NCBI RefSeq assembly: GCF_947493595.1
Contig: NZ_CANLRL010000009.1
Location: forward strand, 1 to 64,000
From: an uncultured Shimia sp.
Lineage (GTDB): Bacteria; Pseudomonadota; Alphaproteobacteria; Rhodobacterales; Rhodobacteraceae
Length of the DNA stretch: 64,000 bases
Direction: 5' to 3'
Shown: positions 1 to 64,000 of the stretch, in pieces
Position numbering within the stretch: position 1 is the first letter of the stretch
How the letters are laid out: each line of letters begins with the position of its first letter
Position numbers and translations under genes: made by a program
The notes under the pieces: generated by a model
Told to the model about the DNA's origin: nothing
Seen by the model: only the letters and a program-made list of their open reading frames with translations
The model's database searches: none

Positions 1-310
1 TAATCAAACCAACCAGATGAGCCGAACTCTCTCTTAGTTTAGGCCGCCCTTGGTTCCAAAAACTCTGACGACGCACAGAGACGGTACATCGCGGAGGCCC
101 CTCTGGTTGAGCGTTTTAAAGGCAGCTTCCAAAAATTTGGGGTTAGCATTGCCCAAACTGAGTAAGCAGTGAACCACTGCTCGGACCGGTGATGTGGCCT
201 CTACACTCCCAATTGGAAACAGTACTGGATCATTCAAACTGGACCACTCAGGTGGGGCTGATCAATGCCATTTCATAGATCCTTAAGGTTTCCTGCACAG
301 AATTAGAGGA
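1..310. other. no gene recognised at window start
   Basis: This stretch precedes the sensor kinase. Both strands hold only short open frames without recognisable motifs. No tRNA-like fold or strong terminator stands out. It probably contains the promoter of the kinase gene, but I could not assign -35/-10 boxes with confidence. Confidence 0.5.
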
Positions 311-331
311 TTGGTTCGAAAGGACGATTTG

Positions 332-2770
332 GTGTCGGTAAATGATCTTCTTTCTTCGGTTCTGCTGACCCAGCGAGATCCGGCTTTTGTTTTGGCGCTG
401 GAAGGCGCTGGGGGGCTTTCGACTACGAAGGTGGTTTGGATGAACTCTGCCTGTACCAAACTGGTTCATCGCCCAGACGGTGAATGCCTGAACAGATCTC
501 CATTGCATTTTCTAAACAGTCAAACGGCGGATTTTCTGCAGAAAGCCTTGATAGAAAAAAAGACGGATTCGATCCGGTTGAGAAACGCACTAAACGTGTC
601 AGACACCGGCAGTGATACGCGTTGGTTTGATTTCGAGATTGCACTTTCTGCCCAACTTGGGGCTGACGACGCACGCATATTCTGTTGCTTTGTTGATGTA
701 ACCGAACGTGAAACACTTCGGGCACGGTTGAACGCAACCCAGGGTGAGGTCGAAAAGGTGAAATCTCGTTTCGAACATGCGGTGAACTCAATTCCTGAAG
801 GTTTCGCGATGTTTGATCGCGACGACGTGTTGGTGGCGTTTAATGCGAAATACGCCGAGCTCTACAAACATACTGCGCCAGCAATCAAAGTTGGAGCGAC
901 GTTTGAATCGATCATGCGTTATGGGATCGAACATGGGCAGTATCCTGAAGCAGAAGGGCAAGAGGACGCTTGGCTGGCGGAACGTCTTGATCGTGAAAAC
1001 AGAAAGAGAGCGCCCGTTGAGCGCAAATTGCCAGGTGGCAAATTTCTTCGCATTCAGGAAGTTGAAAGTGAAAACGGCGATCTTGTTGGTTTGCGTTCGG
1101 ATGTGACGCAGTACTACGAGCATCAGCAAGAGTTGGAGCAAAAAGCAGGAGACCTTGCGAAGGCAAACGAGGAGGCGAAAGCGGCGGGCCTGGCGAAAGA
1201 CAGGTTTTTTGCCCGAATGAGTCACGAACTCCGCACGCCCATGAATGGCATCCTAGGCATGACAGAGGTGTTGCAACACAGTGCATTGAACCCGCAACAG
1301 AGGTCCTATCTGAAAACCATTGCAGGCTCGGCGACCAGCCTCTTAGGTATCATAAATGACATTTTGGACTATTCCAAAGCGACCGAAGGTAAATTCACCT
1401 TTGCCAATGAGCGGTTTTCTTTAAAGGATACCATTTATGAAGCGGCCGGGCTGATACAGCCGTTGGCACATGATAAGAACCTAGACTTCTGGATTGAATA
1501 CCCGCACACGATGCCGTCTTATTTCATCGGTGACAGCGCGCGCATCCGGCAGGTTCTCCTCAATCACCTCGGGAACGCTCTAAAGTTCACAGACAATGGG
1601 CATTTCGGTTTACGAGCAGCCTATGAAATTGTTGATGGAGCGGTTCAGCTGTCTTTGGCGATCGTGGACAGCGGGCGAGGGATCCCCAAAGATCAAATGA
1701 GCACGTTGTTTTCCGCTTATGAGCAAATCCAACAAGACACGGAAAATGCGGTTGAGGGGACCGGTTTGGGCCTCGCGATCTCCAAGGCCTTGGCCGAGCA
1801 AATGGGAGGCGCGATCGAAGTCAGCTCTCGTGTTGGTAAAGGGTCTTGTTTTACTGTGAGCCTAAATTTGCCAGTCTGTCCCGGAGCGAGGCCAAAATCA
1901 AACGATCGGCAGGGGCGGGAACCCACCTACGATGTGGCCATTGTGGGGCCTCGAACTGAGTCAAATGAAGTCTTGGAACGAACTCTAGTGGCGATGAACT
2001 GCCGCGTGTTTGCGTTTGAAAATGCTGAACAGGTTCTGAATTACGGTGGTCAATACCAAACGGTTATCTGGGATGGTGATCACGTTGACCGAAAGGAGAC
2101 GGCTTTTGGAGCAGTGTTCAACAAACAGTCTGCCCACTGTGCGCATGCCTTGATGGTTTCAACGCCCCTCCGGTACAGATCTGCTGAAACTGACCTCGTA
2201 GATTTTTCGGCGACGTGGCTCAAGCCGGTTAGAAGTGAAGAAATTGAACAGGTTCTCAATCCCGAAATGAGAACAGATTTGGGGCGTTCCGTCTATGGCA
2301 AGGAAACGGCCAGCTTGGAAACTTGCCAAAACACGCTGGGTTCAGGACGGGTTCTTGTCGTCGATGACAACAAAACAAATCGCCTGGTGGCCGGAAAACT
2401 ATTGGAAACAGTGGGGGTCATAGTGGATTTTGCCAGCAACGGGTTGGAGGCATTGGATTTGTACAAGGCGTTACGGCCCACGACGATTTTTATGGATGTG
2501 ACAATGCCCGTTATGGACGGAATCGATGCCACGTCGCACATCCGAAAACTTGAGCTGGATCTGGGGCTCGCACCTTGCAAAATCTTTGCGCTGACGGCGA
2601 ATACGCACAAAACTCAAGTGGAGTTGTGCCTGAGGTCCGGCGTTGATGGCGTGATTGGAAAACCTGTAAAGCGGAACGATTTGATTGAGGCGATCAGCCA
2701 TCCGGTCACTCGCGATTGCTCCTATTTGAGCCGCAAAGCGATTTATGAATTCGATGCCCGCAGTCACTAG
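332..2770 (+). CDS. PAS-containing hybrid sensor histidine kinase/response regulator
   Basis: A cytoplasmic two-component hybrid kinase of about 812 residues with no evident membrane segment. The order is an N-terminal PAS-like region (to about 130), a PAS region (about 150-260), a short coiled coil, then a HisKA domain with SHELRTP (phospho-His near residue 298). An HATPase follows with N box (LLNHLGNALKF), G1 (VDSGRGIP) and G2 (GTGLGL). Next come a degenerate receiver-like segment (about 535-650) and a complete receiver with VDD, FMDVTMP (phospho-Asp near 722) and GKPVK. GTG at 332 is preferred because AAGGAC lies about 6 nt upstream; a TTG at 311 in the same frame has its purine tract directly against it. 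There is no partner regulator beside it, so output probably goes through phosphorelay to a distant Hpt or regulator. The ligand is unknown. Confidence 0.9.
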   Translation: MSVNDLLSSVLLTQRDPAFVLALEGAGGLSTTKVVWMNSACTKLVHRPDGECLNRSPLHFLNSQTADFLQKALIEKKTDSIRLRNALNVSDTGSDTRWFDFEIALSAQLGADDARIFCCFVDVTERETLRARLNATQGEVEKVKSRFEHAVNSIPEGFAMFDRDDVLVAFNAKYAELYKHTAPAIKVGATFESIMRYGIEHGQYPEAEGQEDAWLAERLDRENRKRAPVERKLPGGKFLRIQEVESENGDLVGLRSDVTQYYEHQQELEQKAGDLAKANEEAKAAGLAKDRFFARMSHELRTPMNGILGMTEVLQHSALNPQQRSYLKTIAGSATSLLGIINDILDYSKATEGKFTFANERFSLKDTIYEAAGLIQPLAHDKNLDFWIEYPHTMPSYFIGDSARIRQVLLNHLGNALKFTDNGHFGLRAAYEIVDGAVQLSLAIVDSGRGIPKDQMSTLFSAYEQIQQDTENAVEGTGLGLAISKALAEQMGGAIEVSSRVGKGSCFTVSLNLPVCPGARPKSNDRQGREPTYDVAIVGPRTESNEVLERTLVAMNCRVFAFENAEQVLNYGGQYQTVIWDGDHVDRKETAFGAVFNKQSAHCAHALMVSTPLRYRSAETDLVDFSATWLKPVRSEEIEQVLNPEMRTDLGRSVYGKETASLETCQNTLGSGRVLVVDDNKTNRLVAGKLLETVGVIVDFASNGLEALDLYKALRPTTIFMDVTMPVMDGIDATSHIRKLELDLGLAPCKIFALTANTHKTQVELCLRSGVDGVIGKPVKRNDLIEAISHPVTRDCSYLSRKAIYEFDARSH

Positions 2771-3694
2771 GATCAGGGGCGATTTCCGTTCGTTTATCGC
2801 CTTTGCGTGCGAAATGTGACGGTCTCTTTTTCGGCCCGCTGAAGTTCGGCGTTGGCATTAGAACAAAATTGCGATTGTCGGAATTGCAACCTGGGGAGGT
2901 TGGGTTCAGAGTGATTTCTGCCCACAAACTTGGCGCTGTTCACACGAACGTAGGCTGTAGGTCTCTGTCTGATGATCTTCAACAAGAAGTGGGCGTGGTA
3001 TCTTCTGAGTTCAGGGCCAAGATGCATTGGTAGCCGAACAGAAGGTCAGGAACGTGATCAGCGGACTTGCAAGACAGCGTCCTTAGCTGGCCACGTTCAT
3101 ATGTGGTCCAGTCACTGAAGTCTTTATGCGTTCTTCTTCTCGCTTCGGCAGCCAATGTGGCTTCTATGATCAAAGTTTATGGCAGCCTGCTGGCAGCGGC
3201 GCCGTGTCGTTGCTTTCCGGTGGGTTTTCACGTGGGGAGTTTTCCGAAGATCTGGCGCTTTACCAGAAGGGGGACAAAAAGTTTTGGGGTGTTCTGTGTC
3301 TCCCGCGGCCTTTGTAGCCCCTCGCGCGCATAACGCAGTTGGTAACACAACTTCGCGCCTAGCTCGCAAGTGATCACCATAAAATCGAGGCCCGTGCACT
3401 TCTGCCGCCGTACGTGTGTTCAATCGATTGGAGGAGGACGGACGTATCACCATGTCTGGTCGCGGCATCTGTATGCCTGTTACACAGTCTTCCAGCTCTC
3501 TCAGAAGACCAAAAGTGTTCTGTGTGAGATGCTAGGCCGGAATTCCTCAGAACCAGACTTGTCGTTCAGCATGGTGTCTAAATATTTGCCGCACAGTCGC
3601 CGTATCTTGTAGTAAAAAACTCATTTGCAAACAAATGGATTGATCGAACGGTCAAAGTTGTCGAGATTGGAGGGGTTCAATCAGGGGGTTATCT
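2771..3694. other. long intergenic stretch without a convincing gene
   Basis: About 920 bases between the sensor kinase and the BMP transporter operon. Short frames exist on both strands but none has a ribosome site, family motif or plausible composition. Around 3404-3480 a plus-frame reads AAVRVFNRLEEDGR followed by a Gly-rich turn. This faintly resembles the end of a winged-helix regulator, but stop codons lie upstream in the same frame, so at most it is a decayed remnant. The 3' end carries the operator-like palindromes listed separately. Confidence 0.5.
3622..3655 (+). promoter_or_regulatory. two adjacent palindromes upstream of the BMP operon
   Basis: CATTTG-CAAA-CAAATG (3622-3637) is a perfect 6-bp inverted repeat. 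TTGATCG-AA-CGGTCAA (3640-3655) is a 7-bp inverted repeat with one mismatch. They lie 40-73 nt before the start codon of the binding-protein gene, where an operator is expected. The cognate regulator is not identifiable. The second site is similar in size to GntR- or TetR-type operators, which is only an inference. Confidence 0.45.
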
Positions 3695-4687
3695 ATGAAG
3701 ATCGTTGGAAAGATGTCTCGTCGGGTGCTGCTCGCATCCGCATTGGGGGCAAGCGTTCTTGCGTCCGCAGGAATTGCCGCTGCCGAGGCTGTGAAAGTCG
3801 CGGCCATTTACACGCTGCCGGTGGAGCAACAGTGGATCAGCCGCATCCATTTGGCGCTGAATACAGCTGCCGAGCGTGGCGACATTGAGTATGTGTTTTC
3901 CGAAAACGTGGCCAACACAGACTATGAACGCGTGATGCGCGAATATGCCGAACAGGGCATGCAATTGATTGTGGGCGAAGTTTTTGGCCTGGAGCGCGCG
4001 GCGCGCAAAGTGGCCGGGGATTATCCGGAAACCGCCTTCCTCATGGGCTCCTCATTCGGGGCGGTGGCGCCAAACTTCTCAGTGTTTGACAACTGGATTC
4101 ACGAACCGTCCTATCTGTCGGGCATGGTGGCCGGTAAGGCAACTGAGTCCAACGTGATCGGCATGGTGGGTGGCTACGCCATTCCAGAGGTGAACCGCCT
4201 GATGCATGCCTTCATGGACGGTGCACGCGAGGTGAACCCGGATGTGAAGTTCATCGTCAACTTCATCGACAGCTGGTATGATCCACCCAAAGCCAAGGAA
4301 AGCGCCTTTGCGATGATGGATGCGGGCGCGGACATCATGTACGCGGAGCGCTTTGGCGTGTCTGACGCCGCTGTGGAGCGGGGCGTGAAAGCCATAGGCA
4401 ACGTGATCGACACCTCCGGCGACTACCCGGGCACCGTTCTGGCGTCCGCCCTGTGGCACATGGAAGCTACCATCGACAAAGCCATCGGAAGCGTCGCCAG
4501 CGGCACTTTTGAGGCGGCGGATTACGGGCAGTTCAGCTTCATGCAGTATGGCGGCGGCTCGCTGGTGCTGGATGACAAACTGGTGCCAGCCGATGTGGTA
4601 GATGCCGTGCGCGCCAAAGAGGCCGACATCATGGGCGGCATGTTCCGTGTGAACGTGAACGACGACCGTCCGGTCTCTGACAACTGA
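3695..4687 (+). CDS. BMP-family ABC transporter substrate-binding protein
   Basis: Periplasmic binding protein of 330 residues in the basic membrane protein (BMP/PnrA) family, which typically binds nucleosides or related purine/pyrimidine compounds. The N terminus is a signal peptide (SRRVLLASALGASVLASAG, then an Ala-rich cleavage region near residue 30). No lipobox Cys is present, so it should be a soluble periplasmic protein. Family-typical segments are the SSFGAVAPNFSVFDNWIHE region, the YLSGMVAG helix and the GMVGG strand. A GGGGG tract 7 nt before ATG 3695 supports this start. It is the first gene of an importer operon; a hairpin separates it from the ATPase gene. The true substrate is inferred only from the neighbouring amidohydrolase. 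Confidence 0.93.
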   Translation: MKIVGKMSRRVLLASALGASVLASAGIAAAEAVKVAAIYTLPVEQQWISRIHLALNTAAERGDIEYVFSENVANTDYERVMREYAEQGMQLIVGEVFGLERAARKVAGDYPETAFLMGSSFGAVAPNFSVFDNWIHEPSYLSGMVAGKATESNVIGMVGGYAIPEVNRLMHAFMDGAREVNPDVKFIVNFIDSWYDPPKAKESAFAMMDAGADIMYAERFGVSDAAVERGVKAIGNVIDTSGDYPGTVLASALWHMEATIDKAIGSVASGTFEAADYGQFSFMQYGGGSLVLDDKLVPADVVDAVRAKEADIMGGMFRVNVNDDRPVSDN

Positions 4688-4696
4688 TTTGGGGGG

Positions 4697-4723
4697 AGGC
4701 CGATCCTCGGGGTCGGCCTTTTC
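4697..4723 (+). terminator. intercistronic hairpin with T tract
   Basis: AGGCCGA (4697-4703) and TCGGCCT (4713-4719) form a perfect 7-bp stem with a 9-nt loop, followed by TTTT. It lies between the binding-protein gene and the ATPase gene. It may act as a partial terminator or 3'-end stabiliser so that binding protein is made in excess over the membrane components. Confidence 0.7.
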
Positions 4724-4728
4724 ACATT

Positions 4729-6246
4729 GTGACACAGAATAAAGTCTTATCTTTGAACGGGCTGACCAAGCGGTTTGGCTCCGTTGTGGCAAATAACGCG
4801 GTGGATCTGACCTTGCACCGCGGCGAGGTGCTGGCGCTGTTGGGAGAAAACGGCGCTGGCAAAACCACGTTGATGAACATGCTTTTTGGGCACTACATGC
4901 CCGATGAGGGCACTGTGGATGTGGCCGACGACGCAGGCGCCTTGCACCCTCTTATGCTGGGCCATCCACAAGCGGCTTTGGCCGCCGGTATTGGCATGGT
5001 CCACCAGCACTTCACGCTGGCCGAAAACCTCAATGCACTTGATAACATCGTGCTGGGCTCCGAGCCTTTGCGGATGCTCAAACGCGACCGCGTAGGTGCC
5101 CGCGCCAAGATCGCGCGGATCATGGAACACACTGGCCTTCAGGCACAGCTTGACGTGCCCGTGGGCAAGATGAGCGTGGGCGAACGCCAGCGGGTCGAAA
5201 TCCTCAAAGCGCTTTATCGCGATGTGCGCATTCTGGTGTTGGATGAACCCACCGCCGTTCTGACGCCGCAAGAAGCGGACACGCTGTTTGACAGCATTGT
5301 CGCCATGACCCGCGAAGGGTTGTCGGTGATTTTCATCTCCCACAAGCTGCGCGAAGTTCTGGCCTTTTCCCACCGCATCGCTGTGTTGCGCCATGGCGAA
5401 AAGGTGGGTGAGATTGCCACTGATGAGGCGGACGAACGTGTCATTGCGCGAATGATGGTTGGGGCCGACACGCCTGAAACCCCACGCAGCGAGTTGCCGC
5501 CGGGTGCGCCGGTGCTGCAGTTGAAAAACCTGTCGGTGGCAGGCCGCTCCAAGCGGGACTCGCTTGAGGATGTCACCCTCACAGTGCACCAACATGAAAT
5601 TCTTGGCATCGCCGGCGTCTCTGGCAATGGCCAAAGCGCGCTGGCGGGGGTGATCTCCGGTTTGAACCAGCCCACCGGCGGGACGCTGACGGTGGACGAA
5701 ACGGCCATCGCTAATCCAACCCCGCGCAAGATGATCCACGCCGGGGTCGGCCGTATCCCGGAAGACCGCCACCATGACGGCATCGTCGGCGCGATGAGCG
5801 TGGCCGAAAACATGGTTATCGAACGGCTGGATGAGCCGGGGGTACAGGCCAATGGCCTGCTGAAACGCGATGCCATTCGCGCCAACGCCGATCGGCTGGC
5901 AGCCGACTATGACGTGCGCGGCCCCGGCGTGACCGCCCGTGCGCGGCTTCTGTCCGGCGGCAACATCCAAAAACTGATCCTGGCGCGGGTGTTTGAGCAA
6001 AACCCCAAGCTGATCCTCGCCAACCAACCGACGCGCGGCCTCGACATGGGGGCTGCCGCCGAAGTGGCTCGCCGCTTGCTGGAGGCCCGCACTCGTGGCG
6101 CAGGCATCGTGCTGATTTCCGAAGACCTCGATGAGGTGTTGAGCCTCGCGGACCGCATCATGGTGATCCACGACGGCGCCCTAATCGAAGCAAATAGCCG
6201 CGATCGCGAACACATTGGCCTGATGATGGCGGGAGAACTGACATGA
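4729..6246 (+). CDS. BMP-type (nucleoside) ABC transporter, duplicated ATPase
   Basis: A 505-residue cytoplasmic ATPase with two ABC domains in one chain, as in the YufO/NupO family. Domain 1 has a complete Walker A (GENGAGKTT, near residue 40), signature MSVGERQR and Walker B (ILVLDEPTA). Domain 2 has a degenerate Walker A (GVSGNGQSA) and signature LSGGNIQK, a usual asymmetry for this family, so only one site may hydrolyse ATP efficiently. The start is GTG at 4729. Its end overlaps the first permease gene by 4 nt (ATGA), indicating coupled translation. Confidence 0.93.
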   Translation: MTQNKVLSLNGLTKRFGSVVANNAVDLTLHRGEVLALLGENGAGKTTLMNMLFGHYMPDEGTVDVADDAGALHPLMLGHPQAALAAGIGMVHQHFTLAENLNALDNIVLGSEPLRMLKRDRVGARAKIARIMEHTGLQAQLDVPVGKMSVGERQRVEILKALYRDVRILVLDEPTAVLTPQEADTLFDSIVAMTREGLSVIFISHKLREVLAFSHRIAVLRHGEKVGEIATDEADERVIARMMVGADTPETPRSELPPGAPVLQLKNLSVAGRSKRDSLEDVTLTVHQHEILGIAGVSGNGQSALAGVISGLNQPTGGTLTVDETAIANPTPRKMIHAGVGRIPEDRHHDGIVGAMSVAENMVIERLDEPGVQANGLLKRDAIRANADRLAADYDVRGPGVTARARLLSGGNIQKLILARVFEQNPKLILANQPTRGLDMGAAAEVARRLLEARTRGAGIVLISEDLDEVLSLADRIMVIHDGALIEANSRDREHIGLMMAGELT

Positions 6247-7319
6247 TCCGCATCGAACCCAGACAGTCTTCCTCACGCCTGATGACGTTGGGCATCCCGG
6301 TGCTTTCCGCCTTTGTGGCGCTGGCTTTGGCGGCTCTGCCGCTCGCATTTGCCGGGGCCAATGTAACCACCGCCTATCAGGAAATGTTCAAAGGTGTGTT
6401 TGGCTCCACCTTTGCTTTCACCGAAATGTTGACCCGCGCCACGCCATTGATTTTCACCGGTCTCGCCGCCGCGCTCGCTTTCCGGGCCAAACTCTGGAAC
6501 ATCGGGGCTGAAGGACAGCTCTACCTTGGTGCCATGGCTGCCGTGGCTATCGGGGCGGGAGCCATCGACGCCCCCAGCTTTGTGCTGATCCCGCTGATCG
6601 TGCTCTTTGGCTGCGCGGCAGGGGCCGTTGGTATGGCGGTGCCTACTGTGCTCAAATCCCGCTTTGGCGCGGATGAGGTGGTGACCACGCTCTTGTTGAA
6701 CTTCGTGATCCTTATCTTCCTGCAAATGATGCTCGAAGGCCCTCTCAAAGACCCCATGGGCCTTGGCTGGCCGCAAAGCCCACCGATTTTGGACCAAGGC
6801 ATGTTGCCCCCATTGATGGATCGTATGCGCGTGCATTCCGGCCTGATCATAGCGCTGGTCTGTGCTGGCGTGGCACAATTCATGCTGGCGCGTTCGGTCT
6901 GGGGTTTCAAACTGCGCGCAGTGGGAGAAAACGCCGCAGCCGCCAAACATGCCGGTATCCGCGTCAACCGCTCCCTGATGAGCGTCGCCATTGTTTCCGG
7001 CGCTTTGGCCGGTATGGCCGGTGTGAGCGAAGTGGCTGGCCTCAAAGGTTATCTCACAGCCGACCTCAGCCCCGGTTTTGGCTACACCGGCATTGTGGTC
7101 GCCATGCTCGCTGGCCTCTCGCCGGTTGGGGTGGTTATGTCCGCGGTCTTCATCGCCAGCGTGTTTGTCGGTGCCGACAGCATGAGCCGCGCCATGGGCG
7201 TGTCGTCCTATCTGGCGGATCTCGTGGTCTCCATGTCGCTGCTCTGCGTGCTGATTGGCGGCTTCTTCGCCCGCTACCGCATCGCTTTGGTGAAAACGCC
7301 CAAAGGAGAGCAGGCATGA
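6243..7319 (+). CDS. BMP-type ABC transporter permease 1
   Basis: A 358-residue inner-membrane permease with about eight to ten hydrophobic helices, starting with VLSAFVALALAALPLAFAG. It contains the permease family motifs RAKLWNIGAEGQ and the C-terminal GFGYTGIVVAMLAGLSPVGV. It forms the channel with the second permease and is energised by the duplicated ATPase. It overlaps both the upstream ATPase gene and the downstream permease gene by 4 nt. Confidence 0.92.
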   Translation: MIRIEPRQSSSRLMTLGIPVLSAFVALALAALPLAFAGANVTTAYQEMFKGVFGSTFAFTEMLTRATPLIFTGLAAALAFRAKLWNIGAEGQLYLGAMAAVAIGAGAIDAPSFVLIPLIVLFGCAAGAVGMAVPTVLKSRFGADEVVTTLLLNFVILIFLQMMLEGPLKDPMGLGWPQSPPILDQGMLPPLMDRMRVHSGLIIALVCAGVAQFMLARSVWGFKLRAVGENAAAAKHAGIRVNRSLMSVAIVSGALAGMAGVSEVAGLKGYLTADLSPGFGYTGIVVAMLAGLSPVGVVMSAVFIASVFVGADSMSRAMGVSSYLADLVVSMSLLCVLIGGFFARYRIALVKTPKGEQA

Positions 7320-8260
7320 TGGACATTCTGCAAATCCTGCTCAGCGAAAGCTTCTGGGCCGCCTCCCTGCGCATCGCCACACCGCTGATCTTTGGCGTGC
7401 TTGGGGCCTTGCTCTGCGAGAAAACCGGCGTACTTAACCTCGGTATCGAAGGCATCTTTGCCGCCGGGGCCATGGCCGGATGGATGGCCGTCTGGTTGGG
7501 CGCGGGCCTCTGGGGCGGCGTGTTGGTGGCTGCGCTCGCGGGGGCTTTCTTTGGTCTGATCCATGCAATTCTGACCGTGCCATTGGGCCTGTCTCAACAC
7601 GTGTCCGGGCTTGGGGTGACGATGTTTGCCACCTCGGTCAGCTACTTCACCTATCGCACCGCACTGCCCAACGTGTCTTCCCCGCCGCGCATTGAGCCGT
7701 TTCAGCCGCTCGACGTGCCGCTGCTCTCGGACCTGCCGTTTCTGGGGCCGGTGCTGTTTCAACAAACCGCGCTCACATGGCTGGCGATCCTGATGGTGGG
7801 GCTGGTCTGGTATGTGCTCAACCGCACTCCTTTGGGCGTCGCCCTGCAAGCTGTGGGCGACAACCCTGACAGCGTCGACGCCCAAGGCCTCTCGGTCTAC
7901 GGGCTGCGTATTGGGGCCGTGGTGGCAGGCTCTGCCCTGATGGCACTTGGCGGTGCCTTCCTGACAATGTCGGCCTTTGACGCCTTCTTCTTTGGCATGG
8001 TGAACGGACGCGGCTGGGTCTGCATCGCCCTGGTGATTTTTGCCAGCTGGAAGCCGGGCAAAGCCCTGCTGGGCGCGCTCTTGTTCGGCGCCTTTGACGC
8101 GCTGCAAGTGCGCTTGCAAACCGAAGTGGGTGCCTTGCTGCCGGGGCAGGTTTTCCTGATGGCACCCTACATCCTGTCGATCATCGCGCTTGTGGTGGCG
8201 GCCCGAAAAGCCGACTATCCGCGCGCACTTCTGACGCCGTGGTTCAAAGGCCAACGCTAG
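7316..8260 (+). CDS. BMP-type ABC transporter permease 2
   Basis: A 314-residue inner-membrane permease, the second half of the translocation channel. It carries the family hallmark near the N terminus, EKTGVLNLGIEGIFAAGA, and a conserved NGRGWVCIALVIFASWKPG segment near residue 225. Its ATG overlaps the stop of permease 1 (ATGA). The amidohydrolase gene starts 8 nt after its stop, so the enzyme is probably co-expressed with the importer. Confidence 0.92.
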   Translation: MMDILQILLSESFWAASLRIATPLIFGVLGALLCEKTGVLNLGIEGIFAAGAMAGWMAVWLGAGLWGGVLVAALAGAFFGLIHAILTVPLGLSQHVSGLGVTMFATSVSYFTYRTALPNVSSPPRIEPFQPLDVPLLSDLPFLGPVLFQQTALTWLAILMVGLVWYVLNRTPLGVALQAVGDNPDSVDAQGLSVYGLRIGAVVAGSALMALGGAFLTMSAFDAFFFGMVNGRGWVCIALVIFASWKPGKALLGALLFGAFDALQVRLQTEVGALLPGQVFLMAPYILSIIALVVAARKADYPRALLTPWFKGQR

Positions 8261-8268
8261 GATTTTTC

Positions 8269-9561
8269 ATGTTTGATCTGATCATCAAAAACGCGACCCT
8301 GCCTGACGGGCGCACCGGTGTGGACATCGCCTGCCAAAACGGCGTGATCACCGCTGTTGAAGCTGGCATCACAGCGGAGGCAGCCGAGGTTGTCAACGCC
8401 AGCGGCTACCTCGTGTCGCCCCCCTTTGTGGACCCGCATTTCCACATGGACGCCACGCTGTCGCTGGGCACGCCGCGCATGAATGTCTCCGGCACGCTGC
8501 TCGAAGGCATCGCGCTCTGGGGCGAACTCAAACCAGTACAAAGTGTCGATGACATCATCCAACGGGCGCTGCGCTATTGCGATCTGGCGGTCTCCATGGG
8601 GCTGGGCGCGATCCGCAGCCATGTGGACACTTGCGATGATGAGTTGAAAGGCGTTGATGCGCTCCTTGAGGTGCGTGAACAGGTCAAAGACTACATCGAT
8701 CTGCAACTGGTGGCCTTCCCGCAAGACGGTGTTCTGCGTGATCCAACTGCGATGGCCAACACCCTGCGCGCGCTGGATATGGGCGTCGATGTGGTTGGAG
8801 GCATCCCGCATTTTGAGCGCACCATGGCGGACGGTGCAAACTCTGTGCGCCAGCTTTGTGAAATCGCTGCGGACCGCGGCTTAATGGTCGACATGCATTG
8901 TGATGAAAGTGACGATCCGCACAGCCGCCACATCGAAACGCTTGCCTATGAAACACAGCGGCTGGGATTGCAGGGACGGGTTGCTGGCTCACACCTGACC
9001 TCCATGCACTCGATGGACAACTACTACGTTTCCAAGCTGATCCCGCTGATGGTCGAAGCGGGCGTGTATGCCATTCCCAATCCACTGATTAACATCATGC
9101 TGCAAGGGCGGCACGATACCTATCCCAAACGGCGCGGCCAAACCCGCGTGCGCGAGCTGCGGGACGCCGGCATCACTGTGGGCTTTGGCTCTGATTGCGT
9201 GATGGACCCGTGGTACTCCATGGGCACGGCTGACATGCTGGATGTGGCCTTCATGGGCCTGCACGTCGGCCAGCTGTCCAGCCGCGAGGACATGGCCTGG
9301 TGCTTTGACGCGGTCACGCAAAACTCGGCAAACATCATGGGGCTGGAAGGCTATGGCATTGCCAAAGGCTGCGCCGCCAATCTTGTGCTGCTGCAAGCGC
9401 GCGACAAGATCGAGGCCATCCGCCTGCGTGCTGACCGCCTCGCCGTGATCCGCAAAGGCAAAGTGATTGCTCGAAAACAGCTTTCGGTCAGCAACCTATC
9501 GCTTCCGGGGCGTCCGGAGAGCTTGGACCCGGCAGACTACGCACCCAAATCGCCCACTTAA
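8269..9561 (+). CDS. cytosine-deaminase-like amidohydrolase
   Basis: A 430-residue metal-dependent hydrolase of the amidohydrolase superfamily. Visible ligands are HFH in DPHFHMDATLS, a second His in HCDESDDPH, a His in GSHLTS and the catalytic Asp in GFGSDCVMDPW. This matches the cytosine deaminase/isopropylammelide hydrolase group, which hydrolyses exocyclic amino groups or ring amides of pyrimidine- or triazine-like compounds. ATG 8269 is used because earlier in-frame codons lie inside the permease gene. As the last gene of the importer operon it probably acts on the imported compound; the exact substrate is not deducible. Confidence 0.85.
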   Translation: MFDLIIKNATLPDGRTGVDIACQNGVITAVEAGITAEAAEVVNASGYLVSPPFVDPHFHMDATLSLGTPRMNVSGTLLEGIALWGELKPVQSVDDIIQRALRYCDLAVSMGLGAIRSHVDTCDDELKGVDALLEVREQVKDYIDLQLVAFPQDGVLRDPTAMANTLRALDMGVDVVGGIPHFERTMADGANSVRQLCEIAADRGLMVDMHCDESDDPHSRHIETLAYETQRLGLQGRVAGSHLTSMHSMDNYYVSKLIPLMVEAGVYAIPNPLINIMLQGRHDTYPKRRGQTRVRELRDAGITVGFGSDCVMDPWYSMGTADMLDVAFMGLHVGQLSSREDMAWCFDAVTQNSANIMGLEGYGIAKGCAANLVLLQARDKIEAIRLRADRLAVIRKGKVIARKQLSVSNLSLPGRPESLDPADYAPKSPT

Positions 9562-9583
9562 ATCCATTCCCCGGCGCGGCGGT

Positions 9584-10510
9584 TTACCCCTGCCGCGCGC
9601 GAATGGCGTCCAGCTTTGGAATAGACTTCACCGCGCCGACGTTTTCCACCGAAAGCGATGCCGCCGCACAGGCAAACTGCGCCGCCGTCACGGCATCAGA
9701 GGTGCGCGCATATTCCGCCAGAAAACTGCCATCAAACGTGTCGCCTGCGCCGGTCGCATCCACCAGAGCGGCCTTGCACGGTGCCACGGCCACTTGCCCG
9801 TTGGCATCCGCCACCACCGCGCCGTCCTCACCAAGCGTCAGCACGACCAGTGCTGCGCCTTCCGCAAGGAACCGCTGGCAAATTTCATCAACACCAGACG
9901 TTCCAAACAGCGCTTCCGCATCCTCAAGACTTGGGAACACAATATCGACCAGCGGCGAGATTTGTTTCAGCGCCTGACGCGCGTCCTCTGCTGACCACAG
10001 GTTCAGGCGCAGGTTGGTGTCAAACGACACCCGCGCCCCCGCCGCTTGGGCGAGTTCTGCCGCACGCACTGTGGCCGCACAGGAGGACGCGGAAATCGCC
10101 TGGGTGATCCCGCTGATATGCAGCACGCCCACGCCTTCAAACATTTCGGGCGACAAATCCTCCGGCCCGACCAAGCTCGCTGCTGATCCAGCGCGCCGAT
10201 AGGAAAACCGATGCCCGTCTGGTCCGTAGTCGATGAAGTACAGTCCGGTCGGAGCCGTCTGCGATTGCACCACGCGGGAGGCATCAATGCCTTCATCCGC
10301 GTAAAGCTGCAGAATACGCTCCGCAAAATTGTCCGATCCCAGATGGGTCAACATCCCGGCTCGTGCTCCGGCCCGCGCGGCGGCAACGGCGGTGTTGGAC
10401 ACATCGCCACCGATGCCAGGACGAATGGTGTCCGCGTCCACAAAGGAAAACTCAAACATCGGTTCGCCAAAGCACAGGATGTCGAGCGGTTTGGGGGCGG
10501 GATGGGACAT
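9584..10510 (-). CDS. PfkB-family carbohydrate kinase (2-keto-3-deoxygluconate kinase-like)
   Basis: A 308-residue ribokinase-fold kinase. N-terminal CFGEPMFEFS and the GGDVSNTAVAAARAG sugar-binding segment fit 2-keto-3-deoxygluconate (KDG) kinases. The C-terminal DATGAGDTFDGSF contains the catalytic Asp and anion hole. It would phosphorylate a sugar acid such as KDG with ATP in the cytoplasm. It lies 2 nt downstream of the GntR-type regulator gene on the same strand, so the pair is probably one transcription unit. It is convergent with the amidohydrolase gene. Family is certain; substrate is inferred. Confidence 0.85.
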   Translation of the reverse strand: MSHPAPKPLDILCFGEPMFEFSFVDADTIRPGIGGDVSNTAVAAARAGARAGMLTHLGSDNFAERILQLYADEGIDASRVVQSQTAPTGLYFIDYGPDGHRFSYRRAGSAASLVGPEDLSPEMFEGVGVLHISGITQAISASSCAATVRAAELAQAAGARVSFDTNLRLNLWSAEDARQALKQISPLVDIVFPSLEDAEALFGTSGVDEICQRFLAEGAALVVLTLGEDGAVVADANGQVAVAPCKAALVDATGAGDTFDGSFLAEYARTSDAVTAAQFACAAASLSVENVGAVKSIPKLDAIRARQG

Positions 10511-10512
10511 TT

Positions 10513-11241
10513 TCAGGATCCAGTAATTTGAGGCGCCGCGTCCTGCACAAGCGCAGTGTTGGCGGCGGCAAAGTGGTCTTTCATCGCCATGGTTGCGGCG
10601 GTGGCATCTGCATTGGCAATTGCGTGTTGAATGCGGCGATGGTCGGACAGAATACGCTGTTGGTCCTTGGACCTGGGCTGCGCCAACCGCCCAGCACTCA
10701 CCGAGGTTTCGATCACCTCGCGCAGCGACTGCACGATGTAGACGTAAAGCGGGTTGCCCGTGGCCTCGGCCACCGCAAGATGAAAGCGATAGTCAAGCTC
10801 GGCAAAACTGTCGGCATCCTCCAAGGCGTCCTGCATCTGATCACACAGTGTCGAGAGCCGGGCACAATCCGCGTCACTCCGGTTTTGCGCAGCCAAAGCG
10901 GCGGTACTGGCCTCAATGCCATTGCGCACTTCCAAAGCCTGCAAAACGCTGAATTGCGCCGTGGCCAGTCCTTGGCTCAACGATGCGGTCAACACATTGC
11001 CATCCAGCGACATCACCTGCGCCCGCCGCCCGTTGGAAATCTTGATGAGGCCTGCGCCGGCCAACTGCGCCAAGGCACCGCGCACCACAACACGGCTCAC
11101 GCCAGCGCGTTCGCAAAGCTCCGCTTCAGACGGCAAATCATCACCTGGCGCAAGCCCCGCATCCTTGATCATCGCGGCAATGCCCTCGGCCACCTGCGCG
11201 TACAGCGGGCGGCGGTCCAATGTGTCGAGCGGGCTCTGCAT
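10513..11241 (-). CDS. GntR/FadR-subfamily transcriptional regulator
   Basis: About 242 residues: an N-terminal winged helix-turn-helix (PSEAELCERAGVSRVVVRGAL) and an all-helical FCD ligand-binding domain with the Asp/His pattern typical of metal-assisted acid binding (YRFHLAVAEATGNPLY). It is expected to repress its own operon with the adjacent KDG-kinase-like gene until a sugar-acid effector binds. ATG 11241 is chosen; a TTG at 11265 in the same frame is an alternative and neither has a strong ribosome site. A perfect palindrome lies about 45 nt upstream. Confidence 0.88.
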   Translation of the reverse strand: MQSPLDTLDRRPLYAQVAEGIAAMIKDAGLAPGDDLPSEAELCERAGVSRVVVRGALAQLAGAGLIKISNGRRAQVMSLDGNVLTASLSQGLATAQFSVLQALEVRNGIEASTAALAAQNRSDADCARLSTLCDQMQDALEDADSFAELDYRFHLAVAEATGNPLYVYIVQSLREVIETSVSAGRLAQPRSKDQQRILSDHRRIQHAIANADATAATMAMKDHFAAANTALVQDAAPQITGS

Positions 11242-11285
11242 GATGTTTCGGGTCTCGGCGGGCAACAGGAATCTCTAAGCTATAT

Positions 11286-11300
11286 ACCTGTAATACAGGT
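11286..11300. promoter_or_regulatory. perfect 15-bp palindrome, probable GntR operator
   Basis: ACCTGTA-A-TACAGGT is an exact inverted repeat with 7-bp arms and one central base. It sits directly upstream of the GntR-type regulator gene. Its size fits operators of FCD-type GntR proteins, so autoregulation is the simplest reading. Confidence 0.65.
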
Positions 11301-11363
11301 TGGGGGTTCTCGCAAGTACACAGCCGTTAAGCCAATACATTTAGTCGCCGGAAATTGCCTGGA

Positions 11364-12119
11364 TTACGTCTCTGCGACCAAGCCGCGCCACATCGCGAGC
11401 AGATCTTCCCGCGTGGATGCCTCGCAGATCGCCAGCAGCAAGTTCCCTTGCCAACTGACTTCGACGGCAAATATCTGCTCTGTCATGGAAAACAGTGCCA
11501 AGTGGGGGCGATCTTGCCGGAACTGGTCCACTTGCCCCACAAAATTCCCACGGGCTTTGGCCATATGGTGCAACGCCCGCAGCGCCGCATCCGGGCCAGC
11601 TTCCACACCGACCTCCGCCTCAAGCCAGGCAACAGACAGCGCCTTCACATCTGCAATAATGGCAGGCGTGACCGTATTCTCGTGCGGCGCTTCCAGCGTC
11701 TCCAACAATGCCTGACAGGACCATGATCGGGCCGAGCTTGGCATCTCAGGCGTCCGCGCGGCAATGTCAAACCGCAGGCTTTTGGCGCCATCCAGCGCCC
11801 GCTCAATCGCTGCTACGACGTCTTGCGCTTCGGCATTACTGGCATCCAGAGAAATCCCCTCTAGCGCCACCAAGTGCCGGTTGCTGATGGTCAGCAGCAG
11901 CGCGGCGTCGCAGTCCTGCGCGGACACAGCAATTGTTCGCGCCAGCACCACCTCGCCAATTTCGCTAATGACGGCCAGCACGGCCTCCGCCGCAGAATGA
12001 AAGTTGCGCCACGTGCCATAGGCCGGCGTCATCGGCGCTGTCAGCCGCCGCATAGCTGCGCGTGCGTCCGCCACCTCGGTGTCTGAGGCGGTAAGGATAT
12101 CTTTGCGCGGCGCGATCAC
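11364..12119 (-). CDS. uncharacterised protein, last gene of kinase/GTPase operon
   Basis: A 251-residue soluble protein with no recognised catalytic motif, signal peptide or membrane helix. GTG 12119 is chosen because it overlaps the stop of the preceding gene (GTGA), and the open frame upstream of it is antisense-like in composition. Two alpha/beta stretches are visible: one about residues 55-120 (AEAVLAVISEIGEVVLART, then DAALLLTISNRHLVAL) and one at the C terminus (FSMTEQIFAVEVSWQGN, then LLAICEASTREDLLAMW). Both look like helix-strand-strand-helix units of the Roadblock/LC7 or profilin-like kind. That reading is inference from pattern only. Its position argues for a role with the three upstream GTPases. 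Confidence 0.7.
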   Translation of the reverse strand: MIAPRKDILTASDTEVADARAAMRRLTAPMTPAYGTWRNFHSAAEAVLAVISEIGEVVLARTIAVSAQDCDAALLLTISNRHLVALEGISLDASNAEAQDVVAAIERALDGAKSLRFDIAARTPEMPSSARSWSCQALLETLEAPHENTVTPAIIADVKALSVAWLEAEVGVEAGPDAALRALHHMAKARGNFVGQVDQFRQDRPHLALFSMTEQIFAVEVSWQGNLLLAICEASTREDLLAMWRGLVAET

Positions 12120-12478
12120 GCGTCCCCCGCCATTTTGGTCAGCGCGGCTATGCCTTTGGGAACAACAAGTTGGGGATCGCAGTCCAAGGGACAGAGCAGA
12201 CAAATGAAATCCACACGGCCCTGCGCCCGGACATAGATCCGCATGTCTTGCGCGGTCAGCACAATGCTGTCTTGAGTGGTGGCCTTTGGATCCCCTAAGC
12301 TCTCGGTCGCCACAAAACACCGTGCCGCTTCGGCACAGAGGTTATCCAGCCTTTCCCGGGGCATCGCCTTGTCATGGGACGCTTTGAGGATCAGATGCGC
12401 GGCCACATCCCCGAATGCTGCCACCTGACAGCCGGGAATGTCGGATCGTAGGGCATCTAGGCAGTCTGCAACCGTCAC
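12116..12478 (-). CDS. small Roadblock/LC7-like protein (tentative)
   Basis: A 120-residue soluble protein. The layout is an N-terminal helix ending in an IPG turn (CLDALRSDIPG), a strand, a central helix (RERLDNLCAEAARCFV), a paired strand (DSIVLTAQDMRIYVRAQG), a hydrophobic strand (FICLLCP) and a C-terminal helix (GIAALTKMAG). This order matches the Roadblock/LC7 fold, known from MglB and CvnB, which regulate small GTPases. No sequence search could be run, so the fold call is inference. Start is GTG 12478 with GGAGG 10 nt upstream. The 62-nt gap to the preceding GTPase gene is the largest in the operon. Confidence 0.6.
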   Translation of the reverse strand: MTVADCLDALRSDIPGCQVAAFGDVAAHLILKASHDKAMPRERLDNLCAEAARCFVATESLGDPKATTQDSIVLTAQDMRIYVRAQGRVDFICLLCPLDCDPQLVVPKGIAALTKMAGDA

Positions 12479-12540
12479 AGATCGCTGTCCTCCAACGTTA
12501 CGCGATCTCCACTGGCCTTCAACTTAGGCAAGAGATCACC

Positions 12541-13476
12541 TCAAATATCACCACCAACGCCAAGGGCGTGCAGCGGCATGTCTAGTAACTCTTCACTCGA
12601 AGGTCGCACCGGATTGGGTGCCTTTGGGCGCACCCGTCGGGGCATCACTTTTGGCCCATCATTTTTGGCGCAGGACACCTCAGGTGATGCGGCCGGTGCC
12701 GTTATTGCTTCGGGCAAATCTGCTTCTGTATCTTGTACGGCGGGCGCGTTAACATCATCTTGCGCAGCGGCCATTGCCTCGGCCTCTCCCACTAGCATTG
12801 CCACCATGCGTTCAATCAAAGCCGCCCCGCCGCTGTTGCGCCAGGCGGTTTCATCCATGCCTGCGTTGATCGCCTCCAGCGTAGCAATCGGGACAATTGC
12901 ATCAAATGCGTCGCCAGCCTCCGCCTCAAGCCGCGCCAAAACCCGCGCGCGGTCCCGCTCGGAGCGCAGCTTGTCAAACTGCGTCACAACCAAGTGGTTT
13001 GGCCCTTTGATCTGTTGGGACACCTGCTCCCATAATGCTGCCTCGGACTGTCGCCAGGCCTGCGTTGCGTGGGTGCACCAGATCACGCAATCCACCTCAT
13101 CCATCAGCGATAACCAGGTCTCATGCTTCAGGTTAGGGTCGGAAATCCCGGGAATATCAATCAGGTCGCACAGGTTGAGAATGTCGGAATCCATCGAAAA
13201 CCGGATCAATTCACAGCCCGCCATCGGAGCCTCACAAATATCTGCCCCGTCAAACGCCGCCTCCGAGCCGTCGTCACGCACCAAGGTTGCCCCGCGCGCG
13301 CCATGGCTCACCCAGACCGGCGGCACCCGCGTGGCGGTAATGCGCACCGGCATTGGGTCACAGCCCAACAAAAGGTTCATCAACGTGCTTTTGCCGGCGC
13401 TGAACTCCCCCATTAGGGCAATGCGCGGTTTGCGCAATGCCTGCTGGGCCACAATTTCTACATCCTGAGCGGTCAT
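12541..13476 (-). CDS. dynamin-like P-loop GTPase (third of three)
   Basis: A 311-residue predicted GTPase with the bacterial dynamin-like signature: P loop GEFSAGKST (residues 23-31), a switch-1 Thr in TATRVPP, switch 2 DIPG (107-110) and a TQFDKL base-recognition motif (165-170). After about residue 225 it turns into a low-complexity acidic/proline tail. There is no obvious stalk or paddle, so it is shorter than a full dynamin. It overlaps the preceding GTPase gene by 4 nt (ATGA), suggesting stoichiometric synthesis. The family call is strong; the cellular role is unknown. Confidence 0.85.
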   Translation of the reverse strand: MTAQDVEIVAQQALRKPRIALMGEFSAGKSTLMNLLLGCDPMPVRITATRVPPVWVSHGARGATLVRDDGSEAAFDGADICEAPMAGCELIRFSMDSDILNLCDLIDIPGISDPNLKHETWLSLMDEVDCVIWCTHATQAWRQSEAALWEQVSQQIKGPNHLVVTQFDKLRSERDRARVLARLEAEAGDAFDAIVPIATLEAINAGMDETAWRNSGGAALIERMVAMLVGEAEAMAAAQDDVNAPAVQDTEADLPEAITAPAASPEVSCAKNDGPKVMPRRVRPKAPNPVRPSSEELLDMPLHALGVGGDI

Positions 13477-15554
13477 TGGGAGCTCCCTCCTGCCTCAACC
13501 ATGGTACTTTGCAATAGTGCGTCAAACTGCGTGGTCAGCGCGTCCAGCTGGGCGCGCTTCTGACCTTCCTCGCCGCTTTGGAATAGCTTCTCGATCTCCG
13601 CGCTTTGCGGCGCGGCGCTGATGTCCTGCATGATTTCGTCATGCTGCTCAAAGAACTCGCGCAAACAGCTGGTTGCGAGCGCCCGAACCTGCTCGGTCTG
13701 AATGCCTTTGGACTGCAACATGAAATCCTCGGTTTCCCGCGCGATCAGGTTCTGGAAGCGCTTGGAAAATGCGTTGAAGCCGCGAATGCGGTTCCACCAG
13801 GAAATCCACCAGCCGTCGTTGAAATCCAGCGCGATGGTCTGTCCCAGCGCAATCGGGGCGGGCAGGTCGGGTAGGGCAGGGGGGGCCATCTGGATACCCT
13901 CCACCGCGTGCCCGTAGGTGTTGGCATAGAGCATCGCCACATCCGTCATCGCCGCCTCAAACCGCGCCTGCGCCAAGTTGCGCACCCGCGCGCCAAAGGC
14001 CGAATAGGCGGTGCGCAGCAACATGCGCAGCCCCACCGGATCGTAGTCCCAGACAATGTCTTTGCCGTAGTTCTCTAAATGCGTCAGCAACGACCGCAAC
14101 GCCCGGTCAATGAACTTCGCATGCGCCCGATCCGCGCGGGTGTGATAGTCTGCTATGGCAGCATCCAACTCTTCTGCAAAGGTCTGATGGTGAAACGCCG
14201 CGATGCTGCGAAATTCTTTGAGGGCATCATAGGTCGACAGGTTAGCGTTGCCGCCTTGTTTGGCTCCGATCTGCACCATGCCTGCCGCCAACTCGCTGGT
14301 TGCAACCGTCAGCGCGGCGTTGGTGGTCTTTTGCAAAAGCTGCTGCCCTTGCTCTTCGATCACCCGCTCCGACAGCGCACGGTACAAGTGTCCCATACCG
14401 GACAGCTCCCACACCATTTCATGCGGTTGCATTTGTCCATGTTGCTGGTCCAGCGCAATTTCTGCCCAATCAAACAAGGCCTTGCTGGCCACCTCCGGCA
14501 TGCCTTCAATATTACCGCTCAGCGCTTTGTTGGCCCAATAGGCGCTGCCAAACAGGATCTCGGCATCCTCCGGCCCTTGTTTGTTGTGTAATGTCTGGCG
14601 GATGCTGGCTTCAATCTCGGGCACCTGATTGGCCGGGTCCGGCAGTTCATCAATCCGGTTCACAAAGATCAGCACATTGCGCGACTTCAGGTTCGAAATC
14701 AGCCGGATCAGCCCCATGTCCACCGAGGTCAGCGCCTGACCGGCTGACAGAACCACGACACAGATCTTACTGCTGCGCAGCGCCTGAATGGTCACCTGTT
14801 CGCGCATCATGAACGTGTCGTTCACACCGGGCGTGTCTCGCAGGCACAGCGGCACCGGCACGGTGTCACAGTTCAGCGTTAGATCCGCCGAGGACAGAAT
14901 ATCCGCAAACCGTCCTTGCTCGCTGTCCGCCTCGCCAAAATCGTCGCCCAGAACGATGTAGCGCTCCAACAGGTTCTTGTCGAAATAGCCGTAGTTGTGG
15001 ATCTCCCCCAGCAACAGATCAAATTTCTTGCCCAGCCGTTTCTGCGCTTTGGCGCGCACCTTCTCGATCTGTTCGCCAATCTTGGCCAACTCGCTTTCCG
15101 CACCGGCGCGGCTGGCCATCTCGCCAATCCGCCCGCCTTGGTTCAACAACCGGTCCCAATTGTCCTCGGTCATAAACTGAAAGCTGGCCCCGGTTTCCGC
15201 CGGACGCGACGCCGGTTTCAGGTGCAGCGAGGTAACCACAGAGGTCCAGGGGTTCACATCTGACGGCAGCAAATCCGCCCAGCCAGCCATCGCGTTCACC
15301 AAAGTGGTTTTGCCAGATTTCACCTGCCCAAGCACGGTGATGGTGGGCTCAAACCCCGCCACATCCTTGCGCAGGCGCTCCACGGTTTTGGCGGAATTTT
15401 TGCCAGCCACCTGTGACAGTTGCGCCAACAGATGATCCAACTCGTCCAGATCCTGCCCCAGTTGTCCCAGACCTTCCAACCCTGTGCGCAGGTTGGAAAT
15501 CCGCCGCGATGTGCGCACCTCGGGCTTGCTCTCTTGCCGAATTTGCATGTTCAT
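13473..15554 (-). CDS. large dynamin-family GTPase (second of three)
   Basis: A 693-residue protein with an N-terminal helical region and a dynamin-type GTPase domain: GQVKSGKTT (76-84), a switch-1 Thr in NPWTSVVTS (101-109), DTPG near residue 240 and an NRID motif near 300. A long helical portion follows, typical of bacterial dynamin-like proteins, with an aromatic/amphipathic patch (WWISWWNRIRGF) near residue 590 that could touch membrane. These proteins usually remodel or tether membranes in a nucleotide-dependent way. It overlaps both neighbours by 4 nt. ATG 15554 is used; ATG 15548 is two codons inside. Confidence 0.85.
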   Translation of the reverse strand: MNMQIRQESKPEVRTSRRISNLRTGLEGLGQLGQDLDELDHLLAQLSQVAGKNSAKTVERLRKDVAGFEPTITVLGQVKSGKTTLVNAMAGWADLLPSDVNPWTSVVTSLHLKPASRPAETGASFQFMTEDNWDRLLNQGGRIGEMASRAGAESELAKIGEQIEKVRAKAQKRLGKKFDLLLGEIHNYGYFDKNLLERYIVLGDDFGEADSEQGRFADILSSADLTLNCDTVPVPLCLRDTPGVNDTFMMREQVTIQALRSSKICVVVLSAGQALTSVDMGLIRLISNLKSRNVLIFVNRIDELPDPANQVPEIEASIRQTLHNKQGPEDAEILFGSAYWANKALSGNIEGMPEVASKALFDWAEIALDQQHGQMQPHEMVWELSGMGHLYRALSERVIEEQGQQLLQKTTNAALTVATSELAAGMVQIGAKQGGNANLSTYDALKEFRSIAAFHHQTFAEELDAAIADYHTRADRAHAKFIDRALRSLLTHLENYGKDIVWDYDPVGLRMLLRTAYSAFGARVRNLAQARFEAAMTDVAMLYANTYGHAVEGIQMAPPALPDLPAPIALGQTIALDFNDGWWISWWNRIRGFNAFSKRFQNLIARETEDFMLQSKGIQTEQVRALATSCLREFFEQHDEIMQDISAAPQSAEIEKLFQSGEEGQKRAQLDALTTQFDALLQSTMVEAGGSSQ

Positions 15555-16753
15555 GCCTGTGCCCTCGCGCCTATTTCTTTGCGGAGTTGTAACAACAGGA
15601 TGATCCCGTCCTCCGCCGCCGTCGGGCTCTGCTCGACCTGCAACAACATCAACGTGTCTTCCCCGTCGCGGGCGTCATCCAGCAAATCCGTCGCCGCCGG
15701 ATCCTGTCCTGCTTCTGCGTCCAACACCGAGGTCAAAGCCCGCACAGTGTCGGCACAGCGCGACAACAACCCATCCGCATTGGGGATTTTTCCCGCATCT
15801 AAGTCGGACAACATCTCCTGCGCCGCCGTTTGCAGCAGCGTTTGCAACTGATCCATCAGCGCGGTTTCGCTGCCCAAAGTTGGCTTGCTCGACACAGGTG
15901 TTTGCTGCGGGGCAGGGGGCACGTCGTCGCCCGCGGCTTCCACAACTTCTCCTAACTGCGCCAACAGCAACCGCGCCTGGTCCAAGTCCGCCGCCCGCCC
16001 CTTGCGCGCCTGCGCCTCAACCGCCTCGACCAATTCTTGGCCACCAGATGCTGCCCACAACTCCTGTTGCGCCTCACCGCCCGCCCGCGCCTTGAGCGCG
16101 TGCAACGTGGCCACCGGATGCAGTCCCAGAAACGCCTCCACCGCGCTCTCTTCCAGCGCGGCCAACTGGTCCGCCAACCCGCCGGTCATGATATGCCGGT
16201 CCGCCTTGGTCAGGGCCAGAAAACTGTGGTCCTTAATGGCATCCGGCACCGTGTCCCAAATGGCGTGTTCCGAAGCATCAAACCCTTCGCTGCACCAGAC
16301 AAACACTTGGCCTTCCTGCAAGGCCGTTTGCATCAACGCCTGTTGCGCCGCGGGATCATTGGGTTGCATCACTTCCACAAACGCCTGTGTTTTCAGGCTG
16401 TCGATTGGCACCTCATATGTAACCCGCGCCGCGCCTCGCGTCCGATCGTCCAGCGCATGAACTGTTACTGTTTCCGTCGCCCCATCCGCCCAGGTCACTG
16501 TGGCCTGCGTACTTGCGCCGTAGACCACCTCAACAATCGGTACGTCTTGCGGCGGTTGGATCACATCGCCACCCAGCATCATATTGATCAGGCTGGTTTT
16601 CCCGCTGCCCGAACGGCCCAGAACCACCACACGCACCGCCTCAGTCAGGTGGGTAAGGATCTCTTCGCCAAAGGCCTTTTGACGCCGTGGCACATGTCCG
16701 CTCGCCAATGCGGAGTGCAATTGCCCAACGATCTGCTCTGGTTGTGTCTGCAT
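15551..16753 (-). CDS. P-loop GTPase-like protein (first of three)
   Basis: A 400-residue protein with a clear P loop, GRSGSGKTS (46-54), and a base-recognition motif TKAD (182-185). A standard DxxG switch 2 is not visible; the equivalent region reads MQPNDP, so hydrolysis may be altered. The C-terminal half is acidic and helical, without a membrane segment. ATG 16753 is chosen because it joins the phosphatase stop as TGATG and an earlier in-frame start would lie deep inside the phosphatase gene. It is probably a partner of the following dynamin-like GTPase. Confidence 0.75.
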   Translation of the reverse strand: MQTQPEQIVGQLHSALASGHVPRRQKAFGEEILTHLTEAVRVVVLGRSGSGKTSLINMMLGGDVIQPPQDVPIVEVVYGASTQATVTWADGATETVTVHALDDRTRGAARVTYEVPIDSLKTQAFVEVMQPNDPAAQQALMQTALQEGQVFVWCSEGFDASEHAIWDTVPDAIKDHSFLALTKADRHIMTGGLADQLAALEESAVEAFLGLHPVATLHALKARAGGEAQQELWAASGGQELVEAVEAQARKGRAADLDQARLLLAQLGEVVEAAGDDVPPAPQQTPVSSKPTLGSETALMDQLQTLLQTAAQEMLSDLDAGKIPNADGLLSRCADTVRALTSVLDAEAGQDPAATDLLDDARDGEDTLMLLQVEQSPTAAEDGIILLLQLRKEIGARAQA

Positions 16754-17694
16754 CACTTCCCGACCTTTCGCGTTAGGCTGACAATGGTGCGCACCGTGCC
16801 GCGATGCGCCCGTCGATCGATTTGCACGACCTCTCCGGTGGCGCGCGGGCGCGCCGGTTGCGGCGACGGTGCTGGTTTGGCCTCTTGTGCCTCTGCCCGA
16901 TGCACCGCCTTGATCACGCACAGCGACAGGTTGTCCTGCTCCGGACAGCCCGCCGCGCGCACGGCTGCAAGCAACGCCGCGCTAATCTCCTGACCAGTGG
17001 CTTTTGCACTCTCTTGCAAAACCTCCGCCACCGTTTCGTCAGCCAAGGTGTGAAGCCCGTCACTGGCCGCCAGAACAATATCCCCAGCTTGCAACGTCAT
17101 CGGCTCGGCGCGGCAATCCACCTTGGCAATCTCCGCCCCCGCCAAAACCGAGATCAGCGCGCTGCGATCCGGATGGTTCTGCGCCTCATCGGCATCCATC
17201 AACCCGCGCGCCTGCATCAAATCAATCTGCGCCGCATAGGAGTGGTCTTCGTTCAACCGATACAGCCGGCCCGCGCGCCACAGATAAAGCGGCGAGTCCC
17301 CGACAGAGACCCAATAGAGCCGCGCGCCAAAAATCACCGGCGCCACCACCGTGGCCCCCATGCCCGACGCATCTGAGTTCTGCCGCTCATACAGCTGGAT
17401 ACAGCTATTGGCCGCTGCCACGGCCTCCTGCAAAACGGGCCCGATGTTGCGCTCCATTTCCTCCGGCGCGCCGCTCAACAGTTTCAACTCACTGAATAAC
17501 TCTGTCGCCACGATACCGCTGGCCACGTCTCCGCAGGAATGCCCGCCCATGCCGTCCGACAGCACCGCAAATCCCATCGGCGCCCCCAGCGGGAAGTCGG
17601 CCACCACGGTGTCCTCCTGCCTCTCCCGCGCGCCCAGAGAGAGCGCGGTGGCCACATCAAAGCTCAGCTCAGCCAAGGTCGCTGCGCCCCGCAT
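16753..17694 (-). CDS. PP2C-family Ser/Thr protein phosphatase
   Basis: A 313-residue metal-dependent phosphatase of the PPM/PP2C family. Metal-binding and catalytic motifs are present: RQEDTVVAD near residue 28, SDGMGGH near 46-52, VSVGDSPLYL, AASDGLHTL, and a final DN in CPEQDNLSL. No membrane segment is seen. It is expected to reverse the phosphorylation set by the operon's kinase. ATG 17694 is preferred: GGGGTGA lies just upstream and it overlaps the FHA gene by only 26 nt; a start at 17757 is possible. The kinase/FHA/PP2C order recalls type VI secretion post-translational control, but no such genes are near. Confidence 0.9.
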   Translation of the reverse strand: MRGAATLAELSFDVATALSLGARERQEDTVVADFPLGAPMGFAVLSDGMGGHSCGDVASGIVATELFSELKLLSGAPEEMERNIGPVLQEAVAAANSCIQLYERQNSDASGMGATVVAPVIFGARLYWVSVGDSPLYLWRAGRLYRLNEDHSYAAQIDLMQARGLMDADEAQNHPDRSALISVLAGAEIAKVDCRAEPMTLQAGDIVLAASDGLHTLADETVAEVLQESAKATGQEISAALLAAVRAAGCPEQDNLSLCVIKAVHRAEAQEAKPAPSPQPARPRATGEVVQIDRRAHRGTVRTIVSLTRKVGK

Positions 17695-18712
17695 CCGCGT
17701 CACCCCAGGCAAAGTCCTCGCCACACAGGGCCACAAACCGCAATGTAGTTTCGCCAATTCGAATAAGGCTGTTGCTGTCCAAATCCTCTGTGCTCAACAC
17801 CGGGCGGCCATTCAGCCGCACAAGATTGGCTTTGCCGCCATGGCCAAAGAAAAACCGCCGCTGCTCACCGTCAAACGCAATCGCCGCATGGTTCTCACGC
17901 GAAATCGTCGTGTCGCCAAAATCCAACCGCACGGTCTGGCCTTCCCCACGCCCGATCTGGGTCAATCCGTCATGCAGCGAAAACGATGCGCCTTTGCCGG
18001 GGCCTTCCACGACCACCAGCCAGCCGACAGGGAACTGCGCCTGCGCCGACACCGGCGCTTCGCGGGTTTGCGCCATGGGATCATGCGCCTGACTGGCGGG
18101 CGCACTAAACCCGAGCAACCGGGTTTTCACGCGCCCTTTGGATCCACGCCCCGCCGCTGGCTTAGCGGCCGCCATATTGGCCTGCAACGCCGCCAGATCC
18201 ACTTCCTGCTCCGCAGGGACAGGTTCCACTTGCGCTGGCTCTGGCTGTGTTGGCGGTGGCGCAACGGGTTCTACCACAGGGGGCGGGGCCGCGACTTGTG
18301 GGGCGGGCGCCATTTCCGGCTCCAGCATCCGCGGCGCTTCAAATGGCTGTTCTACCAGTGCGTCTTGCGGCGCCTCCTCTGCAAACAGATTGCCAAACGG
18401 ATCGCTTTGGATCTCTGTTTGCGGCATTTCCAACTCGACAGGGGTTTCTACAGGAGCCGCGGTCAAAGCTGCAGAAATCGCGGACAAATCCACTGGCGCC
18501 TCTGTAGGTTCCGGTGGTTGCGGGGCCACAAACGCGGCGGCGTCTGGCGCAGGCTGGGCGGGTTCTGCCTCGATATGCACCGTTGGTGTCGGCTCTTCGG
18601 CCACATCCGCACGGTCCTGCTCCCGCAATCGCAACGGATAGCGCAACGCTGTGCTGTCGGCCTGACCAGCCGATTGGGATTTCTCAGCAATAATATCGCG
18701 AATGAACCGCAT
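17669..18712 (-). CDS. FHA-domain protein
   Basis: A 347-residue protein. About 190 N-terminal residues are Pro/Glu/Ala-rich and presumably disordered. A C-terminal forkhead-associated domain (about 225-330) keeps the phosphothreonine-binding residues Arg255 (IGRGEG), Ser271 and His275 (ISRENH) and Asn301 (RLNGRPV). It should bind a phosphothreonine made by the adjacent kinase. ATG 18712 is preferred for the AAGGGA 7 nt upstream; ATG 18727 would overlap the kinase stop as ATGA and add five residues. Confidence 0.88.
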   Translation of the reverse strand: MRFIRDIIAEKSQSAGQADSTALRYPLRLREQDRADVAEEPTPTVHIEAEPAQPAPDAAAFVAPQPPEPTEAPVDLSAISAALTAAPVETPVELEMPQTEIQSDPFGNLFAEEAPQDALVEQPFEAPRMLEPEMAPAPQVAAPPPVVEPVAPPPTQPEPAQVEPVPAEQEVDLAALQANMAAAKPAAGRGSKGRVKTRLLGFSAPASQAHDPMAQTREAPVSAQAQFPVGWLVVVEGPGKGASFSLHDGLTQIGRGEGQTVRLDFGDTTISRENHAAIAFDGEQRRFFFGHGGKANLVRLNGRPVLSTEDLDSNSLIRIGETTLRFVALCGEDFAWGDADAGRSDLG

Positions 18713-18723
18713 GGGATGTCCCT

Positions 18724-20037
18724 TCATATTAGAAATAGACGGGTGTTGGGGTTTGACCGGTCACCCTTCAACCGGTCACGGAATTTGTGGAGTAGGCTTT
18801 CGCCATCCGGCTTGGGGGGCGCAGGCGCTTCCGGCCCCTCCGAGCTGGGCCGGCGCAGGAAATCGCCCTGCTGCAACAGCCGCGTTGGCGTTCTGGCACG
18901 CGCCTTGCACAGGCGATCCTGCTCCTTGAGATAGGCCTCAACGTCGTCAATCGGATCGCCAAAAATATCGACGTACTGCTTGGGTGGGGGCGGCACCTGC
19001 CGCGCCTCTTCCAGTACTTTGAGTGGCTTTTGCAACGCCTTCGGCAACCCCGGTGTCAGCACCTTGTTGGTCTTGCTCACAAGCTCTTCGATCACACCAA
19101 TCACCGCCGGATCAAACACAGCGAGCGGCTTGGGAATGGGCCCATCCATTACCGCCAGCCAGTCATCTGCACAGCGCAACCGGTCTTTGGGTTCCAAGGC
19201 CAGCGCCCGATCCGTGGCCAGTTTGAGGCGGATATCAATTTCAAAATCCGTCGACTCCAGCGGCACATAGGGGTCCATCCGCCCTGCATCCACGGTTTCC
19301 AGCCGTGTCTGCGCGTCCGGTGGCGCCTCGCCGGTAAAGACCAAATGACACAGCGCTCCCATCGAATACAGATCGCTATAGGCGCCTTGCACCCCGTCGG
19401 CGCAATAGAACTCTGGCGGCGAATAGCCGTCTTTCACCGCCAACATGCGCTGGCTTTGCCCGCCCTCGGCTTCCCCGGAGGAATAAGCCGCGCCAAAGTC
19501 AATCAGCGTCACGTCGCCATTGGCGCTCAGGATCAGGTTGTCCGGCGCCACATCCCGGTGCAGCACGCCCCGGTCATGTAAATAGCTCAGCGCGTCCAAA
19601 ACCTGCCGCAGCAGCTTGTTCACCAAAGTCGGCGTCAGCCGCCCCGGCGCGTGGTCGACCAGTTCATGCAGGTCCACACCTTCGACAAAATCCATCGCCG
19701 TATAGGCCGTGCCGTTTTCGGCAAACGTCTGATGTACACCGACGATGCGCGGGTGGTCCAATTCGGCCAACTGATGTGCCTCGGCCTGAAACTGCTCCAA
19801 AACCGACGCAAAAAACGGCGCGCTTTCTGGCCCGGACGGCACCACCTGCGCACCCACTCGGTGGCAAATCTGCTCGGGAAAACACTCTTTGATTACCACC
19901 ACACGGTTTAGACTGTCGCGCGCGAGGTAGGTCAGGCCAAATCCCCCTTGGCCCAAACTGCGCGTGATCCGGTACTGCCCGCGCAAAAGCTCGGTGCCCG
20001 CAGGCAGCACAGTCACGTTTTCCTCAGCGCAATCCAT
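18724..20037 (-). CDS. Hanks-type Ser/Thr protein kinase
   Basis: A 437-residue cytoplasmic kinase, first gene of the operon. It has the Gly-rich loop LGQGGFG (28-34), ATP-anchoring Lys50, catalytic loop HRDVAPDN (160-167) and DFG (180-182). The residue two after the catalytic Asp is Ala where Lys is usual; this variant occurs in other bacterial kinases. No transmembrane helix or extracellular sensor follows the kinase domain; the last 150 residues are charged and helical, so the input signal is probably cytoplasmic. AGGAAG lies 8 nt before ATG 20037. Eight genes follow almost without gaps. Confidence 0.9.
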   Translation of the reverse strand: MDCAEENVTVLPAGTELLRGQYRITRSLGQGGFGLTYLARDSLNRVVVIKECFPEQICHRVGAQVVPSGPESAPFFASVLEQFQAEAHQLAELDHPRIVGVHQTFAENGTAYTAMDFVEGVDLHELVDHAPGRLTPTLVNKLLRQVLDALSYLHDRGVLHRDVAPDNLILSANGDVTLIDFGAAYSSGEAEGGQSQRMLAVKDGYSPPEFYCADGVQGAYSDLYSMGALCHLVFTGEAPPDAQTRLETVDAGRMDPYVPLESTDFEIDIRLKLATDRALALEPKDRLRCADDWLAVMDGPIPKPLAVFDPAVIGVIEELVSKTNKVLTPGLPKALQKPLKVLEEARQVPPPPKQYVDIFGDPIDDVEAYLKEQDRLCKARARTPTRLLQQGDFLRRPSSEGPEAPAPPKPDGESLLHKFRDRLKGDRSNPNTRLFLI

Positions 20038-20575
20038 CTACGCAGCTTCCTCTCTATCATGCGACCAGGAGGAAATGCGGCAGCAAGTTCTCACCTTCAC
20101 GGCTAAGCTGTGGAGGAAATGTGTTCCAATCGTGGCAGCAACGCGCAAGCGGTGTGGCACTCCATTCAGGTTTGACGCGAATAAGCGGCGAAGCTGAATC
20201 CTGACATTGTGAAGGGGTTTGCAGTGTTTTGGTCGCTCAACGGGATCGTGTGTTTGGAAAGTGGTTTTATTTACAAAGTGTTACGGCGGTTTTGTGGCGG
20301 CCGAACACGCCAATGCCGCGACCAAAGGGCTTTAACAAAGGGTAAACAACCCCGCCCAATTCCGCTGTCCCACCGTCCAACGGCCGTCAGCGCCTTTGAA
20401 CATGTCCTGTCTAGCTAAGCTGTTCTCAATCCACCCAAACCTGTGCAAAGGTAGAGACAGACATCTTTGACGGAGCCTCTGTTTCACGCGCGCAGCCATT
20501 TTACCGCGCAGTCAAAAAGGCAGGGGCGCTCACCTAATTGACGGACTTCCTAAGCACTCTGCGAAAGGACAGGCT
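20038..20575. other. divergent intergenic region
   Basis: About 540 bases between the divergently transcribed kinase operon and the AsmA-family gene. No gene with a ribosome site or recognisable motif is present on either strand. It must hold both promoters. I could not assign boxes or an operator with confidence. Confidence 0.5.
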
Positions 20576-23293
20576 TTGAAACGCTGGATTTTGAGATTTT
20601 TCACCGGGCTGATTGTGCTCACCGTGGCGCTGGGCGCTCTGATCTGGGCTGCGCTGGCGACGCCGCTGTTCCGTGGCTTTCGTAAAGACTTTGTCGCGGA
20701 TCTTTTAACCGAACAAATCGGCCAGCCTTTCCTGATTGACGGCGACGTGCGCGTTGTCCTGGCAGGCACCACCAAAGTGCACGTCTCCGGAGCCAGCATA
20801 CCCAGCGAGAACATTACCGACATAAATCTGGCTCGGCTGGACCTGTTGGAATGGGAATTGGATCTGCCCGCCTTGCTGGACCGCCGCATCGACATAGACA
20901 ATCTGACCATTGACGGGCTGCAGGTGAACATGATCACCAAGGCCGATGGCACCACCAGTTGGACCAAGGTTGCGCGGGAAGACGCGGCAGAAGCGTCAGA
21001 AACCACATCAACTGTAGACAGCGCCGCAACGGACGATCTGCCCGATCCCTCGATCATCACCTTCCTCAGTGACCGCACAGTATCTTTCACCAACATTGGT
21101 CTTGCCTCGATTGATGAGAAAAGCGGTTTTGAGTTTATTTTTGCGCTGGAGAAAATCCTGTTGGAGCAGCTTCAGGACGGCCAACTCGCCTCCGTCACCG
21201 GCGCTGGCACGCTCAACGGCGAGGCTTTCACTTGGGACGGCAAATTTCCCGACAGCGCGCCGTTCACCAATCAACTGGAGTTTGGCGACATCTCGCTGAG
21301 CTACAATGGCGCCCGACTGCCCGACAGCGCGCAAGGCTATACCGCGCGTCTCGAGCTCACTACCGGTCAAATTGGTGATGTATTTGAAGTGCTTGGCCTC
21401 GCCCGCAGCCTTGAAGGCGTGGGCACTCTGTCGGTGGACGTCACCAGCGCGCCGCAACTGCTGACCCTGGAAAACCTACAAACCACACTGGATCTGAGCA
21501 AAGGCCAAAACGTGACCGTGACCGGCGATGTTGACAACCTTTTCACCCGCGCTGGATTTGACTTCCAAATGGACGCCCGCCTGCATCCGGAAGGGCAGCC
21601 GCCTGCAGATGCCAACAGCCTGAAAGACCTTAAACTCACCGAAATTCAGGCGCATGTGGTCAACACCGGGGAGCGGTTGACCTTTGAGGAATTGCTCATC
21701 CAGACCAACGCCTTTGAGCAGGGCCTCGACCGCGTAGGCCCCATCTCCATCGGCAATGTCTATCGATCAGAGCAGAAAACCCTAGGCTTACGCGACATCG
21801 CGCTTCAGGCAGGGCCAGAGGACGCGCCCTATCTGACCGCCGAAGGGGATATTGGCGATGTCTTCAACCTCGCCTTTGTGGATCTGACCGGCCATCTGCA
21901 AGGGTCCGCCGAGCTCTTGCTTAAAAACCTGCCCCCCGAGGAGGTCGCGAAATTTGGCGGTGTGGAAGCGGACTTTGTCATCAACGACAACGACGGCGAG
22001 TTGAGCCTGCGTGAACTCAAGGCCCAAACCGTCGACACCGACCTCTGGACATTAAACGCAGATGTGGTGGTCGCCAGCATTGAAGAACTCGCAGGCATGA
22101 AGCTGGACCTGCAATTTGGTGTTGCAGACACCGCACCTTTCCTGACTGCGCTGGGCCTGAAACCCGTGGGGGTGTCGACGCTCGCGACCGGCTTTACCCT
22201 TGAGGGGGCGGCCAAAGAAGCCAAACTTGGCTTTGATTTTCAGGCGGACGGCACGGATCTCACCTCGGACCTTACTTTCGATCTCAGCAAGGAGATCAAT
22301 GTGATCCGCGGGGCGATCCTCAGCAACCGTATGCGCCTTGTGGACCTGCGTGAAGGCGGCAAAATCCTCGTGCAACTCAATAAACGCGCCAAGGCCGCCA
22401 AAACCGCGAAGGAGGCCAAAGCCCAAGAGGCGGATGATGGCCGCCCACCGATCCAGCCTCTGGTGCTAGAAAAGGAAAGCAACGTCTTTAGCCTCAAACG
22501 CATCCTCACCGAAACGGATCTGGCGATCACTTTGGAGCTGGCTGAATTTGTCGGTGACGCCGGTACCTCCTCGATGAGCAGCGAGCTGATCGCCAAGGAG
22601 GGCCAAATTCAAGCAGGCCCCATCGAGCTCTACTACGGTCCTGGTTTTTTCAAGGTCACCGCCTCCATGGATGCCATTGAAAACCCTGATCGCGCGCGCA
22701 TTCAGGGCAGCACCAGCGGCTGGGATTTTGGCGAAATTCTCAAGGCGCTAGAGGTTGGTATTCCCGCGCGGGGCAAACTGTCAGCCAATGTCGATGTGAC
22801 CGGCAATATCACCTCCGGCAAAGCCTTCATGAACTCCATGGCCGGGAGCGCCTCGCTCAACATGCGCGACGGGGCCATCGCCACCAGCCTGTTGGAACTT
22901 GCCGGTCTCGGCATTTTCCCCTGGCTGTTTTCGCAGGAGTTTGCCGCAGGTCAAACCGAGATTGTCTGCGTAAAAGCCCCGGTGAAAATCAACGCGGGCA
23001 ATGTCACCTTCACGCAGGTGGTGGCCGAAACCCGCAGCGTGCAAATGGTGGTGCGCGGCATGGTGGATTGGGTGAAAGATGCCATCGCCATCCGGGCTGA
23101 ACCGCGTCGCGTCGGCCAACCCTTGGCGCGCAGCGCCTGGCCGTTTGAGGTCAATGGTAAATTGTCCGATCCGCAGTTTAAACTGCTGGTTGGTGGCTCG
23201 CGCAGCCGTCGTGCCGATGGGGCGGACAAAATGCCCGCAAACCGCAAACCTTGCACCCCCGACATCTTCCAACTTGAACAAGCTTCGGAGTGA
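20576..23293 (+). CDS. AsmA-family protein
   Basis: A 905-residue envelope protein. One N-terminal membrane anchor (FTGLIVLTVALGALIWAALA) is followed by a large periplasmic beta-rich region and the conserved AsmA C-terminal part (GKLSANVDVTGN, then SLNMRDGAIATSLLELAGLG). AsmA-like proteins are repeating-beta-groove (chorein-like) lipid carriers that influence outer-membrane lipid supply. The start is TTG 20576 with AAAGGAC about 6 nt upstream. The next gene begins 3 nt after its stop. Confidence 0.88.
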   Translation: MKRWILRFFTGLIVLTVALGALIWAALATPLFRGFRKDFVADLLTEQIGQPFLIDGDVRVVLAGTTKVHVSGASIPSENITDINLARLDLLEWELDLPALLDRRIDIDNLTIDGLQVNMITKADGTTSWTKVAREDAAEASETTSTVDSAATDDLPDPSIITFLSDRTVSFTNIGLASIDEKSGFEFIFALEKILLEQLQDGQLASVTGAGTLNGEAFTWDGKFPDSAPFTNQLEFGDISLSYNGARLPDSAQGYTARLELTTGQIGDVFEVLGLARSLEGVGTLSVDVTSAPQLLTLENLQTTLDLSKGQNVTVTGDVDNLFTRAGFDFQMDARLHPEGQPPADANSLKDLKLTEIQAHVVNTGERLTFEELLIQTNAFEQGLDRVGPISIGNVYRSEQKTLGLRDIALQAGPEDAPYLTAEGDIGDVFNLAFVDLTGHLQGSAELLLKNLPPEEVAKFGGVEADFVINDNDGELSLRELKAQTVDTDLWTLNADVVVASIEELAGMKLDLQFGVADTAPFLTALGLKPVGVSTLATGFTLEGAAKEAKLGFDFQADGTDLTSDLTFDLSKEINVIRGAILSNRMRLVDLREGGKILVQLNKRAKAAKTAKEAKAQEADDGRPPIQPLVLEKESNVFSLKRILTETDLAITLELAEFVGDAGTSSMSSELIAKEGQIQAGPIELYYGPGFFKVTASMDAIENPDRARIQGSTSGWDFGEILKALEVGIPARGKLSANVDVTGNITSGKAFMNSMAGSASLNMRDGAIATSLLELAGLGIFPWLFSQEFAAGQTEIVCVKAPVKINAGNVTFTQVVAETRSVQMVVRGMVDWVKDAIAIRAEPRRVGQPLARSAWPFEVNGKLSDPQFKLLVGGSRSRRADGADKMPANRKPCTPDIFQLEQASE

Positions 23294-23296
23294 CCT

Positions 23297-23785
23297 ATGA
23301 CCCGCCTCTGGCTTTGCCTCTCTCTCCTGCTGCCGTCAGCCACTTTCGCGCAAACCCATCCGGAGTTTGCCACCGTGGGCGATTGGACCGTGCGGACCAA
23401 CCCGGCCAATGGAAACGGCTGCTATATGGAAAAAACCTTCGATAGCGGCACATTGGTGCAAATTGGCGTGGTGCCCGACCAAAACGGCGCTTTCTTTGCC
23501 GCTTACAACGCCGCCTTTGACGGGGTGGAGGAGGGCGCAGAAGGCAGCGTTCTCTTCGACTTCGGTGACAGCCGCTTTCAAGGTACGGTCACAGGTGCAT
23601 TCCAAAATGGCCTGCCGGGTGGCTATGCGTTTTTTGACAATCCGGAATTTGCCAAGGAGTTTGGCAAACGCACCAAAGTCCTGGTGCAAGGCGGGTCCGG
23701 AACGTCAGAGGAGATTGACCTCACCGGTAGCATGAAAGGGCTGAGCAGTATCCAGGCCTGTCGGGATGAGAACGAAAGCGACTGA
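23297..23785 (+). CDS. small secreted protein of unknown function
   Basis: A 162-residue protein with a signal peptide (LWLCLSLLLPSATFAQ, cleavage near residue 19). The mature part begins with VGDWTV and has a Cys near each end (GCYM, IQACRDE) that could form one disulfide. The WTV start and beta-rich pattern recall IalB-like periplasmic proteins, but similarity is too weak to name it. It follows the AsmA-family gene by 3 nt and is probably co-transcribed. Confidence 0.75.
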   Translation: MTRLWLCLSLLLPSATFAQTHPEFATVGDWTVRTNPANGNGCYMEKTFDSGTLVQIGVVPDQNGAFFAAYNAAFDGVEEGAEGSVLFDFGDSRFQGTVTGAFQNGLPGGYAFFDNPEFAKEFGKRTKVLVQGGSGTSEEIDLTGSMKGLSSIQACRDENESD

Positions 23786-23894
23786 CGTTGGTGTAAATTT
23801 CAACCTAGGGGCTGCTTGATCCTGGCGCAGGTTTGCGACTAGCTTTGGCCTTATCTGTAAGTAGTGATTTGCCCTGACGTTTAAGGTGTTACCT

Positions 23895-24938
23895 GTGACG
23901 AGACTGACCATCTCGGTGTTTTTTACGGTCTTACTTTTGACGTTTGGGTACGGTGTCTCGTTCCCGCTTTTGGCAATTCTGCTTGAGCAAAGCGGTGTGG
24001 GGGCGGCGCGCATTGGTCTCAACGCAGCAATGCCAGCGCTAGGGTGGTTGCTTGTCACACCGTTTTTGCCCCAGCTGCATCGCTGGTTTTCCACCAAACA
24101 ATTGCTTCTGGCGTTTCTTGGGATTGCCCTTCTGGGGCTGACTTGTCTGGCTTATTTTACAAGCTTCAGCCTCTGGTTGCTGGGACGGTTTGCTTTGGGC
24201 GGCGGCCTTGGCATGGTGTTTCGCGTGCTAGAATACTGGCTCAACGCCACCAGTCCCAGTCAAATTCGGGGGCGCACCATAGGTCTTTATGCATTTTGTT
24301 TTCTGTTTGGCATCGCCACTGGCAGTCTCATGCAGCCGCAGTTCGGGACGTCTGGAGGGCTGGCCTTCGGCGCAGTGGCTTTGCCGTTATTGTTGGGCGG
24401 GGTAGTGTTGGCAGCCCTGCCTTTGGCACAGCTAATGGCTTCAGAACCCACCTCGCCAGTGTCGTTGCGCTTGGTTTCTTCGGTGACGCCTTTGGCGATT
24501 GCAGCGGTGATTTGTTACGGTTTGTACGAAGATGTGCCTGCTTACTTGCTTTCCGTCTACACGTTGCGCATCGGGTTGGGCGCAGATATCGCGGCTAACA
24601 CAATCACCGCTTTTGCGCTTGGTAACCTGCTGGGCTCCGTGCCTTTAGGCATCCTGTCAGACAAAGTGGGGCGACTGCCTGTCTTGTCGGGGTGCGCGGC
24701 TATGGGGGTGGCGAGCTCGCTGGTCATGCCGTGTGTCATGTCCTATCCAATCGCGTACTTGATGCTAATAGCCCTGTGGGGCGCATGTGCCGGAGCGTTT
24801 TATGTGGTGGGCTTGGCCATGGTTGGGGATCGTTTTTCCGGACAGGCGCTGATTTCCGCAAACGCAGTGTTTGGCACTGTGTATGCCGCCGCCGCGCTGC
24901 TTGGCCCCCTGATCAATGGCACCGCTATGCAGATTTAG
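23895..24938 (+). CDS. MFS transporter, interrupted by in-frame TAG
   Basis: A major facilitator of about 347 residues as read to the TAG at 24936. It resembles YcaD-like sugar/drug transporters, with loop RGRTIGLYAF and second-half loop GILSDKVGRLPVLSG. GTG 23895 has TAAGGTG about 6 nt upstream and is preferred over GTG 23886. The last predicted helix is missing: the frame continues after TAG and encodes it (next feature). The context AMQI-TAG-DPHGL suggests an original TGG Trp codon. The truncated product lacks helix 12 and may be non-functional. This could be a real nonsense mutation, a sequencing error, or readthrough. Confidence 0.8.
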   Translation: MTRLTISVFFTVLLLTFGYGVSFPLLAILLEQSGVGAARIGLNAAMPALGWLLVTPFLPQLHRWFSTKQLLLAFLGIALLGLTCLAYFTSFSLWLLGRFALGGGLGMVFRVLEYWLNATSPSQIRGRTIGLYAFCFLFGIATGSLMQPQFGTSGGLAFGAVALPLLLGGVVLAALPLAQLMASEPTSPVSLRLVSSVTPLAIAAVICYGLYEDVPAYLLSVYTLRIGLGADIAANTITAFALGNLLGSVPLGILSDKVGRLPVLSGCAAMGVASSLVMPCVMSYPIAYLMLIALWGACAGAFYVVGLAMVGDRFSGQALISANAVFGTVYAAAALLGPLINGTAMQI

Positions 24939-25058
24939 GATCCACATGGGTTGCTTGTGTCCTGTGCTTTGATTTTTGCCACCTTCCTGCTGATCACTGC
25001 CGTGGTCACGCTGCGTCAGAACGGTCCAAGGGCGGACAAACGGGAGGTTCGCGGATGA
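24939..25058 (+). other. in-frame 3' remainder of the MFS gene
   Basis: Reading straight on from the TAG, the same frame gives 39 sense codons and then TGA at 25056. It encodes a hydrophobic helix (LLVSCALIFATFLLITAVV) and a basic tail (RQNGPRADKREVRG). This is what the twelfth helix and cytoplasmic tail of an MFS protein should look like. The TGA overlaps the ATG of the LuxR-type gene as ATGA, the usual coupling in this genome. Confidence 0.8.
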
Positions 25059-25804
25059 AGCTAGATCTGATTGGCCAGTTGGCAGGCGACCTGAAGCAGG
25101 CAAAGGATGGCGACGCGTTGTGGCAGTGCTGCTTGACGGCATTGGGGACGCTGGGCGTGGACGGTGTCGGCTATGGCGTTATTCCGATGATCGGGCTGGC
25201 AACCCCCGGTAAAATGACCGAGGCCAGCTTTTTCCGTCATTCTTACGTTGCCGAATGGGAAGAGGCGGTGGGCAAAGATCGCCTGCTGGACGAGGACATC
25301 AGCACCGAACTGTTATTGCGCGGTCAGGAAGAGATTTTTTGGAATGATGATCCTGACACCTACGACGCGACACCGGCAAACCGGCGGTTGCATCAGTTCG
25401 AGAATGATTTGGGTATGATTTGGGGGCAAACCCTTCTGTTGTCTCATTATTCTCGGAATCCGGTGTCGTCCGGCATTGGTCTGCATATCGGGCACGTCAC
25501 ATCAGATGCTGAGTTTTTTGCCTATTGGAAAGAACATGAAACATCGCTGCGCGCGGTGGCTGAAATGCTCAACAGCGGCATGCTGGAACAGCACAAGGAT
25601 GGCGTGGTGCGCCTGTCCGGGCGGGAGAAGGATTACATCTACTGGTCCGCTTTGGGGTTGGATCGGGTGCAGATTGCCGATCGCCTGTGCATCAGCGCAA
25701 ACACTTTGAACAAGCCGATTGCCAGCGCCAAAGCCAAACTCAAGGCCCGTAACACCTCGCAAGCGGTGGCCAAGGCGGTGCTTCTGGGGTTGGTGGATCT
25801 TTGA
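25055..25804 (+). CDS. LuxR-type regulator with divergent autoinducer-binding domain
   Basis: A 249-residue regulator. The N-terminal part (about 20-165) is an autoinducer-binding fold; the C terminus is a LuxR helix-turn-helix (LSGREKDYIYWSALGLDRVQ, then NTSQAVAKAVLLGLV). Aligned to TraR, Trp68, Asp81 and Trp96 correspond to W57, D70 and W85, but V72 replaces Y61 and I82 replaces P71. The ligand may therefore not be a standard acyl-homoserine lactone. No luxI-type synthase is in the window, so it is a LuxR solo here. ATG 25055 overlaps the full-length MFS frame by 4 nt. Confidence 0.87.
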   Translation: MKLDLIGQLAGDLKQAKDGDALWQCCLTALGTLGVDGVGYGVIPMIGLATPGKMTEASFFRHSYVAEWEEAVGKDRLLDEDISTELLLRGQEEIFWNDDPDTYDATPANRRLHQFENDLGMIWGQTLLLSHYSRNPVSSGIGLHIGHVTSDAEFFAYWKEHETSLRAVAEMLNSGMLEQHKDGVVRLSGREKDYIYWSALGLDRVQIADRLCISANTLNKPIASAKAKLKARNTSQAVAKAVLLGLVDL

Positions 25805-26167
25805 TACTGGCAATTGTTTGCCACTTGATCCGAGCCCAATTGGTTTGCAAAAACAACACCTAGTGAAGGTGAGTGGGTATCCGGTTCCAACATGGCCGCA
25901 GCAGAAAATGCGTTTGATTTTATGGTGTTTTTTTGCATTTGACAGGTTCGTTGACATCAAGTGAGTGGTGGCGAGGTGTTTTCAAAGAGGTTGCACATCG
26001 GTCTCCCCAAGACTGATCGTGGGCTGGGCATTTTCTGCTTTTGCTAAGTTGGGGGACCGTTTCGGTCCGGCACAGAAGATGTGAGGTATTTTCAATGCGT
26101 TTTCGCCGTCGGGTGTGTGTCTGAGGTGGTGGTCCAGATTTGACGACACTATTTTTATGACGAATAC

Positions 26168-26195
26168 GAAGGGGCTTTCGGGCCCCTTCAATTTT
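26168..26195 (+). terminator. rho-independent terminator-like hairpin
   Basis: GAAGGGGC (26168-26175) pairs perfectly with GCCCCTTC (26182-26189) around a 6-nt loop, followed by ATTTTGT. The owner transcript is unclear: the LuxR-type gene ends 360 nt upstream. Confidence 0.65.
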
Positions 26196-26300
26196 GTGAT
26201 GATCAAGTACCGCGGCTTGCGGGTTAACGCTTAACCATTGTCGATTTGGCACGTCGGTATCGTGTCGGTATCGCGACTGTTTCGCGGAGGTGCGTTTTTT

Positions 26301-26320
26301 TGTTAACTCATGTGTTAACA
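26301..26320. repeat. AT-rich palindrome
   Basis: TGTTAAC and GTTAACA form a perfect 7-bp inverted repeat with a 6-nt spacer. It is next to the RTX gene's terminator hairpin. It could be a protein-binding site or part of an extended 3' hairpin; function unknown. Confidence 0.45.
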
Positions 26321-26353
26321 AGGCCCGCGGCGGAAGCACACAGCGGGCCTTGT
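26318..26353 (-). terminator. probable terminator of the RTX/Hint gene
   Basis: ACAAGGCCCGC (26318-26328) and GCGGGCCTTGT (26343-26353) make a perfect 11-bp stem with a 14-nt loop, 8 nt past the stop of the minus-strand RTX gene. There is no long T run immediately after it on the minus strand. Confidence 0.6.
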
Positions 26354-26360
26354 TGTGGTG

Positions 26361-29327
26361 TCAGGCAAAGACGCGTTTGGGCTCAAACCGCGCCGCGGTG
26401 TCGCGGGTCAGCTCTCGACGTTTGAGGAACCCTCGGGCGGTGGGGCCGTAGGTGGCCGCACCTTTGCCGGTCAGAAGCGCCGGGAAGAGATGGGCAATCT
26501 CGCGCTGCTCTGCCGTGCCGAGGGCGCCCATTGCCATGGGGCCGGGGTAGAAGCTTTCCGACGGGGCACCGTCGGCGATGATGACCTCGTGGCGCCCAAA
26601 CATCAGGTGATAGTAAGTCACCTCACGCACGCCTTGCGCAATGCGAAAGCCGGGGCCGCCGTTGCGGGCCAAGTGAATGGCGCGCGCCAACTGCGGTGTG
26701 TCGCCGTCTTGCGTGGTCATCATGCCGTGCTGTGGCGAAACCAGCATGTCCCGATCGTTGCCAAGCGCGCCAGCGCGGATGTGCACCGGGCGCAGTTTCG
26801 GGAAGGCTAGCAGGTCCGCTTGTGTCAGATGGCGTTTGCCAATCCAGACAATCGGCTGTGGTCCGTGATCCAGCGTTTGTACCCTGTCCCCCACACGCAG
26901 ATGTTCGATTGGGATTTCGCCGCTCGGTATGGTGATCATTGCGCCGGTGGTGAAGCAGGGGATGCCCATCGCGTGCAACATCGGCTTGTCGAGGATTTCG
27001 GGGTCGACGCCCATGAGTTGGACCGTTTCGCCGTTGGGGAAAGACAAGATAGCATGGCCCGTGCCGTTGTCCTGGACGGTCACGTCATGAACTGTCACCG
27101 GCTCACCAGCTGCGTTGTGCAGCTCGGACACGTCCAACTGGTCAAACTCTTCGCCACCAATTTGGAAATCGGAAATCGTGTCAACGCCACTGCCATCGTC
27201 GAGTACAAAAGTGTCACTTCCGTCACCGCCAGAAACGCTGTCATTACCACTACCAGCTGCGATGGTATCATTGCCGCTGGTGCCAATAATGGTGTCATTG
27301 CCGCCTCCGGTGACCCAAGTAGCGCCTTCGCTTGCGGCCGATCCATCTATGGAGTCTGCGTTTTCGGTGGTGTGGATTTCTTCGATGCTGGTGAACGAGC
27401 CACTGACGCCGCCGGTTTCGAAGGTGCCAGTAGCGTTGCCGGTGAAAGTGACGGTTGCACCTGTATCGTAGTCGCCCGCGTCGATATTGAGCGTATCATG
27501 CATGGCACCGCCGTCGATGGTCACCGTGTTTGTGACATCATCGTCGTCGGTTTCTTTTTCGTTGTCGTCTCCCGGCATGACTGCGGGCTCTAGAACGTCA
27601 TCGTCAACCTCATCATCAGCCGCATCCGCGTCATCTTCCAACGGAGGATCATAGACATCAATTTCCGCGACGTCGTCATCGTCGTCCAAACTGAGTTCAA
27701 AACCAGGCAGCTCGGCTATGGCAGGTTCGACTTCGCCAAAACCGCCAAGGTCCAGGACAGCAGCCTCGAGTTCGTCGTCGTCGCTGTCCGCGCCAGCTGT
27801 GGCAGACACATTGAACACATCGTTGCCGTCCCCACCGTGAAGCTCATCGTTGCCGGAGCCGCCGGTGATGGTGTCGTCGCCTTCATCGCCATAGATTGTG
27901 TCGTCGCCGGTGCCACCGTCTAGAACGTCATTTCCTTCTTCGCCAACAAGCTCGTCGTTGCCGTCTCCGCCTTCGATACTGTCATCGCCGGTGCCCGCCC
28001 AGACCTCGTCATCGCCGCTGCTGCCAATGAAAGTGTCATTGCCGCCGACCAAAGAGGCCAGCTCTCCATCGGTTGACGCGCTGGCGTCGATGTAATCATC
28101 GTTGGAGGTGGTGTTGAGCATTTCCACATTGGCGAAGGTGCCGGAAGCGTCGCCCAAAGAGTAAGAACCCGCATTGTCGCCGCTGTAGGTGACATTCACG
28201 CCCGCGTTGGTGTTTGCGGCGTCAAAATAGACCTCGTCCCACCAGCCTTCGCCGTCGACATTTGTGACGTCGTCGGACTCGTCAATGTAGAAGTTGTCGT
28301 TGCCGCTGCCGCCTTTCAGTTCGTCGTTACCGCTGCCGCCGTAGATGTTGTCGCTGCCGTCGCCGCCATCGATGGTGTCGTTGCCATCGCCCCCGTAGAT
28401 GTAGCTGTCGCCGCTGCCGCCAATGATGGAGTCGTCCCCACCAAAGCCTTCCAACGTCTGGAAGGTGGTCACGTTGGTGGCGTCGATGGTGTCGCCAAAG
28501 CTGGTGCCGGCGATGTGTTCAATGCCGTCAAAGCTGCCGGAGCCATCGGTGCCTTTGAAATCATAGGTGCCGGATTTGTCGCCGGTGAAGGTGACGTTCA
28601 CACCGTCCGTAGACGTGGAGTTGGAGAAGCCCACCAAATCCCAGCCGCTGGCGTCATCGCCGCCGTCGATGACCGCGTTGTGCTGAGTGTCGGTCACCCA
28701 GACCTGATCGGAGCCGTCGCCGCCAATAAAGGTGTCGTCGCCGCCTGCGCCATACATGGTGTCGTCACCGGTCCCGCCGGTGATCTGGTCATTGCCGCTA
28801 CCGCCGATGATGACGTCATTGTCAGCGCCGCCGTCGAGCGCGTTGTCACCCGAGCCGGTGGTCCAGAGACCTATTTGGTCATCGCCTTCGCCACCGTAAA
28901 TGCTGTCGTTGCCATCCCCAAAGACAACGGTGTCGTTGCCGCCGCCAGCGAAGACCATATCGTTGCCGGTACTGCCATAGATATCGCTATCGGTGTCATG
29001 GATGACATCGTCGCTGTTGTCCAAATCCCGGATGGCATCGTCTCCACGGCTGCCCTCGAGGGCTTCCGTGAAGCTGTCGATATAGCCAAGACTGTTGCCT
29101 GGATCGACATTTGAGTCGTCGGGCACGAAGTAGGCCTGTCCGTCTTGCGTATAAAATGTGCCGGTGATTGTGCTTGTGCCTGGGAAGGCCACGGATCCGG
29201 TGCCGATTGGCATGTCTTCTTGTGTGAAAATGCTGGCGCCGCCAAGCCCAGAGTCAATTTCGTCCCCGGTTCCCAGTCCGTCTGATCCCACGTCGAGACT
29301 AACCAAATACCCCGTAAAAGTCGTCAT
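26361..29327 (-). CDS. RTX-repeat protein with C-terminal Hint domain
   Basis: A 988-residue, very acidic, Gly/Asp-rich protein. Many calcium-binding nonapeptides of the GGxGxDxx type occupy about residues 100-240, 290-350, 430-510 and 660-730. They alternate with repeated beta-units containing GVNVTFTGDKSG-like stretches. A poly-acidic linker lies around 530-610. The C terminus (from Cys near 788, CFTTGAMITIPSG, to about 930) is a Hint_2-type Hedgehog/intein domain seen in many roseobacter secreted proteins. There is no Sec signal, as expected for type I export, but no type I exporter is adjacent. ATG 29327 has AGGAG 8 nt upstream. The function is probably extracellular; cleavage activity is not shown. 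Confidence 0.88.
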   Translation of the reverse strand: MTTFTGYLVSLDVGSDGLGTGDEIDSGLGGASIFTQEDMPIGTGSVAFPGTSTITGTFYTQDGQAYFVPDDSNVDPGNSLGYIDSFTEALEGSRGDDAIRDLDNSDDVIHDTDSDIYGSTGNDMVFAGGGNDTVVFGDGNDSIYGGEGDDQIGLWTTGSGDNALDGGADNDVIIGGSGNDQITGGTGDDTMYGAGGDDTFIGGDGSDQVWVTDTQHNAVIDGGDDASGWDLVGFSNSTSTDGVNVTFTGDKSGTYDFKGTDGSGSFDGIEHIAGTSFGDTIDATNVTTFQTLEGFGGDDSIIGGSGDSYIYGGDGNDTIDGGDGSDNIYGGSGNDELKGGSGNDNFYIDESDDVTNVDGEGWWDEVYFDAANTNAGVNVTYSGDNAGSYSLGDASGTFANVEMLNTTSNDDYIDASASTDGELASLVGGNDTFIGSSGDDEVWAGTGDDSIEGGDGNDELVGEEGNDVLDGGTGDDTIYGDEGDDTITGGSGNDELHGGDGNDVFNVSATAGADSDDDELEAAVLDLGGFGEVEPAIAELPGFELSLDDDDDVAEIDVYDPPLEDDADAADDEVDDDVLEPAVMPGDDNEKETDDDDVTNTVTIDGGAMHDTLNIDAGDYDTGATVTFTGNATGTFETGGVSGSFTSIEEIHTTENADSIDGSAASEGATWVTGGGNDTIIGTSGNDTIAAGSGNDSVSGGDGSDTFVLDDGSGVDTISDFQIGGEEFDQLDVSELHNAAGEPVTVHDVTVQDNGTGHAILSFPNGETVQLMGVDPEILDKPMLHAMGIPCFTTGAMITIPSGEIPIEHLRVGDRVQTLDHGPQPIVWIGKRHLTQADLLAFPKLRPVHIRAGALGNDRDMLVSPQHGMMTTQDGDTPQLARAIHLARNGGPGFRIAQGVREVTYYHLMFGRHEVIIADGAPSESFYPGPMAMGALGTAEQREIAHLFPALLTGKGAATYGPTARGFLKRRELTRDTAARFEPKRVFA

Positions 29328-29548
29328 TCCACTCACTCCTTAGTGTCCTTGGTCGTAGGAGGAGGGGCTTAATGAGGTCCTAAAATGCACTTTTTGCGAG
29401 AGTTTCATGAATGTGAAATTTGCCTCGGATTGGAGTGGGATTTTGTTTTAATGCAAAGGGTTAGGGTTAAGCTTTGGTAAGCGATGGCGGGCAGGGTGGC
29501 TAAGTTTTTCCGCTGGGGTGAGTTTTTGACGGAAATGAAACGCGCGGC

Positions 29549-29562
29549 TTGATAAGGATCAA
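29549..29562. promoter_or_regulatory. perfect FNR-type binding box upstream of nos cluster
   Basis: TTGAT-AAGG-ATCAA matches the FNR/FnrL consensus exactly. It lies 60 nt before the ATG of the nosC-like gene. It implies activation of the nos operon when oxygen is low, by FnrL or a related Crp/Fnr protein. Confidence 0.85.
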
Positions 29563-29621
29563 GTTGCTGGAGGGTGAGGGCGGCTACTAAGGGCGCAAGA
29601 AATAGTTCTTGAGAGCGCCCA

Positions 29622-30107
29622 ATGTCCTCCGATTCGCCTACCTGCGCACGCCTGAGCCGGTCTTTGACCGGGCTGTTGGCTGTTGTCGCGTTGGTGGTGC
29701 AAATGATGGTGCCACAGATGGCCCATGCCAATGCAAGTGGCGATCAAAGTGGCGATTGGATCGAGATTTGTGCGGATGCCGGACCGGTGATGGTGCGGTT
29801 GCGGGAAGATGGCTCCGTTGAAAAGCGCGCGCCGCAGTCTCCGAGCCACGGCGGCTGCCCCAAATGTCTGACCTGCGTGACGTGCGCCGGTGTCTCCGGA
29901 ATTGATGCCGGCGTTGTTGCTTTGGGCGCAGCTGATGGCGTTGCTATGTCAGTGGTGGTGTGCAAGGCGGACTCTGCTGTGTTTGTCAGCAAGGCGTGGG
30001 AGCGCCCGATGACCCGCGGGCCGCCGTGTGGGCCCCAATATAAAAATGAAATGGCCCGCGCGGGCCATGTGATGACAGCGAACCCGACAGAAGGAGGTGC
30101 GCTGTGA
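29622..30107 (+). CDS. nosC: NosC-like small cysteine-rich protein
   Basis: A 161-residue protein with an N-terminal hydrophobic segment (LTGLLAVVALVVQMMVPQMAHA) that may be a signal peptide or anchor. It has a CxxCxxCxxC motif (CPKCLTCVTC) near residue 86. A CxxCxxC protein named NosC precedes nosR in Paracoccus nosCRZDFYLX clusters, and position and motif fit. Its role is unknown; metal binding (copper or Fe-S) is plausible. It is first behind the FNR box, and its stop overlaps the GTG of nosR. Confidence 0.75.
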   Translation: MSSDSPTCARLSRSLTGLLAVVALVVQMMVPQMAHANASGDQSGDWIEICADAGPVMVRLREDGSVEKRAPQSPSHGGCPKCLTCVTCAGVSGIDAGVVALGAADGVAMSVVVCKADSAVFVSKAWERPMTRGPPCGPQYKNEMARAGHVMTANPTEGGAL

Positions 30108-32278
30108 TTGTGAAGCGCGCATTTACGACCTGGGTGTCTGCAATTGTCTGTGCCTTTGGGCTCATGATGGCAGATGTAGCCAAAGCCGACAGCCTGGCGT
30201 CTTTCCTAACAGAGTTAGATCCTGCCGAACTGGCAGAGGGGGCCGACGCGTTTGGCCCGGTGCGCGAGGACGTGAAAGTCGCGCCTGTGCTCAAGGGCGG
30301 CGAGACCGTGGCTTGGGCGTTTTTGACCTCTGATTTTGTCGGCACCACCGGATATTCGGGCAAGCCGATCCATGTGGTCGCAGCCATTGACGACGACGCA
30401 GTGCTGACCGGTGTGAAGCTGGTGAAACACAGCGAGCCAATTGTGTTGATTGGCATTCCCAACAGCAAAATGGTGACGCTGACCGAAGGTTACGCTGGTC
30501 TTGACCTGAAGGTTGAGGCGGAAACAGGCGGCGAGGGGCATGATCTCGATATCATCTCCGGCGCCACTGTGACGATCATGATCATTGACGACAGCCTTGT
30601 GCGCGGCGGCATCAAAGTGGCGCGGGCCTTAGGCTTGGGTGGGCTTGCGGTGCAAGAAACCGGCCCGAAGCGTGAGCTGGACATGGCCAATCAAGCGGTT
30701 CAGGACTGGACCACATTGGCAGGCGACGGCTCTGTGCGGCGGATGACGCTGGATGTGGGGCAAGTCAACCAAGCGTTTGCCGAGATGGATGACGAACGCG
30801 CTGCAAAACGCCCAGAAAAAGGTGAGTTGGACGACACGTTTATCGACATGCATATGGCACTGGTGTCTGTGCCGTCGATTGGCCGCTCGCTGCTGGGTGA
30901 CAATGAATATGAAAACCTTGTTGAATGGCTTGATGAAGGTGAACACGCCATTCTGGTGTTGGGTCGCGGCAAGTATAGCTTCAAAGGCTCCGGCTATGTG
31001 CGGGGCGGCATCTTTGACCGTATCCAGCTGATCCAAGGCGACAACTCGGTGCGTTTCTTTGACAAACAGCACCGCCGTCTGCGGGCGTTGGAAACCACTG
31101 ACAGCCCAAGCTTTGTCGAGCTGGAGCTCTTTAAAATTCCGGCGGAAGCGGAGTTTGATCCGGCGCAACCGTTCCGTTTGCAGCTTCTGGTGCAACGCTC
31201 GGTGGGCGCGCTTGACCGTGTCTTCCTGACCTGGGACCTTGGGTATCGTCTTCCTGATGACTACCTGCTGCCTTTGCCTGTGGCGGCAGTTGTAGACAGT
31301 GCTGCGGATGAAGCGGCGGCGAAGGCCGCTTTGTGGCAGCGCATCTGGAAAGACAAAGTCACAGAAATTGCCATCCTTGGCGTGATGCTTCTGGTATTGA
31401 CCGCTGTCTTCTTCTTCCAATTCCAAGCCACTTGGAACGCGCGCCGGTTCTATTGGTTCCGGATTGGCTATCTGACGTTCACGCTGTTCTTCATTGGGTG
31501 GTATGCCAATGCGCAGTTGTCAGTGGTGAATATCATGGCGCTGGCAAATTCGATGCGTTCGGGTTTCACCTGGGATGCCTTCCTGATGGATCCGCTGGTG
31601 TTCATCCAATGGTTTGCCATCGCTGCGGCGTTGCTGTTCTGGGGCCGCGGGGCCTACTGTGGCTGGCTGTGCCCGTTTGGTGCGCTGCAAGAGCTGACCA
31701 ACCAAATTGCGCGTTACTTCAAAGTGCCGCAATGGACCCTGCCGTGGGGGCTGCATGAGCGCCTGTGGCCGATTAAATACATGATCTTCCTAGGACTGTT
31801 TGGCGTGTCGCTGGCGTCTTTGGAAACTGCGGAGCAACTGGCCGAAGTCGAGCCGTTCAAAACCGCGATCATTCTGAAATTTGTACGTGACTGGCCGTTT
31901 GTTGTGTTTGCCGGATCGTTGCTGGTGGCGGGGCTGTTCATTGAACGCTTCTACTGCCGCTACCTGTGCCCACTGGGTGGGGCACTCGCGATCCCTGCGC
32001 GTATGCGCATGTTTGATTGGCTGCGTCGCTACAAAGAGTGCGGTAGCCCGTGCCAGACCTGTGCCAATGAATGTCCGGTACAGGCCATTCACCCAACCGG
32101 GGAAATCAACCCCAACGAATGCGTGAACTGCCTGCATTGTCAGGTGCTCTATCAGAGCGAAGCCAAATGTCCTGTTGTGATCCGCCAGCTTAAGCGGCGC
32201 GAGAAAACGGGCTCGGCTGAGATCAAGATTCCGAAGAAATCTGCTCCGGCCAATCATCCAAATGCAAAGACTGCATAG
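30104..32278 (+). CDS. nosR: NosR, nitrous oxide reductase electron-transfer/regulatory protein
   Basis: A 724-residue membrane iron-sulfur flavoprotein that delivers electrons to NosZ and is needed for nos expression. It has a signal peptide, a periplasmic FMN-binding domain (SGATVTIMIIDDS, near residues 150-160), several transmembrane helices (about 420-620), CxxxCP motifs in CGWLCPFG and CRYLCPLG, and a C-terminal ferredoxin-like domain (CGSPCQTCANECP, then CVNCLHC). It starts at GTG 30104 with AAGGAGG 6 nt upstream and overlaps the nosC-like gene. Confidence 0.95.
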   Translation: MIVKRAFTTWVSAIVCAFGLMMADVAKADSLASFLTELDPAELAEGADAFGPVREDVKVAPVLKGGETVAWAFLTSDFVGTTGYSGKPIHVVAAIDDDAVLTGVKLVKHSEPIVLIGIPNSKMVTLTEGYAGLDLKVEAETGGEGHDLDIISGATVTIMIIDDSLVRGGIKVARALGLGGLAVQETGPKRELDMANQAVQDWTTLAGDGSVRRMTLDVGQVNQAFAEMDDERAAKRPEKGELDDTFIDMHMALVSVPSIGRSLLGDNEYENLVEWLDEGEHAILVLGRGKYSFKGSGYVRGGIFDRIQLIQGDNSVRFFDKQHRRLRALETTDSPSFVELELFKIPAEAEFDPAQPFRLQLLVQRSVGALDRVFLTWDLGYRLPDDYLLPLPVAAVVDSAADEAAAKAALWQRIWKDKVTEIAILGVMLLVLTAVFFFQFQATWNARRFYWFRIGYLTFTLFFIGWYANAQLSVVNIMALANSMRSGFTWDAFLMDPLVFIQWFAIAAALLFWGRGAYCGWLCPFGALQELTNQIARYFKVPQWTLPWGLHERLWPIKYMIFLGLFGVSLASLETAEQLAEVEPFKTAIILKFVRDWPFVVFAGSLLVAGLFIERFYCRYLCPLGGALAIPARMRMFDWLRRYKECGSPCQTCANECPVQAIHPTGEINPNECVNCLHCQVLYQSEAKCPVVIRQLKRREKTGSAEIKIPKKSAPANHPNAKTA

Positions 32279-32296
32279 ACCTTTAAGGAGGGAACA

Positions 32297-34204
32297 ATGT
32301 CTGAAGACCTGAAAAATATGAAAGTCAGCCGTCGTGGCGTGATGGGCGCGGCAGCGACCGGCGCGGTTCTGGCCGGTACCGGTGTGGGTTCACTGGTCGG
32401 TGGCGCTAGCCCAGCCGCCGCCGCTGGCAAGGCCTCCATGGCGCCAGGTGAACTGGACGAATACTACGGCTTCTGGTCCTCCGGCCAAAGTGGTGAACTG
32501 CGTGTGCTCGGCGTGCCATCCATGCGTGAGCTGATGCGTGTGCCTGTGTTCAACCGCTGTTCCGCAACCGGTTGGGGCCAGACCAATGAATCGCTGAAGG
32601 TTCTGACCGAAGGCTTGACCGACAAAACCAAAGAGTTCCTCGCCGCAAACGGCAAGGTGACCTACGACAACGGTGACCTTCACCACCCACACATGTCCTT
32701 CACCGACGGCACCTACGATGGTCGCTTCCTGTTCATGAACGACAAAGCCAACACCCGTGTGGCGCGTGTGCGTTGTGACGTGATGAAGTGTGACAAGATC
32801 ATCGAGATCCCGAACGCACACGACATTCACGGCCTGCGTCCACAGAAATACCCACGTACCGGTTATGTGTTTGCAAACGGCGAGCACGAAGCACCGCTGG
32901 TGAATGACGGTAAAATCCTGAACGAGCCAGAGAAGTACGTAAACATCTTCTCGGCGATTGACGGCGACACCATGGAAGTGGCGTGGCAGGTGATTGTTTC
33001 GGGTAACCTCGACAACACCGACTGTGACTACCAAGGTAAATACGCCTACTCGACTTCCTATAACTCCGAGATGGGCATGACCCTGGCGGAGATGACCGAG
33101 AGCGAACTGGACCACGTTGTTGTCTTCAACATCGCGGAAATCGAGAAAGCGATCGAGACCGGCGACTATCAGGAACTGAACGGCGTGAAGGTTGTGGATG
33201 GCCGCAAGGGCTCCAACAAAAACTACACCCGTTACGTGCCAATTCCAAACTCGCCACACGGCATCAACACCGCACCAGACGGCAAGCACGTCTGTATCGC
33301 TGGTAAGCTGTCTCCAACCGTCTCCGTGATGGATGTGACCAAGCTGGACGACGTGTTCTACAAAGACGCCGATCCACGCTCCGCAATTGTGGCAGAACCA
33401 CAGTTGGGTCTTGGCCCACTTCACACCGCGTATGACGGTCAGGGCAACTGCTTCACAACCTTGTTCCTCGACTCTCAGGTTGTGAAATGGAACCTTGAAG
33501 CGGCTGTGAAACAGTATGCCGGTGAAGATGTGGATCCGATCCTTGAGAAAGTGGATGTGCACTATCAGCCGGGCCACAACTCGACCTCCATGGGTGAAAC
33601 CAAAGAGGCCGACGGCAAGTGGCTGATCTCGATGAACAAGTTCTCCAAAGACCGTTTCTTGAACACCGGTCCTTTGAAACCAGAGAACGAGCAGTTGATC
33701 GACATCACAGGCAGCGAGATGAAAGTGGTGCATGATGGGCCAACTTTTGCCGAACCGCATGACAGCATCATTGTACGCCGTGACATCGTGAACCCGAAAA
33801 ACGCCTATGACCGTAACGACCCAATTTGGGAAGATACCCGCAAGCAAGCGGAAGCGGACGGCGTGGATCTGGACGACTGGCAGGATCAGATCATCCGGGA
33901 CGGCAACAAAGTGCGCGTCTACATGTCGAGCCAGGCGCCAAACTTTGCCATCGAGGACTTCACTGTCACCGAAGGCGATGAGGTCACTGTGATTGTCACC
34001 AACCTGGATGACATTGACGATTTGACCCACGGCTTCTGCATGGCGAACTTTGGTGTGGCGATGGAAGTGGGCCCACAGGCGACCGCTTCTGTGACCTTCA
34101 CCGCTGCTCGGGCCGGTGTACACTGGTTCTACTGCCAGTGGTTCTGCCACGCGCTGCACATGGAAATGCGCGGCCGGATGTTTGTTGAGCCAAAAGGTGC
34201 ATAA
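32297..34204 (+). CDS. nosZ: nitrous oxide reductase (clade I, TAT-exported)
   Basis: A 635-residue periplasmic copper enzyme reducing N2O to N2. The N terminus is a twin-arginine signal ([12 protein letters not shown]), which marks the clade I type. The seven-bladed propeller holds CuZ His ligands, starting with DNGDLHHPH. The C-terminal cupredoxin binds CuA through C613, W615, C617, H621 and M624 ([12 protein letters not shown]). AAGGAGG precedes the ATG. Proline codons are strikingly often CCA here, unlike most neighbouring genes, consistent with high expression. Confidence 0.97.
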
Positions 34205-34207
34205 GTC

Positions 34208-35470
34208 ATGATGAAATGGTCCCTTTCCGTTGTGTTTGCTCTGTTGGCCTCCGCTTCTTTGGCGGCTGACTGGGACGTGCCGTTGCGGGACGGGGCCATT
34301 TCCGAGACACTGGCGCAGGCGGAGGACGGTGACGTGCTTCGCCTCGCTGCTGGCACCTACAATGAGACGGTGGTGCTGGACAAAACCGTGACGCTGGACG
34401 GGCAGGGCCATGCCACCCTTGATGGGCAGGGCAACGGGTCTGTGATTACAGTGACAGGCGACGATGTGGTGGTGCGCGGGCTGACAGTGGTTGGCTCTGG
34501 CGATCGGCACGAGGACATCGACAGCGGTATTCAGTTGAAGAAAACTGCCTATGCGCCGCAGATTTTGGACAATGTATTGCTAGGCAACCTCTACGGAATC
34601 GACATTCACGGCGCCAAAGATGCGCTGGTGGCGGGCAACCGTATTGAGGGACGGCAGGACCGGTTGATGAACCGCCGCGGCAACGGGATTTATGTGTGGA
34701 ACGCACCCGGCGCTGTGGTTGAGAAAAATGACGTGAAATGGGGGCGCGACGGGATTTTTGTGAACTCGTCCAAGCGCAACATTTTCCGGGACAACCTGTT
34801 CCGCGAGCTGCGCTTTGCGGTGCACTATATGTATGCGGACCGCTCCGAAGTGACCGGCAATGTCAGCATCGGCAATGATCTGGGCTATGCGGTGATGTTC
34901 ACAACCCATGTGAAGGTCAAAAACAACGTGTCGATCAATGACCGCGAACATGGGGTGATGTTAAACTATGCCAACCGCAGTGAGATCACCGGGAACTATG
35001 TGAAGGGCGCCAAGGAGAAATGCACCTTCCTCTATAATTCCAACAAGAACGATTTCTCCGACAACTGGTTTGAGGGCTGTGGCATTGGCATTCACTTTAC
35101 AGCTGGTTCTCAGGACAACCGGATTGTGGGCAATGCCTTTGTGGGCAATCGCACGCAGGTGAAATTTGTCTCCACCAAGTGGCATGAATGGTCCGAGGAG
35201 GGCCGTGGCAACTACTGGAGCGACAATGCAGCCTTTGACGTAAACGGCGACGGGTTTGCGGACAGCCCCTATCGACCAAACGACTCGATGGACCATGTGC
35301 TCTGGAGCCAACCGGCGGCAAAAATGCTGCTCGGCTCACCTGCGGTGCAGATGGTGCGGTGGTCGCAATCAGCTTTTCCGGCGTTGTTGCCGGGGGGCGT
35401 GATTGACAGCCACCCTTTGATGAAACCCATTCGGCCAGCGGCGGCCGAGAAGGTGGACCAAGATGGATAA
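34208..35470 (+). CDS. nosD: NosD, periplasmic copper-site maturation protein
   Basis: A 420-residue periplasmic protein with a signal peptide (KWSLSVVFALLASASLAA). The body is a right-handed parallel beta-helix of CASH type, with repeated turns such as NVLLGNLYGIDIHGAKDA and NRSEITGNYV. It works with NosF and NosY to supply the CuZ site of NosZ. It begins 3 nt after nosZ and overlaps nosF by 8 nt. Confidence 0.94.
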   Translation: MMKWSLSVVFALLASASLAADWDVPLRDGAISETLAQAEDGDVLRLAAGTYNETVVLDKTVTLDGQGHATLDGQGNGSVITVTGDDVVVRGLTVVGSGDRHEDIDSGIQLKKTAYAPQILDNVLLGNLYGIDIHGAKDALVAGNRIEGRQDRLMNRRGNGIYVWNAPGAVVEKNDVKWGRDGIFVNSSKRNIFRDNLFRELRFAVHYMYADRSEVTGNVSIGNDLGYAVMFTTHVKVKNNVSINDREHGVMLNYANRSEITGNYVKGAKEKCTFLYNSNKNDFSDNWFEGCGIGIHFTAGSQDNRIVGNAFVGNRTQVKFVSTKWHEWSEEGRGNYWSDNAAFDVNGDGFADSPYRPNDSMDHVLWSQPAAKMLLGSPAVQMVRWSQSAFPALLPGGVIDSHPLMKPIRPAAAEKVDQDG

Positions 35471-36353
35471 GATCCTAGACATACAAGGCCTCGTGAAAGA
35501 TCGGGGCAAAACGCGCGTTTTGCATGGGGTGGACCTCACGGTTTCCTCTGGCGAACGGGTGGCCCTGCTCGGCCACAATGGTGCAGGCAAGTCGACGCTG
35601 ATCAAAACGGTGTTGGGCCTGACCAAGATGGGCGGTGGCAGTGTGAAGATTGCGGGCCACAAGCCGGGCAGCGGAGCGGCACGTGCGGATACGGCGTTTT
35701 TGCCGGAGGCGGTGAGTTTTCATCCGGCTTTGACAGGGCGTGAACAACTGACGTTGTTTGCAAGGCTTGCGGGGCAGAAGGCTGATATTGCCGGCTTGCT
35801 GGAGCGTGTGGGGCTGGCGGATGCGTTGGACCGGCGCATTGGCACCTATTCCAAAGGCATGCGGCAACGTCTTGGTTTGGCGCAAGTGCTACTGGGTAAA
35901 CCCAAGCTGGCTTTGCTTGATGAGCCGACCAGCGGGTTGGACCCAATTTCCCGCCAAGACCTCTACGCCATCATTGACGAGTTGGCTGCGGGCGGCTGTG
36001 CCGTGCTGATCGCCAGCCACGCATTGACCGAAGTTGAGGCGCGCACGGATCGGATTGCGATTATGCGCAAAGGCCATTTGGTGGCCGATGACACGTTGGC
36101 AGGTCTGTCTGCCAAAGCTGGATTGCGCACCAAGATGCGTGTGCGCGCCACTTCGGACGCCGAAGCGCTGGTTCAAGTCACTGGCGGGCGTCGTATGAAC
36201 GGCGCCTCGGTGGAAATCGAGATCGACGCCGCAGGCAAAATGGAAATGCTGCGTAAGATTGCCGAGATGGGCGGCGCGGTGGCGGATGTGGATATCACCC
36301 CGCCACGGCTCGAAGACCTGTATAGATTTTATGCCAAAGAGGAGTTGCACTGA
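35463..36353 (+). CDS. nosF: NosF, ABC transporter ATPase for NosZ maturation
   Basis: A 296-residue ATPase with Walker A (GHNGAGKST), signature (YSKGMRQRLGLAQVL) and Walker B (LALLDEPTSGLDP). It powers the NosY permease in the NosDFY complex for CuZ assembly. Its stop and the nosY ATG share one base. Confidence 0.95.
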   Translation: MDKILDIQGLVKDRGKTRVLHGVDLTVSSGERVALLGHNGAGKSTLIKTVLGLTKMGGGSVKIAGHKPGSGAARADTAFLPEAVSFHPALTGREQLTLFARLAGQKADIAGLLERVGLADALDRRIGTYSKGMRQRLGLAQVLLGKPKLALLDEPTSGLDPISRQDLYAIIDELAAGGCAVLIASHALTEVEARTDRIAIMRKGHLVADDTLAGLSAKAGLRTKMRVRATSDAEALVQVTGGRRMNGASVEIEIDAAGKMEMLRKIAEMGGAVADVDITPPRLEDLYRFYAKEELH

Positions 36354-37171
36354 TGCGGTTTCTGGCAATTGCACAGGCGGAGATGCGCATTTTGGCGCGC
36401 AACCGCTGGTTATTCATGGCAACCCTGATCATGGTGCTGTTTGCGCTGGCGCTGACCTTTGCAGGTAGCGCGCCCACCGGCACTCTGGGCGTGGACATGC
36501 TGACGGTCTCCGTGACGTCGATGACCACCCTGTCCGTTTATCTCGCGCCTCTGTTGGCGCTGATGATGGCGTTTGATGCCGTGGCGGGGGATGCGGAACG
36601 CGGCTCTTTGGGCCTGTTGCTCAGCTATCCAGCCGGACGGGGCGAAATCCTGTTGGGCAAGTTTGCGGCGCACCTTGCGGCACTGACCATCGCCATGACC
36701 ATTGGCTTTGGCACGGCGGGGGCCATCGCAGCCTACATGGGCGGCGCAGGGCAAGACAGCGTTTTGGCGCTTCTGCGCCTTATCGGCACCTCGGTGCTGT
36801 TGGGCGGCGTGTTTCTGACATTGGGATACATGGTGTCTTCGCTTGCGAAATCCGCCACGGCGGCCGCTGGCATGGCCGCAGGTCTTTGGCTGATCTTTGT
36901 GGTGCTGTATGATCTAGGTCTGCTGGGCGCAGTGGTGATGGACACTGGCGGCTGGTTCACCGAGACCCTGTTCCCCTGGCTGATGGTGGCCAATCCGGCG
37001 GACGCCTTCCGTCTGTGGAACATTGCCAGCTCTGAAAGCGTGGCCTTGGCCAGTGGTATGGTTGGTGCGGCTTCTGCCTTGCCAAGTTGGGCGGCTCCGT
37101 TGTCTCTGGCAATCTGGCCTCTGTTGGGCTTTGCTTTTGCCCGGCTGGCCTTCCGGAGGGTGGAACCATGA
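36353..37171 (+). CDS. nosY: NosY, ABC permease for NosZ maturation
   Basis: A 272-residue integral membrane protein with about six helices, for example WLFMATLIMVLFALALTFAG and LAPLLALMMAFDAVAGD. The latter part of the second, AFDAVAGDAERGSL, is the family hallmark. It forms the membrane part of NosDFY. Its TGA overlaps the nosL ATG. Confidence 0.94.
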   Translation: MRFLAIAQAEMRILARNRWLFMATLIMVLFALALTFAGSAPTGTLGVDMLTVSVTSMTTLSVYLAPLLALMMAFDAVAGDAERGSLGLLLSYPAGRGEILLGKFAAHLAALTIAMTIGFGTAGAIAAYMGGAGQDSVLALLRLIGTSVLLGGVFLTLGYMVSSLAKSATAAAGMAAGLWLIFVVLYDLGLLGAVVMDTGGWFTETLFPWLMVANPADAFRLWNIASSESVALASGMVGAASALPSWAAPLSLAIWPLLGFAFARLAFRRVEP

Positions 37172-37689
37172 GACTACCCTTGATTGCGGCCGCGCTATTG
37201 GCTTTGGCCGCCTGTAAGGAAGAGGCCGCTGTGGCGCCACCTGATCCGGTGCCCTTGACCGAAGAGGCGCTGAGCTTCTTTTGTCAGATGAATGTCGCGG
37301 AACATGGCGGGCCCAAAGGCCAGATCCACTTGGAAGGCTATCCCGCGCCGCTGTTCTTTGCGCAGACTCGCGACATGGTGGCCTATCTTAAAAGCCCCGA
37401 GCGGGACGCCAAAATCATCGGCGTATACGTGAGCGACATGGGCGAGGCGCAATCTTGGGCGCAGCCGGGAATCGAAAACTGGGTGCTCGCAGAGGGCGCA
37501 CATTTTGTGGTTGGGGCCAAAGTGGCCGGTGGAATGGGCGCTCAGGAGGTGGTTCCGTTCAAAGAACTGCAAGATGCGGCAAATTTTGCGACCCAATGGG
37601 GTGGGCAAATTATGTCATTGGATGCTATTCCCACCGAAGCAGTCCTTGGACCGATAGATTTAGATCAGACGTTGGAGACCCCGTCATGA
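37168..37689 (+). CDS. nosL: NosL, copper-binding lipoprotein
   Basis: A 173-residue lipoprotein with lipobox LALAAC (Cys16). The family's methionine/cysteine copper site is seen in FFCQMNVAEHGGPKGQI. It carries Cu(I) to NosD/NosZ in the periplasm. ATG 37168 overlaps nosY (ATGA). Its stop overlaps the nosX ATG in the same way. Confidence 0.93.
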   Translation: MRLPLIAAALLALAACKEEAAVAPPDPVPLTEEALSFFCQMNVAEHGGPKGQIHLEGYPAPLFFAQTRDMVAYLKSPERDAKIIGVYVSDMGEAQSWAQPGIENWVLAEGAHFVVGAKVAGGMGAQEVVPFKELQDAANFATQWGGQIMSLDAIPTEAVLGPIDLDQTLETPS

Positions 37690-38579
37690 CCCGTTTGAAC
37701 CGCCGCCGTTTTCTGACCATCGCCGCAGCGAGCGCCGCTGTGCCTGCGGGCATGGCCGTTGCCGCAACCGAAACCGCCACCTGGTCTGGTATTGCGCTGG
37801 GCGCGCCTGCCCAGATGAAGATTGCCGGTATGAGCGCCTCTGAAGCGGCGCCAATCTTTGCCGCGGTGGAAGCTGAGCTGTCCCGTCTGGAAGGCATCTT
37901 CTCCCTCTACCGCGACAGCGCGCTGACCACGCTGAACCGTGACGGTGTTCTGTCCGCGCCTGCGCCAGAGCTGTTGGAAGTGCTGAGCCTGAGCGACAGC
38001 ATCAACAAAGCCAGCGGCGGCGCGTTTGACCCATCCGTGCAGCCGCTGTGGCTGGCCAAGGGTGGCAAAGGTGACGTCTCCAATGCGCAGGGCCTCGTGG
38101 GCTGGCAGAACGTGCAGTTTGACACAGCTGCTGTGAAGTTTGACTCCGACGGTATGGCGCTGACCCTGAACGGCATCGCGCAGGGCTACGTCACCGACCG
38201 CGTTGTGGCGCTGATGAAAGATGCAGGCCTGACCAATGTGCTGATGGATATGGGCGAAGTGGCTGCTCTGGGCACCAAGGCGGATGGCGCTGGCTGGAAA
38301 GCCGGTGTGGCCACGCCAGAAGGTGACATCGTTGCCCGCGTGACCCTGACCGACCGTGCGTTGGCAACCTCCGCGCCGTCGGCCACTGTTCTGTCCGGCA
38401 CCGAAGGTCACATCTTCCTGCCAAACGGCGCAGCAAGCGTTCAGGCGCTGGCCTCTGTGTCCGCACCAAAGGCCGCTGTGGCAGATGCGCTGTCCACCGC
38501 GCTGTGCCTGATGGATGAGGCCGCTGGCCGCTCCATGGTGGATCAGTTTGCCGGTGCGCGCATCGAAGCGCTGGCCTAA
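37686..38579 (+). CDS. nosX: NosX, ApbE-type FAD:protein FMN transferase
   Basis: A 297-residue periplasmic flavin transferase with a twin-arginine-like signal (NRRRFLTIAAASAAVPAG). ApbE motifs are visible: FSLYRDSALTTLNRDG, GGAFDPSVQPLW and NGIAQGYVTDRV. It attaches FMN covalently to NosR. It is the last gene of the nos operon; a strong terminator follows 32 nt later. Confidence 0.93.
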   Translation: MTRLNRRRFLTIAAASAAVPAGMAVAATETATWSGIALGAPAQMKIAGMSASEAAPIFAAVEAELSRLEGIFSLYRDSALTTLNRDGVLSAPAPELLEVLSLSDSINKASGGAFDPSVQPLWLAKGGKGDVSNAQGLVGWQNVQFDTAAVKFDSDGMALTLNGIAQGYVTDRVVALMKDAGLTNVLMDMGEVAALGTKADGAGWKAGVATPEGDIVARVTLTDRALATSAPSATVLSGTEGHIFLPNGAASVQALASVSAPKAAVADALSTALCLMDEAAGRSMVDQFAGARIEALA

Positions 38580-38610
38580 GATAAAAGGGCGTTTTGCCCA
38601 GAGAATTTGG

Positions 38611-38643
38611 GCCTCTCGCACTGACGTGCGGGGGGCTTTTTTT
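38611..38643 (+). terminator. rho-independent terminator of the nos operon
   Basis: CCTCTCGCAC and GTGCGGGGGG form a 10-bp stem (including G-T pairs) around TGAC, followed after GC... by seven T. It closes the nosC-X transcript. Confidence 0.85.
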
Positions 38644-38857
38644 GTGCCTGTTAAGCTGTGCCTGCACTGCGGGTTTCATGCGGAACGCGTGATTGGACTG
38701 GCTTTGAATTTTGCGCTTTTTGCCCTCGTTTCGGGATCCAATATGTGAAGGTCGCGCCTAAGTACTTCAGGGGAAATAGTAAAATTTACCATTCCGCTGG
38801 AAGCCATCACATGGCAGGACATTTGTAAGCCTTCTGTTAAGGATCATTTCCCTAGAT

Positions 38858-38878
38858 TGGTATCGGAATTCTATACCA
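38858..38878. promoter_or_regulatory. inverted repeat upstream of chemoreceptor gene
   Basis: TGGTAT (38858-38863) and ATACCA (38873-38878) are perfect 6-bp arms separated by 9 nt, ending 22 nt before the chemoreceptor ATG. It may be an operator or overlap the promoter; no regulator can be named. No FNR-type box was seen here. Confidence 0.35.
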
Positions 38879-38900
38879 GGGAACGAAGGTACTATTAACG

Positions 38901-40376
38901 ATGACTACAACTTTGACTGCCGCCGTGACGCAATTTGGACTCGACGGCAAGGATGGTGACGCGCTTATTCGCGCGGGTGCCAGAGTGACGCCTTGGTTGG
39001 ACGAAATTCTCGACTATTTCTATGACTATGCAATGGCGCAGGAAGGCGCGGCCAAGTTCTTTAATTCTGACGAGATGCTGGCCCACGCCCGCAGCCAGCA
39101 AAAGAAGCATTGGACAATGCTTCTGAATGGGCAGTTTGATGAGAGCTTTTATCAGGCCACGCAAACTATCGGCGAAGTACACTTTCGCATTGAACTGCCG
39201 TTTGATCTCTATTTGGCTGGGTATTCTCGCGCCACGTCCTATATCCAAACCCGCCTCATGCAGCGGGGTCGCAAGTTTATGGGCCCAATGGCCAAGGCAG
39301 AAATCGCGCAGCAGCTCTCTGCTCTGACGCGCGCCTTTACCCTCGATATGAACCTGGTGATCCAAGCCTACTTCAAGGCGCAGCAGGCGGAACAGACGCT
39401 GGCCTTCGGATACTTGCAAGACGGCATGCAGAGGATGGCCAACAAAGATCTGTCGCAGCAGATCCCAGGGCCAGACAGTAGCGATTTTCCCGCGCGCTAT
39501 GATGGCATGCGTATTGGGTTCAATCAGCTGCAACAGGATATGGGCGCGGTGATGTGCTCGATCAAAAATGCCACCGATGACCTTGATCTGACAGCAGCTG
39601 AAGTGAACTCCGGCGCGGATGATCTGGCGCGGCGCACGGAAACACAGGCTGCGACGCTGGAGCAAACAACGCAGTCCGTTGAAGAGATCACCAAAAGCGT
39701 GCAGTCGTCGTCCAGCGCGACCCAGGAAACTGACACGATGATGGCGCAGACCCATCAGCAGGCCCAAACCGGGCAGGACGTGATGCGGGAAACCGTGGCC
39801 AAGATGCGCGAGATTGCCGAATCATCAGCGCAGATTTCACAAATTACGGATGTGATTGACGAGATTGCCTTTCAAACCAACCTTTTGGCACTCAACGCAG
39901 GGGTGGAAGCCGCGCGTGCAGGTGACGCCGGGCGCGGGTTTGCCGTGGTGGCCTCAGAGGTGCGGAGTTTGGCACAGAGAGCCGCAGACTCGGCGGCCGA
40001 GATTAGCGAGTTGATCAAAGCCTCGTCTGATCTGGTGGAGAACGGTGTTGAGATGGTGGATCAGGCCGGGCGAGTCTTGGGGAACATTGTGAACAAAGTT
40101 GAATCGGTTGCGAATCTCACATCACAGGTGGCGAACTCCTCCAAAGAGCAGTCCGAAGGGTTGAGCCAAATTTCCAGCAGCCTGTCTCAGTTGGACAATG
40201 TGACCCAGCAAAACGCCGCCATGGTTGAGCAAACTGCCGCCGCTGTGGGCTCGATGCAGCGCGACACCACTTCAATGTCGCATCTGGTAGGTGAGTTTGT
40301 TTTGGCAGACATCGCGGATGATGAAGACCCTGCGGTTTGCGAGGCACAGGATGACGCTGGCAGGGTTGCTGCCTAA
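38901..40376 (+). CDS. globin-coupled methyl-accepting chemotaxis protein
   Basis: A 491-residue soluble chemoreceptor of the HemAT type. Residues about 10-165 form a protoglobin domain with the proximal haem His94 in [18 protein letters not shown] short linker leads to a cytoplasmic signalling domain with the conserved hairpin tip ([20 protein letters not shown]). No transmembrane helix is present. It should bind O2 (or NO/CO) and signal to CheA. Its position between nos genes and nnrS suggests oxygen taxis in denitrifying conditions. No che genes are nearby. Confidence 0.93.
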
Positions 40377-40400
40377 TCAGCAAAGGCAGGAATGTGGTTT

Positions 40401-40430
40401 GGTCGGAGCGTTGCGCGTTCCGGCCTTTTT
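40401..40430 (+). terminator. rho-independent terminator of the chemoreceptor gene
   Basis: GGTCGGAGCG (40401-40410) pairs with CGTTCCGGCC (40416-40425), two wobble pairs among ten, with a 5-nt loop and five T following. It lies 25 nt past the stop codon. Confidence 0.8.
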
Positions 40431-40469
40431 CGTTTTCGCTGCGACTTTTTCTCACTTTGTCGATCCGGC

Positions 40470-40483
40470 TTGGTTTTGGTCAA
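40470..40483. promoter_or_regulatory. FNR/NnrR-like half-consensus box upstream of nnrS
   Basis: TTGGT-TTTG-GTCAA has the spacing and outer bases of Crp/Fnr-type sites (TTG-N8-CAA), with one mismatch per half to FNR. It lies 60 nt before the nnrS ATG. NnrS genes are commonly controlled by NO-responsive NnrR/DnrD, so this is a reasonable candidate site. Confidence 0.55.
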
Positions 40484-40542
40484 GTCTGCGCAAAGTCTCC
40501 CGACTTACCTTGGCCGGGAGCAGGTAATTTATCAGGTGAGTC

Positions 40543-41727
40543 ATGTCCGCGCTATTTCGTGTCTTCTCCGAAGGTTTTCGGGTTTTCTTCCTTGCAGCAG
40601 GCGTGTTTGGCGCCGGGGCAGGGATACTTTGGACCTTGTCCTTGGCCGCAGGCGGCGCTGGGCTGGACGCTCTTGAGATGGCGCCGAGCCAGTGGCACGC
40701 CCATGAGATGATTTTTGGCTACGGTTCAGCAGCAATTGGCGGGTTTTTCCTAACCGCAGTGCCCAATTGGACCGGCGCAAAAGGCGCGCGGATCGGGTTT
40801 ATTGCCGGTGTCTTTGGGCTGTGGCTGATCGGGCGCATCGCCCTGTGGCCGCTGGGTGTGGTGCCCCCAATGGCAGCAATGGTCGCGGATCTGGCGTTTG
40901 TGCCTGTTTTGGCGTGGAAAATCCTGAGCCAACTGCTGAAACGCCCCAAACCGCAGAACATGATCTTGTTGTCGATGCTGGTGGCGCTTTGGGTGAGCAA
41001 CCTGTTGGTGCATCTGGAATGGACCGGCCTGACTGATGACACCGCGCGTCAGGGGATCAACGGCGGGCTGATGACCTTGGTTGGTTTGATTGGCGTGTTG
41101 GGAGGCCGGGTCACACCGGCATTCACACGCAACGCCATGAAGCGTGTAGAGGTGCCGGAGGCGGACTGGCCCAAAACACCAGACATTCTCAACAAAGCCT
41201 CGATTGTGACTTCGCTGGTGCTGCCCTGGGCCGCGATGAGCGGCATTGGTGTGCTGTTGGCCTGCGTGGCATTGGTGGCTGGCGCGGCGCAGTTGTTGCG
41301 CTTGAGCGGGTGGAAAAGCCTGTGGACCACAAGCCAGCCCATTCTATGGTCGCTGCACATCAGCATGGGGTTTCTGGCGCTTGGCCTGATCCTATGGGGG
41401 CTGTCTGGATTTGGCATTGGTCAGGAGTTGGCGGCCATTCACGTGCTGGGCATCGGCTGTGTCGGTGGCATGACGCTGGCGGTGATGAGCCGCGCCGCGT
41501 TGGGGCACACCGGGCGGGCGCTGATTGCGCCAAAGCCTGTGGTGTGGGCTTACGGCGCCATGGCCGCTGCCGCGCTGATGCGCTGGGTCGGGCAGAGCTT
41601 TTTGATGGCGGTGTACGACTTTACGCTGATGCTGGCCGGGGGGCTTTGGGTGGCGGCGATGGTGTTGTTCCTGATCGCGATTTTCCCAATGTCTGTGGCC
41701 CCCCGCGTGGACGTAAAAGGCGCTTAG
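40543..41727 (+). CDS. nnrS: NnrS family haem-copper membrane protein
   Basis: A 394-residue integral membrane protein with about twelve helices. NnrS features are the N-terminal EGFRVFFLAAGVFG, HAHEMIFGYGSAAIGGFFLTAVPNWTG with its His pair, GGRVTPAFTRN and a late GIGCVGGMTLAVMSRAALGHTG. NnrS proteins protect against nitrosative stress or dinitrosyl iron complexes and are usually induced by NO. AGGTGA precedes ATG 40543. The 3' end overlaps the convergent epimerase gene by 4 nt. Confidence 0.93.
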   Translation: MSALFRVFSEGFRVFFLAAGVFGAGAGILWTLSLAAGGAGLDALEMAPSQWHAHEMIFGYGSAAIGGFFLTAVPNWTGAKGARIGFIAGVFGLWLIGRIALWPLGVVPPMAAMVADLAFVPVLAWKILSQLLKRPKPQNMILLSMLVALWVSNLLVHLEWTGLTDDTARQGINGGLMTLVGLIGVLGGRVTPAFTRNAMKRVEVPEADWPKTPDILNKASIVTSLVLPWAAMSGIGVLLACVALVAGAAQLLRLSGWKSLWTTSQPILWSLHISMGFLALGLILWGLSGFGIGQELAAIHVLGIGCVGGMTLAVMSRAALGHTGRALIAPKPVVWAYGAMAAAALMRWVGQSFLMAVYDFTLMLAGGLWVAAMVLFLIAIFPMSVAPRVDVKGA

Positions 41728-42560
41728 GCTTTCTTGCTGTCGTCCACGATGGTCATTTTTGCGAGACCGCTCTCGCCCAGCGGAATGGTGGCAAACGGCC
41801 CGCCAATGGTCATCTGCGCCAGATCGGTTGGGTCGGCTGGCGGCGCGTCGGCAAGGATGGCCTCGGCAAACTGTTCCGCGTTGTCTTGCGGCTTGTAACC
41901 GATGTGACCAGCGCCGGTGTTGTGCACCGGGGCGCGGTCGTTGTTGGAAATGCCGTAGACAATTGAAAAGCCAACGGTTTGCGCGGTGATTGCTGCGGTG
42001 ACCATGCGGATCAGATCCTCATAGCTGAGCCATGTGGAAAGCGAGCGCGGGGCCACCACTTGCGCACAAGAGAAAATGCGCATGTGAACGCTTTCTACTC
42101 CGCGTTTGTCCCAATACATGCGGCCCAAGTCTTCGGCAAAACACTTGGCGAGGCCATAAAAAGTGTCGGGGCGGTGCGGTGCGTCGATGCCGATGTTGTC
42201 GGCAATTTTGTGCATGCCCACGGCGTGTACGGAGCTGGCATAAACCACCCGTTTCACACCATTGCGGTAGGCGGCTTCCCAGACGTTATGTGCGCCGATG
42301 ATGTTGGGGCCGAGGATCTCCTCAAACGGGGCCTCATCGCCAATGGCGCCAAAATGCACCACCATATCGGCGTCCTTCAGCACCTCGAGCATGGCATCCA
42401 AGTCGGCCAGATCGGCCTGCACGTAGCGTTCACCCGCATAAAGCGTGCCAATGTCCTCAGTGATGTCGGTGGAGACCAGTTCATCTGCCAGTTTGGTCAG
42501 CGGCTCACGCAGGTAGGAGCCAAGGCGGCCAGCGGCGCCGGTGAGGACAAGTTTCTTCAT
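41724..42560 (-). CDS. NAD-dependent epimerase/dehydratase (uronate dehydrogenase-like)
   Basis: A 278-residue extended SDR. Nucleotide motif GAAGRLGSYL near the N terminus; active site Ser in VVYASSVHAVG and YxxxK in FYGLAK. Length and the VVHFGAIGDEAPFEEIL segment resemble uronate dehydrogenase-like proteins. It is the last gene of the hydantoinase operon. The substrate is unknown; a sugar or sugar-acid is likely. Confidence 0.82.
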   Translation of the reverse strand: MKKLVLTGAAGRLGSYLREPLTKLADELVSTDITEDIGTLYAGERYVQADLADLDAMLEVLKDADMVVHFGAIGDEAPFEEILGPNIIGAHNVWEAAYRNGVKRVVYASSVHAVGMHKIADNIGIDAPHRPDTFYGLAKCFAEDLGRMYWDKRGVESVHMRIFSCAQVVAPRSLSTWLSYEDLIRMVTAAITAQTVGFSIVYGISNNDRAPVHNTGAGHIGYKPQDNAEQFAEAILADAPPADPTDLAQMTIGGPFATIPLGESGLAKMTIVDDSKKA

Positions 42561-42562
42561 GA

Positions 42563-43327
42563 TCAGGGAGCTTTCACGTCTTCTAGTAAAGTGTCAGCGG
42601 CGCGGGCCAAAAGGCCGGCATCCGAGCCGCAGGCGACAAAGGTGAACCCCGCGCCCAACAGGCGGCGGGCAAAACCCACGTCACGCACCAGGGTGCCAAC
42701 GGGGATTTTCTTGGAAATCAGCCGCATGGCGGCGGGCAGGATTTTGGCCCAGACGTCGTCATGCATGGCTTGGCCGAGGTAGCCCATGTCGGCGGCAATG
42801 TCGGCGGGACCGAAGAAGACCCCATCGACGCCATCGGTGGTTGCAATAGCGTCGACATTCTCCAGCGCCTGCAGGGACTCGACTTGCACCAGCACGGCGG
42901 TCTGATCGTCCACGGTTGCGGTGTAGTTTTTGTCGCGGCCAAAGCCTGTGGCGCGCGTGGTGCCGCCATATCCACGGATGCCTTTGGGGGGGTAGCGCGT
43001 GGCGGCCACCGCGGCGGCGGCTTCCTCAGCGTTTTGCACCATCGGGAAGAGCAACCCCGGCGCGCCAACGTCCATCAGGCGTTTTACTTTCACTGGGTCG
43101 TTCCAGTCCGGGCGCACAATGGCGGTGCCGTCATAGCCTTTGATGACTTGCAGTTGTGCCTGCACGTCTGAGAGCTCGCCCGCGCCATGCTCCATATCCA
43201 AGAGCAGCCAGTCATAGCCTGCGCCCGCGACCACTTCGGTGGTCAGGGGGTCGCCAAGTGAGACCCAGAGGCCAATTTGCGGTTTGCCATCGCGGATTGC
43301 GGTCAGGAACGGGTTGGATTGCACCAT
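42563..43327 (-). CDS. HpcH/HpaI-type class II aldolase
   Basis: A 254-residue pyruvate-dependent aldolase. It has the family motifs LLLDMEHGAGEL, the metal-ligand Glu in VQVESLQALEN, the metal-ligand Asp in FFGPADIAADMG, and a GIRGYGG segment. These enzymes reversibly cleave 4-hydroxy-2-oxo acids to pyruvate and an aldehyde. It shares one base with the upstream FAD-oxidoreductase stop. A catabolic role is likely; the substrate is not deducible. Confidence 0.88.
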   Translation of the reverse strand: MVQSNPFLTAIRDGKPQIGLWVSLGDPLTTEVVAGAGYDWLLLDMEHGAGELSDVQAQLQVIKGYDGTAIVRPDWNDPVKVKRLMDVGAPGLLFPMVQNAEEAAAAVAATRYPPKGIRGYGGTTRATGFGRDKNYTATVDDQTAVLVQVESLQALENVDAIATTDGVDGVFFGPADIAADMGYLGQAMHDDVWAKILPAAMRLISKKIPVGTLVRDVGFARRLLGAGFTFVACGSDAGLLARAADTLLEDVKAP

Positions 43328-44544
43328 TAGATCACGGCCTTCTCAACTATGGGATCATTGTTGAGCACACGTTCAAACGTAAAGGGCGCCATGTCTAGGG
43401 TGCGGAATTCCCCGTAGGTCAGTAATTCTGCCACGGCACGGCCCATGGCGGGGCTTTGTTGCAGCCCGTGGCCGGAGAATCCGTTCTGGAATATGAAGTT
43501 GGTGATCTCGGGATGGGCGCCCAAAATCGCGTTTTGATCCAGCGTGTTATAGGCGTAGTGTCCGGCCCATTCGGCGCCAACTTTGATCGCCTCGAACTGC
43601 GGAATGCGAGTGGCGATGATCGGCCAGACGTGATCCTGCCAGCGGTTGTGATCCATGTGGAAGTCGTCAAAACCCACAGCCGGGTCCGGATCGGGGGCAC
43701 ATCCAGCTAGGTATGTTTCAGGGCCGTCTTGGCGAAAATGCACGCCGGAGGGATCAATCGTGAGAGGCAGTTCCATATCCAGCGGCGTTTCAGCGGAAAA
43801 AATCCAGGTGAAGCGCTTGCGCGGTTCCACCGGCATATGGATGCCGGCCATTTCCGAGGTGCGTGCGGCGCGCGGACCAGACGCGTTCACCACCTGACCG
43901 CAGGACACAACATCTCCTGAGGCGAGGGTGACCGAGGTGACTTTGCCGCCATCGCGTGCCATGGCGACCACTTCGCCCTGTACATATTCGACACCACGTT
44001 CGCGGGCGGAGCGGCGGAACCAGTCAAACACCACGCCGCCGTCCCAATACCCCTCGTCTTTGGTGTTGATCGAACCCAGCAGGATGTCGTCCACATTGTA
44101 GAAAGGGTAACGCGCGGCGATGTCTTCTGCGCTCAGGAGTTCGGTTTCGGCCCCGGCAGCAAGTTGCACCTTTTGGTTGTCGCGCAGGGTTTGGGCAAAG
44201 TCTTCGTCGTCCGCCAAATAGAGATAACCGTAGTTCTGAATATCCAACTCCGGCACGCGGTCATCTCCGCCCATATGCTTGCGCAGGTTTTTCACAAAAT
44301 CGGCGGCGAACTGCGAGATCTGGACGTTCAGCTGATTGGAAAACTGCTGTCGCATACAGGAGTTGGTGTGGGCAGTGGAGCTGAATTCGTAGGATGGGTC
44401 TTTTTCCACCACCAGAACCGAGCCGCTAAAATCCGGATTGTTGGACAAAAACCATGCGGTGGAGGATCCCATGATCGCCCCACCGATGATAACCACGTCG
44501 TAAGTTGTTTTGGTTGGCTTGGTGGCCATTGCGCCTGCTGCCAT
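43327..44544 (-). CDS. DAO-family FAD-dependent oxidoreductase
   Basis: A 405-residue soluble oxidoreductase of the D-amino acid oxidase/sarcosine oxidase family. The FAD-binding Rossmann motif is VVIIGGAIMGSSTAWFL near residue 18. The C-terminal segment NFIFQNGFSGHGLQQSPAMG is the family FAD-contact region. It likely oxidises a secondary or N-methyl amine, which would fit downstream of hydantoin opening. Its ATG shares a base with the hydantoinase B stop. Confidence 0.88.
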   Translation of the reverse strand: MAAGAMATKPTKTTYDVVIIGGAIMGSSTAWFLSNNPDFSGSVLVVEKDPSYEFSSTAHTNSCMRQQFSNQLNVQISQFAADFVKNLRKHMGGDDRVPELDIQNYGYLYLADDEDFAQTLRDNQKVQLAAGAETELLSAEDIAARYPFYNVDDILLGSINTKDEGYWDGGVVFDWFRRSARERGVEYVQGEVVAMARDGGKVTSVTLASGDVVSCGQVVNASGPRAARTSEMAGIHMPVEPRKRFTWIFSAETPLDMELPLTIDPSGVHFRQDGPETYLAGCAPDPDPAVGFDDFHMDHNRWQDHVWPIIATRIPQFEAIKVGAEWAGHYAYNTLDQNAILGAHPEITNFIFQNGFSGHGLQQSPAMGRAVAELLTYGEFRTLDMAPFTFERVLNNDPIVEKAVI

Positions 44545-46250
44545 TAGACAATCTCCCCCCGTTTGGCCCGCGAAAGGGCCTCGGCAATCTCATCTGCCGA
44601 TATGTTGTAATGCTCTGCGGCGTGCTCCGGAGTGATGTAGCCAAGCGCAAGGTCGCGTTTGACACGCGCCGGATCACGACGGTTTGGGTTACCGTAGCCA
44701 GCGCCGCCGGGGAAGCCCATTTGCACCACTGTGCCGTGGGGTATGAATTGTTTGCCTTTGCCGCGCACCGCAGCGCCATCAGACCTTGCCAGACGGGTGG
44801 CCCCACCGGCGCCGCCCTCGCGGCGGCCTTGCGCCGGGTGGTCCACGCGGTCCAGCATCAGGGAGATGTCAAACTCGTGGCCCTCACGTGCGCCGACGTC
44901 CATGTATTGCCCCAGACCGCCACGGAATTCGCCCGCGCCGCCACTGTCCGGGCGCAGCTCTTTGCGCCAGATCAGCACAGGGCCAACCTGTTCGGTGGCC
45001 TCCACCGGCATGGTCATCACGCCAGAGGGGAAGGCGGTGGCATTCATGCCGTCCAATGAGGGGCGCGCGCCGGAGCCACCGGAGTTGAAAGTCAGCACCT
45101 CGGCGCGCACAGCATCTGCTGGCGCGTCGCCGTCCATGCGGGGGCGCAGGGAGACCTGGAAGTTACACAAACACCCCGCACCTTCGGCGGGCACGGTGTT
45201 GGGCAGCAGTTTGTCGAGCGCGTTGTAGACCGTGTCGGGCACCATATGGCCAATCACGTGACGCAGCGCGACCGGGGCCGGGAACTTGGCGTTCACAATG
45301 CTGTTGTCCGGCGCGGTGATCTCAAACGGGGCCAATGAGGCGGCGTTGTTGGGGATTTCCGGAGCGATGGCGCATTTTAATGCGTAGCAGGCATAGGCCT
45401 TGGTGTAGACCAGCGGCACGTTGATGCCTTTTTTGTCGAGGCCGGACGTGCCGTCCCAATCGCTGAGAATGCGGTCTTTCTCGATGGTCAGTTTGACGTG
45501 CAGGTCGATCGGTGTGTCGTAGCCGTCAATGCGCAAGTGTCCTTCAGCTTCACCGGGTGTGAGCGCGTTGATGCGCGCCAAAGTGGCTTCGCGGGAATTG
45601 GTCAGGATGAAGTCGGAGATGCCAGTCAGATCGGAGAGACCAAACTCTTCCACCATGTCGATCAGGCGGCGGTGGCCAATCTCGTTGCAGTTTGCCAGCG
45701 CGTAGATATCGCCAACCAACTGATCCGGCTCCCGTACGTTGCCCCGGATCAGCGCCAGCAGGGTTTGATCCACCGTGCCCCGGTCGGCAAACTTCATGAT
45801 TGGCAGATAAAGCCCTTCTTCGTGTACGTCATTGGCATCCGCGCCAAAACCGCGCCCGCCGATGTCGGTGACATGCGCGGTGCAGGCAAAAAAACCGATC
45901 AGCGCACCGTTGTGAAAAGATGGCGTGACCACGGTAATGTCGTGTTTGTGGCCGGTTCCTTCCCATGGGTCGTTGGTCAGATAAACGTCGCCCTCAAACA
46001 TGTTGTCGCGCCCGATGCGGCGGATGAAATGGCCCACGGCGTCGGCCATGGCGTTTACATGGCCCGGGGTGCCGGTCACCGCTTGGGCGAGCATGTCTCC
46101 GGCCTCGTTGTAAACCCCGGCAGAGAGGTCGCCCGCTTCGCGCACGGAAGTGGAAAAGGCCGTGCGGACAAGCGCTTGCGCCTGTTCTTCGACCACGGAG
46201 ATCATGCGGTTCCACATGACCTGATAGGCAACTTTGCTGTGCTCGGTCAT
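44544..46250 (-). CDS. hyuB: hydantoinase B / oxoprolinase B-type subunit
   Basis: A 568-residue HyuB family subunit. It contains VRTAFSTSVREAGDLSAGVY, the DVYLTNDPWEGTGHKHD segment and the C-terminal GGAGYGNPNRRDP motif. With HyuA it performs ATP-dependent opening of hydantoins, 5-oxoproline-like lactams or, in related enzymes, carboxylation. The ATGA overlap with hyuA supports a heteromeric complex. Confidence 0.92.
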   Translation of the reverse strand: MTEHSKVAYQVMWNRMISVVEEQAQALVRTAFSTSVREAGDLSAGVYNEAGDMLAQAVTGTPGHVNAMADAVGHFIRRIGRDNMFEGDVYLTNDPWEGTGHKHDITVVTPSFHNGALIGFFACTAHVTDIGGRGFGADANDVHEEGLYLPIMKFADRGTVDQTLLALIRGNVREPDQLVGDIYALANCNEIGHRRLIDMVEEFGLSDLTGISDFILTNSREATLARINALTPGEAEGHLRIDGYDTPIDLHVKLTIEKDRILSDWDGTSGLDKKGINVPLVYTKAYACYALKCAIAPEIPNNAASLAPFEITAPDNSIVNAKFPAPVALRHVIGHMVPDTVYNALDKLLPNTVPAEGAGCLCNFQVSLRPRMDGDAPADAVRAEVLTFNSGGSGARPSLDGMNATAFPSGVMTMPVEATEQVGPVLIWRKELRPDSGGAGEFRGGLGQYMDVGAREGHEFDISLMLDRVDHPAQGRREGGAGGATRLARSDGAAVRGKGKQFIPHGTVVQMGFPGGAGYGNPNRRDPARVKRDLALGYITPEHAAEHYNISADEIAEALSRAKRGEIV

Positions 46251-48334
46251 TGCGTGGTCTCCTTTGTGCGCACGTCCAGCGTGCCGTCGGCGTGGGTCAG
46301 TACCTCGCGGCTGGCGGGCACAACCACGGTGGTCTCATCTTCGGTCACCACGGCTGGCCCTTGGGCGATATGGCTGGTTGGCAGGTCAGCGCGGGCGATG
46401 ACGGCGGCGTCCACGGTTTGGGCCAAGGCCGGATCAAAGAGGGGGCGTGTCATGGTTGGACCGAGGGGCGTCAGCGTGCCTGTGTCTGCAAGGGGCGTGG
46501 CCGCGTCCTGAGCGGTGTAGGCGTTCACGCTCCAGACGGTGATTTCCACCTCCATGCCCTCAACCGCGCGGCCAAAGAGCGCTTTGTAGTCGCTTTCAAA
46601 CAGGCGCAGGAAGGTGGGCGCGTCGGGGTTTGCGGCTTGCTCGGCGGTGAGGGAGATGGGGATTTCCCAGCCCTGTCCGGCGTAGCGCATGTAGATTTTT
46701 TGGTCGCGCAGGATGTCTGCATCCGCATCACAGGAGCGCACAAAGCGGGTGGCCTCATCAGACATGTCGTCAAACAGGGCTTTGACTTTGGCGGGGTCAA
46801 AATCGCTCAGTCGCATGAAGACAGAGCGGTTGGCTTCAAAGCTAAACGGTGCGCGCAGAAAGCCGATGGCGGAGCCGACGCCCGCGCCTTGCGGCACCAG
46901 ACAACGGGAGACGCCAAGTTTTTCGCACAGCCTTGCGGCATGCAGCGGGGCGGCACCGCCAAAGGCAATCATCGTGTACTCAGACAGGTCCTCGCCGTTT
47001 TCCACCGCATGCACGCGGGCGGCGTTGGCCATGTTTTCGTCCACCACTTCCGCGAGGCCAAAGGCCGCCTCGGTTGCGTCCATGTCCAGCGTTTGGCCAA
47101 TCACGGTGTCCAGCGCCTTGGCTGAATTGTCGGGATGTAGCGGGATGGATCCGCCCGCAAAGTTGTTGGGATCAAGCTTACCCAGGATCAGGTCGGCATC
47201 AGTCACGGCGGGGGTGTCGCCGCCTCGGCCATAGCAGGCCGGTCCGGGTTCGGACCCAGCGCTCTCCGGGCCAACGCGGATTTGGTTCATCGCGTCCACA
47301 TGGGCGAGCGAGCCGCCGCCTGCGCCAATCTCCACCATGTCGATCACCGGGATCGAAATTGGCATGCCGGACCCTTTTTTGAAGCGATAGGTGCGGGCAA
47401 CTTCAAACACGCGGGCGGTTTTGGGTGTCTGATCTTTGATCAGGCAAATTTTGGCGGTGGTGCCACCCATGTCAAAGCTCAGCACTTTGCTGAGGCCGTG
47501 CTTGGCCGCGATGTCGGCTGCAAAAATCGCACCGCCAGCCGGGCCGCTTTCCACCAAACGCACGGGGAAATCTGCGGCGCTCTCTAACGACATGATACCG
47601 CCGCCGGAGTGCATCAGGAATACAGGGCACGCTGCGCCTTCGTCCGCCAACCGGTCTTTCAGGCGGCCAAGGTAAGACTTCATCAGGGGCTTGATGTAGG
47701 CGTTGGCGATGGTGGTGTTGAAGCGTTCATATTCACGCATCTGCGGGGAGACCTCGCAGGACAACGAGACCATCACGTCGGGCAGTTTTTCCGCCAGAAC
47801 CTCTGCGATCAGACGTTCGTGAGCGTCGTTTACATAGGAGTGCAGCAGGCCCACAGCGATGCTTTCGTAGTTGGCTTCGGCCAGCTCGTCGGCCAGCGCC
47901 TCGATGTCGGCGCGGTCCAGCGGGATCAGCGCGGAACCTGTGGCATCCATGCGTTCGCGCAGCACATAGCGGCGGTTGCGCGGCAAAAGCGGCTCTGGAA
48001 GTGTGAGGTTCAGGTCATACTGCTCAAACCGGCTTTCGGTGCGCATTTCGATCACATCGCGGAAGCCTTCTGTGGTGATCAGCGCGGTCTTGGCGCCACG
48101 CCGCTCGATCAACGCATTGGTGGCCAACGTGGTGCCGTGGATGATTTGGTCGATGGCGGTGGGTGTCACACCGGCCTTGGCGCAGACCTGATGCATGCCA
48201 TCCACAATGGCGTTTTCCGGCGCGGCGTAGGTGGTCAACACTTTTGTGGAAAAACGCTTTTGGTCGATTTCCAGCACCACATCGGTGAAGGTTCCGCCAA
48301 TGTCGACGCCCAAGCGGGTCCTGTGTGATGGCAT
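46247..48334 (-). CDS. hyuA: hydantoinase A / oxoprolinase A-type subunit
   Basis: A 695-residue ATP-binding subunit with the actin-fold phosphate loop LGVDIGGTFTDVVLEID at the N terminus, GTTLATNALIERRG and the central SFDMGGTTAKICLI. ATG 48334 is chosen for AAGGAGG 9 nt upstream and because the ATP motif starts right after; an earlier in-frame ATG lies in the operator region. First gene of a five-gene operon (hyuA-hyuB-FAD oxidoreductase-aldolase-epimerase). Confidence 0.92.
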   Translation of the reverse strand: MPSHRTRLGVDIGGTFTDVVLEIDQKRFSTKVLTTYAAPENAIVDGMHQVCAKAGVTPTAIDQIIHGTTLATNALIERRGAKTALITTEGFRDVIEMRTESRFEQYDLNLTLPEPLLPRNRRYVLRERMDATGSALIPLDRADIEALADELAEANYESIAVGLLHSYVNDAHERLIAEVLAEKLPDVMVSLSCEVSPQMREYERFNTTIANAYIKPLMKSYLGRLKDRLADEGAACPVFLMHSGGGIMSLESAADFPVRLVESGPAGGAIFAADIAAKHGLSKVLSFDMGGTTAKICLIKDQTPKTARVFEVARTYRFKKGSGMPISIPVIDMVEIGAGGGSLAHVDAMNQIRVGPESAGSEPGPACYGRGGDTPAVTDADLILGKLDPNNFAGGSIPLHPDNSAKALDTVIGQTLDMDATEAAFGLAEVVDENMANAARVHAVENGEDLSEYTMIAFGGAAPLHAARLCEKLGVSRCLVPQGAGVGSAIGFLRAPFSFEANRSVFMRLSDFDPAKVKALFDDMSDEATRFVRSCDADADILRDQKIYMRYAGQGWEIPISLTAEQAANPDAPTFLRLFESDYKALFGRAVEGMEVEITVWSVNAYTAQDAATPLADTGTLTPLGPTMTRPLFDPALAQTVDAAVIARADLPTSHIAQGPAVVTEDETTVVVPASREVLTHADGTLDVRTKETTQ

Positions 48335-48380
48335 CTGATTGCGCCTCCTTCTGTCTTGTGTCGAAGGGTAGAGCGCAGAC

Positions 48381-48418
48381 TTCATGAAATCCAATTATTA
48401 GATTTCATGAATTGGATT
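48381..48418. promoter_or_regulatory. nested inverted repeats, probable LysR-type operator
   Basis: TTCATGAAATC (48381-48391) and GATTTCATGAA (48401-48411) are perfect 11-bp arms around a 9-nt spacer. AATCCAATT and AATTGGATT overlap them as a second perfect repeat ending at 48418. The site lies between the LysR gene's 3' end and hyuA, where an activator site for the hyu operon is expected. Confidence 0.65.
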
Positions 48419-48426
48419 GAGAAAAT

Positions 48427-49326
48427 TTATCCTGCGGCATGAGCCTGCGCTACTTGCTGCGCCAATTCCGCTGCAGCCTCCACAAAACTGGGGCAGGTGT
48501 CGGCGTCGTAGCGGGCGTAGAACTGCAGCGCGTCGGGCACCCAGAGGTAGCGCAGGGGCTCCAAAGTGCCATTGGCCAAGTCCTCGCGCACCATGGCTTC
48601 GGGTAGGCAGGCCACGCCCAACCCGTCGCGGGTCATTTGGTGACAGGCAGCGAGGTTGGAGGAGGAGACATGCCGGACTGAGACATCGGAGAAGGCGGCG
48701 AAGTGATCCTGCATCTGGTTGTAGGGAATGGTGCCGCGGGCGTGGGTCAAAACTGGATGTTGCGCCAGATCGTGCAGGCTGAGCACCTTGCCGGACAGGT
48801 CCAGTTTGGGGCTGGCGACCCACAACATTGGCAGGGGCCCAAGATCAGCGTTGCCACTGATCTGGCGTTCAAACGGGGCGCTTTGCAGGGCAAGATCGAT
48901 CCTGCGCTCCGTCAAATCGCGGGACAGGTTCACCGACAGATCAACGGTCAGGTCCATGTCGATATTGGGAAAGCGCTGTTTGAGCGCGGAGAAGAACTCG
49001 CCGAGCCACGTGTGCACAATCATCTCGGTCACGCCAATGCGCAGGGTGCCGTCAAAGAGGGTGTCATCCGCTGCGGTAAGCAGGAACCTGTCCATTGCCA
49101 GCAAGACATTGCGCGCTTCTGGCAGGAGCTTTTCCCCCACCGGGCTGAGCCGTACGGAACCAGCATCCCTAGCCATCAGCGAGTGGCCAATTTGGCTTTC
49201 CAGACCGGCGATGCGGGTGGAAATATTGGGCTGCGTGGTGTTCAGCCGGTCCGCCGCACGACGGAAGCTTTGCAAGTCGGCTACTGCCACAAAGGCTTGA
49301 AGCTGTTTCAGGCTGATCTGAGCCAT
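48427..49326 (-). CDS. LysR-family transcriptional regulator
   Basis: A 299-residue regulator. An N-terminal winged helix-turn-helix (LQAFVAVADLQSFRRAADRL, then QPNISTRIAGLE) is followed by a periplasmic-binding-like effector domain beginning near residue 90 (TLRIGVTE). It lies upstream of, and in the same direction as, the hyu operon, with a strong palindrome between; it probably controls that operon. It is divergent from the glycerate kinase gene, with about 210 nt between. Confidence 0.9.
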   Translation of the reverse strand: MAQISLKQLQAFVAVADLQSFRRAADRLNTTQPNISTRIAGLESQIGHSLMARDAGSVRLSPVGEKLLPEARNVLLAMDRFLLTAADDTLFDGTLRIGVTEMIVHTWLGEFFSALKQRFPNIDMDLTVDLSVNLSRDLTERRIDLALQSAPFERQISGNADLGPLPMLWVASPKLDLSGKVLSLHDLAQHPVLTHARGTIPYNQMQDHFAAFSDVSVRHVSSSNLAACHQMTRDGLGVACLPEAMVREDLANGTLEPLRYLWVPDALQFYARYDADTCPSFVEAAAELAQQVAQAHAAG

Positions 49327-49537
49327 GGGGCGCTCTTGGTCTAAGAAAGTCGCGGCACAGTAGGGCAGGTTGAGTGGCTTGGAAAGGCGGGCGTGCAGCA
49401 GGTACAGAGGCGGTGGCTTGCTCCGCCTGTAAAACTGTGCATGTTAGCGGAAACATCTCCTTTGGTGCAGTTTCTGATATGCATGTGGTCGGGTGCCAAA
49501 GGGCGGGAGAACATGTGCATTTGGGGGGAGTATGAGT

Positions 49538-50782
49538 ATGGACATCAATCCAGATAGTTTGCTGCGGGACTTGTTTGCCAAAGCGGTGGCGGTGGCCGAT
49601 CCGATGGCTGCTTTGCCGGGCGTTTTGGGTAAAAAACCTGAAGGCCGGTTGATTGTGGTTGGCGCCGGCAAGGCCAGTGCGCGCATGGCAGAGGCATTGG
49701 AAAGCGCCTGGGGGCCTTGCGAGGGATTGGTCATCACGCGCTACGGTTACGAGCGGCCTTGTACAGGGATCACCATTAAGTCTGCGGCGCATCCTGTGCC
49801 GGATGCGGCGGGCGAAGCGGCGACGCTGGAAATGCTGGAGCTGATGCACGGTCTAAGTGCAGAAGACACGGTGGTGTGTTTGATTTCCGGCGGGGCGTCG
49901 TCACTGCTGACCGCGCCGGTTCCAGGCGTGACGCTTGATGAATTGAAGCAAGTGAATGCGGATTTGCTGGCCTCCGGTGCGCCGATTTCAGCAATGAACG
50001 CGCTGCGCAAACATCTGTGTCAGGCCAAAGGGGGACAGCTTGCGGCGGCAGCCTATCCAGCCAAAGTGGTGAGCTATTTGATTTCGGACGTACCGGGTGA
50101 CGATCCGGGCATGATTGGCTCTGGTCCCACAGTTGAGGAGCCGGAGAGCCTGGACAGCGCGCTGGCGGCATTGGCTCCGTTTGGCGTGACTTTGCCGGAG
50201 CATGTCGAGGCCGCCGCGCGGGCGCATGCCGGTGTGGTGATGCCGGATGATGAGCGGCTGTCGACCACAGAAAACATCTTGTTTGCTTCGCCCTTGCAAT
50301 CGCTGCAGGCGGCGCAGGAGGTCGCAGAGGCTGCCGGATTGCGCGTGGAAATCCTTGGGGATGCGCTGGAAGGCGAAGCGCGCGATGTGGCGCAAGCGCA
50401 GGCTGAGTTGGCTAAGGCCAAAGTGGGGCGTGGGCCTCGGGTGCTTCTGTCTGGCGGAGAGCTGACCGTGACACGGCGTGGAGATGGCGTAGGTGGGCCA
50501 AACGCGGAGTTCGCGCTGGCTTTGGCGCTGGCGCTGGACGGTGCAGAAGGCATCCATGCGATTGCCTGTGACACCGACGGTGTCGATGGCGCGGCAGAGG
50601 TGGCCGGCGCGGTGATTGGGCCTGACACGCTTGCGACAGCGCAGGCGAAGAACGTGGACGCAGCTCTAGCTTTGGCGGAAAATGACGCCCATAGTTTCTT
50701 TGAAAAGATCGACGCGCAGGTGGTGCCAGGGCCAACGCTCACCAATGTGAATGATTTCCGCGCCATTCTGATCATCAAGTAA
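49538..50782 (+). CDS. glycerate kinase type 2 (MOFRL family)
   Basis: A 414-residue kinase phosphorylating D-glycerate, usually to 2-phosphoglycerate. N-terminal VVGAGKASARMAEALE and LISGGASSLL, and the MOFRL-domain motifs LLSGGELTVT, GGPNAEFALA and GPTLTNVNDFRAI, are present. ATG 49538 has GGGGGGAG ending 7 nt upstream; ATG 49532 is too close to it. It starts a run of sugar/sugar-acid genes on the plus strand. Confidence 0.9.
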   Translation: MDINPDSLLRDLFAKAVAVADPMAALPGVLGKKPEGRLIVVGAGKASARMAEALESAWGPCEGLVITRYGYERPCTGITIKSAAHPVPDAAGEAATLEMLELMHGLSAEDTVVCLISGGASSLLTAPVPGVTLDELKQVNADLLASGAPISAMNALRKHLCQAKGGQLAAAAYPAKVVSYLISDVPGDDPGMIGSGPTVEEPESLDSALAALAPFGVTLPEHVEAAARAHAGVVMPDDERLSTTENILFASPLQSLQAAQEVAEAAGLRVEILGDALEGEARDVAQAQAELAKAKVGRGPRVLLSGGELTVTRRGDGVGGPNAEFALALALALDGAEGIHAIACDTDGVDGAAEVAGAVIGPDTLATAQAKNVDAALALAENDAHSFFEKIDAQVVPGPTLTNVNDFRAILIIK

Positions 50783-50844
50783 TTGCACCTTGCGGTGAAA
50801 GCCGCGTAGAGATGGTTCACAAATTAACTTGTGGGAGCAAAAGG

Positions 50845-51561
50845 ATGAAAAAGGCGATTATCACGGGCCATTCCAAGGGGCTTGGCGCGGGTATGGTGTC
50901 TTGCCTGATTGAAGCGGGCTACGAGGTTCTGGGCCTGTCCCGTTCCGGCATTGGATCGGATATGGCAGGGCTGACCGAGGTTGCGCTTGATCTGGGAGAC
51001 ACAGAGGCTGTGACAGCCTTTGCCACCGGCGCGGAGTTTTCCAAATTCTTGGAAGGTGCAAGCGAGGCTGTGTTGATCAATAACGCTGGCATTGTGGAAC
51101 CCATCGCCCCAATTGGCCGTCAGGACGCAGGCAAGATTGCCCAGTCCTTGGCAGTGAACGTGACCGCGGCACTGATTCTGAGCGATGCATTTGTTGCGGC
51201 GACCGAAGGCGCGGAGCGTCGGGTCGCGCATATCTCCAGCGGCGCGGGGCGCAACGCCTACACGGGCTGGAGCGTCTATTGCGCCACCAAAGCGGCCATG
51301 GACATGCACGCGCGCGCGATGGTGGAAGACGCGGTTTCTGGTCTCAAGGCCGAAAGCATCGCACCGGGTGTGATTGACACCGGCATGCAAGCGACCATTC
51401 GCTCTGCACCGGAGGAGGATTTTGCCCTGCTGGATCAGTTCAAATCGATGAAAGCCGAGGGTGGCTTGGCTAAGGCAGAGGACACAGCAGCGAAGATTTG
51501 CGCTCATATCCTAAGCGATCGGTTTGGCGCGGAGACGATCACGGATGTGCGTACGTTCTAA
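50845..51561 (+). CDS. short-chain dehydrogenase/reductase
   Basis: A 238-residue classical-size SDR with cofactor motif TGHSKGLG, NNAG (INNAGIVEPI), catalytic Ser (HISSGAGRN) and YxxxK (VYCATKAAM). GGGAG precedes ATG 50845. A hairpin terminator follows. It may reduce a sugar-derived carbonyl alongside glycerate kinase, but the substrate is unknown. Confidence 0.88.
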   Translation: MKKAIITGHSKGLGAGMVSCLIEAGYEVLGLSRSGIGSDMAGLTEVALDLGDTEAVTAFATGAEFSKFLEGASEAVLINNAGIVEPIAPIGRQDAGKIAQSLAVNVTAALILSDAFVAATEGAERRVAHISSGAGRNAYTGWSVYCATKAAMDMHARAMVEDAVSGLKAESIAPGVIDTGMQATIRSAPEEDFALLDQFKSMKAEGGLAKAEDTAAKICAHILSDRFGAETITDVRTF

Positions 51562-51568
51562 ATTAGAT

Positions 51569-51600
51569 GGCCCTCGCAATTGTCGTGAGGGCCCATTCTT
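51569..51600 (+). terminator. terminator after the SDR gene
   Basis: GGCCCTCGC and GTGAGGGCC form a 9-bp stem with one G-T pair, followed by CATTCTTT. It lies 7 nt past the SDR stop and separates it from the lyxose-isomerase unit. Confidence 0.65.
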
Positions 51601-51680
51601 TGCTTAGCCGCCGCAATTTTTGAATTTTCGCTATTTTTCGTTGCCCGATCGCCAACTTGTGGCTTAGGGAGGGTGAAAAT

Positions 51681-51694
51681 TGTTAGCGCTAAAG
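51681..51694. promoter_or_regulatory. LacI-family-like operator
   Basis: TTAGCGCTAA (51683-51692) is a perfect palindrome with the central CG typical of LacI/GalR-family operators. It is 37 nt upstream of the lyxose-isomerase-like gene. No LacI-type regulator is encoded in the window. The site also argues that translation starts downstream at 51730. Confidence 0.6.
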
Positions 51695-51729
51695 GCTGCC
51701 GAGAGCTCTGGCAGCATTGGGAGACTGAG

Positions 51730-52416
51730 ATGAAACGCTCTACCATCAATGACATTATGGCGGCTGCGGATGAGATGATCCGCTCTTACGGCTTTAAACT
51801 GCCACCCTTTGCCTATTGGGCGCCGGAGGAGTTCAAGGCGCGGGCCAAAGAGGCCGAGGCACTTATTCAGGCACGCTGCGGCTGGGACATCACCGATTAT
51901 GGCGCGGGCCGGTTTGACGAGATGGGGCTGTTTTTGTTCACTCTGCGCAACGGGCGTCTGGCCGATCTACAGCGTGGTGGCGGCATGTGTTATGCGGAGA
52001 AGCTTCTGATCTCGCGTCAGGATCAGCTCTCGCCAATGCACACCCATGTGATCAAAGCGGAAGACATTATTAACCGTGGTGGGGCCACTATGGTCGTGGA
52101 GCTGTTTGGCTCTGACGACGATGGTAACTTTGCCGAGGACCGCGGTGGTATGGTGATGTGTGATGGGATTCCGCGTTCGTTTGCGCCTGGCGAAAAGCTC
52201 AAGTTCGCGCCGGGCGAGAGCCTGACCCTGATGCCGGGTGACTGGCACGCGTTCTGGGGCGAGGGGGGCGATGTGCTGATTGGCGAGGTCTCCACCGTGA
52301 ATGACGATGAAACAGACAACATCTTCCGCGAGCCGATTGGCCGGTTTGCTGAGATCGAAGAAGATGTCGCGCCAACCCACCTGTTGGTGAGCGACTACGC
52401 CAAATGGCTGGCCTGA
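51730..52416 (+). CDS. D-lyxose ketol-isomerase family cupin
   Basis: A 228-residue single-domain cupin of the D-lyxose isomerase type (interconverting D-lyxose and D-xylulose, or D-mannose and D-fructose). Metal ligands are suggested by HTHVIKAEDIINRGG and GDWHAFWGE. ATG 51730 has GGGAG 6 nt upstream; the frame extends further 5' but that part contains the operator. The fructokinase-like gene follows by 10 nt, so ketose produced here could be phosphorylated there. Confidence 0.85.
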   Translation: MKRSTINDIMAAADEMIRSYGFKLPPFAYWAPEEFKARAKEAEALIQARCGWDITDYGAGRFDEMGLFLFTLRNGRLADLQRGGGMCYAEKLLISRQDQLSPMHTHVIKAEDIINRGGATMVVELFGSDDDGNFAEDRGGMVMCDGIPRSFAPGEKLKFAPGESLTLMPGDWHAFWGEGGDVLIGEVSTVNDDETDNIFREPIGRFAEIEEDVAPTHLLVSDYAKWLA

Positions 52417-52426
52417 GGAGGCAAAC

Positions 52427-53356
52427 ATGATCCTGTGTTGTGGCGAAGCGCTGATTGATATGATCCCGCGTGAGACCGTTGAGGGCGGCACCGGCTTTGT
52501 GCCCCATGCCGGCGGCGCAGTGTTCAACACCGCCGTGGCGCTGGGCCGTTTGGGCGCACGTGTGGGATTGGTCAGTGGCATTTCCACCGACAGTTTTGGC
52601 GACATTCTGATGACCGAGCTGGTCGCCAGCAACGTCAGCACTTCGGCCCTCATTCGCGCCAAACGTCCGTCCACGATGGCCTTTGTGCATTTGAGCAGCG
52701 GGCAGGCAACCTATTCGTTTTATGATGAAAACACCGCTGGCCGCATGATCCAGCCCTCTGATCTTGTGTCGGTGGAACCCAAGGTGAAAGCGTTGTTTTT
52801 CGGCGGGATCAGTCTTGCGGTGGAGCCCTGTGCGGACACCTATGCCGAGTTGCTAGAGCGCGAGGGCGCGGGACGCGCGGTGATGGTGGACCCGAACATT
52901 CGGCCCGGATTTATTGCCAACGAGAAGGCCTATCGCGGGCGATTGGCAAAGATGTTTGCCAAGGCTGATATCGTGAAAGTGTCCGACGAGGATTTGCAGT
53001 GGCTTGTGCCGGGTGATGACACTCTGGATGAACGCGCCATGAAGATCATCGATCAGGGCCCTGCGCTGGTGCTGGTGACTCGTGGTGGCGAAGGTGCAGA
53101 CGCCTATGTGACCAGCGGGCATAAACTGTCCGTGGCGGCCGCAACAGCGGAGGTTGTCGACACCGTTGGCGCGGGCGACACGTTTAATGCTGGCGTTTTG
53201 GCCAAACTTGCAGAACTTGGTGTGCTGACCAAAGCCAAGGTGCGCGAGTTGTCGCTGGAAGATGCGGCGGCGGCACTGGCCTTTGGGGCCAAAGTGGCGG
53301 GTGTGACCGTATCGCGGGCCGGGGCCAACCCACCTTGGGCCAGTGAATTGGCCTAA
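52427..53356 (+). CDS. PfkB-family kinase, fructokinase-like
   Basis: A 309-residue ribokinase-fold sugar kinase with the N-terminal CCGEALIDMIP and GGAVFNTAVALGRLG segments of fructokinases, and the catalytic GAGDTFNAG near residue 245. It probably phosphorylates fructose or a related ketose made by the upstream isomerase. GAGG lies just before ATG 52427. Confidence 0.88.
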   Translation: MILCCGEALIDMIPRETVEGGTGFVPHAGGAVFNTAVALGRLGARVGLVSGISTDSFGDILMTELVASNVSTSALIRAKRPSTMAFVHLSSGQATYSFYDENTAGRMIQPSDLVSVEPKVKALFFGGISLAVEPCADTYAELLEREGAGRAVMVDPNIRPGFIANEKAYRGRLAKMFAKADIVKVSDEDLQWLVPGDDTLDERAMKIIDQGPALVLVTRGGEGADAYVTSGHKLSVAAATAEVVDTVGAGDTFNAGVLAKLAELGVLTKAKVRELSLEDAAAALAFGAKVAGVTVSRAGANPPWASELA

Positions 53357-53414
53357 GGGCTTGCTTTAGGCGTGGCTTGGCGGCACATAGCGGGCGATCT
53401 GACAGGAGCCCGAT

Positions 53415-54041
53415 ATGACACCGCAGGACGTTGAAACTCTGTTTACCCGCCACGATGGCAGCTACGGGTTTGCCCGCTGGGGACGCCCAATTTCGCCTGT
53501 GGTGTTTGGGGTCGAGGATGCCACTCTGGAAACTGTGAAGGGGGCGCTGGAAGCTGTGGTGACCTTGGTGGGTCATCAAATGGCCGAAACCGATCCAGAG
53601 CTTGGCAGTAACCTGATGATGTTTTTCTTCCGGGAATGGGATGAGCTTCTGGAGGTGCCGGATCTTGAGCGTTTGATCCCGGATCTCAAGGCGTTGGTGG
53701 GCCGTTTGAAAGAGGCGGACGCCACCCAATACCGCGCCTTCCGCTTTGAAAACGATGGCGGCATTCAAGCGGCTTTTGTCTTCCTGCGCATGAATGATGC
53801 CATGTCGCAAATTCCGGCTGAGGCGCTGGCCTTGGGCGAGGCGGTGCAGACCATTGTGGCCTGGGGACCCAAAGCTTTTGCGGAGACTTCCCCTTTGGCC
53901 GTGGTGCCGGAAAGTGGCGCAACCGTGTTGCGTCCGGAAATCGCGGCGGTGATTGCCGCCGCCTATGACCGGATGATGCCGGTGGCAGCGGAAGACGCGA
54001 GCCACGCGCTGCGCTTGTTTGCACGGCTGCGACTCGACTAA
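53415..54041 (+). CDS. conserved-looking protein of unknown function
   Basis: A 208-residue soluble alpha/beta protein with AGGAG before ATG 53415. N-terminal FTRHDGSYGFARWGRPISPV and a Glu-rich middle (FFREWDELLEVPDLERLIP) are notable; there is no signal peptide, membrane helix or family I recognise. Composition matches neighbours, so it is a real gene. It ends the plus-strand sugar block and may be separately transcribed. Confidence 0.75.
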   Translation: MTPQDVETLFTRHDGSYGFARWGRPISPVVFGVEDATLETVKGALEAVVTLVGHQMAETDPELGSNLMMFFFREWDELLEVPDLERLIPDLKALVGRLKEADATQYRAFRFENDGGIQAAFVFLRMNDAMSQIPAEALALGEAVQTIVAWGPKAFAETSPLAVVPESGATVLRPEIAAVIAAAYDRMMPVAAEDASHALRLFARLRLD

Positions 54042-54184
54042 ATCCCACAATTTCGCACTTCAGGTCGAGTGAGTCGGTGCTCATGTGCGCGTGTGCAGTG
54101 CTGGCTGTGCAGTGGCACCTGTTTTGTGAACCCGCTATTTGAGGCACTCTGTTTGTGTAGCCAAACGCGAACAAGGAGTGTGAC

Positions 54185-55717
54185 ATGGCAGGTGATGTGC
54201 CCATTATTGCGGCGACCCGACCCGTCAAAGTGGAGTTGGAAGAAGGTAAAACCTATTTCTGGTGCAGTTGCGGGAAATCCAAAAATCAGCCGTTTTGTGA
54301 CGGCAGCCACGCGGGAACAGAGATGAAACCGCAGAAATTCACCGCCGAGAAAAGCGGTGATGCGTTTTTGTGCCAATGCAAAGCCAGTGCCAATGCGCCG
54401 TTTTGTGACGGGGCGCATACCCGCATGGGGGAGGCCAAGGCAGGCGACCCTGCTCCAAAACCGCAATCGGATGTGCCGCAGGCTGTGCCCACTCCCGAAG
54501 AACCCACCGTGGCGCGGATACACGAACTTGCACGCGATGGGCTGAGCAAGCTGGGACATCACGGCGAGATGGGTTCCATGGGCGTGCCGCGCAAAGATTT
54601 GCCGCAGTGGGACGACATTCAGATCCTGCCAGCCCAGGTGGCGCGCAAGCCGCTGTTGGATGATGCGCCGGTGGACACATCGGTTGTGATTGGTCCACGG
54701 GCGGCCAAGCCGTTGCGGTTGGACATTCCGCTGTTTGTCTCTGACATGAGCTACGGCGCGCTGTCGGAAGAAGCAAAAACCGCGCTGGCACGTGGCGCAG
54801 AGCTGGCAGGCACCGGGATTTGTTCGGGTGAAGGCGGCATGTTGCCCGAGGAGCAGGCGGAAAACTCGCGCTATTTCTATGAGCTGGCCTCCGCGCAGTT
54901 TGGCTGGAAGCCGGAGCTGGTTGAGCGGGTGCAAGCCTTTCATTTCAAAGGCGGGCAAGGGGCCAAAACCGGCACGGGCGGGCATCTGCCCGGCGAAAAG
55001 GTACAGGGCAAGATTGCCGAGGTACGTGGTCTGGAGCCGGGACAAAGCGCGGTGTCACCGTCGACTTTCCCGCAGCTGCATACGCCGCAGGACTATGCCC
55101 GCATTGCTGATGAGGTGCGGGAACGCTCCGGTGGCATTCCGATTGGTTTCAAACTCTCGGCCAATCACATCGAGGCGGACATCGACTTCGCGCTGGAAGC
55201 TGGTGCGGATTACATCATCCTTGATGGTCGTGGCGGCGGCACCGGGGCCGCGCCGTTGATCTTCCGCGACCACATCTCAGTGCCAACGATCCCGGCCTTG
55301 GCGCGGGCGCGTAAGCATCTGGATGCCAAGACCGGTGGCGAGGTCTCTCTTGTGATCACCGGCGGTCTGCGTGTGGCCGAAGACTTCGTGAAAGCCATGG
55401 CGCTGGGCGCGGATGCGGTGGCGGTGTCCAATTCGGCCATGCAGGCGGTGGGCTGTATCGCGGCACGCATGTGCAATTCCAACAACTGCCCGGTGGGCAT
55501 TGCGACCCAGAAGCCGGAGCTGCGCAAAAAGCTGGACGTGCAGATTGGCGCGGAAAAGCTCGCGCGATATTTTGGTGCCAGTGTTGAGCTGATGCAGGTG
55601 CTGGCACGCGCCTGCGGGCATAGCAGCCTGTCGGATCTGAACGCAGATGACATCACCACCTGGAAGCGCGAGATGGCCGACCTGAGCGGCGTGCGTTTTG
55701 CCGGTGTGGGGCGGTAA
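54185..55717 (+). CDS. double CDGSH domain fused to glutamate-synthase-like FMN domain
   Basis: A 510-residue fusion. Two CDGSH [2Fe-2S] units lie at the N terminus: C27, C29, C38, H42, and C63, C65, C74, H78. The rest (about 110-500) is the FMN-binding (beta/alpha)8 domain of the glutamate synthase large subunit. It keeps GGQGAKTGTGGHLPG, LDGRGGGTGAAP and the [3Fe-4S] cysteines C424, C430 and C435 (CIAARMCNSNNC). It has no glutaminase domain, so it is not an ordinary GltB. It likely passes electrons between the clusters and FMN; partner and substrate are unknown. ATG 54185 has AAGGAG 8 nt upstream. Confidence 0.88.
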   Translation: MAGDVPIIAATRPVKVELEEGKTYFWCSCGKSKNQPFCDGSHAGTEMKPQKFTAEKSGDAFLCQCKASANAPFCDGAHTRMGEAKAGDPAPKPQSDVPQAVPTPEEPTVARIHELARDGLSKLGHHGEMGSMGVPRKDLPQWDDIQILPAQVARKPLLDDAPVDTSVVIGPRAAKPLRLDIPLFVSDMSYGALSEEAKTALARGAELAGTGICSGEGGMLPEEQAENSRYFYELASAQFGWKPELVERVQAFHFKGGQGAKTGTGGHLPGEKVQGKIAEVRGLEPGQSAVSPSTFPQLHTPQDYARIADEVRERSGGIPIGFKLSANHIEADIDFALEAGADYIILDGRGGGTGAAPLIFRDHISVPTIPALARARKHLDAKTGGEVSLVITGGLRVAEDFVKAMALGADAVAVSNSAMQAVGCIAARMCNSNNCPVGIATQKPELRKKLDVQIGAEKLARYFGASVELMQVLARACGHSSLSDLNADDITTWKREMADLSGVRFAGVGR

Positions 55718-55819
55718 CTACCTTGAGCGGCTCCGCGATTGGCGCGGGGCCGCTTCCAACACTTGCAATGGCTGGGCTGCTTGCCTACCCATAGGTCATC
55801 TTATTGTGGAGACCTGCCA

Positions 55820-56206
55820 ATGCCTTACACCTTGCCGATCCGCGTCTATTACGAAGACACCGACATGGCGGGCATTGTGTATTATGCCAACTACCTCAAA
55901 TTCATCGAGCGTGGGCGCAGCGAGTGGGTGCGCGAGATTGGCATGGATCAGCTGGAAATGAAGGCTGAGGGCATTGTCTTTGCGGTGCGCCGTGTGGAAT
56001 GTGACTATTTGGGCAGCGCTGTGCTGGACGATTTGCTGACTGTGGAAACCGAGGTGGCCAATGTCACCGCTGCACGTTTGGTGATGGAACAGCGGGTGAA
56101 ACGCGGTGAAGAGGTGCTGTTTCACGCCATGGTCACCGTGGTGTGTATGAATGAGCAGGGCCAGCCAGTGCGTTTACCGGCGAATATCCGCCAAATGGTG
56201 CATTAA
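55820..56206 (+). CDS. ybgC: YbgC-type acyl-CoA thioesterase
   Basis: A 128-residue hot-dog-fold thioesterase. The active-site region YYEDTDMAGIVYYANYLKFI is intact. In many proteobacteria ybgC is the first gene of the tol-pal cluster, as here. ATG 55820 is used, with GGAG about 8 nt upstream. A 112-nt gap leads to tolQ. Confidence 0.93.
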   Translation: MPYTLPIRVYYEDTDMAGIVYYANYLKFIERGRSEWVREIGMDQLEMKAEGIVFAVRRVECDYLGSAVLDDLLTVETEVANVTAARLVMEQRVKRGEEVLFHAMVTVVCMNEQGQPVRLPANIRQMVH

Positions 56207-56318
56207 AGCGGGCAATTTCCCGCGAGCGACGCCAATTTATTGGCTTTCCCCGTAGAAACCCGTTACGTTTGCTCGCAAACAAGGCCCCGACAGAGGGCCA
56301 CAAAGCAGAGCAGGCTAT

Positions 56319-56996
56319 ATGGAACACGCAGCAGTCGATTTCTCGATGTGGGCACTTTTTGCGCGCGCAACTTTAACCGTAAAACTGGTGATGGTGATGC
56401 TAATCGTGGCATCCTTCTGGTCTTGGTCGGTGATTTTTCAGAAACACATCATGTACCGCAAGGCGCGGCGCGAGGCCGCGCGGTTTGATCGGGCGTTTTG
56501 GTCGGGTGAACCGTTGGACAAGCTGTTTGAGGAGCTGGGACCGGAACCCAAAGGCCGTTCCGAGCGGGTGTTTGCTTCCGGCATGGTCGAGTGGCAACGC
56601 AGCCACCGCCAAGACGGCGGGTTGATTGCCAATGCCACCAGCCGGATTGACCGCTCGATGGATGTGGCGATTGCCAAAGAGGCCGACGAGCTGCAACACG
56701 GGTTGCCAATCCTCGCCACGGTTGGGTCCACCGCACCGTTTGTTGGGTTGTTTGGGACCGTTTGGGGCATCATGAACGCTTTTATCGAGATTGCCGCCCA
56801 ACAGAACACCAACCTCGCCGTTGTGGCGCCGGGCATTGCTGAGGCCCTGTTGGCAACCGGGCTTGGCCTCTTGGCCGCGATCCCTGCCGTGATCTTCTAC
56901 AACAAACTCAGCGCGGACAGCGACCGGATTGTATCGGGCTATGAGGCCTTTGCCGACGAGTTTGCCACCATCCTCAGCCGCCAGTTGGACGCCTAA
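56319..56996 (+). CDS. tolQ: TolQ, Tol-Pal motor subunit
   Basis: A 225-residue inner-membrane protein of the ExbB/MotA type. Three helices: near residues 20-42, about 130-155 (LATVGSTAPFVGLFGTVWGI) and about 170-195 (GIAEALLATGLGLLAAIPAV). With TolR it forms the proton channel energising the envelope Tol-Pal system during division. tolR follows after 3 nt. Confidence 0.95.
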   Translation: MEHAAVDFSMWALFARATLTVKLVMVMLIVASFWSWSVIFQKHIMYRKARREAARFDRAFWSGEPLDKLFEELGPEPKGRSERVFASGMVEWQRSHRQDGGLIANATSRIDRSMDVAIAKEADELQHGLPILATVGSTAPFVGLFGTVWGIMNAFIEIAAQQNTNLAVVAPGIAEALLATGLGLLAAIPAVIFYNKLSADSDRIVSGYEAFADEFATILSRQLDA

Positions 56997-56999
56997 GCC

Positions 57000-57491
57000 A
57001 TGGGCGCGGGTGTTATGAAATCCGGCGGAGGAGGCGGCAAACGTCGCCGCCGCAATCGCCGTTCCAGCCAACCGATGAGCGAGATCAACGTCACGCCCTT
57101 TGTGGATGTGATGCTGGTGTTGCTCATTATCTTCATGGTGGCTGCGCCGCTGATGACAGTGGGCGTGCCGGTGGAATTGCCCAAAACAGCCGCCAACCCT
57201 TTGCCAGGTGAGCAGGAAGAGCCGTTGACCATTACCATTGATGCGAACCTTGGCATCACCATTATGACCACACCCGTTGCCGCCGAAGATCTGATCCCGA
57301 AGCTGCGCGCGGTTGCGGCAGAACGCGAGTCCGATCGGGTGTATCTGCGTGCGGATGGAGCCATTCCTTACGAAGCGGTGGTGCAGGTCATGGGCGCGCT
57401 CAACGCGGGTGGCTTTAGCGATGTGGGCCTTGTGACCGACATGGGTGGCCCGGCGCTGGATGGCACCGACCCAAGCGGGACGGATAACTAG
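57000..57491 (+). CDS. tolR: TolR, Tol-Pal motor subunit
   Basis: A 163-residue ExbD/TolR protein. A Gly/Arg-rich cytoplasmic tail precedes MSEINVTPFVDVMLVLLIIF, whose Asp is the proton-carrying residue of the single membrane helix. The periplasmic domain follows. tolA starts 9 nt later. Confidence 0.95.
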   Translation: MGAGVMKSGGGGGKRRRRNRRSSQPMSEINVTPFVDVMLVLLIIFMVAAPLMTVGVPVELPKTAANPLPGEQEEPLTITIDANLGITIMTTPVAAEDLIPKLRAVAAERESDRVYLRADGAIPYEAVVQVMGALNAGGFSDVGLVTDMGGPALDGTDPSGTDN

Positions 57492-57500
57492 GGCGCGCAG

Positions 57501-58583
57501 GTGCATATTGGGCATTATATCTCGGGCGTTGCCCACACCGGCCTGATTGGCTGGGTGTTGTTGGGCGGGGTGTTTGACTCCGATCCGCCGCCTATGGAGG
57601 TGGTGGACATCGCGATGATTTCCACAGCCGAATTTGAGGCGCTGACCCAAAGCCAAATCGCGCCGGAGACCTCCACCGAGATTGCCCTGCCGCAGCCACC
57701 GGAAGAGACCGAGCCTGCTCCGGAAGTGGTGGCGCCTGAAGATGCTGTGGTGCCGCAGCCGGAACCCATCGAGCCGATTGAGGCCGAGCCGGAAGTTGCG
57801 CCGGATGTGGCCGATCTTGCTGACCCAACGCCGCCGGAACCGGAAGTCGCGCCAGAACCCACGCCACAACTGCCAACGCCTGAAGCCGACACCGCTGTGA
57901 TTATTCCGGATGCGCCGGTAGAGCCCGTGCCCGCGCCTGTGGAGCGCGTGGCCCCGGAACCTGTGGCGCAACCTGAGCCGGACACAGCCATAGCCGATGC
58001 CTTGCAAGAGGCCACGAAGCCGGATGAAGCGGGCGAGGCGGCGGAAGAGGTTAAGGAAGACACCGCACCTGAGGCAGCCTCTACCGAAATTGCCACCGAG
58101 CCGAAACAGGAAGAGGTTGTCAGCGCCGCGCCCGCGCGTTCGTTGCGCCCGCGTCTGCGTCCAAAGGTGACGGAACCGGCACCAACACCGGCAGAAGATG
58201 CGATTGCTGCTGCGCTGGCCGAGGCCGCTGCGCCAACCGAGTCCACGCCAACCGCCCCCTCCGGTCCGCCGCTCACCCGTGGAGAGAAAGACGGGCTGCG
58301 CGTGGCGGTGCAGCAATGTTGGGTGGTGGATGTTGGCTCCCGTGCCGCGGATGTGACTGTGGTGGTGGGACTCAGCCTGGATCAAAACGGCAAGGTTCAG
58401 GGTGATATTCGCATGTTGAGTTACGAAGGCGGCGATGAAGCTGCCGCCAAAACCGCTTTTGCCGCCGCGCGCCGTGCCGTGTTGCGGTGCCAGAAAAGCG
58501 GCTTCGACCTACCCGCAGAAAAATATGACCATTGGCGGGATGTTGAGATTACATTTAACCCGGAGAAAATGAGGTCCAGATGA
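57501..58583 (+). CDS. tolA: TolA, Tol-Pal energy-transfer protein
   Basis: A 360-residue protein with a weak N-terminal membrane segment ([19 protein letters not shown]), a long Pro/Glu/Ala linker (about 45-250) and a TolA/TonB-like C-terminal domain (about 270-350). It links the TolQR motor to TolB and Pal. The start is GTG 57501. It overlaps tolB by 4 nt. The linker is proline/acid-rich rather than the Ala/Lys helix of enterobacteria, normal for alphaproteobacteria. Confidence 0.9.
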
Positions 58584-59905
58584 TGAGACTTTTTGCGACC
58601 CTAGTGATCGGGATCCTGACGGTGGGCCAATTCGCCCAACCGGTTGTGGCCCAAGGCCAGCCCCTGCGAATCGAAATCACCGACGGTGTGATTGAGCCGA
58701 TGCCCTATGCGGTGCCGGATTTTGTCGCGGAAACCCCAGGCTCCAATCAGGTGTCCAAGGACATCAGCCGCGTGATTGCGGCGGACCTCAACGGCACGGG
58801 GCTGTTCCGGGAAATTCCGGCCAAAGCGCATATCTCCTCGATCACCAACTTTGGCAGTCCGGTGCAGTTTGCTGACTGGAAGGCGGTCAACGCACAGGCG
58901 CTGATCACCGGTGGTGTGTCGGTGAGCGGCAATCAGCTTGAAGTGAAGTTCCGGGTCTATGACGTGTTTGCGGGTACCGAGCTGGGCAGTGGCCTGCGGT
59001 TCAAAGGCACCACCGATGGCTGGCGGCGCATGGCGCATAAAGTGGCGGATGCGGTCTACGCGCGGATCACCGGCGAAGGCGGTTATTTTGACAGCCGTGT
59101 GGTCTATGTGGCCGAAACCGGTCCCAAGAATAACCGCAAGAAACGCCTGGCGGTGATGGATTACGATGGCGCCAATCTGCAATACCTGACCGACAGCAGT
59201 TCGATTGTGCTGGCACCACGGTTCTCGCCCACGGGGGATCGCGTGCTCTACACCAGCTATGAAACCGGCTTCCCGCAGGTCTATGTGCTCGACGTTGGCT
59301 CCGTGCGCCGCAAGGTGCTGTCCAACGAAAGCGGCACCATGAGCTTTGCTCCACGGTTCAGCCCGGATGGCAAAAGCGTGGTGATGTCGGTGACCGAAGG
59401 TGGCAACACCGACCTCTACAAAATGGACATCGCTTCCGGCAAACGTCAGCGTCTCACGTCAACGCCGTCGATTGAGACTGCACCGAGCTACAGTCCGGAT
59501 GGCAGCAAGATTGTGTTTGAAAGCGACCGTTCCGGTACACAGCAGCTTTACGTCATGTCGGCAGGTGGCGGCGAGGCCACCCGCATCAGCTTTGGCAAAG
59601 GCCGCTACGGCACGCCGGTTTGGTCGCCACGCGGTGATCTGATTGCCTTCACCAAACAGAACAAAGGCCGCTTCCACATTGGCGTGATGCGCACCGATGG
59701 TAGCGAAGAGCGCCTGTTGACCGCATCTTTCCTGGATGAAGGCCCAACCTGGTCGCCAAACGGGCGTGTCATCATGTTCACCCGCGAAACCCGCGGTGCG
59801 GGTGGGGCGGCGTCGCTTTACTCGGTGGATGTGTCTGGACGGAATTTGAAACCGGTGAAGATCAATGGCGGTGGCTCTGACCCTGCCTGGTCCCCACTGC
59901 AATAA
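58580..59905 (+). CDS. tolB: TolB, periplasmic beta-propeller
   Basis: A 441-residue periplasmic protein with a signal peptide ([22 protein letters not shown]). A small alpha/beta domain precedes a six-bladed propeller with repeated FSPDGK/WSPxG-type motifs ([29 protein letters not shown]). It shuttles between TolA and Pal. Confidence 0.95.
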
Positions 59906-60014
59906 AGTAAGAAACCCCCGCGTTTTGCTTGCACAGCAGCTTGTGATAAGACAGCGTCATAAGAAGAGCACAAAATGCAATTGAGGCGACGGGTATAGAG
60001 GCGAGGCAATACGC

Positions 60015-60518
60015 ATGAAACTATGGACAAAAGCAGTGCTGACAGTGGCTGCACTTTCCCTGGCGGCCTGTACGGACCCAGGTGGGTTTGGCAACGATGA
60101 TGACTTTGGCGCCGGCAACGGCAGCGACCTGGGCAGCAGTGCCGACCCATCTTCCATCGCCTACTTCCAAGAAGCGGTTGGGGATCGGGTGTTGTTCCTT
60201 GTGGATCAGTCAACCTTGAGCGAGCAGGGCCGCTTGGTGGTTCTGGCACAGGCCAACTGGCTGATGCAGAACGCGGATTATGTGGCGGTGATTGAAGGTC
60301 ACGCCGATGAGCAGGGCACCCGTGAATACAACCTGGCCCTGGGCGCGCGCCGCGCCAGCGCGGTGCAGGAGCTTTTGGTCTCTCAAGGGGTGGCGTCAAA
60401 CCGCATCCGCACTGTCAGTTACGGCAAAGAGCGCCCAATCGAAATTTGTTCAGAAGAAAGCTGTTACGCCCAAAACCGCCGCGCGGTCACGGTGCTGACC
60501 GCCAACCTGTCGGGGTAA
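60015..60518 (+). CDS. pal: Pal, peptidoglycan-associated lipoprotein
   Basis: A 167-residue outer-membrane lipoprotein. Lipobox LSLAAC (Cys near residue 19), a Gly/Asp-rich spacer, then an OmpA-like peptidoglycan-binding domain with EGHADEQGTREYNLALGARR. cpoB follows after 7 nt. Confidence 0.95.
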   Translation: MKLWTKAVLTVAALSLAACTDPGGFGNDDDFGAGNGSDLGSSADPSSIAYFQEAVGDRVLFLVDQSTLSEQGRLVVLAQANWLMQNADYVAVIEGHADEQGTREYNLALGARRASAVQELLVSQGVASNRIRTVSYGKERPIEICSEESCYAQNRRAVTVLTANLSG

Positions 60519-60525
60519 GAGACAG

Positions 60526-61362
60526 ATGAAAGCGCACGTATTTGCTTCCCTGAGCGCGCTTGCGCTTGCCGTGGCGCCGATGATGGGCGTGGCCCAGACA
60601 CGCGAAGAAACGCTGGCCGACATTCGCCAGCAACTCTCCGTTCTTTATGTGGAAATTCAGCACCTGAAACGGGAGCTCTCCACCACGGGGTCCGCCGGCA
60701 CCATTGTGACCGGCGCGACCACGCTGGAGCGGGTGGATGTGATTGAGCAGCAATTGCGGGTCCTCACCGGTAAGACGGAACAGCTGCAATATCGTGTTGA
60801 GCGTGTTGTGACCGACGGCACCAACCGCATTGGTGATCTGGAATTTCGCCTTGTGGAGCTTGAAGGTGGCGATTTGAGCCAATTGGGCGAGACCACGACC
60901 TTGGGGGGCGACGTGGATACCGTGCCGTCTACAGGTGGCGAAGACAGTGGGTCAGGTGATGGTGCGCCAACCGAACTGGCCGTGGGCGAAGAGGCGGATT
61001 TCAATCGGGCGATGACCGCGTTGGACGCGGGGGAGTTTGGCGCGGCGGCGGACCAGTTCTCGACCTTTGTGCAAACCTATCCCGGCAGCCCGCTTGAGGC
61101 AGAGGCGCATCTGCGTCGCGGCCAGGCGCTTGAGGGCAAAACTGACCTGACTGGCGCTGCCCGCGCGTTCTTGGAAGCCTATTCTGGTGCGCCGCAATCC
61201 GGCACAGCACCAGAAGCGTTGTTCCGTCTTGGCAAATCTCTCGGTGCCTTGGGACAGACCAATGAGGCCTGTGTGACGCTCAACGAAGTGGGCGTGCGCT
61301 ATCCAGGTGGGGCCTTTGTGACCGAAGCTCAGGCGGAAATGGTCACCTTGCAGTGCTCCTGA
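60526..61362 (+). CDS. cpoB: CpoB/YbgF, Tol-Pal-associated coordinator
   Basis: A 278-residue periplasmic protein with a signal peptide (ASLSALALAVAPMMGVAQ), an N-terminal coiled coil (about 25-110), a Ser/Gly/Asp linker and C-terminal TPR repeats (FNRAMTALDAGEFGAAADQF onward). It links peptidoglycan synthesis with Tol-Pal constriction. Its 3' end overlaps tilS by 10 nt. Confidence 0.92.
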   Translation: MKAHVFASLSALALAVAPMMGVAQTREETLADIRQQLSVLYVEIQHLKRELSTTGSAGTIVTGATTLERVDVIEQQLRVLTGKTEQLQYRVERVVTDGTNRIGDLEFRLVELEGGDLSQLGETTTLGGDVDTVPSTGGEDSGSGDGAPTELAVGEEADFNRAMTALDAGEFGAAADQFSTFVQTYPGSPLEAEAHLRRGQALEGKTDLTGAARAFLEAYSGAPQSGTAPEALFRLGKSLGALGQTNEACVTLNEVGVRYPGGAFVTEAQAEMVTLQCS

Positions 61363-62555
61363 CCCAACTTTCAAACGCTCTCGACCGGGCGTTTGGCACA
61401 GACTTTCCTGAAAAAATTGGCGTCGCCGTGAGTGGCGGTGGCGATTCCATGGCCTTGCTGAACCTTTTACGGCAATGGGGCAGGGCGGAGTTGGCCGTGG
61501 TCAGCGTGAACCATGGCTTGCGCCCTGAGGCAGCGGACGAATTGGCGCTGGTGGCGGACTATGCCGCGCAGCGTGGTCTGAAACATGACGTTTTGCCGTG
61601 GACATGGGACGGCGTGGGCAATTTGCAAAATGCCGCGCGCGATGGGCGGCGTCAGGTAATTGACGGGTGGGCCAAAGAAAACGGACTGCGGCATGTGGCT
61701 TTGGGACATACGCAGGACGATCAGGCCGAGACCTTTTTGATGCGTTTGTCACGTGGGTCTGGCGTGGACGGTTTGGCCTGTATGTCGGAGGTGCGGGAAA
61801 GAGGCGGGCTGACATGGCTGCGTCCTTTGCTGAACGTGACGCGGGGCGATCTGCGTCAGCATTTGCAGCAAAACTCCATCATTTGGGCGGACGACCCAAG
61901 CAACGAAGACCCGCGCTTTGACCGGGTGAAGGCCCGTCAGATGTTTGAGACACTGGCACCCTTGGGGCTGACTGTTGAGCGGCTTACACAAACCGCCGCC
62001 CACATGCGCCGCCAGCAAGACGTGCTGCACTGGGCAGAGCGCCAAATAGGCGCGCTTTTTGAACAAGAACCCGTGGGTGACATGGTGGCCAACCGGGCGG
62101 CGTTTGACGGTGCGCCGGAGGCTTTGCGCAGCAAAGCGTTGGCTGAGGCGCTTTGCAAAGTGTCCGGACACGCTTATCGCCCGCGGTATCGTCCGCTGTT
62201 GGAGGCGATGACGTCTCAAACCCCAAAGCCGCTTCACGGCTGTTTGATCTTGCCATCAGAGACGCAGCTTCGCGTGACTCGGGAATGGTCGGCTGTGCGC
62301 GATAGCGTCACCGTCCCAGAGGCCGTGTGGGATCGGCGCTGGCGTGTCTCCTGCAGCGGGGGCACCCCATCCGAAACCCTTAAAATTAAGGCCTTGGGTC
62401 AAGAAGGACTCGCAAAAATTCCAAATTGGCGCGATACTGGCCATGCCCGACAAAGCCTTTGGGCCACCCCCGCTGTCTGGCAGGGGGATACGTTGATCGC
62501 CGCACCGTTGGCCGGGCTGACAGAAGGTTGGACGGCACAGCTTCTGCGCACATAA
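61353..62555 (+). CDS. tilS: TilS, tRNA(Ile)-lysidine synthetase
   Basis: A 400-residue ATP-dependent enzyme that converts C34 of tRNA-Ile(CAU) to lysidine, essential for AUA decoding. The N-type PP-loop motif SGGGDS lies near residue 29, and the ALGHTQDDQAETFLMRL segment is characteristic. GTG 61353 overlaps cpoB by 10 nt. ftsH follows, a conserved order. Confidence 0.92.
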   Translation: MLLTQLSNALDRAFGTDFPEKIGVAVSGGGDSMALLNLLRQWGRAELAVVSVNHGLRPEAADELALVADYAAQRGLKHDVLPWTWDGVGNLQNAARDGRRQVIDGWAKENGLRHVALGHTQDDQAETFLMRLSRGSGVDGLACMSEVRERGGLTWLRPLLNVTRGDLRQHLQQNSIIWADDPSNEDPRFDRVKARQMFETLAPLGLTVERLTQTAAHMRRQQDVLHWAERQIGALFEQEPVGDMVANRAAFDGAPEALRSKALAEALCKVSGHAYRPRYRPLLEAMTSQTPKPLHGCLILPSETQLRVTREWSAVRDSVTVPEAVWDRRWRVSCSGGTPSETLKIKALGQEGLAKIPNWRDTGHARQSLWATPAVWQGDTLIAAPLAGLTEGWTAQLLRT

Positions 62556-62679
62556 GCAACACTGGCCGCGCCTTACGCCTGAAATTGCACACAATCGCAT
62601 TGATTACGGCCCCGCGATCTCTATTTAACTCTGTACGCGCACGTGATAGGCCACGGGCGTTCTGAAAGGGAGACTTGCC

Positions 62680-64000
62680 TTGGGCAATGCGAGAAATGTA
62701 GCTTTCTGGGTCGTGCTGTTTTTACTGATCCTGGCTTTGTTCAACTTGTTCAGCGGAGACAGCAGCTCGCTGCAAAGCCGTGAAAGCAGTTATTCGGACT
62801 TTGTGGCGTCGGTGGAAGCCGGGCAAGTGCAGAATGTGGTCATTGATGGCGAAAAGCTGCGCTATCAGACGCAAGATGGCTCGACCAATTCGGCGATTCT
62901 GCCACGTGATGCAGAGGTGACAAAGCTTCTGACGGACAAAGGCATTGATGTACGTGCCGAGAGCCAGGAAACCTCCGGTCTGCAAGCCTTCCTGATCAGC
63001 CTTTTGCCTTTCCTTCTGCTGATTGGTGTCTGGATCTATTTCATGAACCGCATGCAAGGCGGCGGCAAAGGTGGCGCGATGGGCTTTGGCAAATCCAAAG
63101 CCAAGATGCTGACCGAAAAGCATGGCCGCGTGACCTTTGATGATGTGGCAGGCATTGATGAGGCCAAAGAAGAGCTCGAAGAGATTGTTGAATTCCTGCG
63201 CAACCCGCAGAAATTCTCCCGCCTTGGCGGCAAAATTCCCAAGGGTGCGCTGCTTGTTGGCCCTCCCGGCACCGGTAAAACGCTTCTCGCACGTGCGATT
63301 GCAGGCGAAGCTGGTGTGCCGTTCTTCACCATTTCCGGTTCTGACTTTGTGGAGATGTTTGTTGGTGTGGGGGCTTCCCGTGTCCGTGACATGTTTGAGC
63401 AGGCCAAGAAAAACGCGCCGTGCATCGTGTTTATCGACGAAATCGACGCCGTGGGCCGTCACCGTGGCGCAGGCTACGGCGGTGGCAACGATGAGCGTGA
63501 ACAGACACTCAACCAATTGCTGGTGGAGATGGACGGTTTTGAAGCCAACGAAGGCGTGATCATTCTCGCCGCGACCAACCGTCGTGACGTGCTGGACCCT
63601 GCGCTGCTGCGTCCGGGCCGTTTTGACCGCAACGTGACCGTGGGCAACCCGGACATCAAAGGCCGCGAGAAAATCCTTGGTGTGCACGCGCGCAAGACCC
63701 CACTGGGCCCTGACGTTGATCTGCGCATCATTGCGCGTGGGACGCCTGGCTTCTCCGGTGCGGACCTTGCCAACCTGGTGAACGAGGCCGCGCTGACAGC
63801 CGCCCGCGTTGGCCGCCGGTTTGTCACCATGGAAGATTTTGAATTTGCCAAGGACAAGATCATGATGGGGGCCGAACGGCGCAGCATGGTCATGACCCAA
63901 GAGCAAAAAGAAATGACCGCCTACCACGAAGCTGGCCACGCGATTGTGGGTATTCACCTGCCAAAATGTGATCCGGTCTATAAGGCAACAATCATCCCGC
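62680..64000 (+). CDS. ftsH: FtsH, ATP-dependent membrane metalloprotease (partial, 3' end beyond window)
   Basis: The first 440 residues are in the window. Two membrane helices (about 7-24 and about 105-124) flank a periplasmic segment. The AAA+ domain has Walker A GPPGTGKT, Walker [10 protein letters not shown] and the second region of homology [12 protein letters not shown]. The zinc motif HEAGH lies near the end of the visible part. It degrades membrane proteins and regulators such as LpxC or sigma-32. The start is TTG 62680 with GGGAG 8 nt upstream. Confidence 0.95.

Follow-up and report, generated by a model that had tools for sequence, protein, structure and literature searches.

Eight genes on the minus strand of the window (the whole 64,000-nucleotide stretch of DNA analysed here, from an uncultured Shimia sp., contig NZ_CANLRL010000009.1) form a conserved block at positions 11364-20037. 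On balance we think that their products work as one machine, a dynamin pair regulated by phosphorylation and by Roadblock proteins, a reading that draws on gene content, gene order, motifs, the predicted fold of smA and the ancestry of gtpA, and in which all interactions are inferred. The block comprises, in order, genes for a Ser/Thr protein kinase (STK), an FHA protein and a PP2C phosphatase, gtpA, a gene for a dynamin-like protein (DLP), gtpC, smA and smB; all coordinates below are on the minus strand. The eight-gene, one-strand arrangement described in an earlier note on this DNA is real: STK and FHA overlap by 4 nt, PP2C and gtpA by 1 nt, and gtpA/DLP, DLP/gtpC and smA/smB by 4 nt each, the overlap of FHA and PP2C is approximately 26-35 nt, the PP2C start being uncertain, and the sole intergenic gap in the block, from gtpC to smA, is 62 nt.

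DLP (693 aa, 13473..15554; Pfam Dynamin_N 2.8e-13) and gtpC (a short dynamin-type GTPase of 311 aa, 12541..13476; Dynamin_N 9e-11) lie side by side in that order, with a median gap of 7 nt over 118 loci. Both Dynamin_N matches exceed the Pfam cut-offs, as do those of the kinase to Pkinase and the phosphatase to PP2C_2, and catalytic motifs were retained in STK, PP2C, DLP and gtpC across 91 loci. The G1, G3 and G4 motifs of DLP were each found in 91/91 loci, and comparison of its profile with the PDB gave matches to BDLP1 at 1.3e-12 and to a DLP of Campylobacter at 8.4e-12. The four tryptophans of a WWxxWW patch at DLP residues 582-587 (13794..13811), W582, W583, W586 and W587, are each kept in at least 90% of the 91 loci, and this conservation is what makes the patch a candidate membrane contact. 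In gtpC the P-loop was present in 91/91 and DxPG (G3) in 89/91 loci.

The third GTPase gene, gtpA (400 aa, 15551..16753), matched Dynamin_N only below the cut-off (0.017) and is homologous to gtpC (28% identity, E 1e-14). Its P-loop was present in 83/91 loci, DxPG anywhere from the P-loop to G4 in 5/91 and [NT]KxD in 31/91. Judged by this motif loss, gtpA is a degenerate dynamin-type GTPase (a pseudo-GTPase) that has lost switch II in almost all copies and probably retains nucleotide binding. The earlier description of the block as a triple-GTPase operon was therefore overstated; it encodes two GTPases and a degenerate one. In a tree, a single clade holding 22 of 70 rows (100/99) unites gtpA with relatives whose switch is intact and which adjoin a second DLP.

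Neither small protein matched a Pfam family at E up to 1. For smA (120 aa, 12116..12478), the AF2 model (pLDDT 87, pTM 0.79) was matched by Foldseek to the Roadblock/LC7 structure 3kye (E 5.8e-7, TM 0.80) and to MglB entries (5e-6 to 1e-4), and smA is thus predicted to fold as Roadblock/LC7; its sequence profile gave nothing significant against the PDB (best E 0.56). The model of smB (251 aa, two-part, 11364..12119) had a pLDDT of 86 but a pTM of 0.53, and its best Foldseek match was Mon1-Ccz1 (E 0.005), with none at or below 0.001 and unrelated folds among the matches too, so that smB weakly resembles the Roadblock superfamily and is perhaps a distant Roadblock/longin-like protein. No significant match to the PDB was obtained with the smB profile, and no similarity between the smB and smA profiles was detected with hhalign (probability 0.2%). 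A 118-aa protein encoded upstream of kinase-less DLP pairs appears Roadblock-like by eye (Robl_LC7 E 0.034, below cut-off, in one of the two tested), and its profile comparison with smA (3%) gave no firm link.

At the head of the block, STK (gene 1, 437 aa, 18724..20037; Pkinase 5e-32) keeps K50, H160-R161-D162 and D180-F181-G182 in at least 90% of the 91 loci; no strongly hydrophobic stretch was found in it. The phosphatase (approximately 316 aa, 16753..17703, with a start that may be some bases off; PP2C_2 1.8e-7) also matched the Stp1/IreP model at 2.5e-39, yet below that model's cut-off. The FHA protein (352 aa, 17669..18727) has a long Pro-rich N-terminal part and a C-terminal FHA domain at about residues 233-335, seen via related models only, both below cut-off (Yop-YscD_cpl 6e-5 and FhaB_Rv0019c 7e-8); its phosphothreonine-binding residues G259, R260, S276, R277 and H280 are conserved in 91/91 loci and N306 in 89/91. 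Within residues 1-231 of the window's FHA protein, T202 (codon 18122..18124, in the motif RVKTRLLGF) is the sole Ser/Thr position with Ser or Thr in more than 60% of rows, and it is Thr in 91/91 loci. From its conservation T202 is a good candidate for the phospho-switch site, and that conservation could also have a cause other than phosphorylation. The kinase and phosphatase motifs and the phosphothreonine pocket of the FHA protein are all intact, and from these together with the one invariant threonine we infer phospho-switching.

The block is conserved as a unit in many marine bacteria. Of 80 named Rhodobacteraceae loci, 68 have its exact gene order, and 9 of the remaining 12 are broken by contig ends; among 53 loci examined from within-family searches, 29 have this order. 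Such conservation is more than chance and upholds the earlier proposal of a self-contained block. The kinase/FHA/PP2C set was present in 33 of those 53 loci, with 20 lacking the full set and 18 lacking all three genes. DLP-gtpC pairs with no kinase, FHA or PP2C gene nearby are common, and the switch is therefore not essential to the dynamin pair. In four rearranged loci (L088, L091, L207 and L208, the last two on plasmids), DLP-gtpC-smA-smB remains together as one half and STK/FHA/PP2C as the other, the two being split, inverted or reordered; these loci support two modules acting together. At a further locus, L089, a DSP-type phosphatase shares a single ORF with a gtpC-like GTPase and an smA-like domain.

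Genomic sites of the block vary, and plasmid copies occur. DLP is patchily present, in 103 of 394 family genomes and 9 of 25 genomes of the genus, and in class and phylum scans that scored the three best candidates per genome, full-length relatives (at least 450 bits) were confined to the family of the window; they numbered 2 among 385 genomes in the class scan and 8 among 349 in the phylum scan, and all other genomes scored at most 38 bits. Matches to DLP were found in 18 plasmid records, all called non-mobilizable by PLSDB; none was found among 50,697 phage records, and a phage-borne module was rejected on that count. Within the genus, the block adjoins AsmA in 7 of 9 DLP-carrying genomes. 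Eight block-free genus genomes carry a close AsmA copy with STK absent within the 1.5 kb seen, the nearest GntR relatives in two of them (G014 and G009) are on other contigs, and no clean empty site for the block was found among the eight. AsmA was rejected as a functional partner; it is not a conserved neighbour in the other genera examined.

No described or named system with this make-up was found in the literature searched, in line with the earlier note, which had not recognised one. Heterotypic bacterial dynamin pairs (Campylobacter Cj-DLP1/2, Nostoc BDLP and DynA/DynB; PMC6104087) likewise have side-by-side dynamin genes in an operon, and the DLP profile of the block matches the BDLP1 and Cj-DLP chains; the second GTPase of the block is short, however, and the block adds a kinase, an FHA protein, PP2C, a Roadblock protein and a pseudo-GTPase. 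The word kinase is absent from the main text of that paper.

We propose that the full-length DLP and the short gtpC would be the two active GTPases of a heterotypic dynamin pair, in contact most likely through the G domains at a membrane surface, and that smA, perhaps with smB, may act on their nucleotide cycle or assembly, as MglB does on MglA. STK and PP2C would determine whether the FHA protein is phosphorylated, T202 in the RVKTRLLGF linker motif being the most likely site, and the FHA domain would bind phospho-T202, its own or that of a neighbouring molecule, or a phosphothreonine on another component, with gtpA as the likely adaptor linking the phospho-switch to the dynamin pair. Taken further, and with somewhat less than even confidence, the block may be a new bacterial membrane machine in which kinase, FHA and PP2C gate assembly of the dynamin pair at the invariant threonine, Roadblock proteins tune it, and the coupling pseudo-GTPase descends from a GTPase that once partnered a second dynamin, since lost. 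Membrane remodelling or polarity, the roles put forward in the earlier note, are conjectural.

The dynamin pair might instead be a signalling G-protein module that controls what a partner regulator puts out and reshapes no membrane, which we consider unlikely. E. coli RdcA, as described in PMC6510439, is a dynamin-like, soluble activator of a diguanylate cyclase; it shows that GTPases of the dynamin type can serve as soluble signalling proteins and are not bound to remodel membranes. The RdcA/RdcB (YjdA/YjcZ) operon likewise pairs a dynamin-type GTPase with a partner gene, but as described there it lacks genes for a kinase, FHA, PP2C or a Roadblock protein, and it acts on DgcE. The combination of Roadblock, GTPase and kinase also follows the logic of actinobacterial conservons (PMC4316618, PMC13343842), which, like the MglA/MglB polarity module (PMC6785124), share with the block a GTPase gene beside a Roadblock/LC7 gene and a kinase input. 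The Roadblock half of that analogy, drawn in the earlier note, holds for smA by structure prediction; the block is otherwise unlike a conservon (AGPS), since its GTPases are dynamin-type (Dynamin_N) and not small Ras-like proteins of the MglA/CvnD kind, its kinase is a Ser/Thr kinase (Pkinase) and not histidine-kinase-like as CvnA is, and FHA and PP2C are extra. Also in favour of signalling, a response-regulator family adjoins the block at 21 of 132 gene-called loci (18 once three duplicate genomes are removed), a histidine kinase at 21 and a LuxI-type synthase at 16, in varied orientations; against the signalling role, these neighbours occur in 8 of 61 DLP groups only and none adjoins the window's own block. 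In a search with the C-terminal part of the regulator, 16 of 355 genomes scored at least 80 bits, of which 11 carry DLP, 7 of them within 10 kb. The background for Fisher tests of this association was estimated, as the 355 are a smaller draw than the 394 and are listed only in part; moreover, the query itself came from a gene next to a DLP, and close kinship could account for much of the association. We treat the two-component/LuxI neighbourhood, which recurs in part of the family, as a lead only. Also against signalling, the best matches of DLP among solved structures are membrane-active bacterial dynamins, and DLP keeps its Trp-rich patch.

Anti-phage defence, in which the kinase would sense infection and the dynamin pair act on the membrane, appears improbable. 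Patchy presence, plasmid copies and matches of STK to PADLOC kinases (e.g. PD-T4-6, 1.6e-47) are in its favour, but the match of STK is one that kinase domains give in general, the GTPases match LeoA/LeoBC and mads only weakly, the window neighbours of the block are housekeeping, transport and nos genes, and genus-level lineages keep the block over long times. LeoABC, which likewise has dynamin-like genes in series, is not known to include phospho-switch genes, and PADLOC gave only weak partial matches to LeoA (DLP 1e-8, gtpC 1e-6). The LeoABC genes are described in PMC4159319.

A type VI secretion control cassette working in trans is suggested by the PpkA/PppA/Fha threonine-phosphorylation genes described in PMC3953482, where kinase, phosphatase and FHA likewise occur together and control type VI secretion; the block, in contrast, has no tss genes, and its FHA protein is built differently, the FHA domain being C-terminal and the linker carrying the invariant threonine of RVKTRLLGF. 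The cassette is largely refuted, is rejected as the main reading and seems very improbable: TssC, although present on a different contig of the window genome and, among the 103 genomes with DLP, in 34 (odds ratio for co-occurrence 1.6, p 0.067), had no match in the other 69 and none within 20 kb of DLP among the matches listed for family genomes, and the type VI contig of the window genome has its own kinase (32% identical, approximately 14 kb from TssC) and, as judged by eye, an FHA protein of its own. The block is not tied to type VI secretion, and the independence from tss genes that the earlier note set as a test stands, homologous blocks not being always inside such a system.

Bacterial dynamins are widespread, and the trigger that activates them is mostly unknown. 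In the block, the genes for a kinase, a phosphatase and a phosphothreonine-binding protein accompany those of a dynamin pair in a constant order, and one threonine of the FHA protein is invariant. If the proposed regulated dynamin machine is real, the block would offer a genetically tractable example of a dynamin under phospho-control and of a dynamin-type GTPase on which a Roadblock protein acts, and the gtpA series, in which the gene is intact beside a second dynamin and decayed without it, would be a clear case of passage from GTPase to pseudo-enzyme within one operon family. If the block is also a membrane machine, bacteria would have in it a parallel to the eukaryotic pairing of Roadblock/longin regulators with membrane GTPases.

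The eight genes of the block (STK, FHA, PP2C, gtpA, DLP, gtpC, smA and smB; labels our own) run on the minus strand from 20037 down to 11364, with overlaps of 1-4 nt at five of the seven junctions and of about 26-35 nt at one, and a 62-nt gap at one. The kinase and PP2C were recognised by Pfam, as was Dynamin_N in both DLP and gtpC, and no Pfam family match was obtained for smA or smB. gtpA is a paralogue of gtpC (28% identity). An AsmA-family gene and a 162-aa gene with no Pfam match (20576-23785, +) are found together in Shimia genomes with or without the block.

DLP matches were obtained in 103 of 394 Rhodobacteraceae genomes, as a rule one per genus (two of the 103 weak, E 4e-7 and 5e-4), and in 9 of 25 Shimia genomes. 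Gene order was compared in 53 loci, comprising the window and 52 longer stretches (12 + 40) drawn from the family and genus searches and picked to cover the identity range, hence a non-random sample. The exact eight-gene order was present in 29 and the kinase/FHA/PP2C set in 33; among the latter, only L073 was without detected smA or smB, DLP was broken in two in L068, and L088 and L091 were rearranged. An independent contig scan of genomes yielded 568 confirmed relatives, and among the best 80 of these the exact order was found in 68 when scores down to 20 bits were accepted and in 67 with the floor raised to 25 bits, where smB of L158 is lost. Nine of the 12 remaining loci are truncated by a contig end. 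In the other three, smA was undetected (L153), a short-chain dehydrogenase-like gene (assigned by cluster) stands in place of PP2C (L169), or gtpA, smA and smB were undetected (L173). The two sets overlap in genomes, so their counts are not additive. The eight-gene block described in the earlier note is real and conserved.

Type VI secretion was rejected as the home of the block, and the suggestion that the block is independent of tss genes held up, since TssC was found in just 34 of the 103 DLP-bearing genomes, versus 68 of the 291 others (odds 1.6, p 0.067), a weak positive trend that runs against this reading. Genomes for the DLP and TssC searches were sampled under one rule, 394 for each, and the two sets were assumed to be identical, as their common handles support.

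Motifs were counted in the 91 distinct loci of the two locus sets that have all six larger genes, identical DLPs removed. Across these loci STK retains K50, HRD and DFG; PP2C retains D49, D68, D233 and D275, which we take to be the metal-site aspartates; and FHA retains G259, R260, S276, R277 and H280, with N306 in 89 and the next position (G307), where glycine is usual, being glycine in just 35. FHA T202 is threonine in 91 of 91, within R-x-K-T-R-L-L-G-F, and is the sole Ser/Thr of residues 1-231 of the window protein whose column exceeds 60% Ser/Thr. Its +3 residue is leucine, and leucine at +3 of a threonine suits an FHA ligand. The motif did not show up in the two T6SS stretches examined (L291 and L293).

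The DLP profile matched BDLP1 and Cj-DLP in the PDB, and Fzo1 weakly. W582, W583, W586 and W587 are each retained in at least 90% of the 91 loci, and this tryptophan patch is a candidate membrane contact.

The AF2 model of smA (pLDDT 87, pTM 0.79) matched 84 PDB chains at E <= 0.001, led by a Streptomyces avermitilis Roadblock/LC7 protein, archaeal Roadblocks and MglB. For the smB model (pLDDT 86, pTM 0.53) the best structural matches were Mon1-Ccz1, Ragulator and Roadblock chains (E 0.005-0.15), with a few unrelated folds among the 50 matches listed, a likeness that is suggestive only. In MglA/MglB the Roadblock protein is both GAP and exchange factor (PMC6785124). A single 615-aa ORF elsewhere (L089:3747-5594, -) joins a dynamin-type GTPase (Dynamin_N, 6e-11) to a DSP-type phosphatase domain (2e-21) and ends in an smA-like, Roadblock-like part (152 bits); this one fusion hints at contact between GTPase and smA.

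Judged by its sequence, gtpA is a decayed GTPase: its P-loop is retained in 83 of the 91 loci, [NT]KxD in 31 and DxPG between the two in five, including the rearranged L088 and L091; in L024, L070 and L106 the DxPG match, inspected by eye, directly follows the P-loop and does not represent switch II. Both P-loop and DxPG are intact in gtpA relatives behind a second DLP (L025, L090, L091) or another DLP (L085, L094). In a 70-row tree, rooted by midpoint only, these relatives share one clade with eight-gene gtpA (support 100/99), and the eight-gene copies sit at the end of a ladder-like series of branches (86/89, 87/88, 96/91, 97/80, 100/96). On this midpoint-rooted tree gtpA may be read as descended from the partner of a second, since lost dynamin. 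Where a double pair lacks the kinase set, the GTPase that follows its second DLP belongs to a separate clade, so a second partner is not always a gtpA.

DLP-gtpC-DLP-gtpC without the kinase set occurs in seven of the 53 loci, and a lone DLP-gtpC pair in five. In most of L075-L082 a conserved 118-121-aa protein (e.g. L081:12313-12669, -), by eye a Roadblock-like candidate, is encoded directly upstream of the DLP pairs that have no kinase. A conserved 102-112-aa protein (GPWxxHDGKGCP...) follows the double pairs of L075, L078, L080 and L081 (e.g. L081:5069-5395, -); the single copy checked had no Pfam match. L091 has the order DLP-gtpC-smA-smB-DLP2-gtpA-STK-FHA-PP2C, and the annotated order on a Ruegeria plasmid (L208) looks like it, followed by a substrate-binding-type gene. 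On a Leisingera plasmid (L207), DLP-gtpC and two hypotheticals face PP2C, FHA, two substrate-binding-type genes, both with LysM-like matches, and a longer kinase. In both plasmid variants the substrate-binding-type proteins that accompany the kinase/FHA/PP2C set, at L207:19442-21786 (-) and L208:24782-25821 (+), give LysM-like matches. L207 and L208 each encode a longer kinase containing a hydrophobic segment (mean over 19 residues of 1.9 and 2.1) for which the window kinase (1.15) has no counterpart, and both variants may therefore act as membrane-bound sensors.

In Seohaeicola, Roseovarius and Aestuariivita, among others, three kinds of gene recur near the block, on either side and either strand: one for a LuxI-type synthase, one for a histidine kinase and one of a response-regulator family. 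The response-regulator family, whose C-terminal part is without family assignment, lies beside the block in L023, L056, L059, L060, L104-L107, L110, L114, L122, L125, L127, L131, L134, L137, L140, L144, L145, L148 and L154, with two copies in some loci, and many of its loci also carry the histidine kinase and synthase. All that the window offers here is a LuxR-type gene (25055-25804), which lies 5 kb from the block. Such neighbours might be a sign of quorum control or of control of surface life; kinship may also explain their recurrence. Beside the LuxR-type gene lies the gene of an RTX repeat protein that carries a Hint domain (26361-29336, -), and the window also holds a nitrous oxide reductase (nos) gene cluster (29622-36353, +).

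A literature search, mostly without subscription papers, found no description of the block's gene combination, and PLSDB annotates its genes with generic names. The block is a bacterial dynamin-pair operon, independent of the T6SS, whose mechanism we infer. What is new relative to known bacterial dynamin-pair operons is the addition of a putative phospho-switch and a predicted Roadblock protein.
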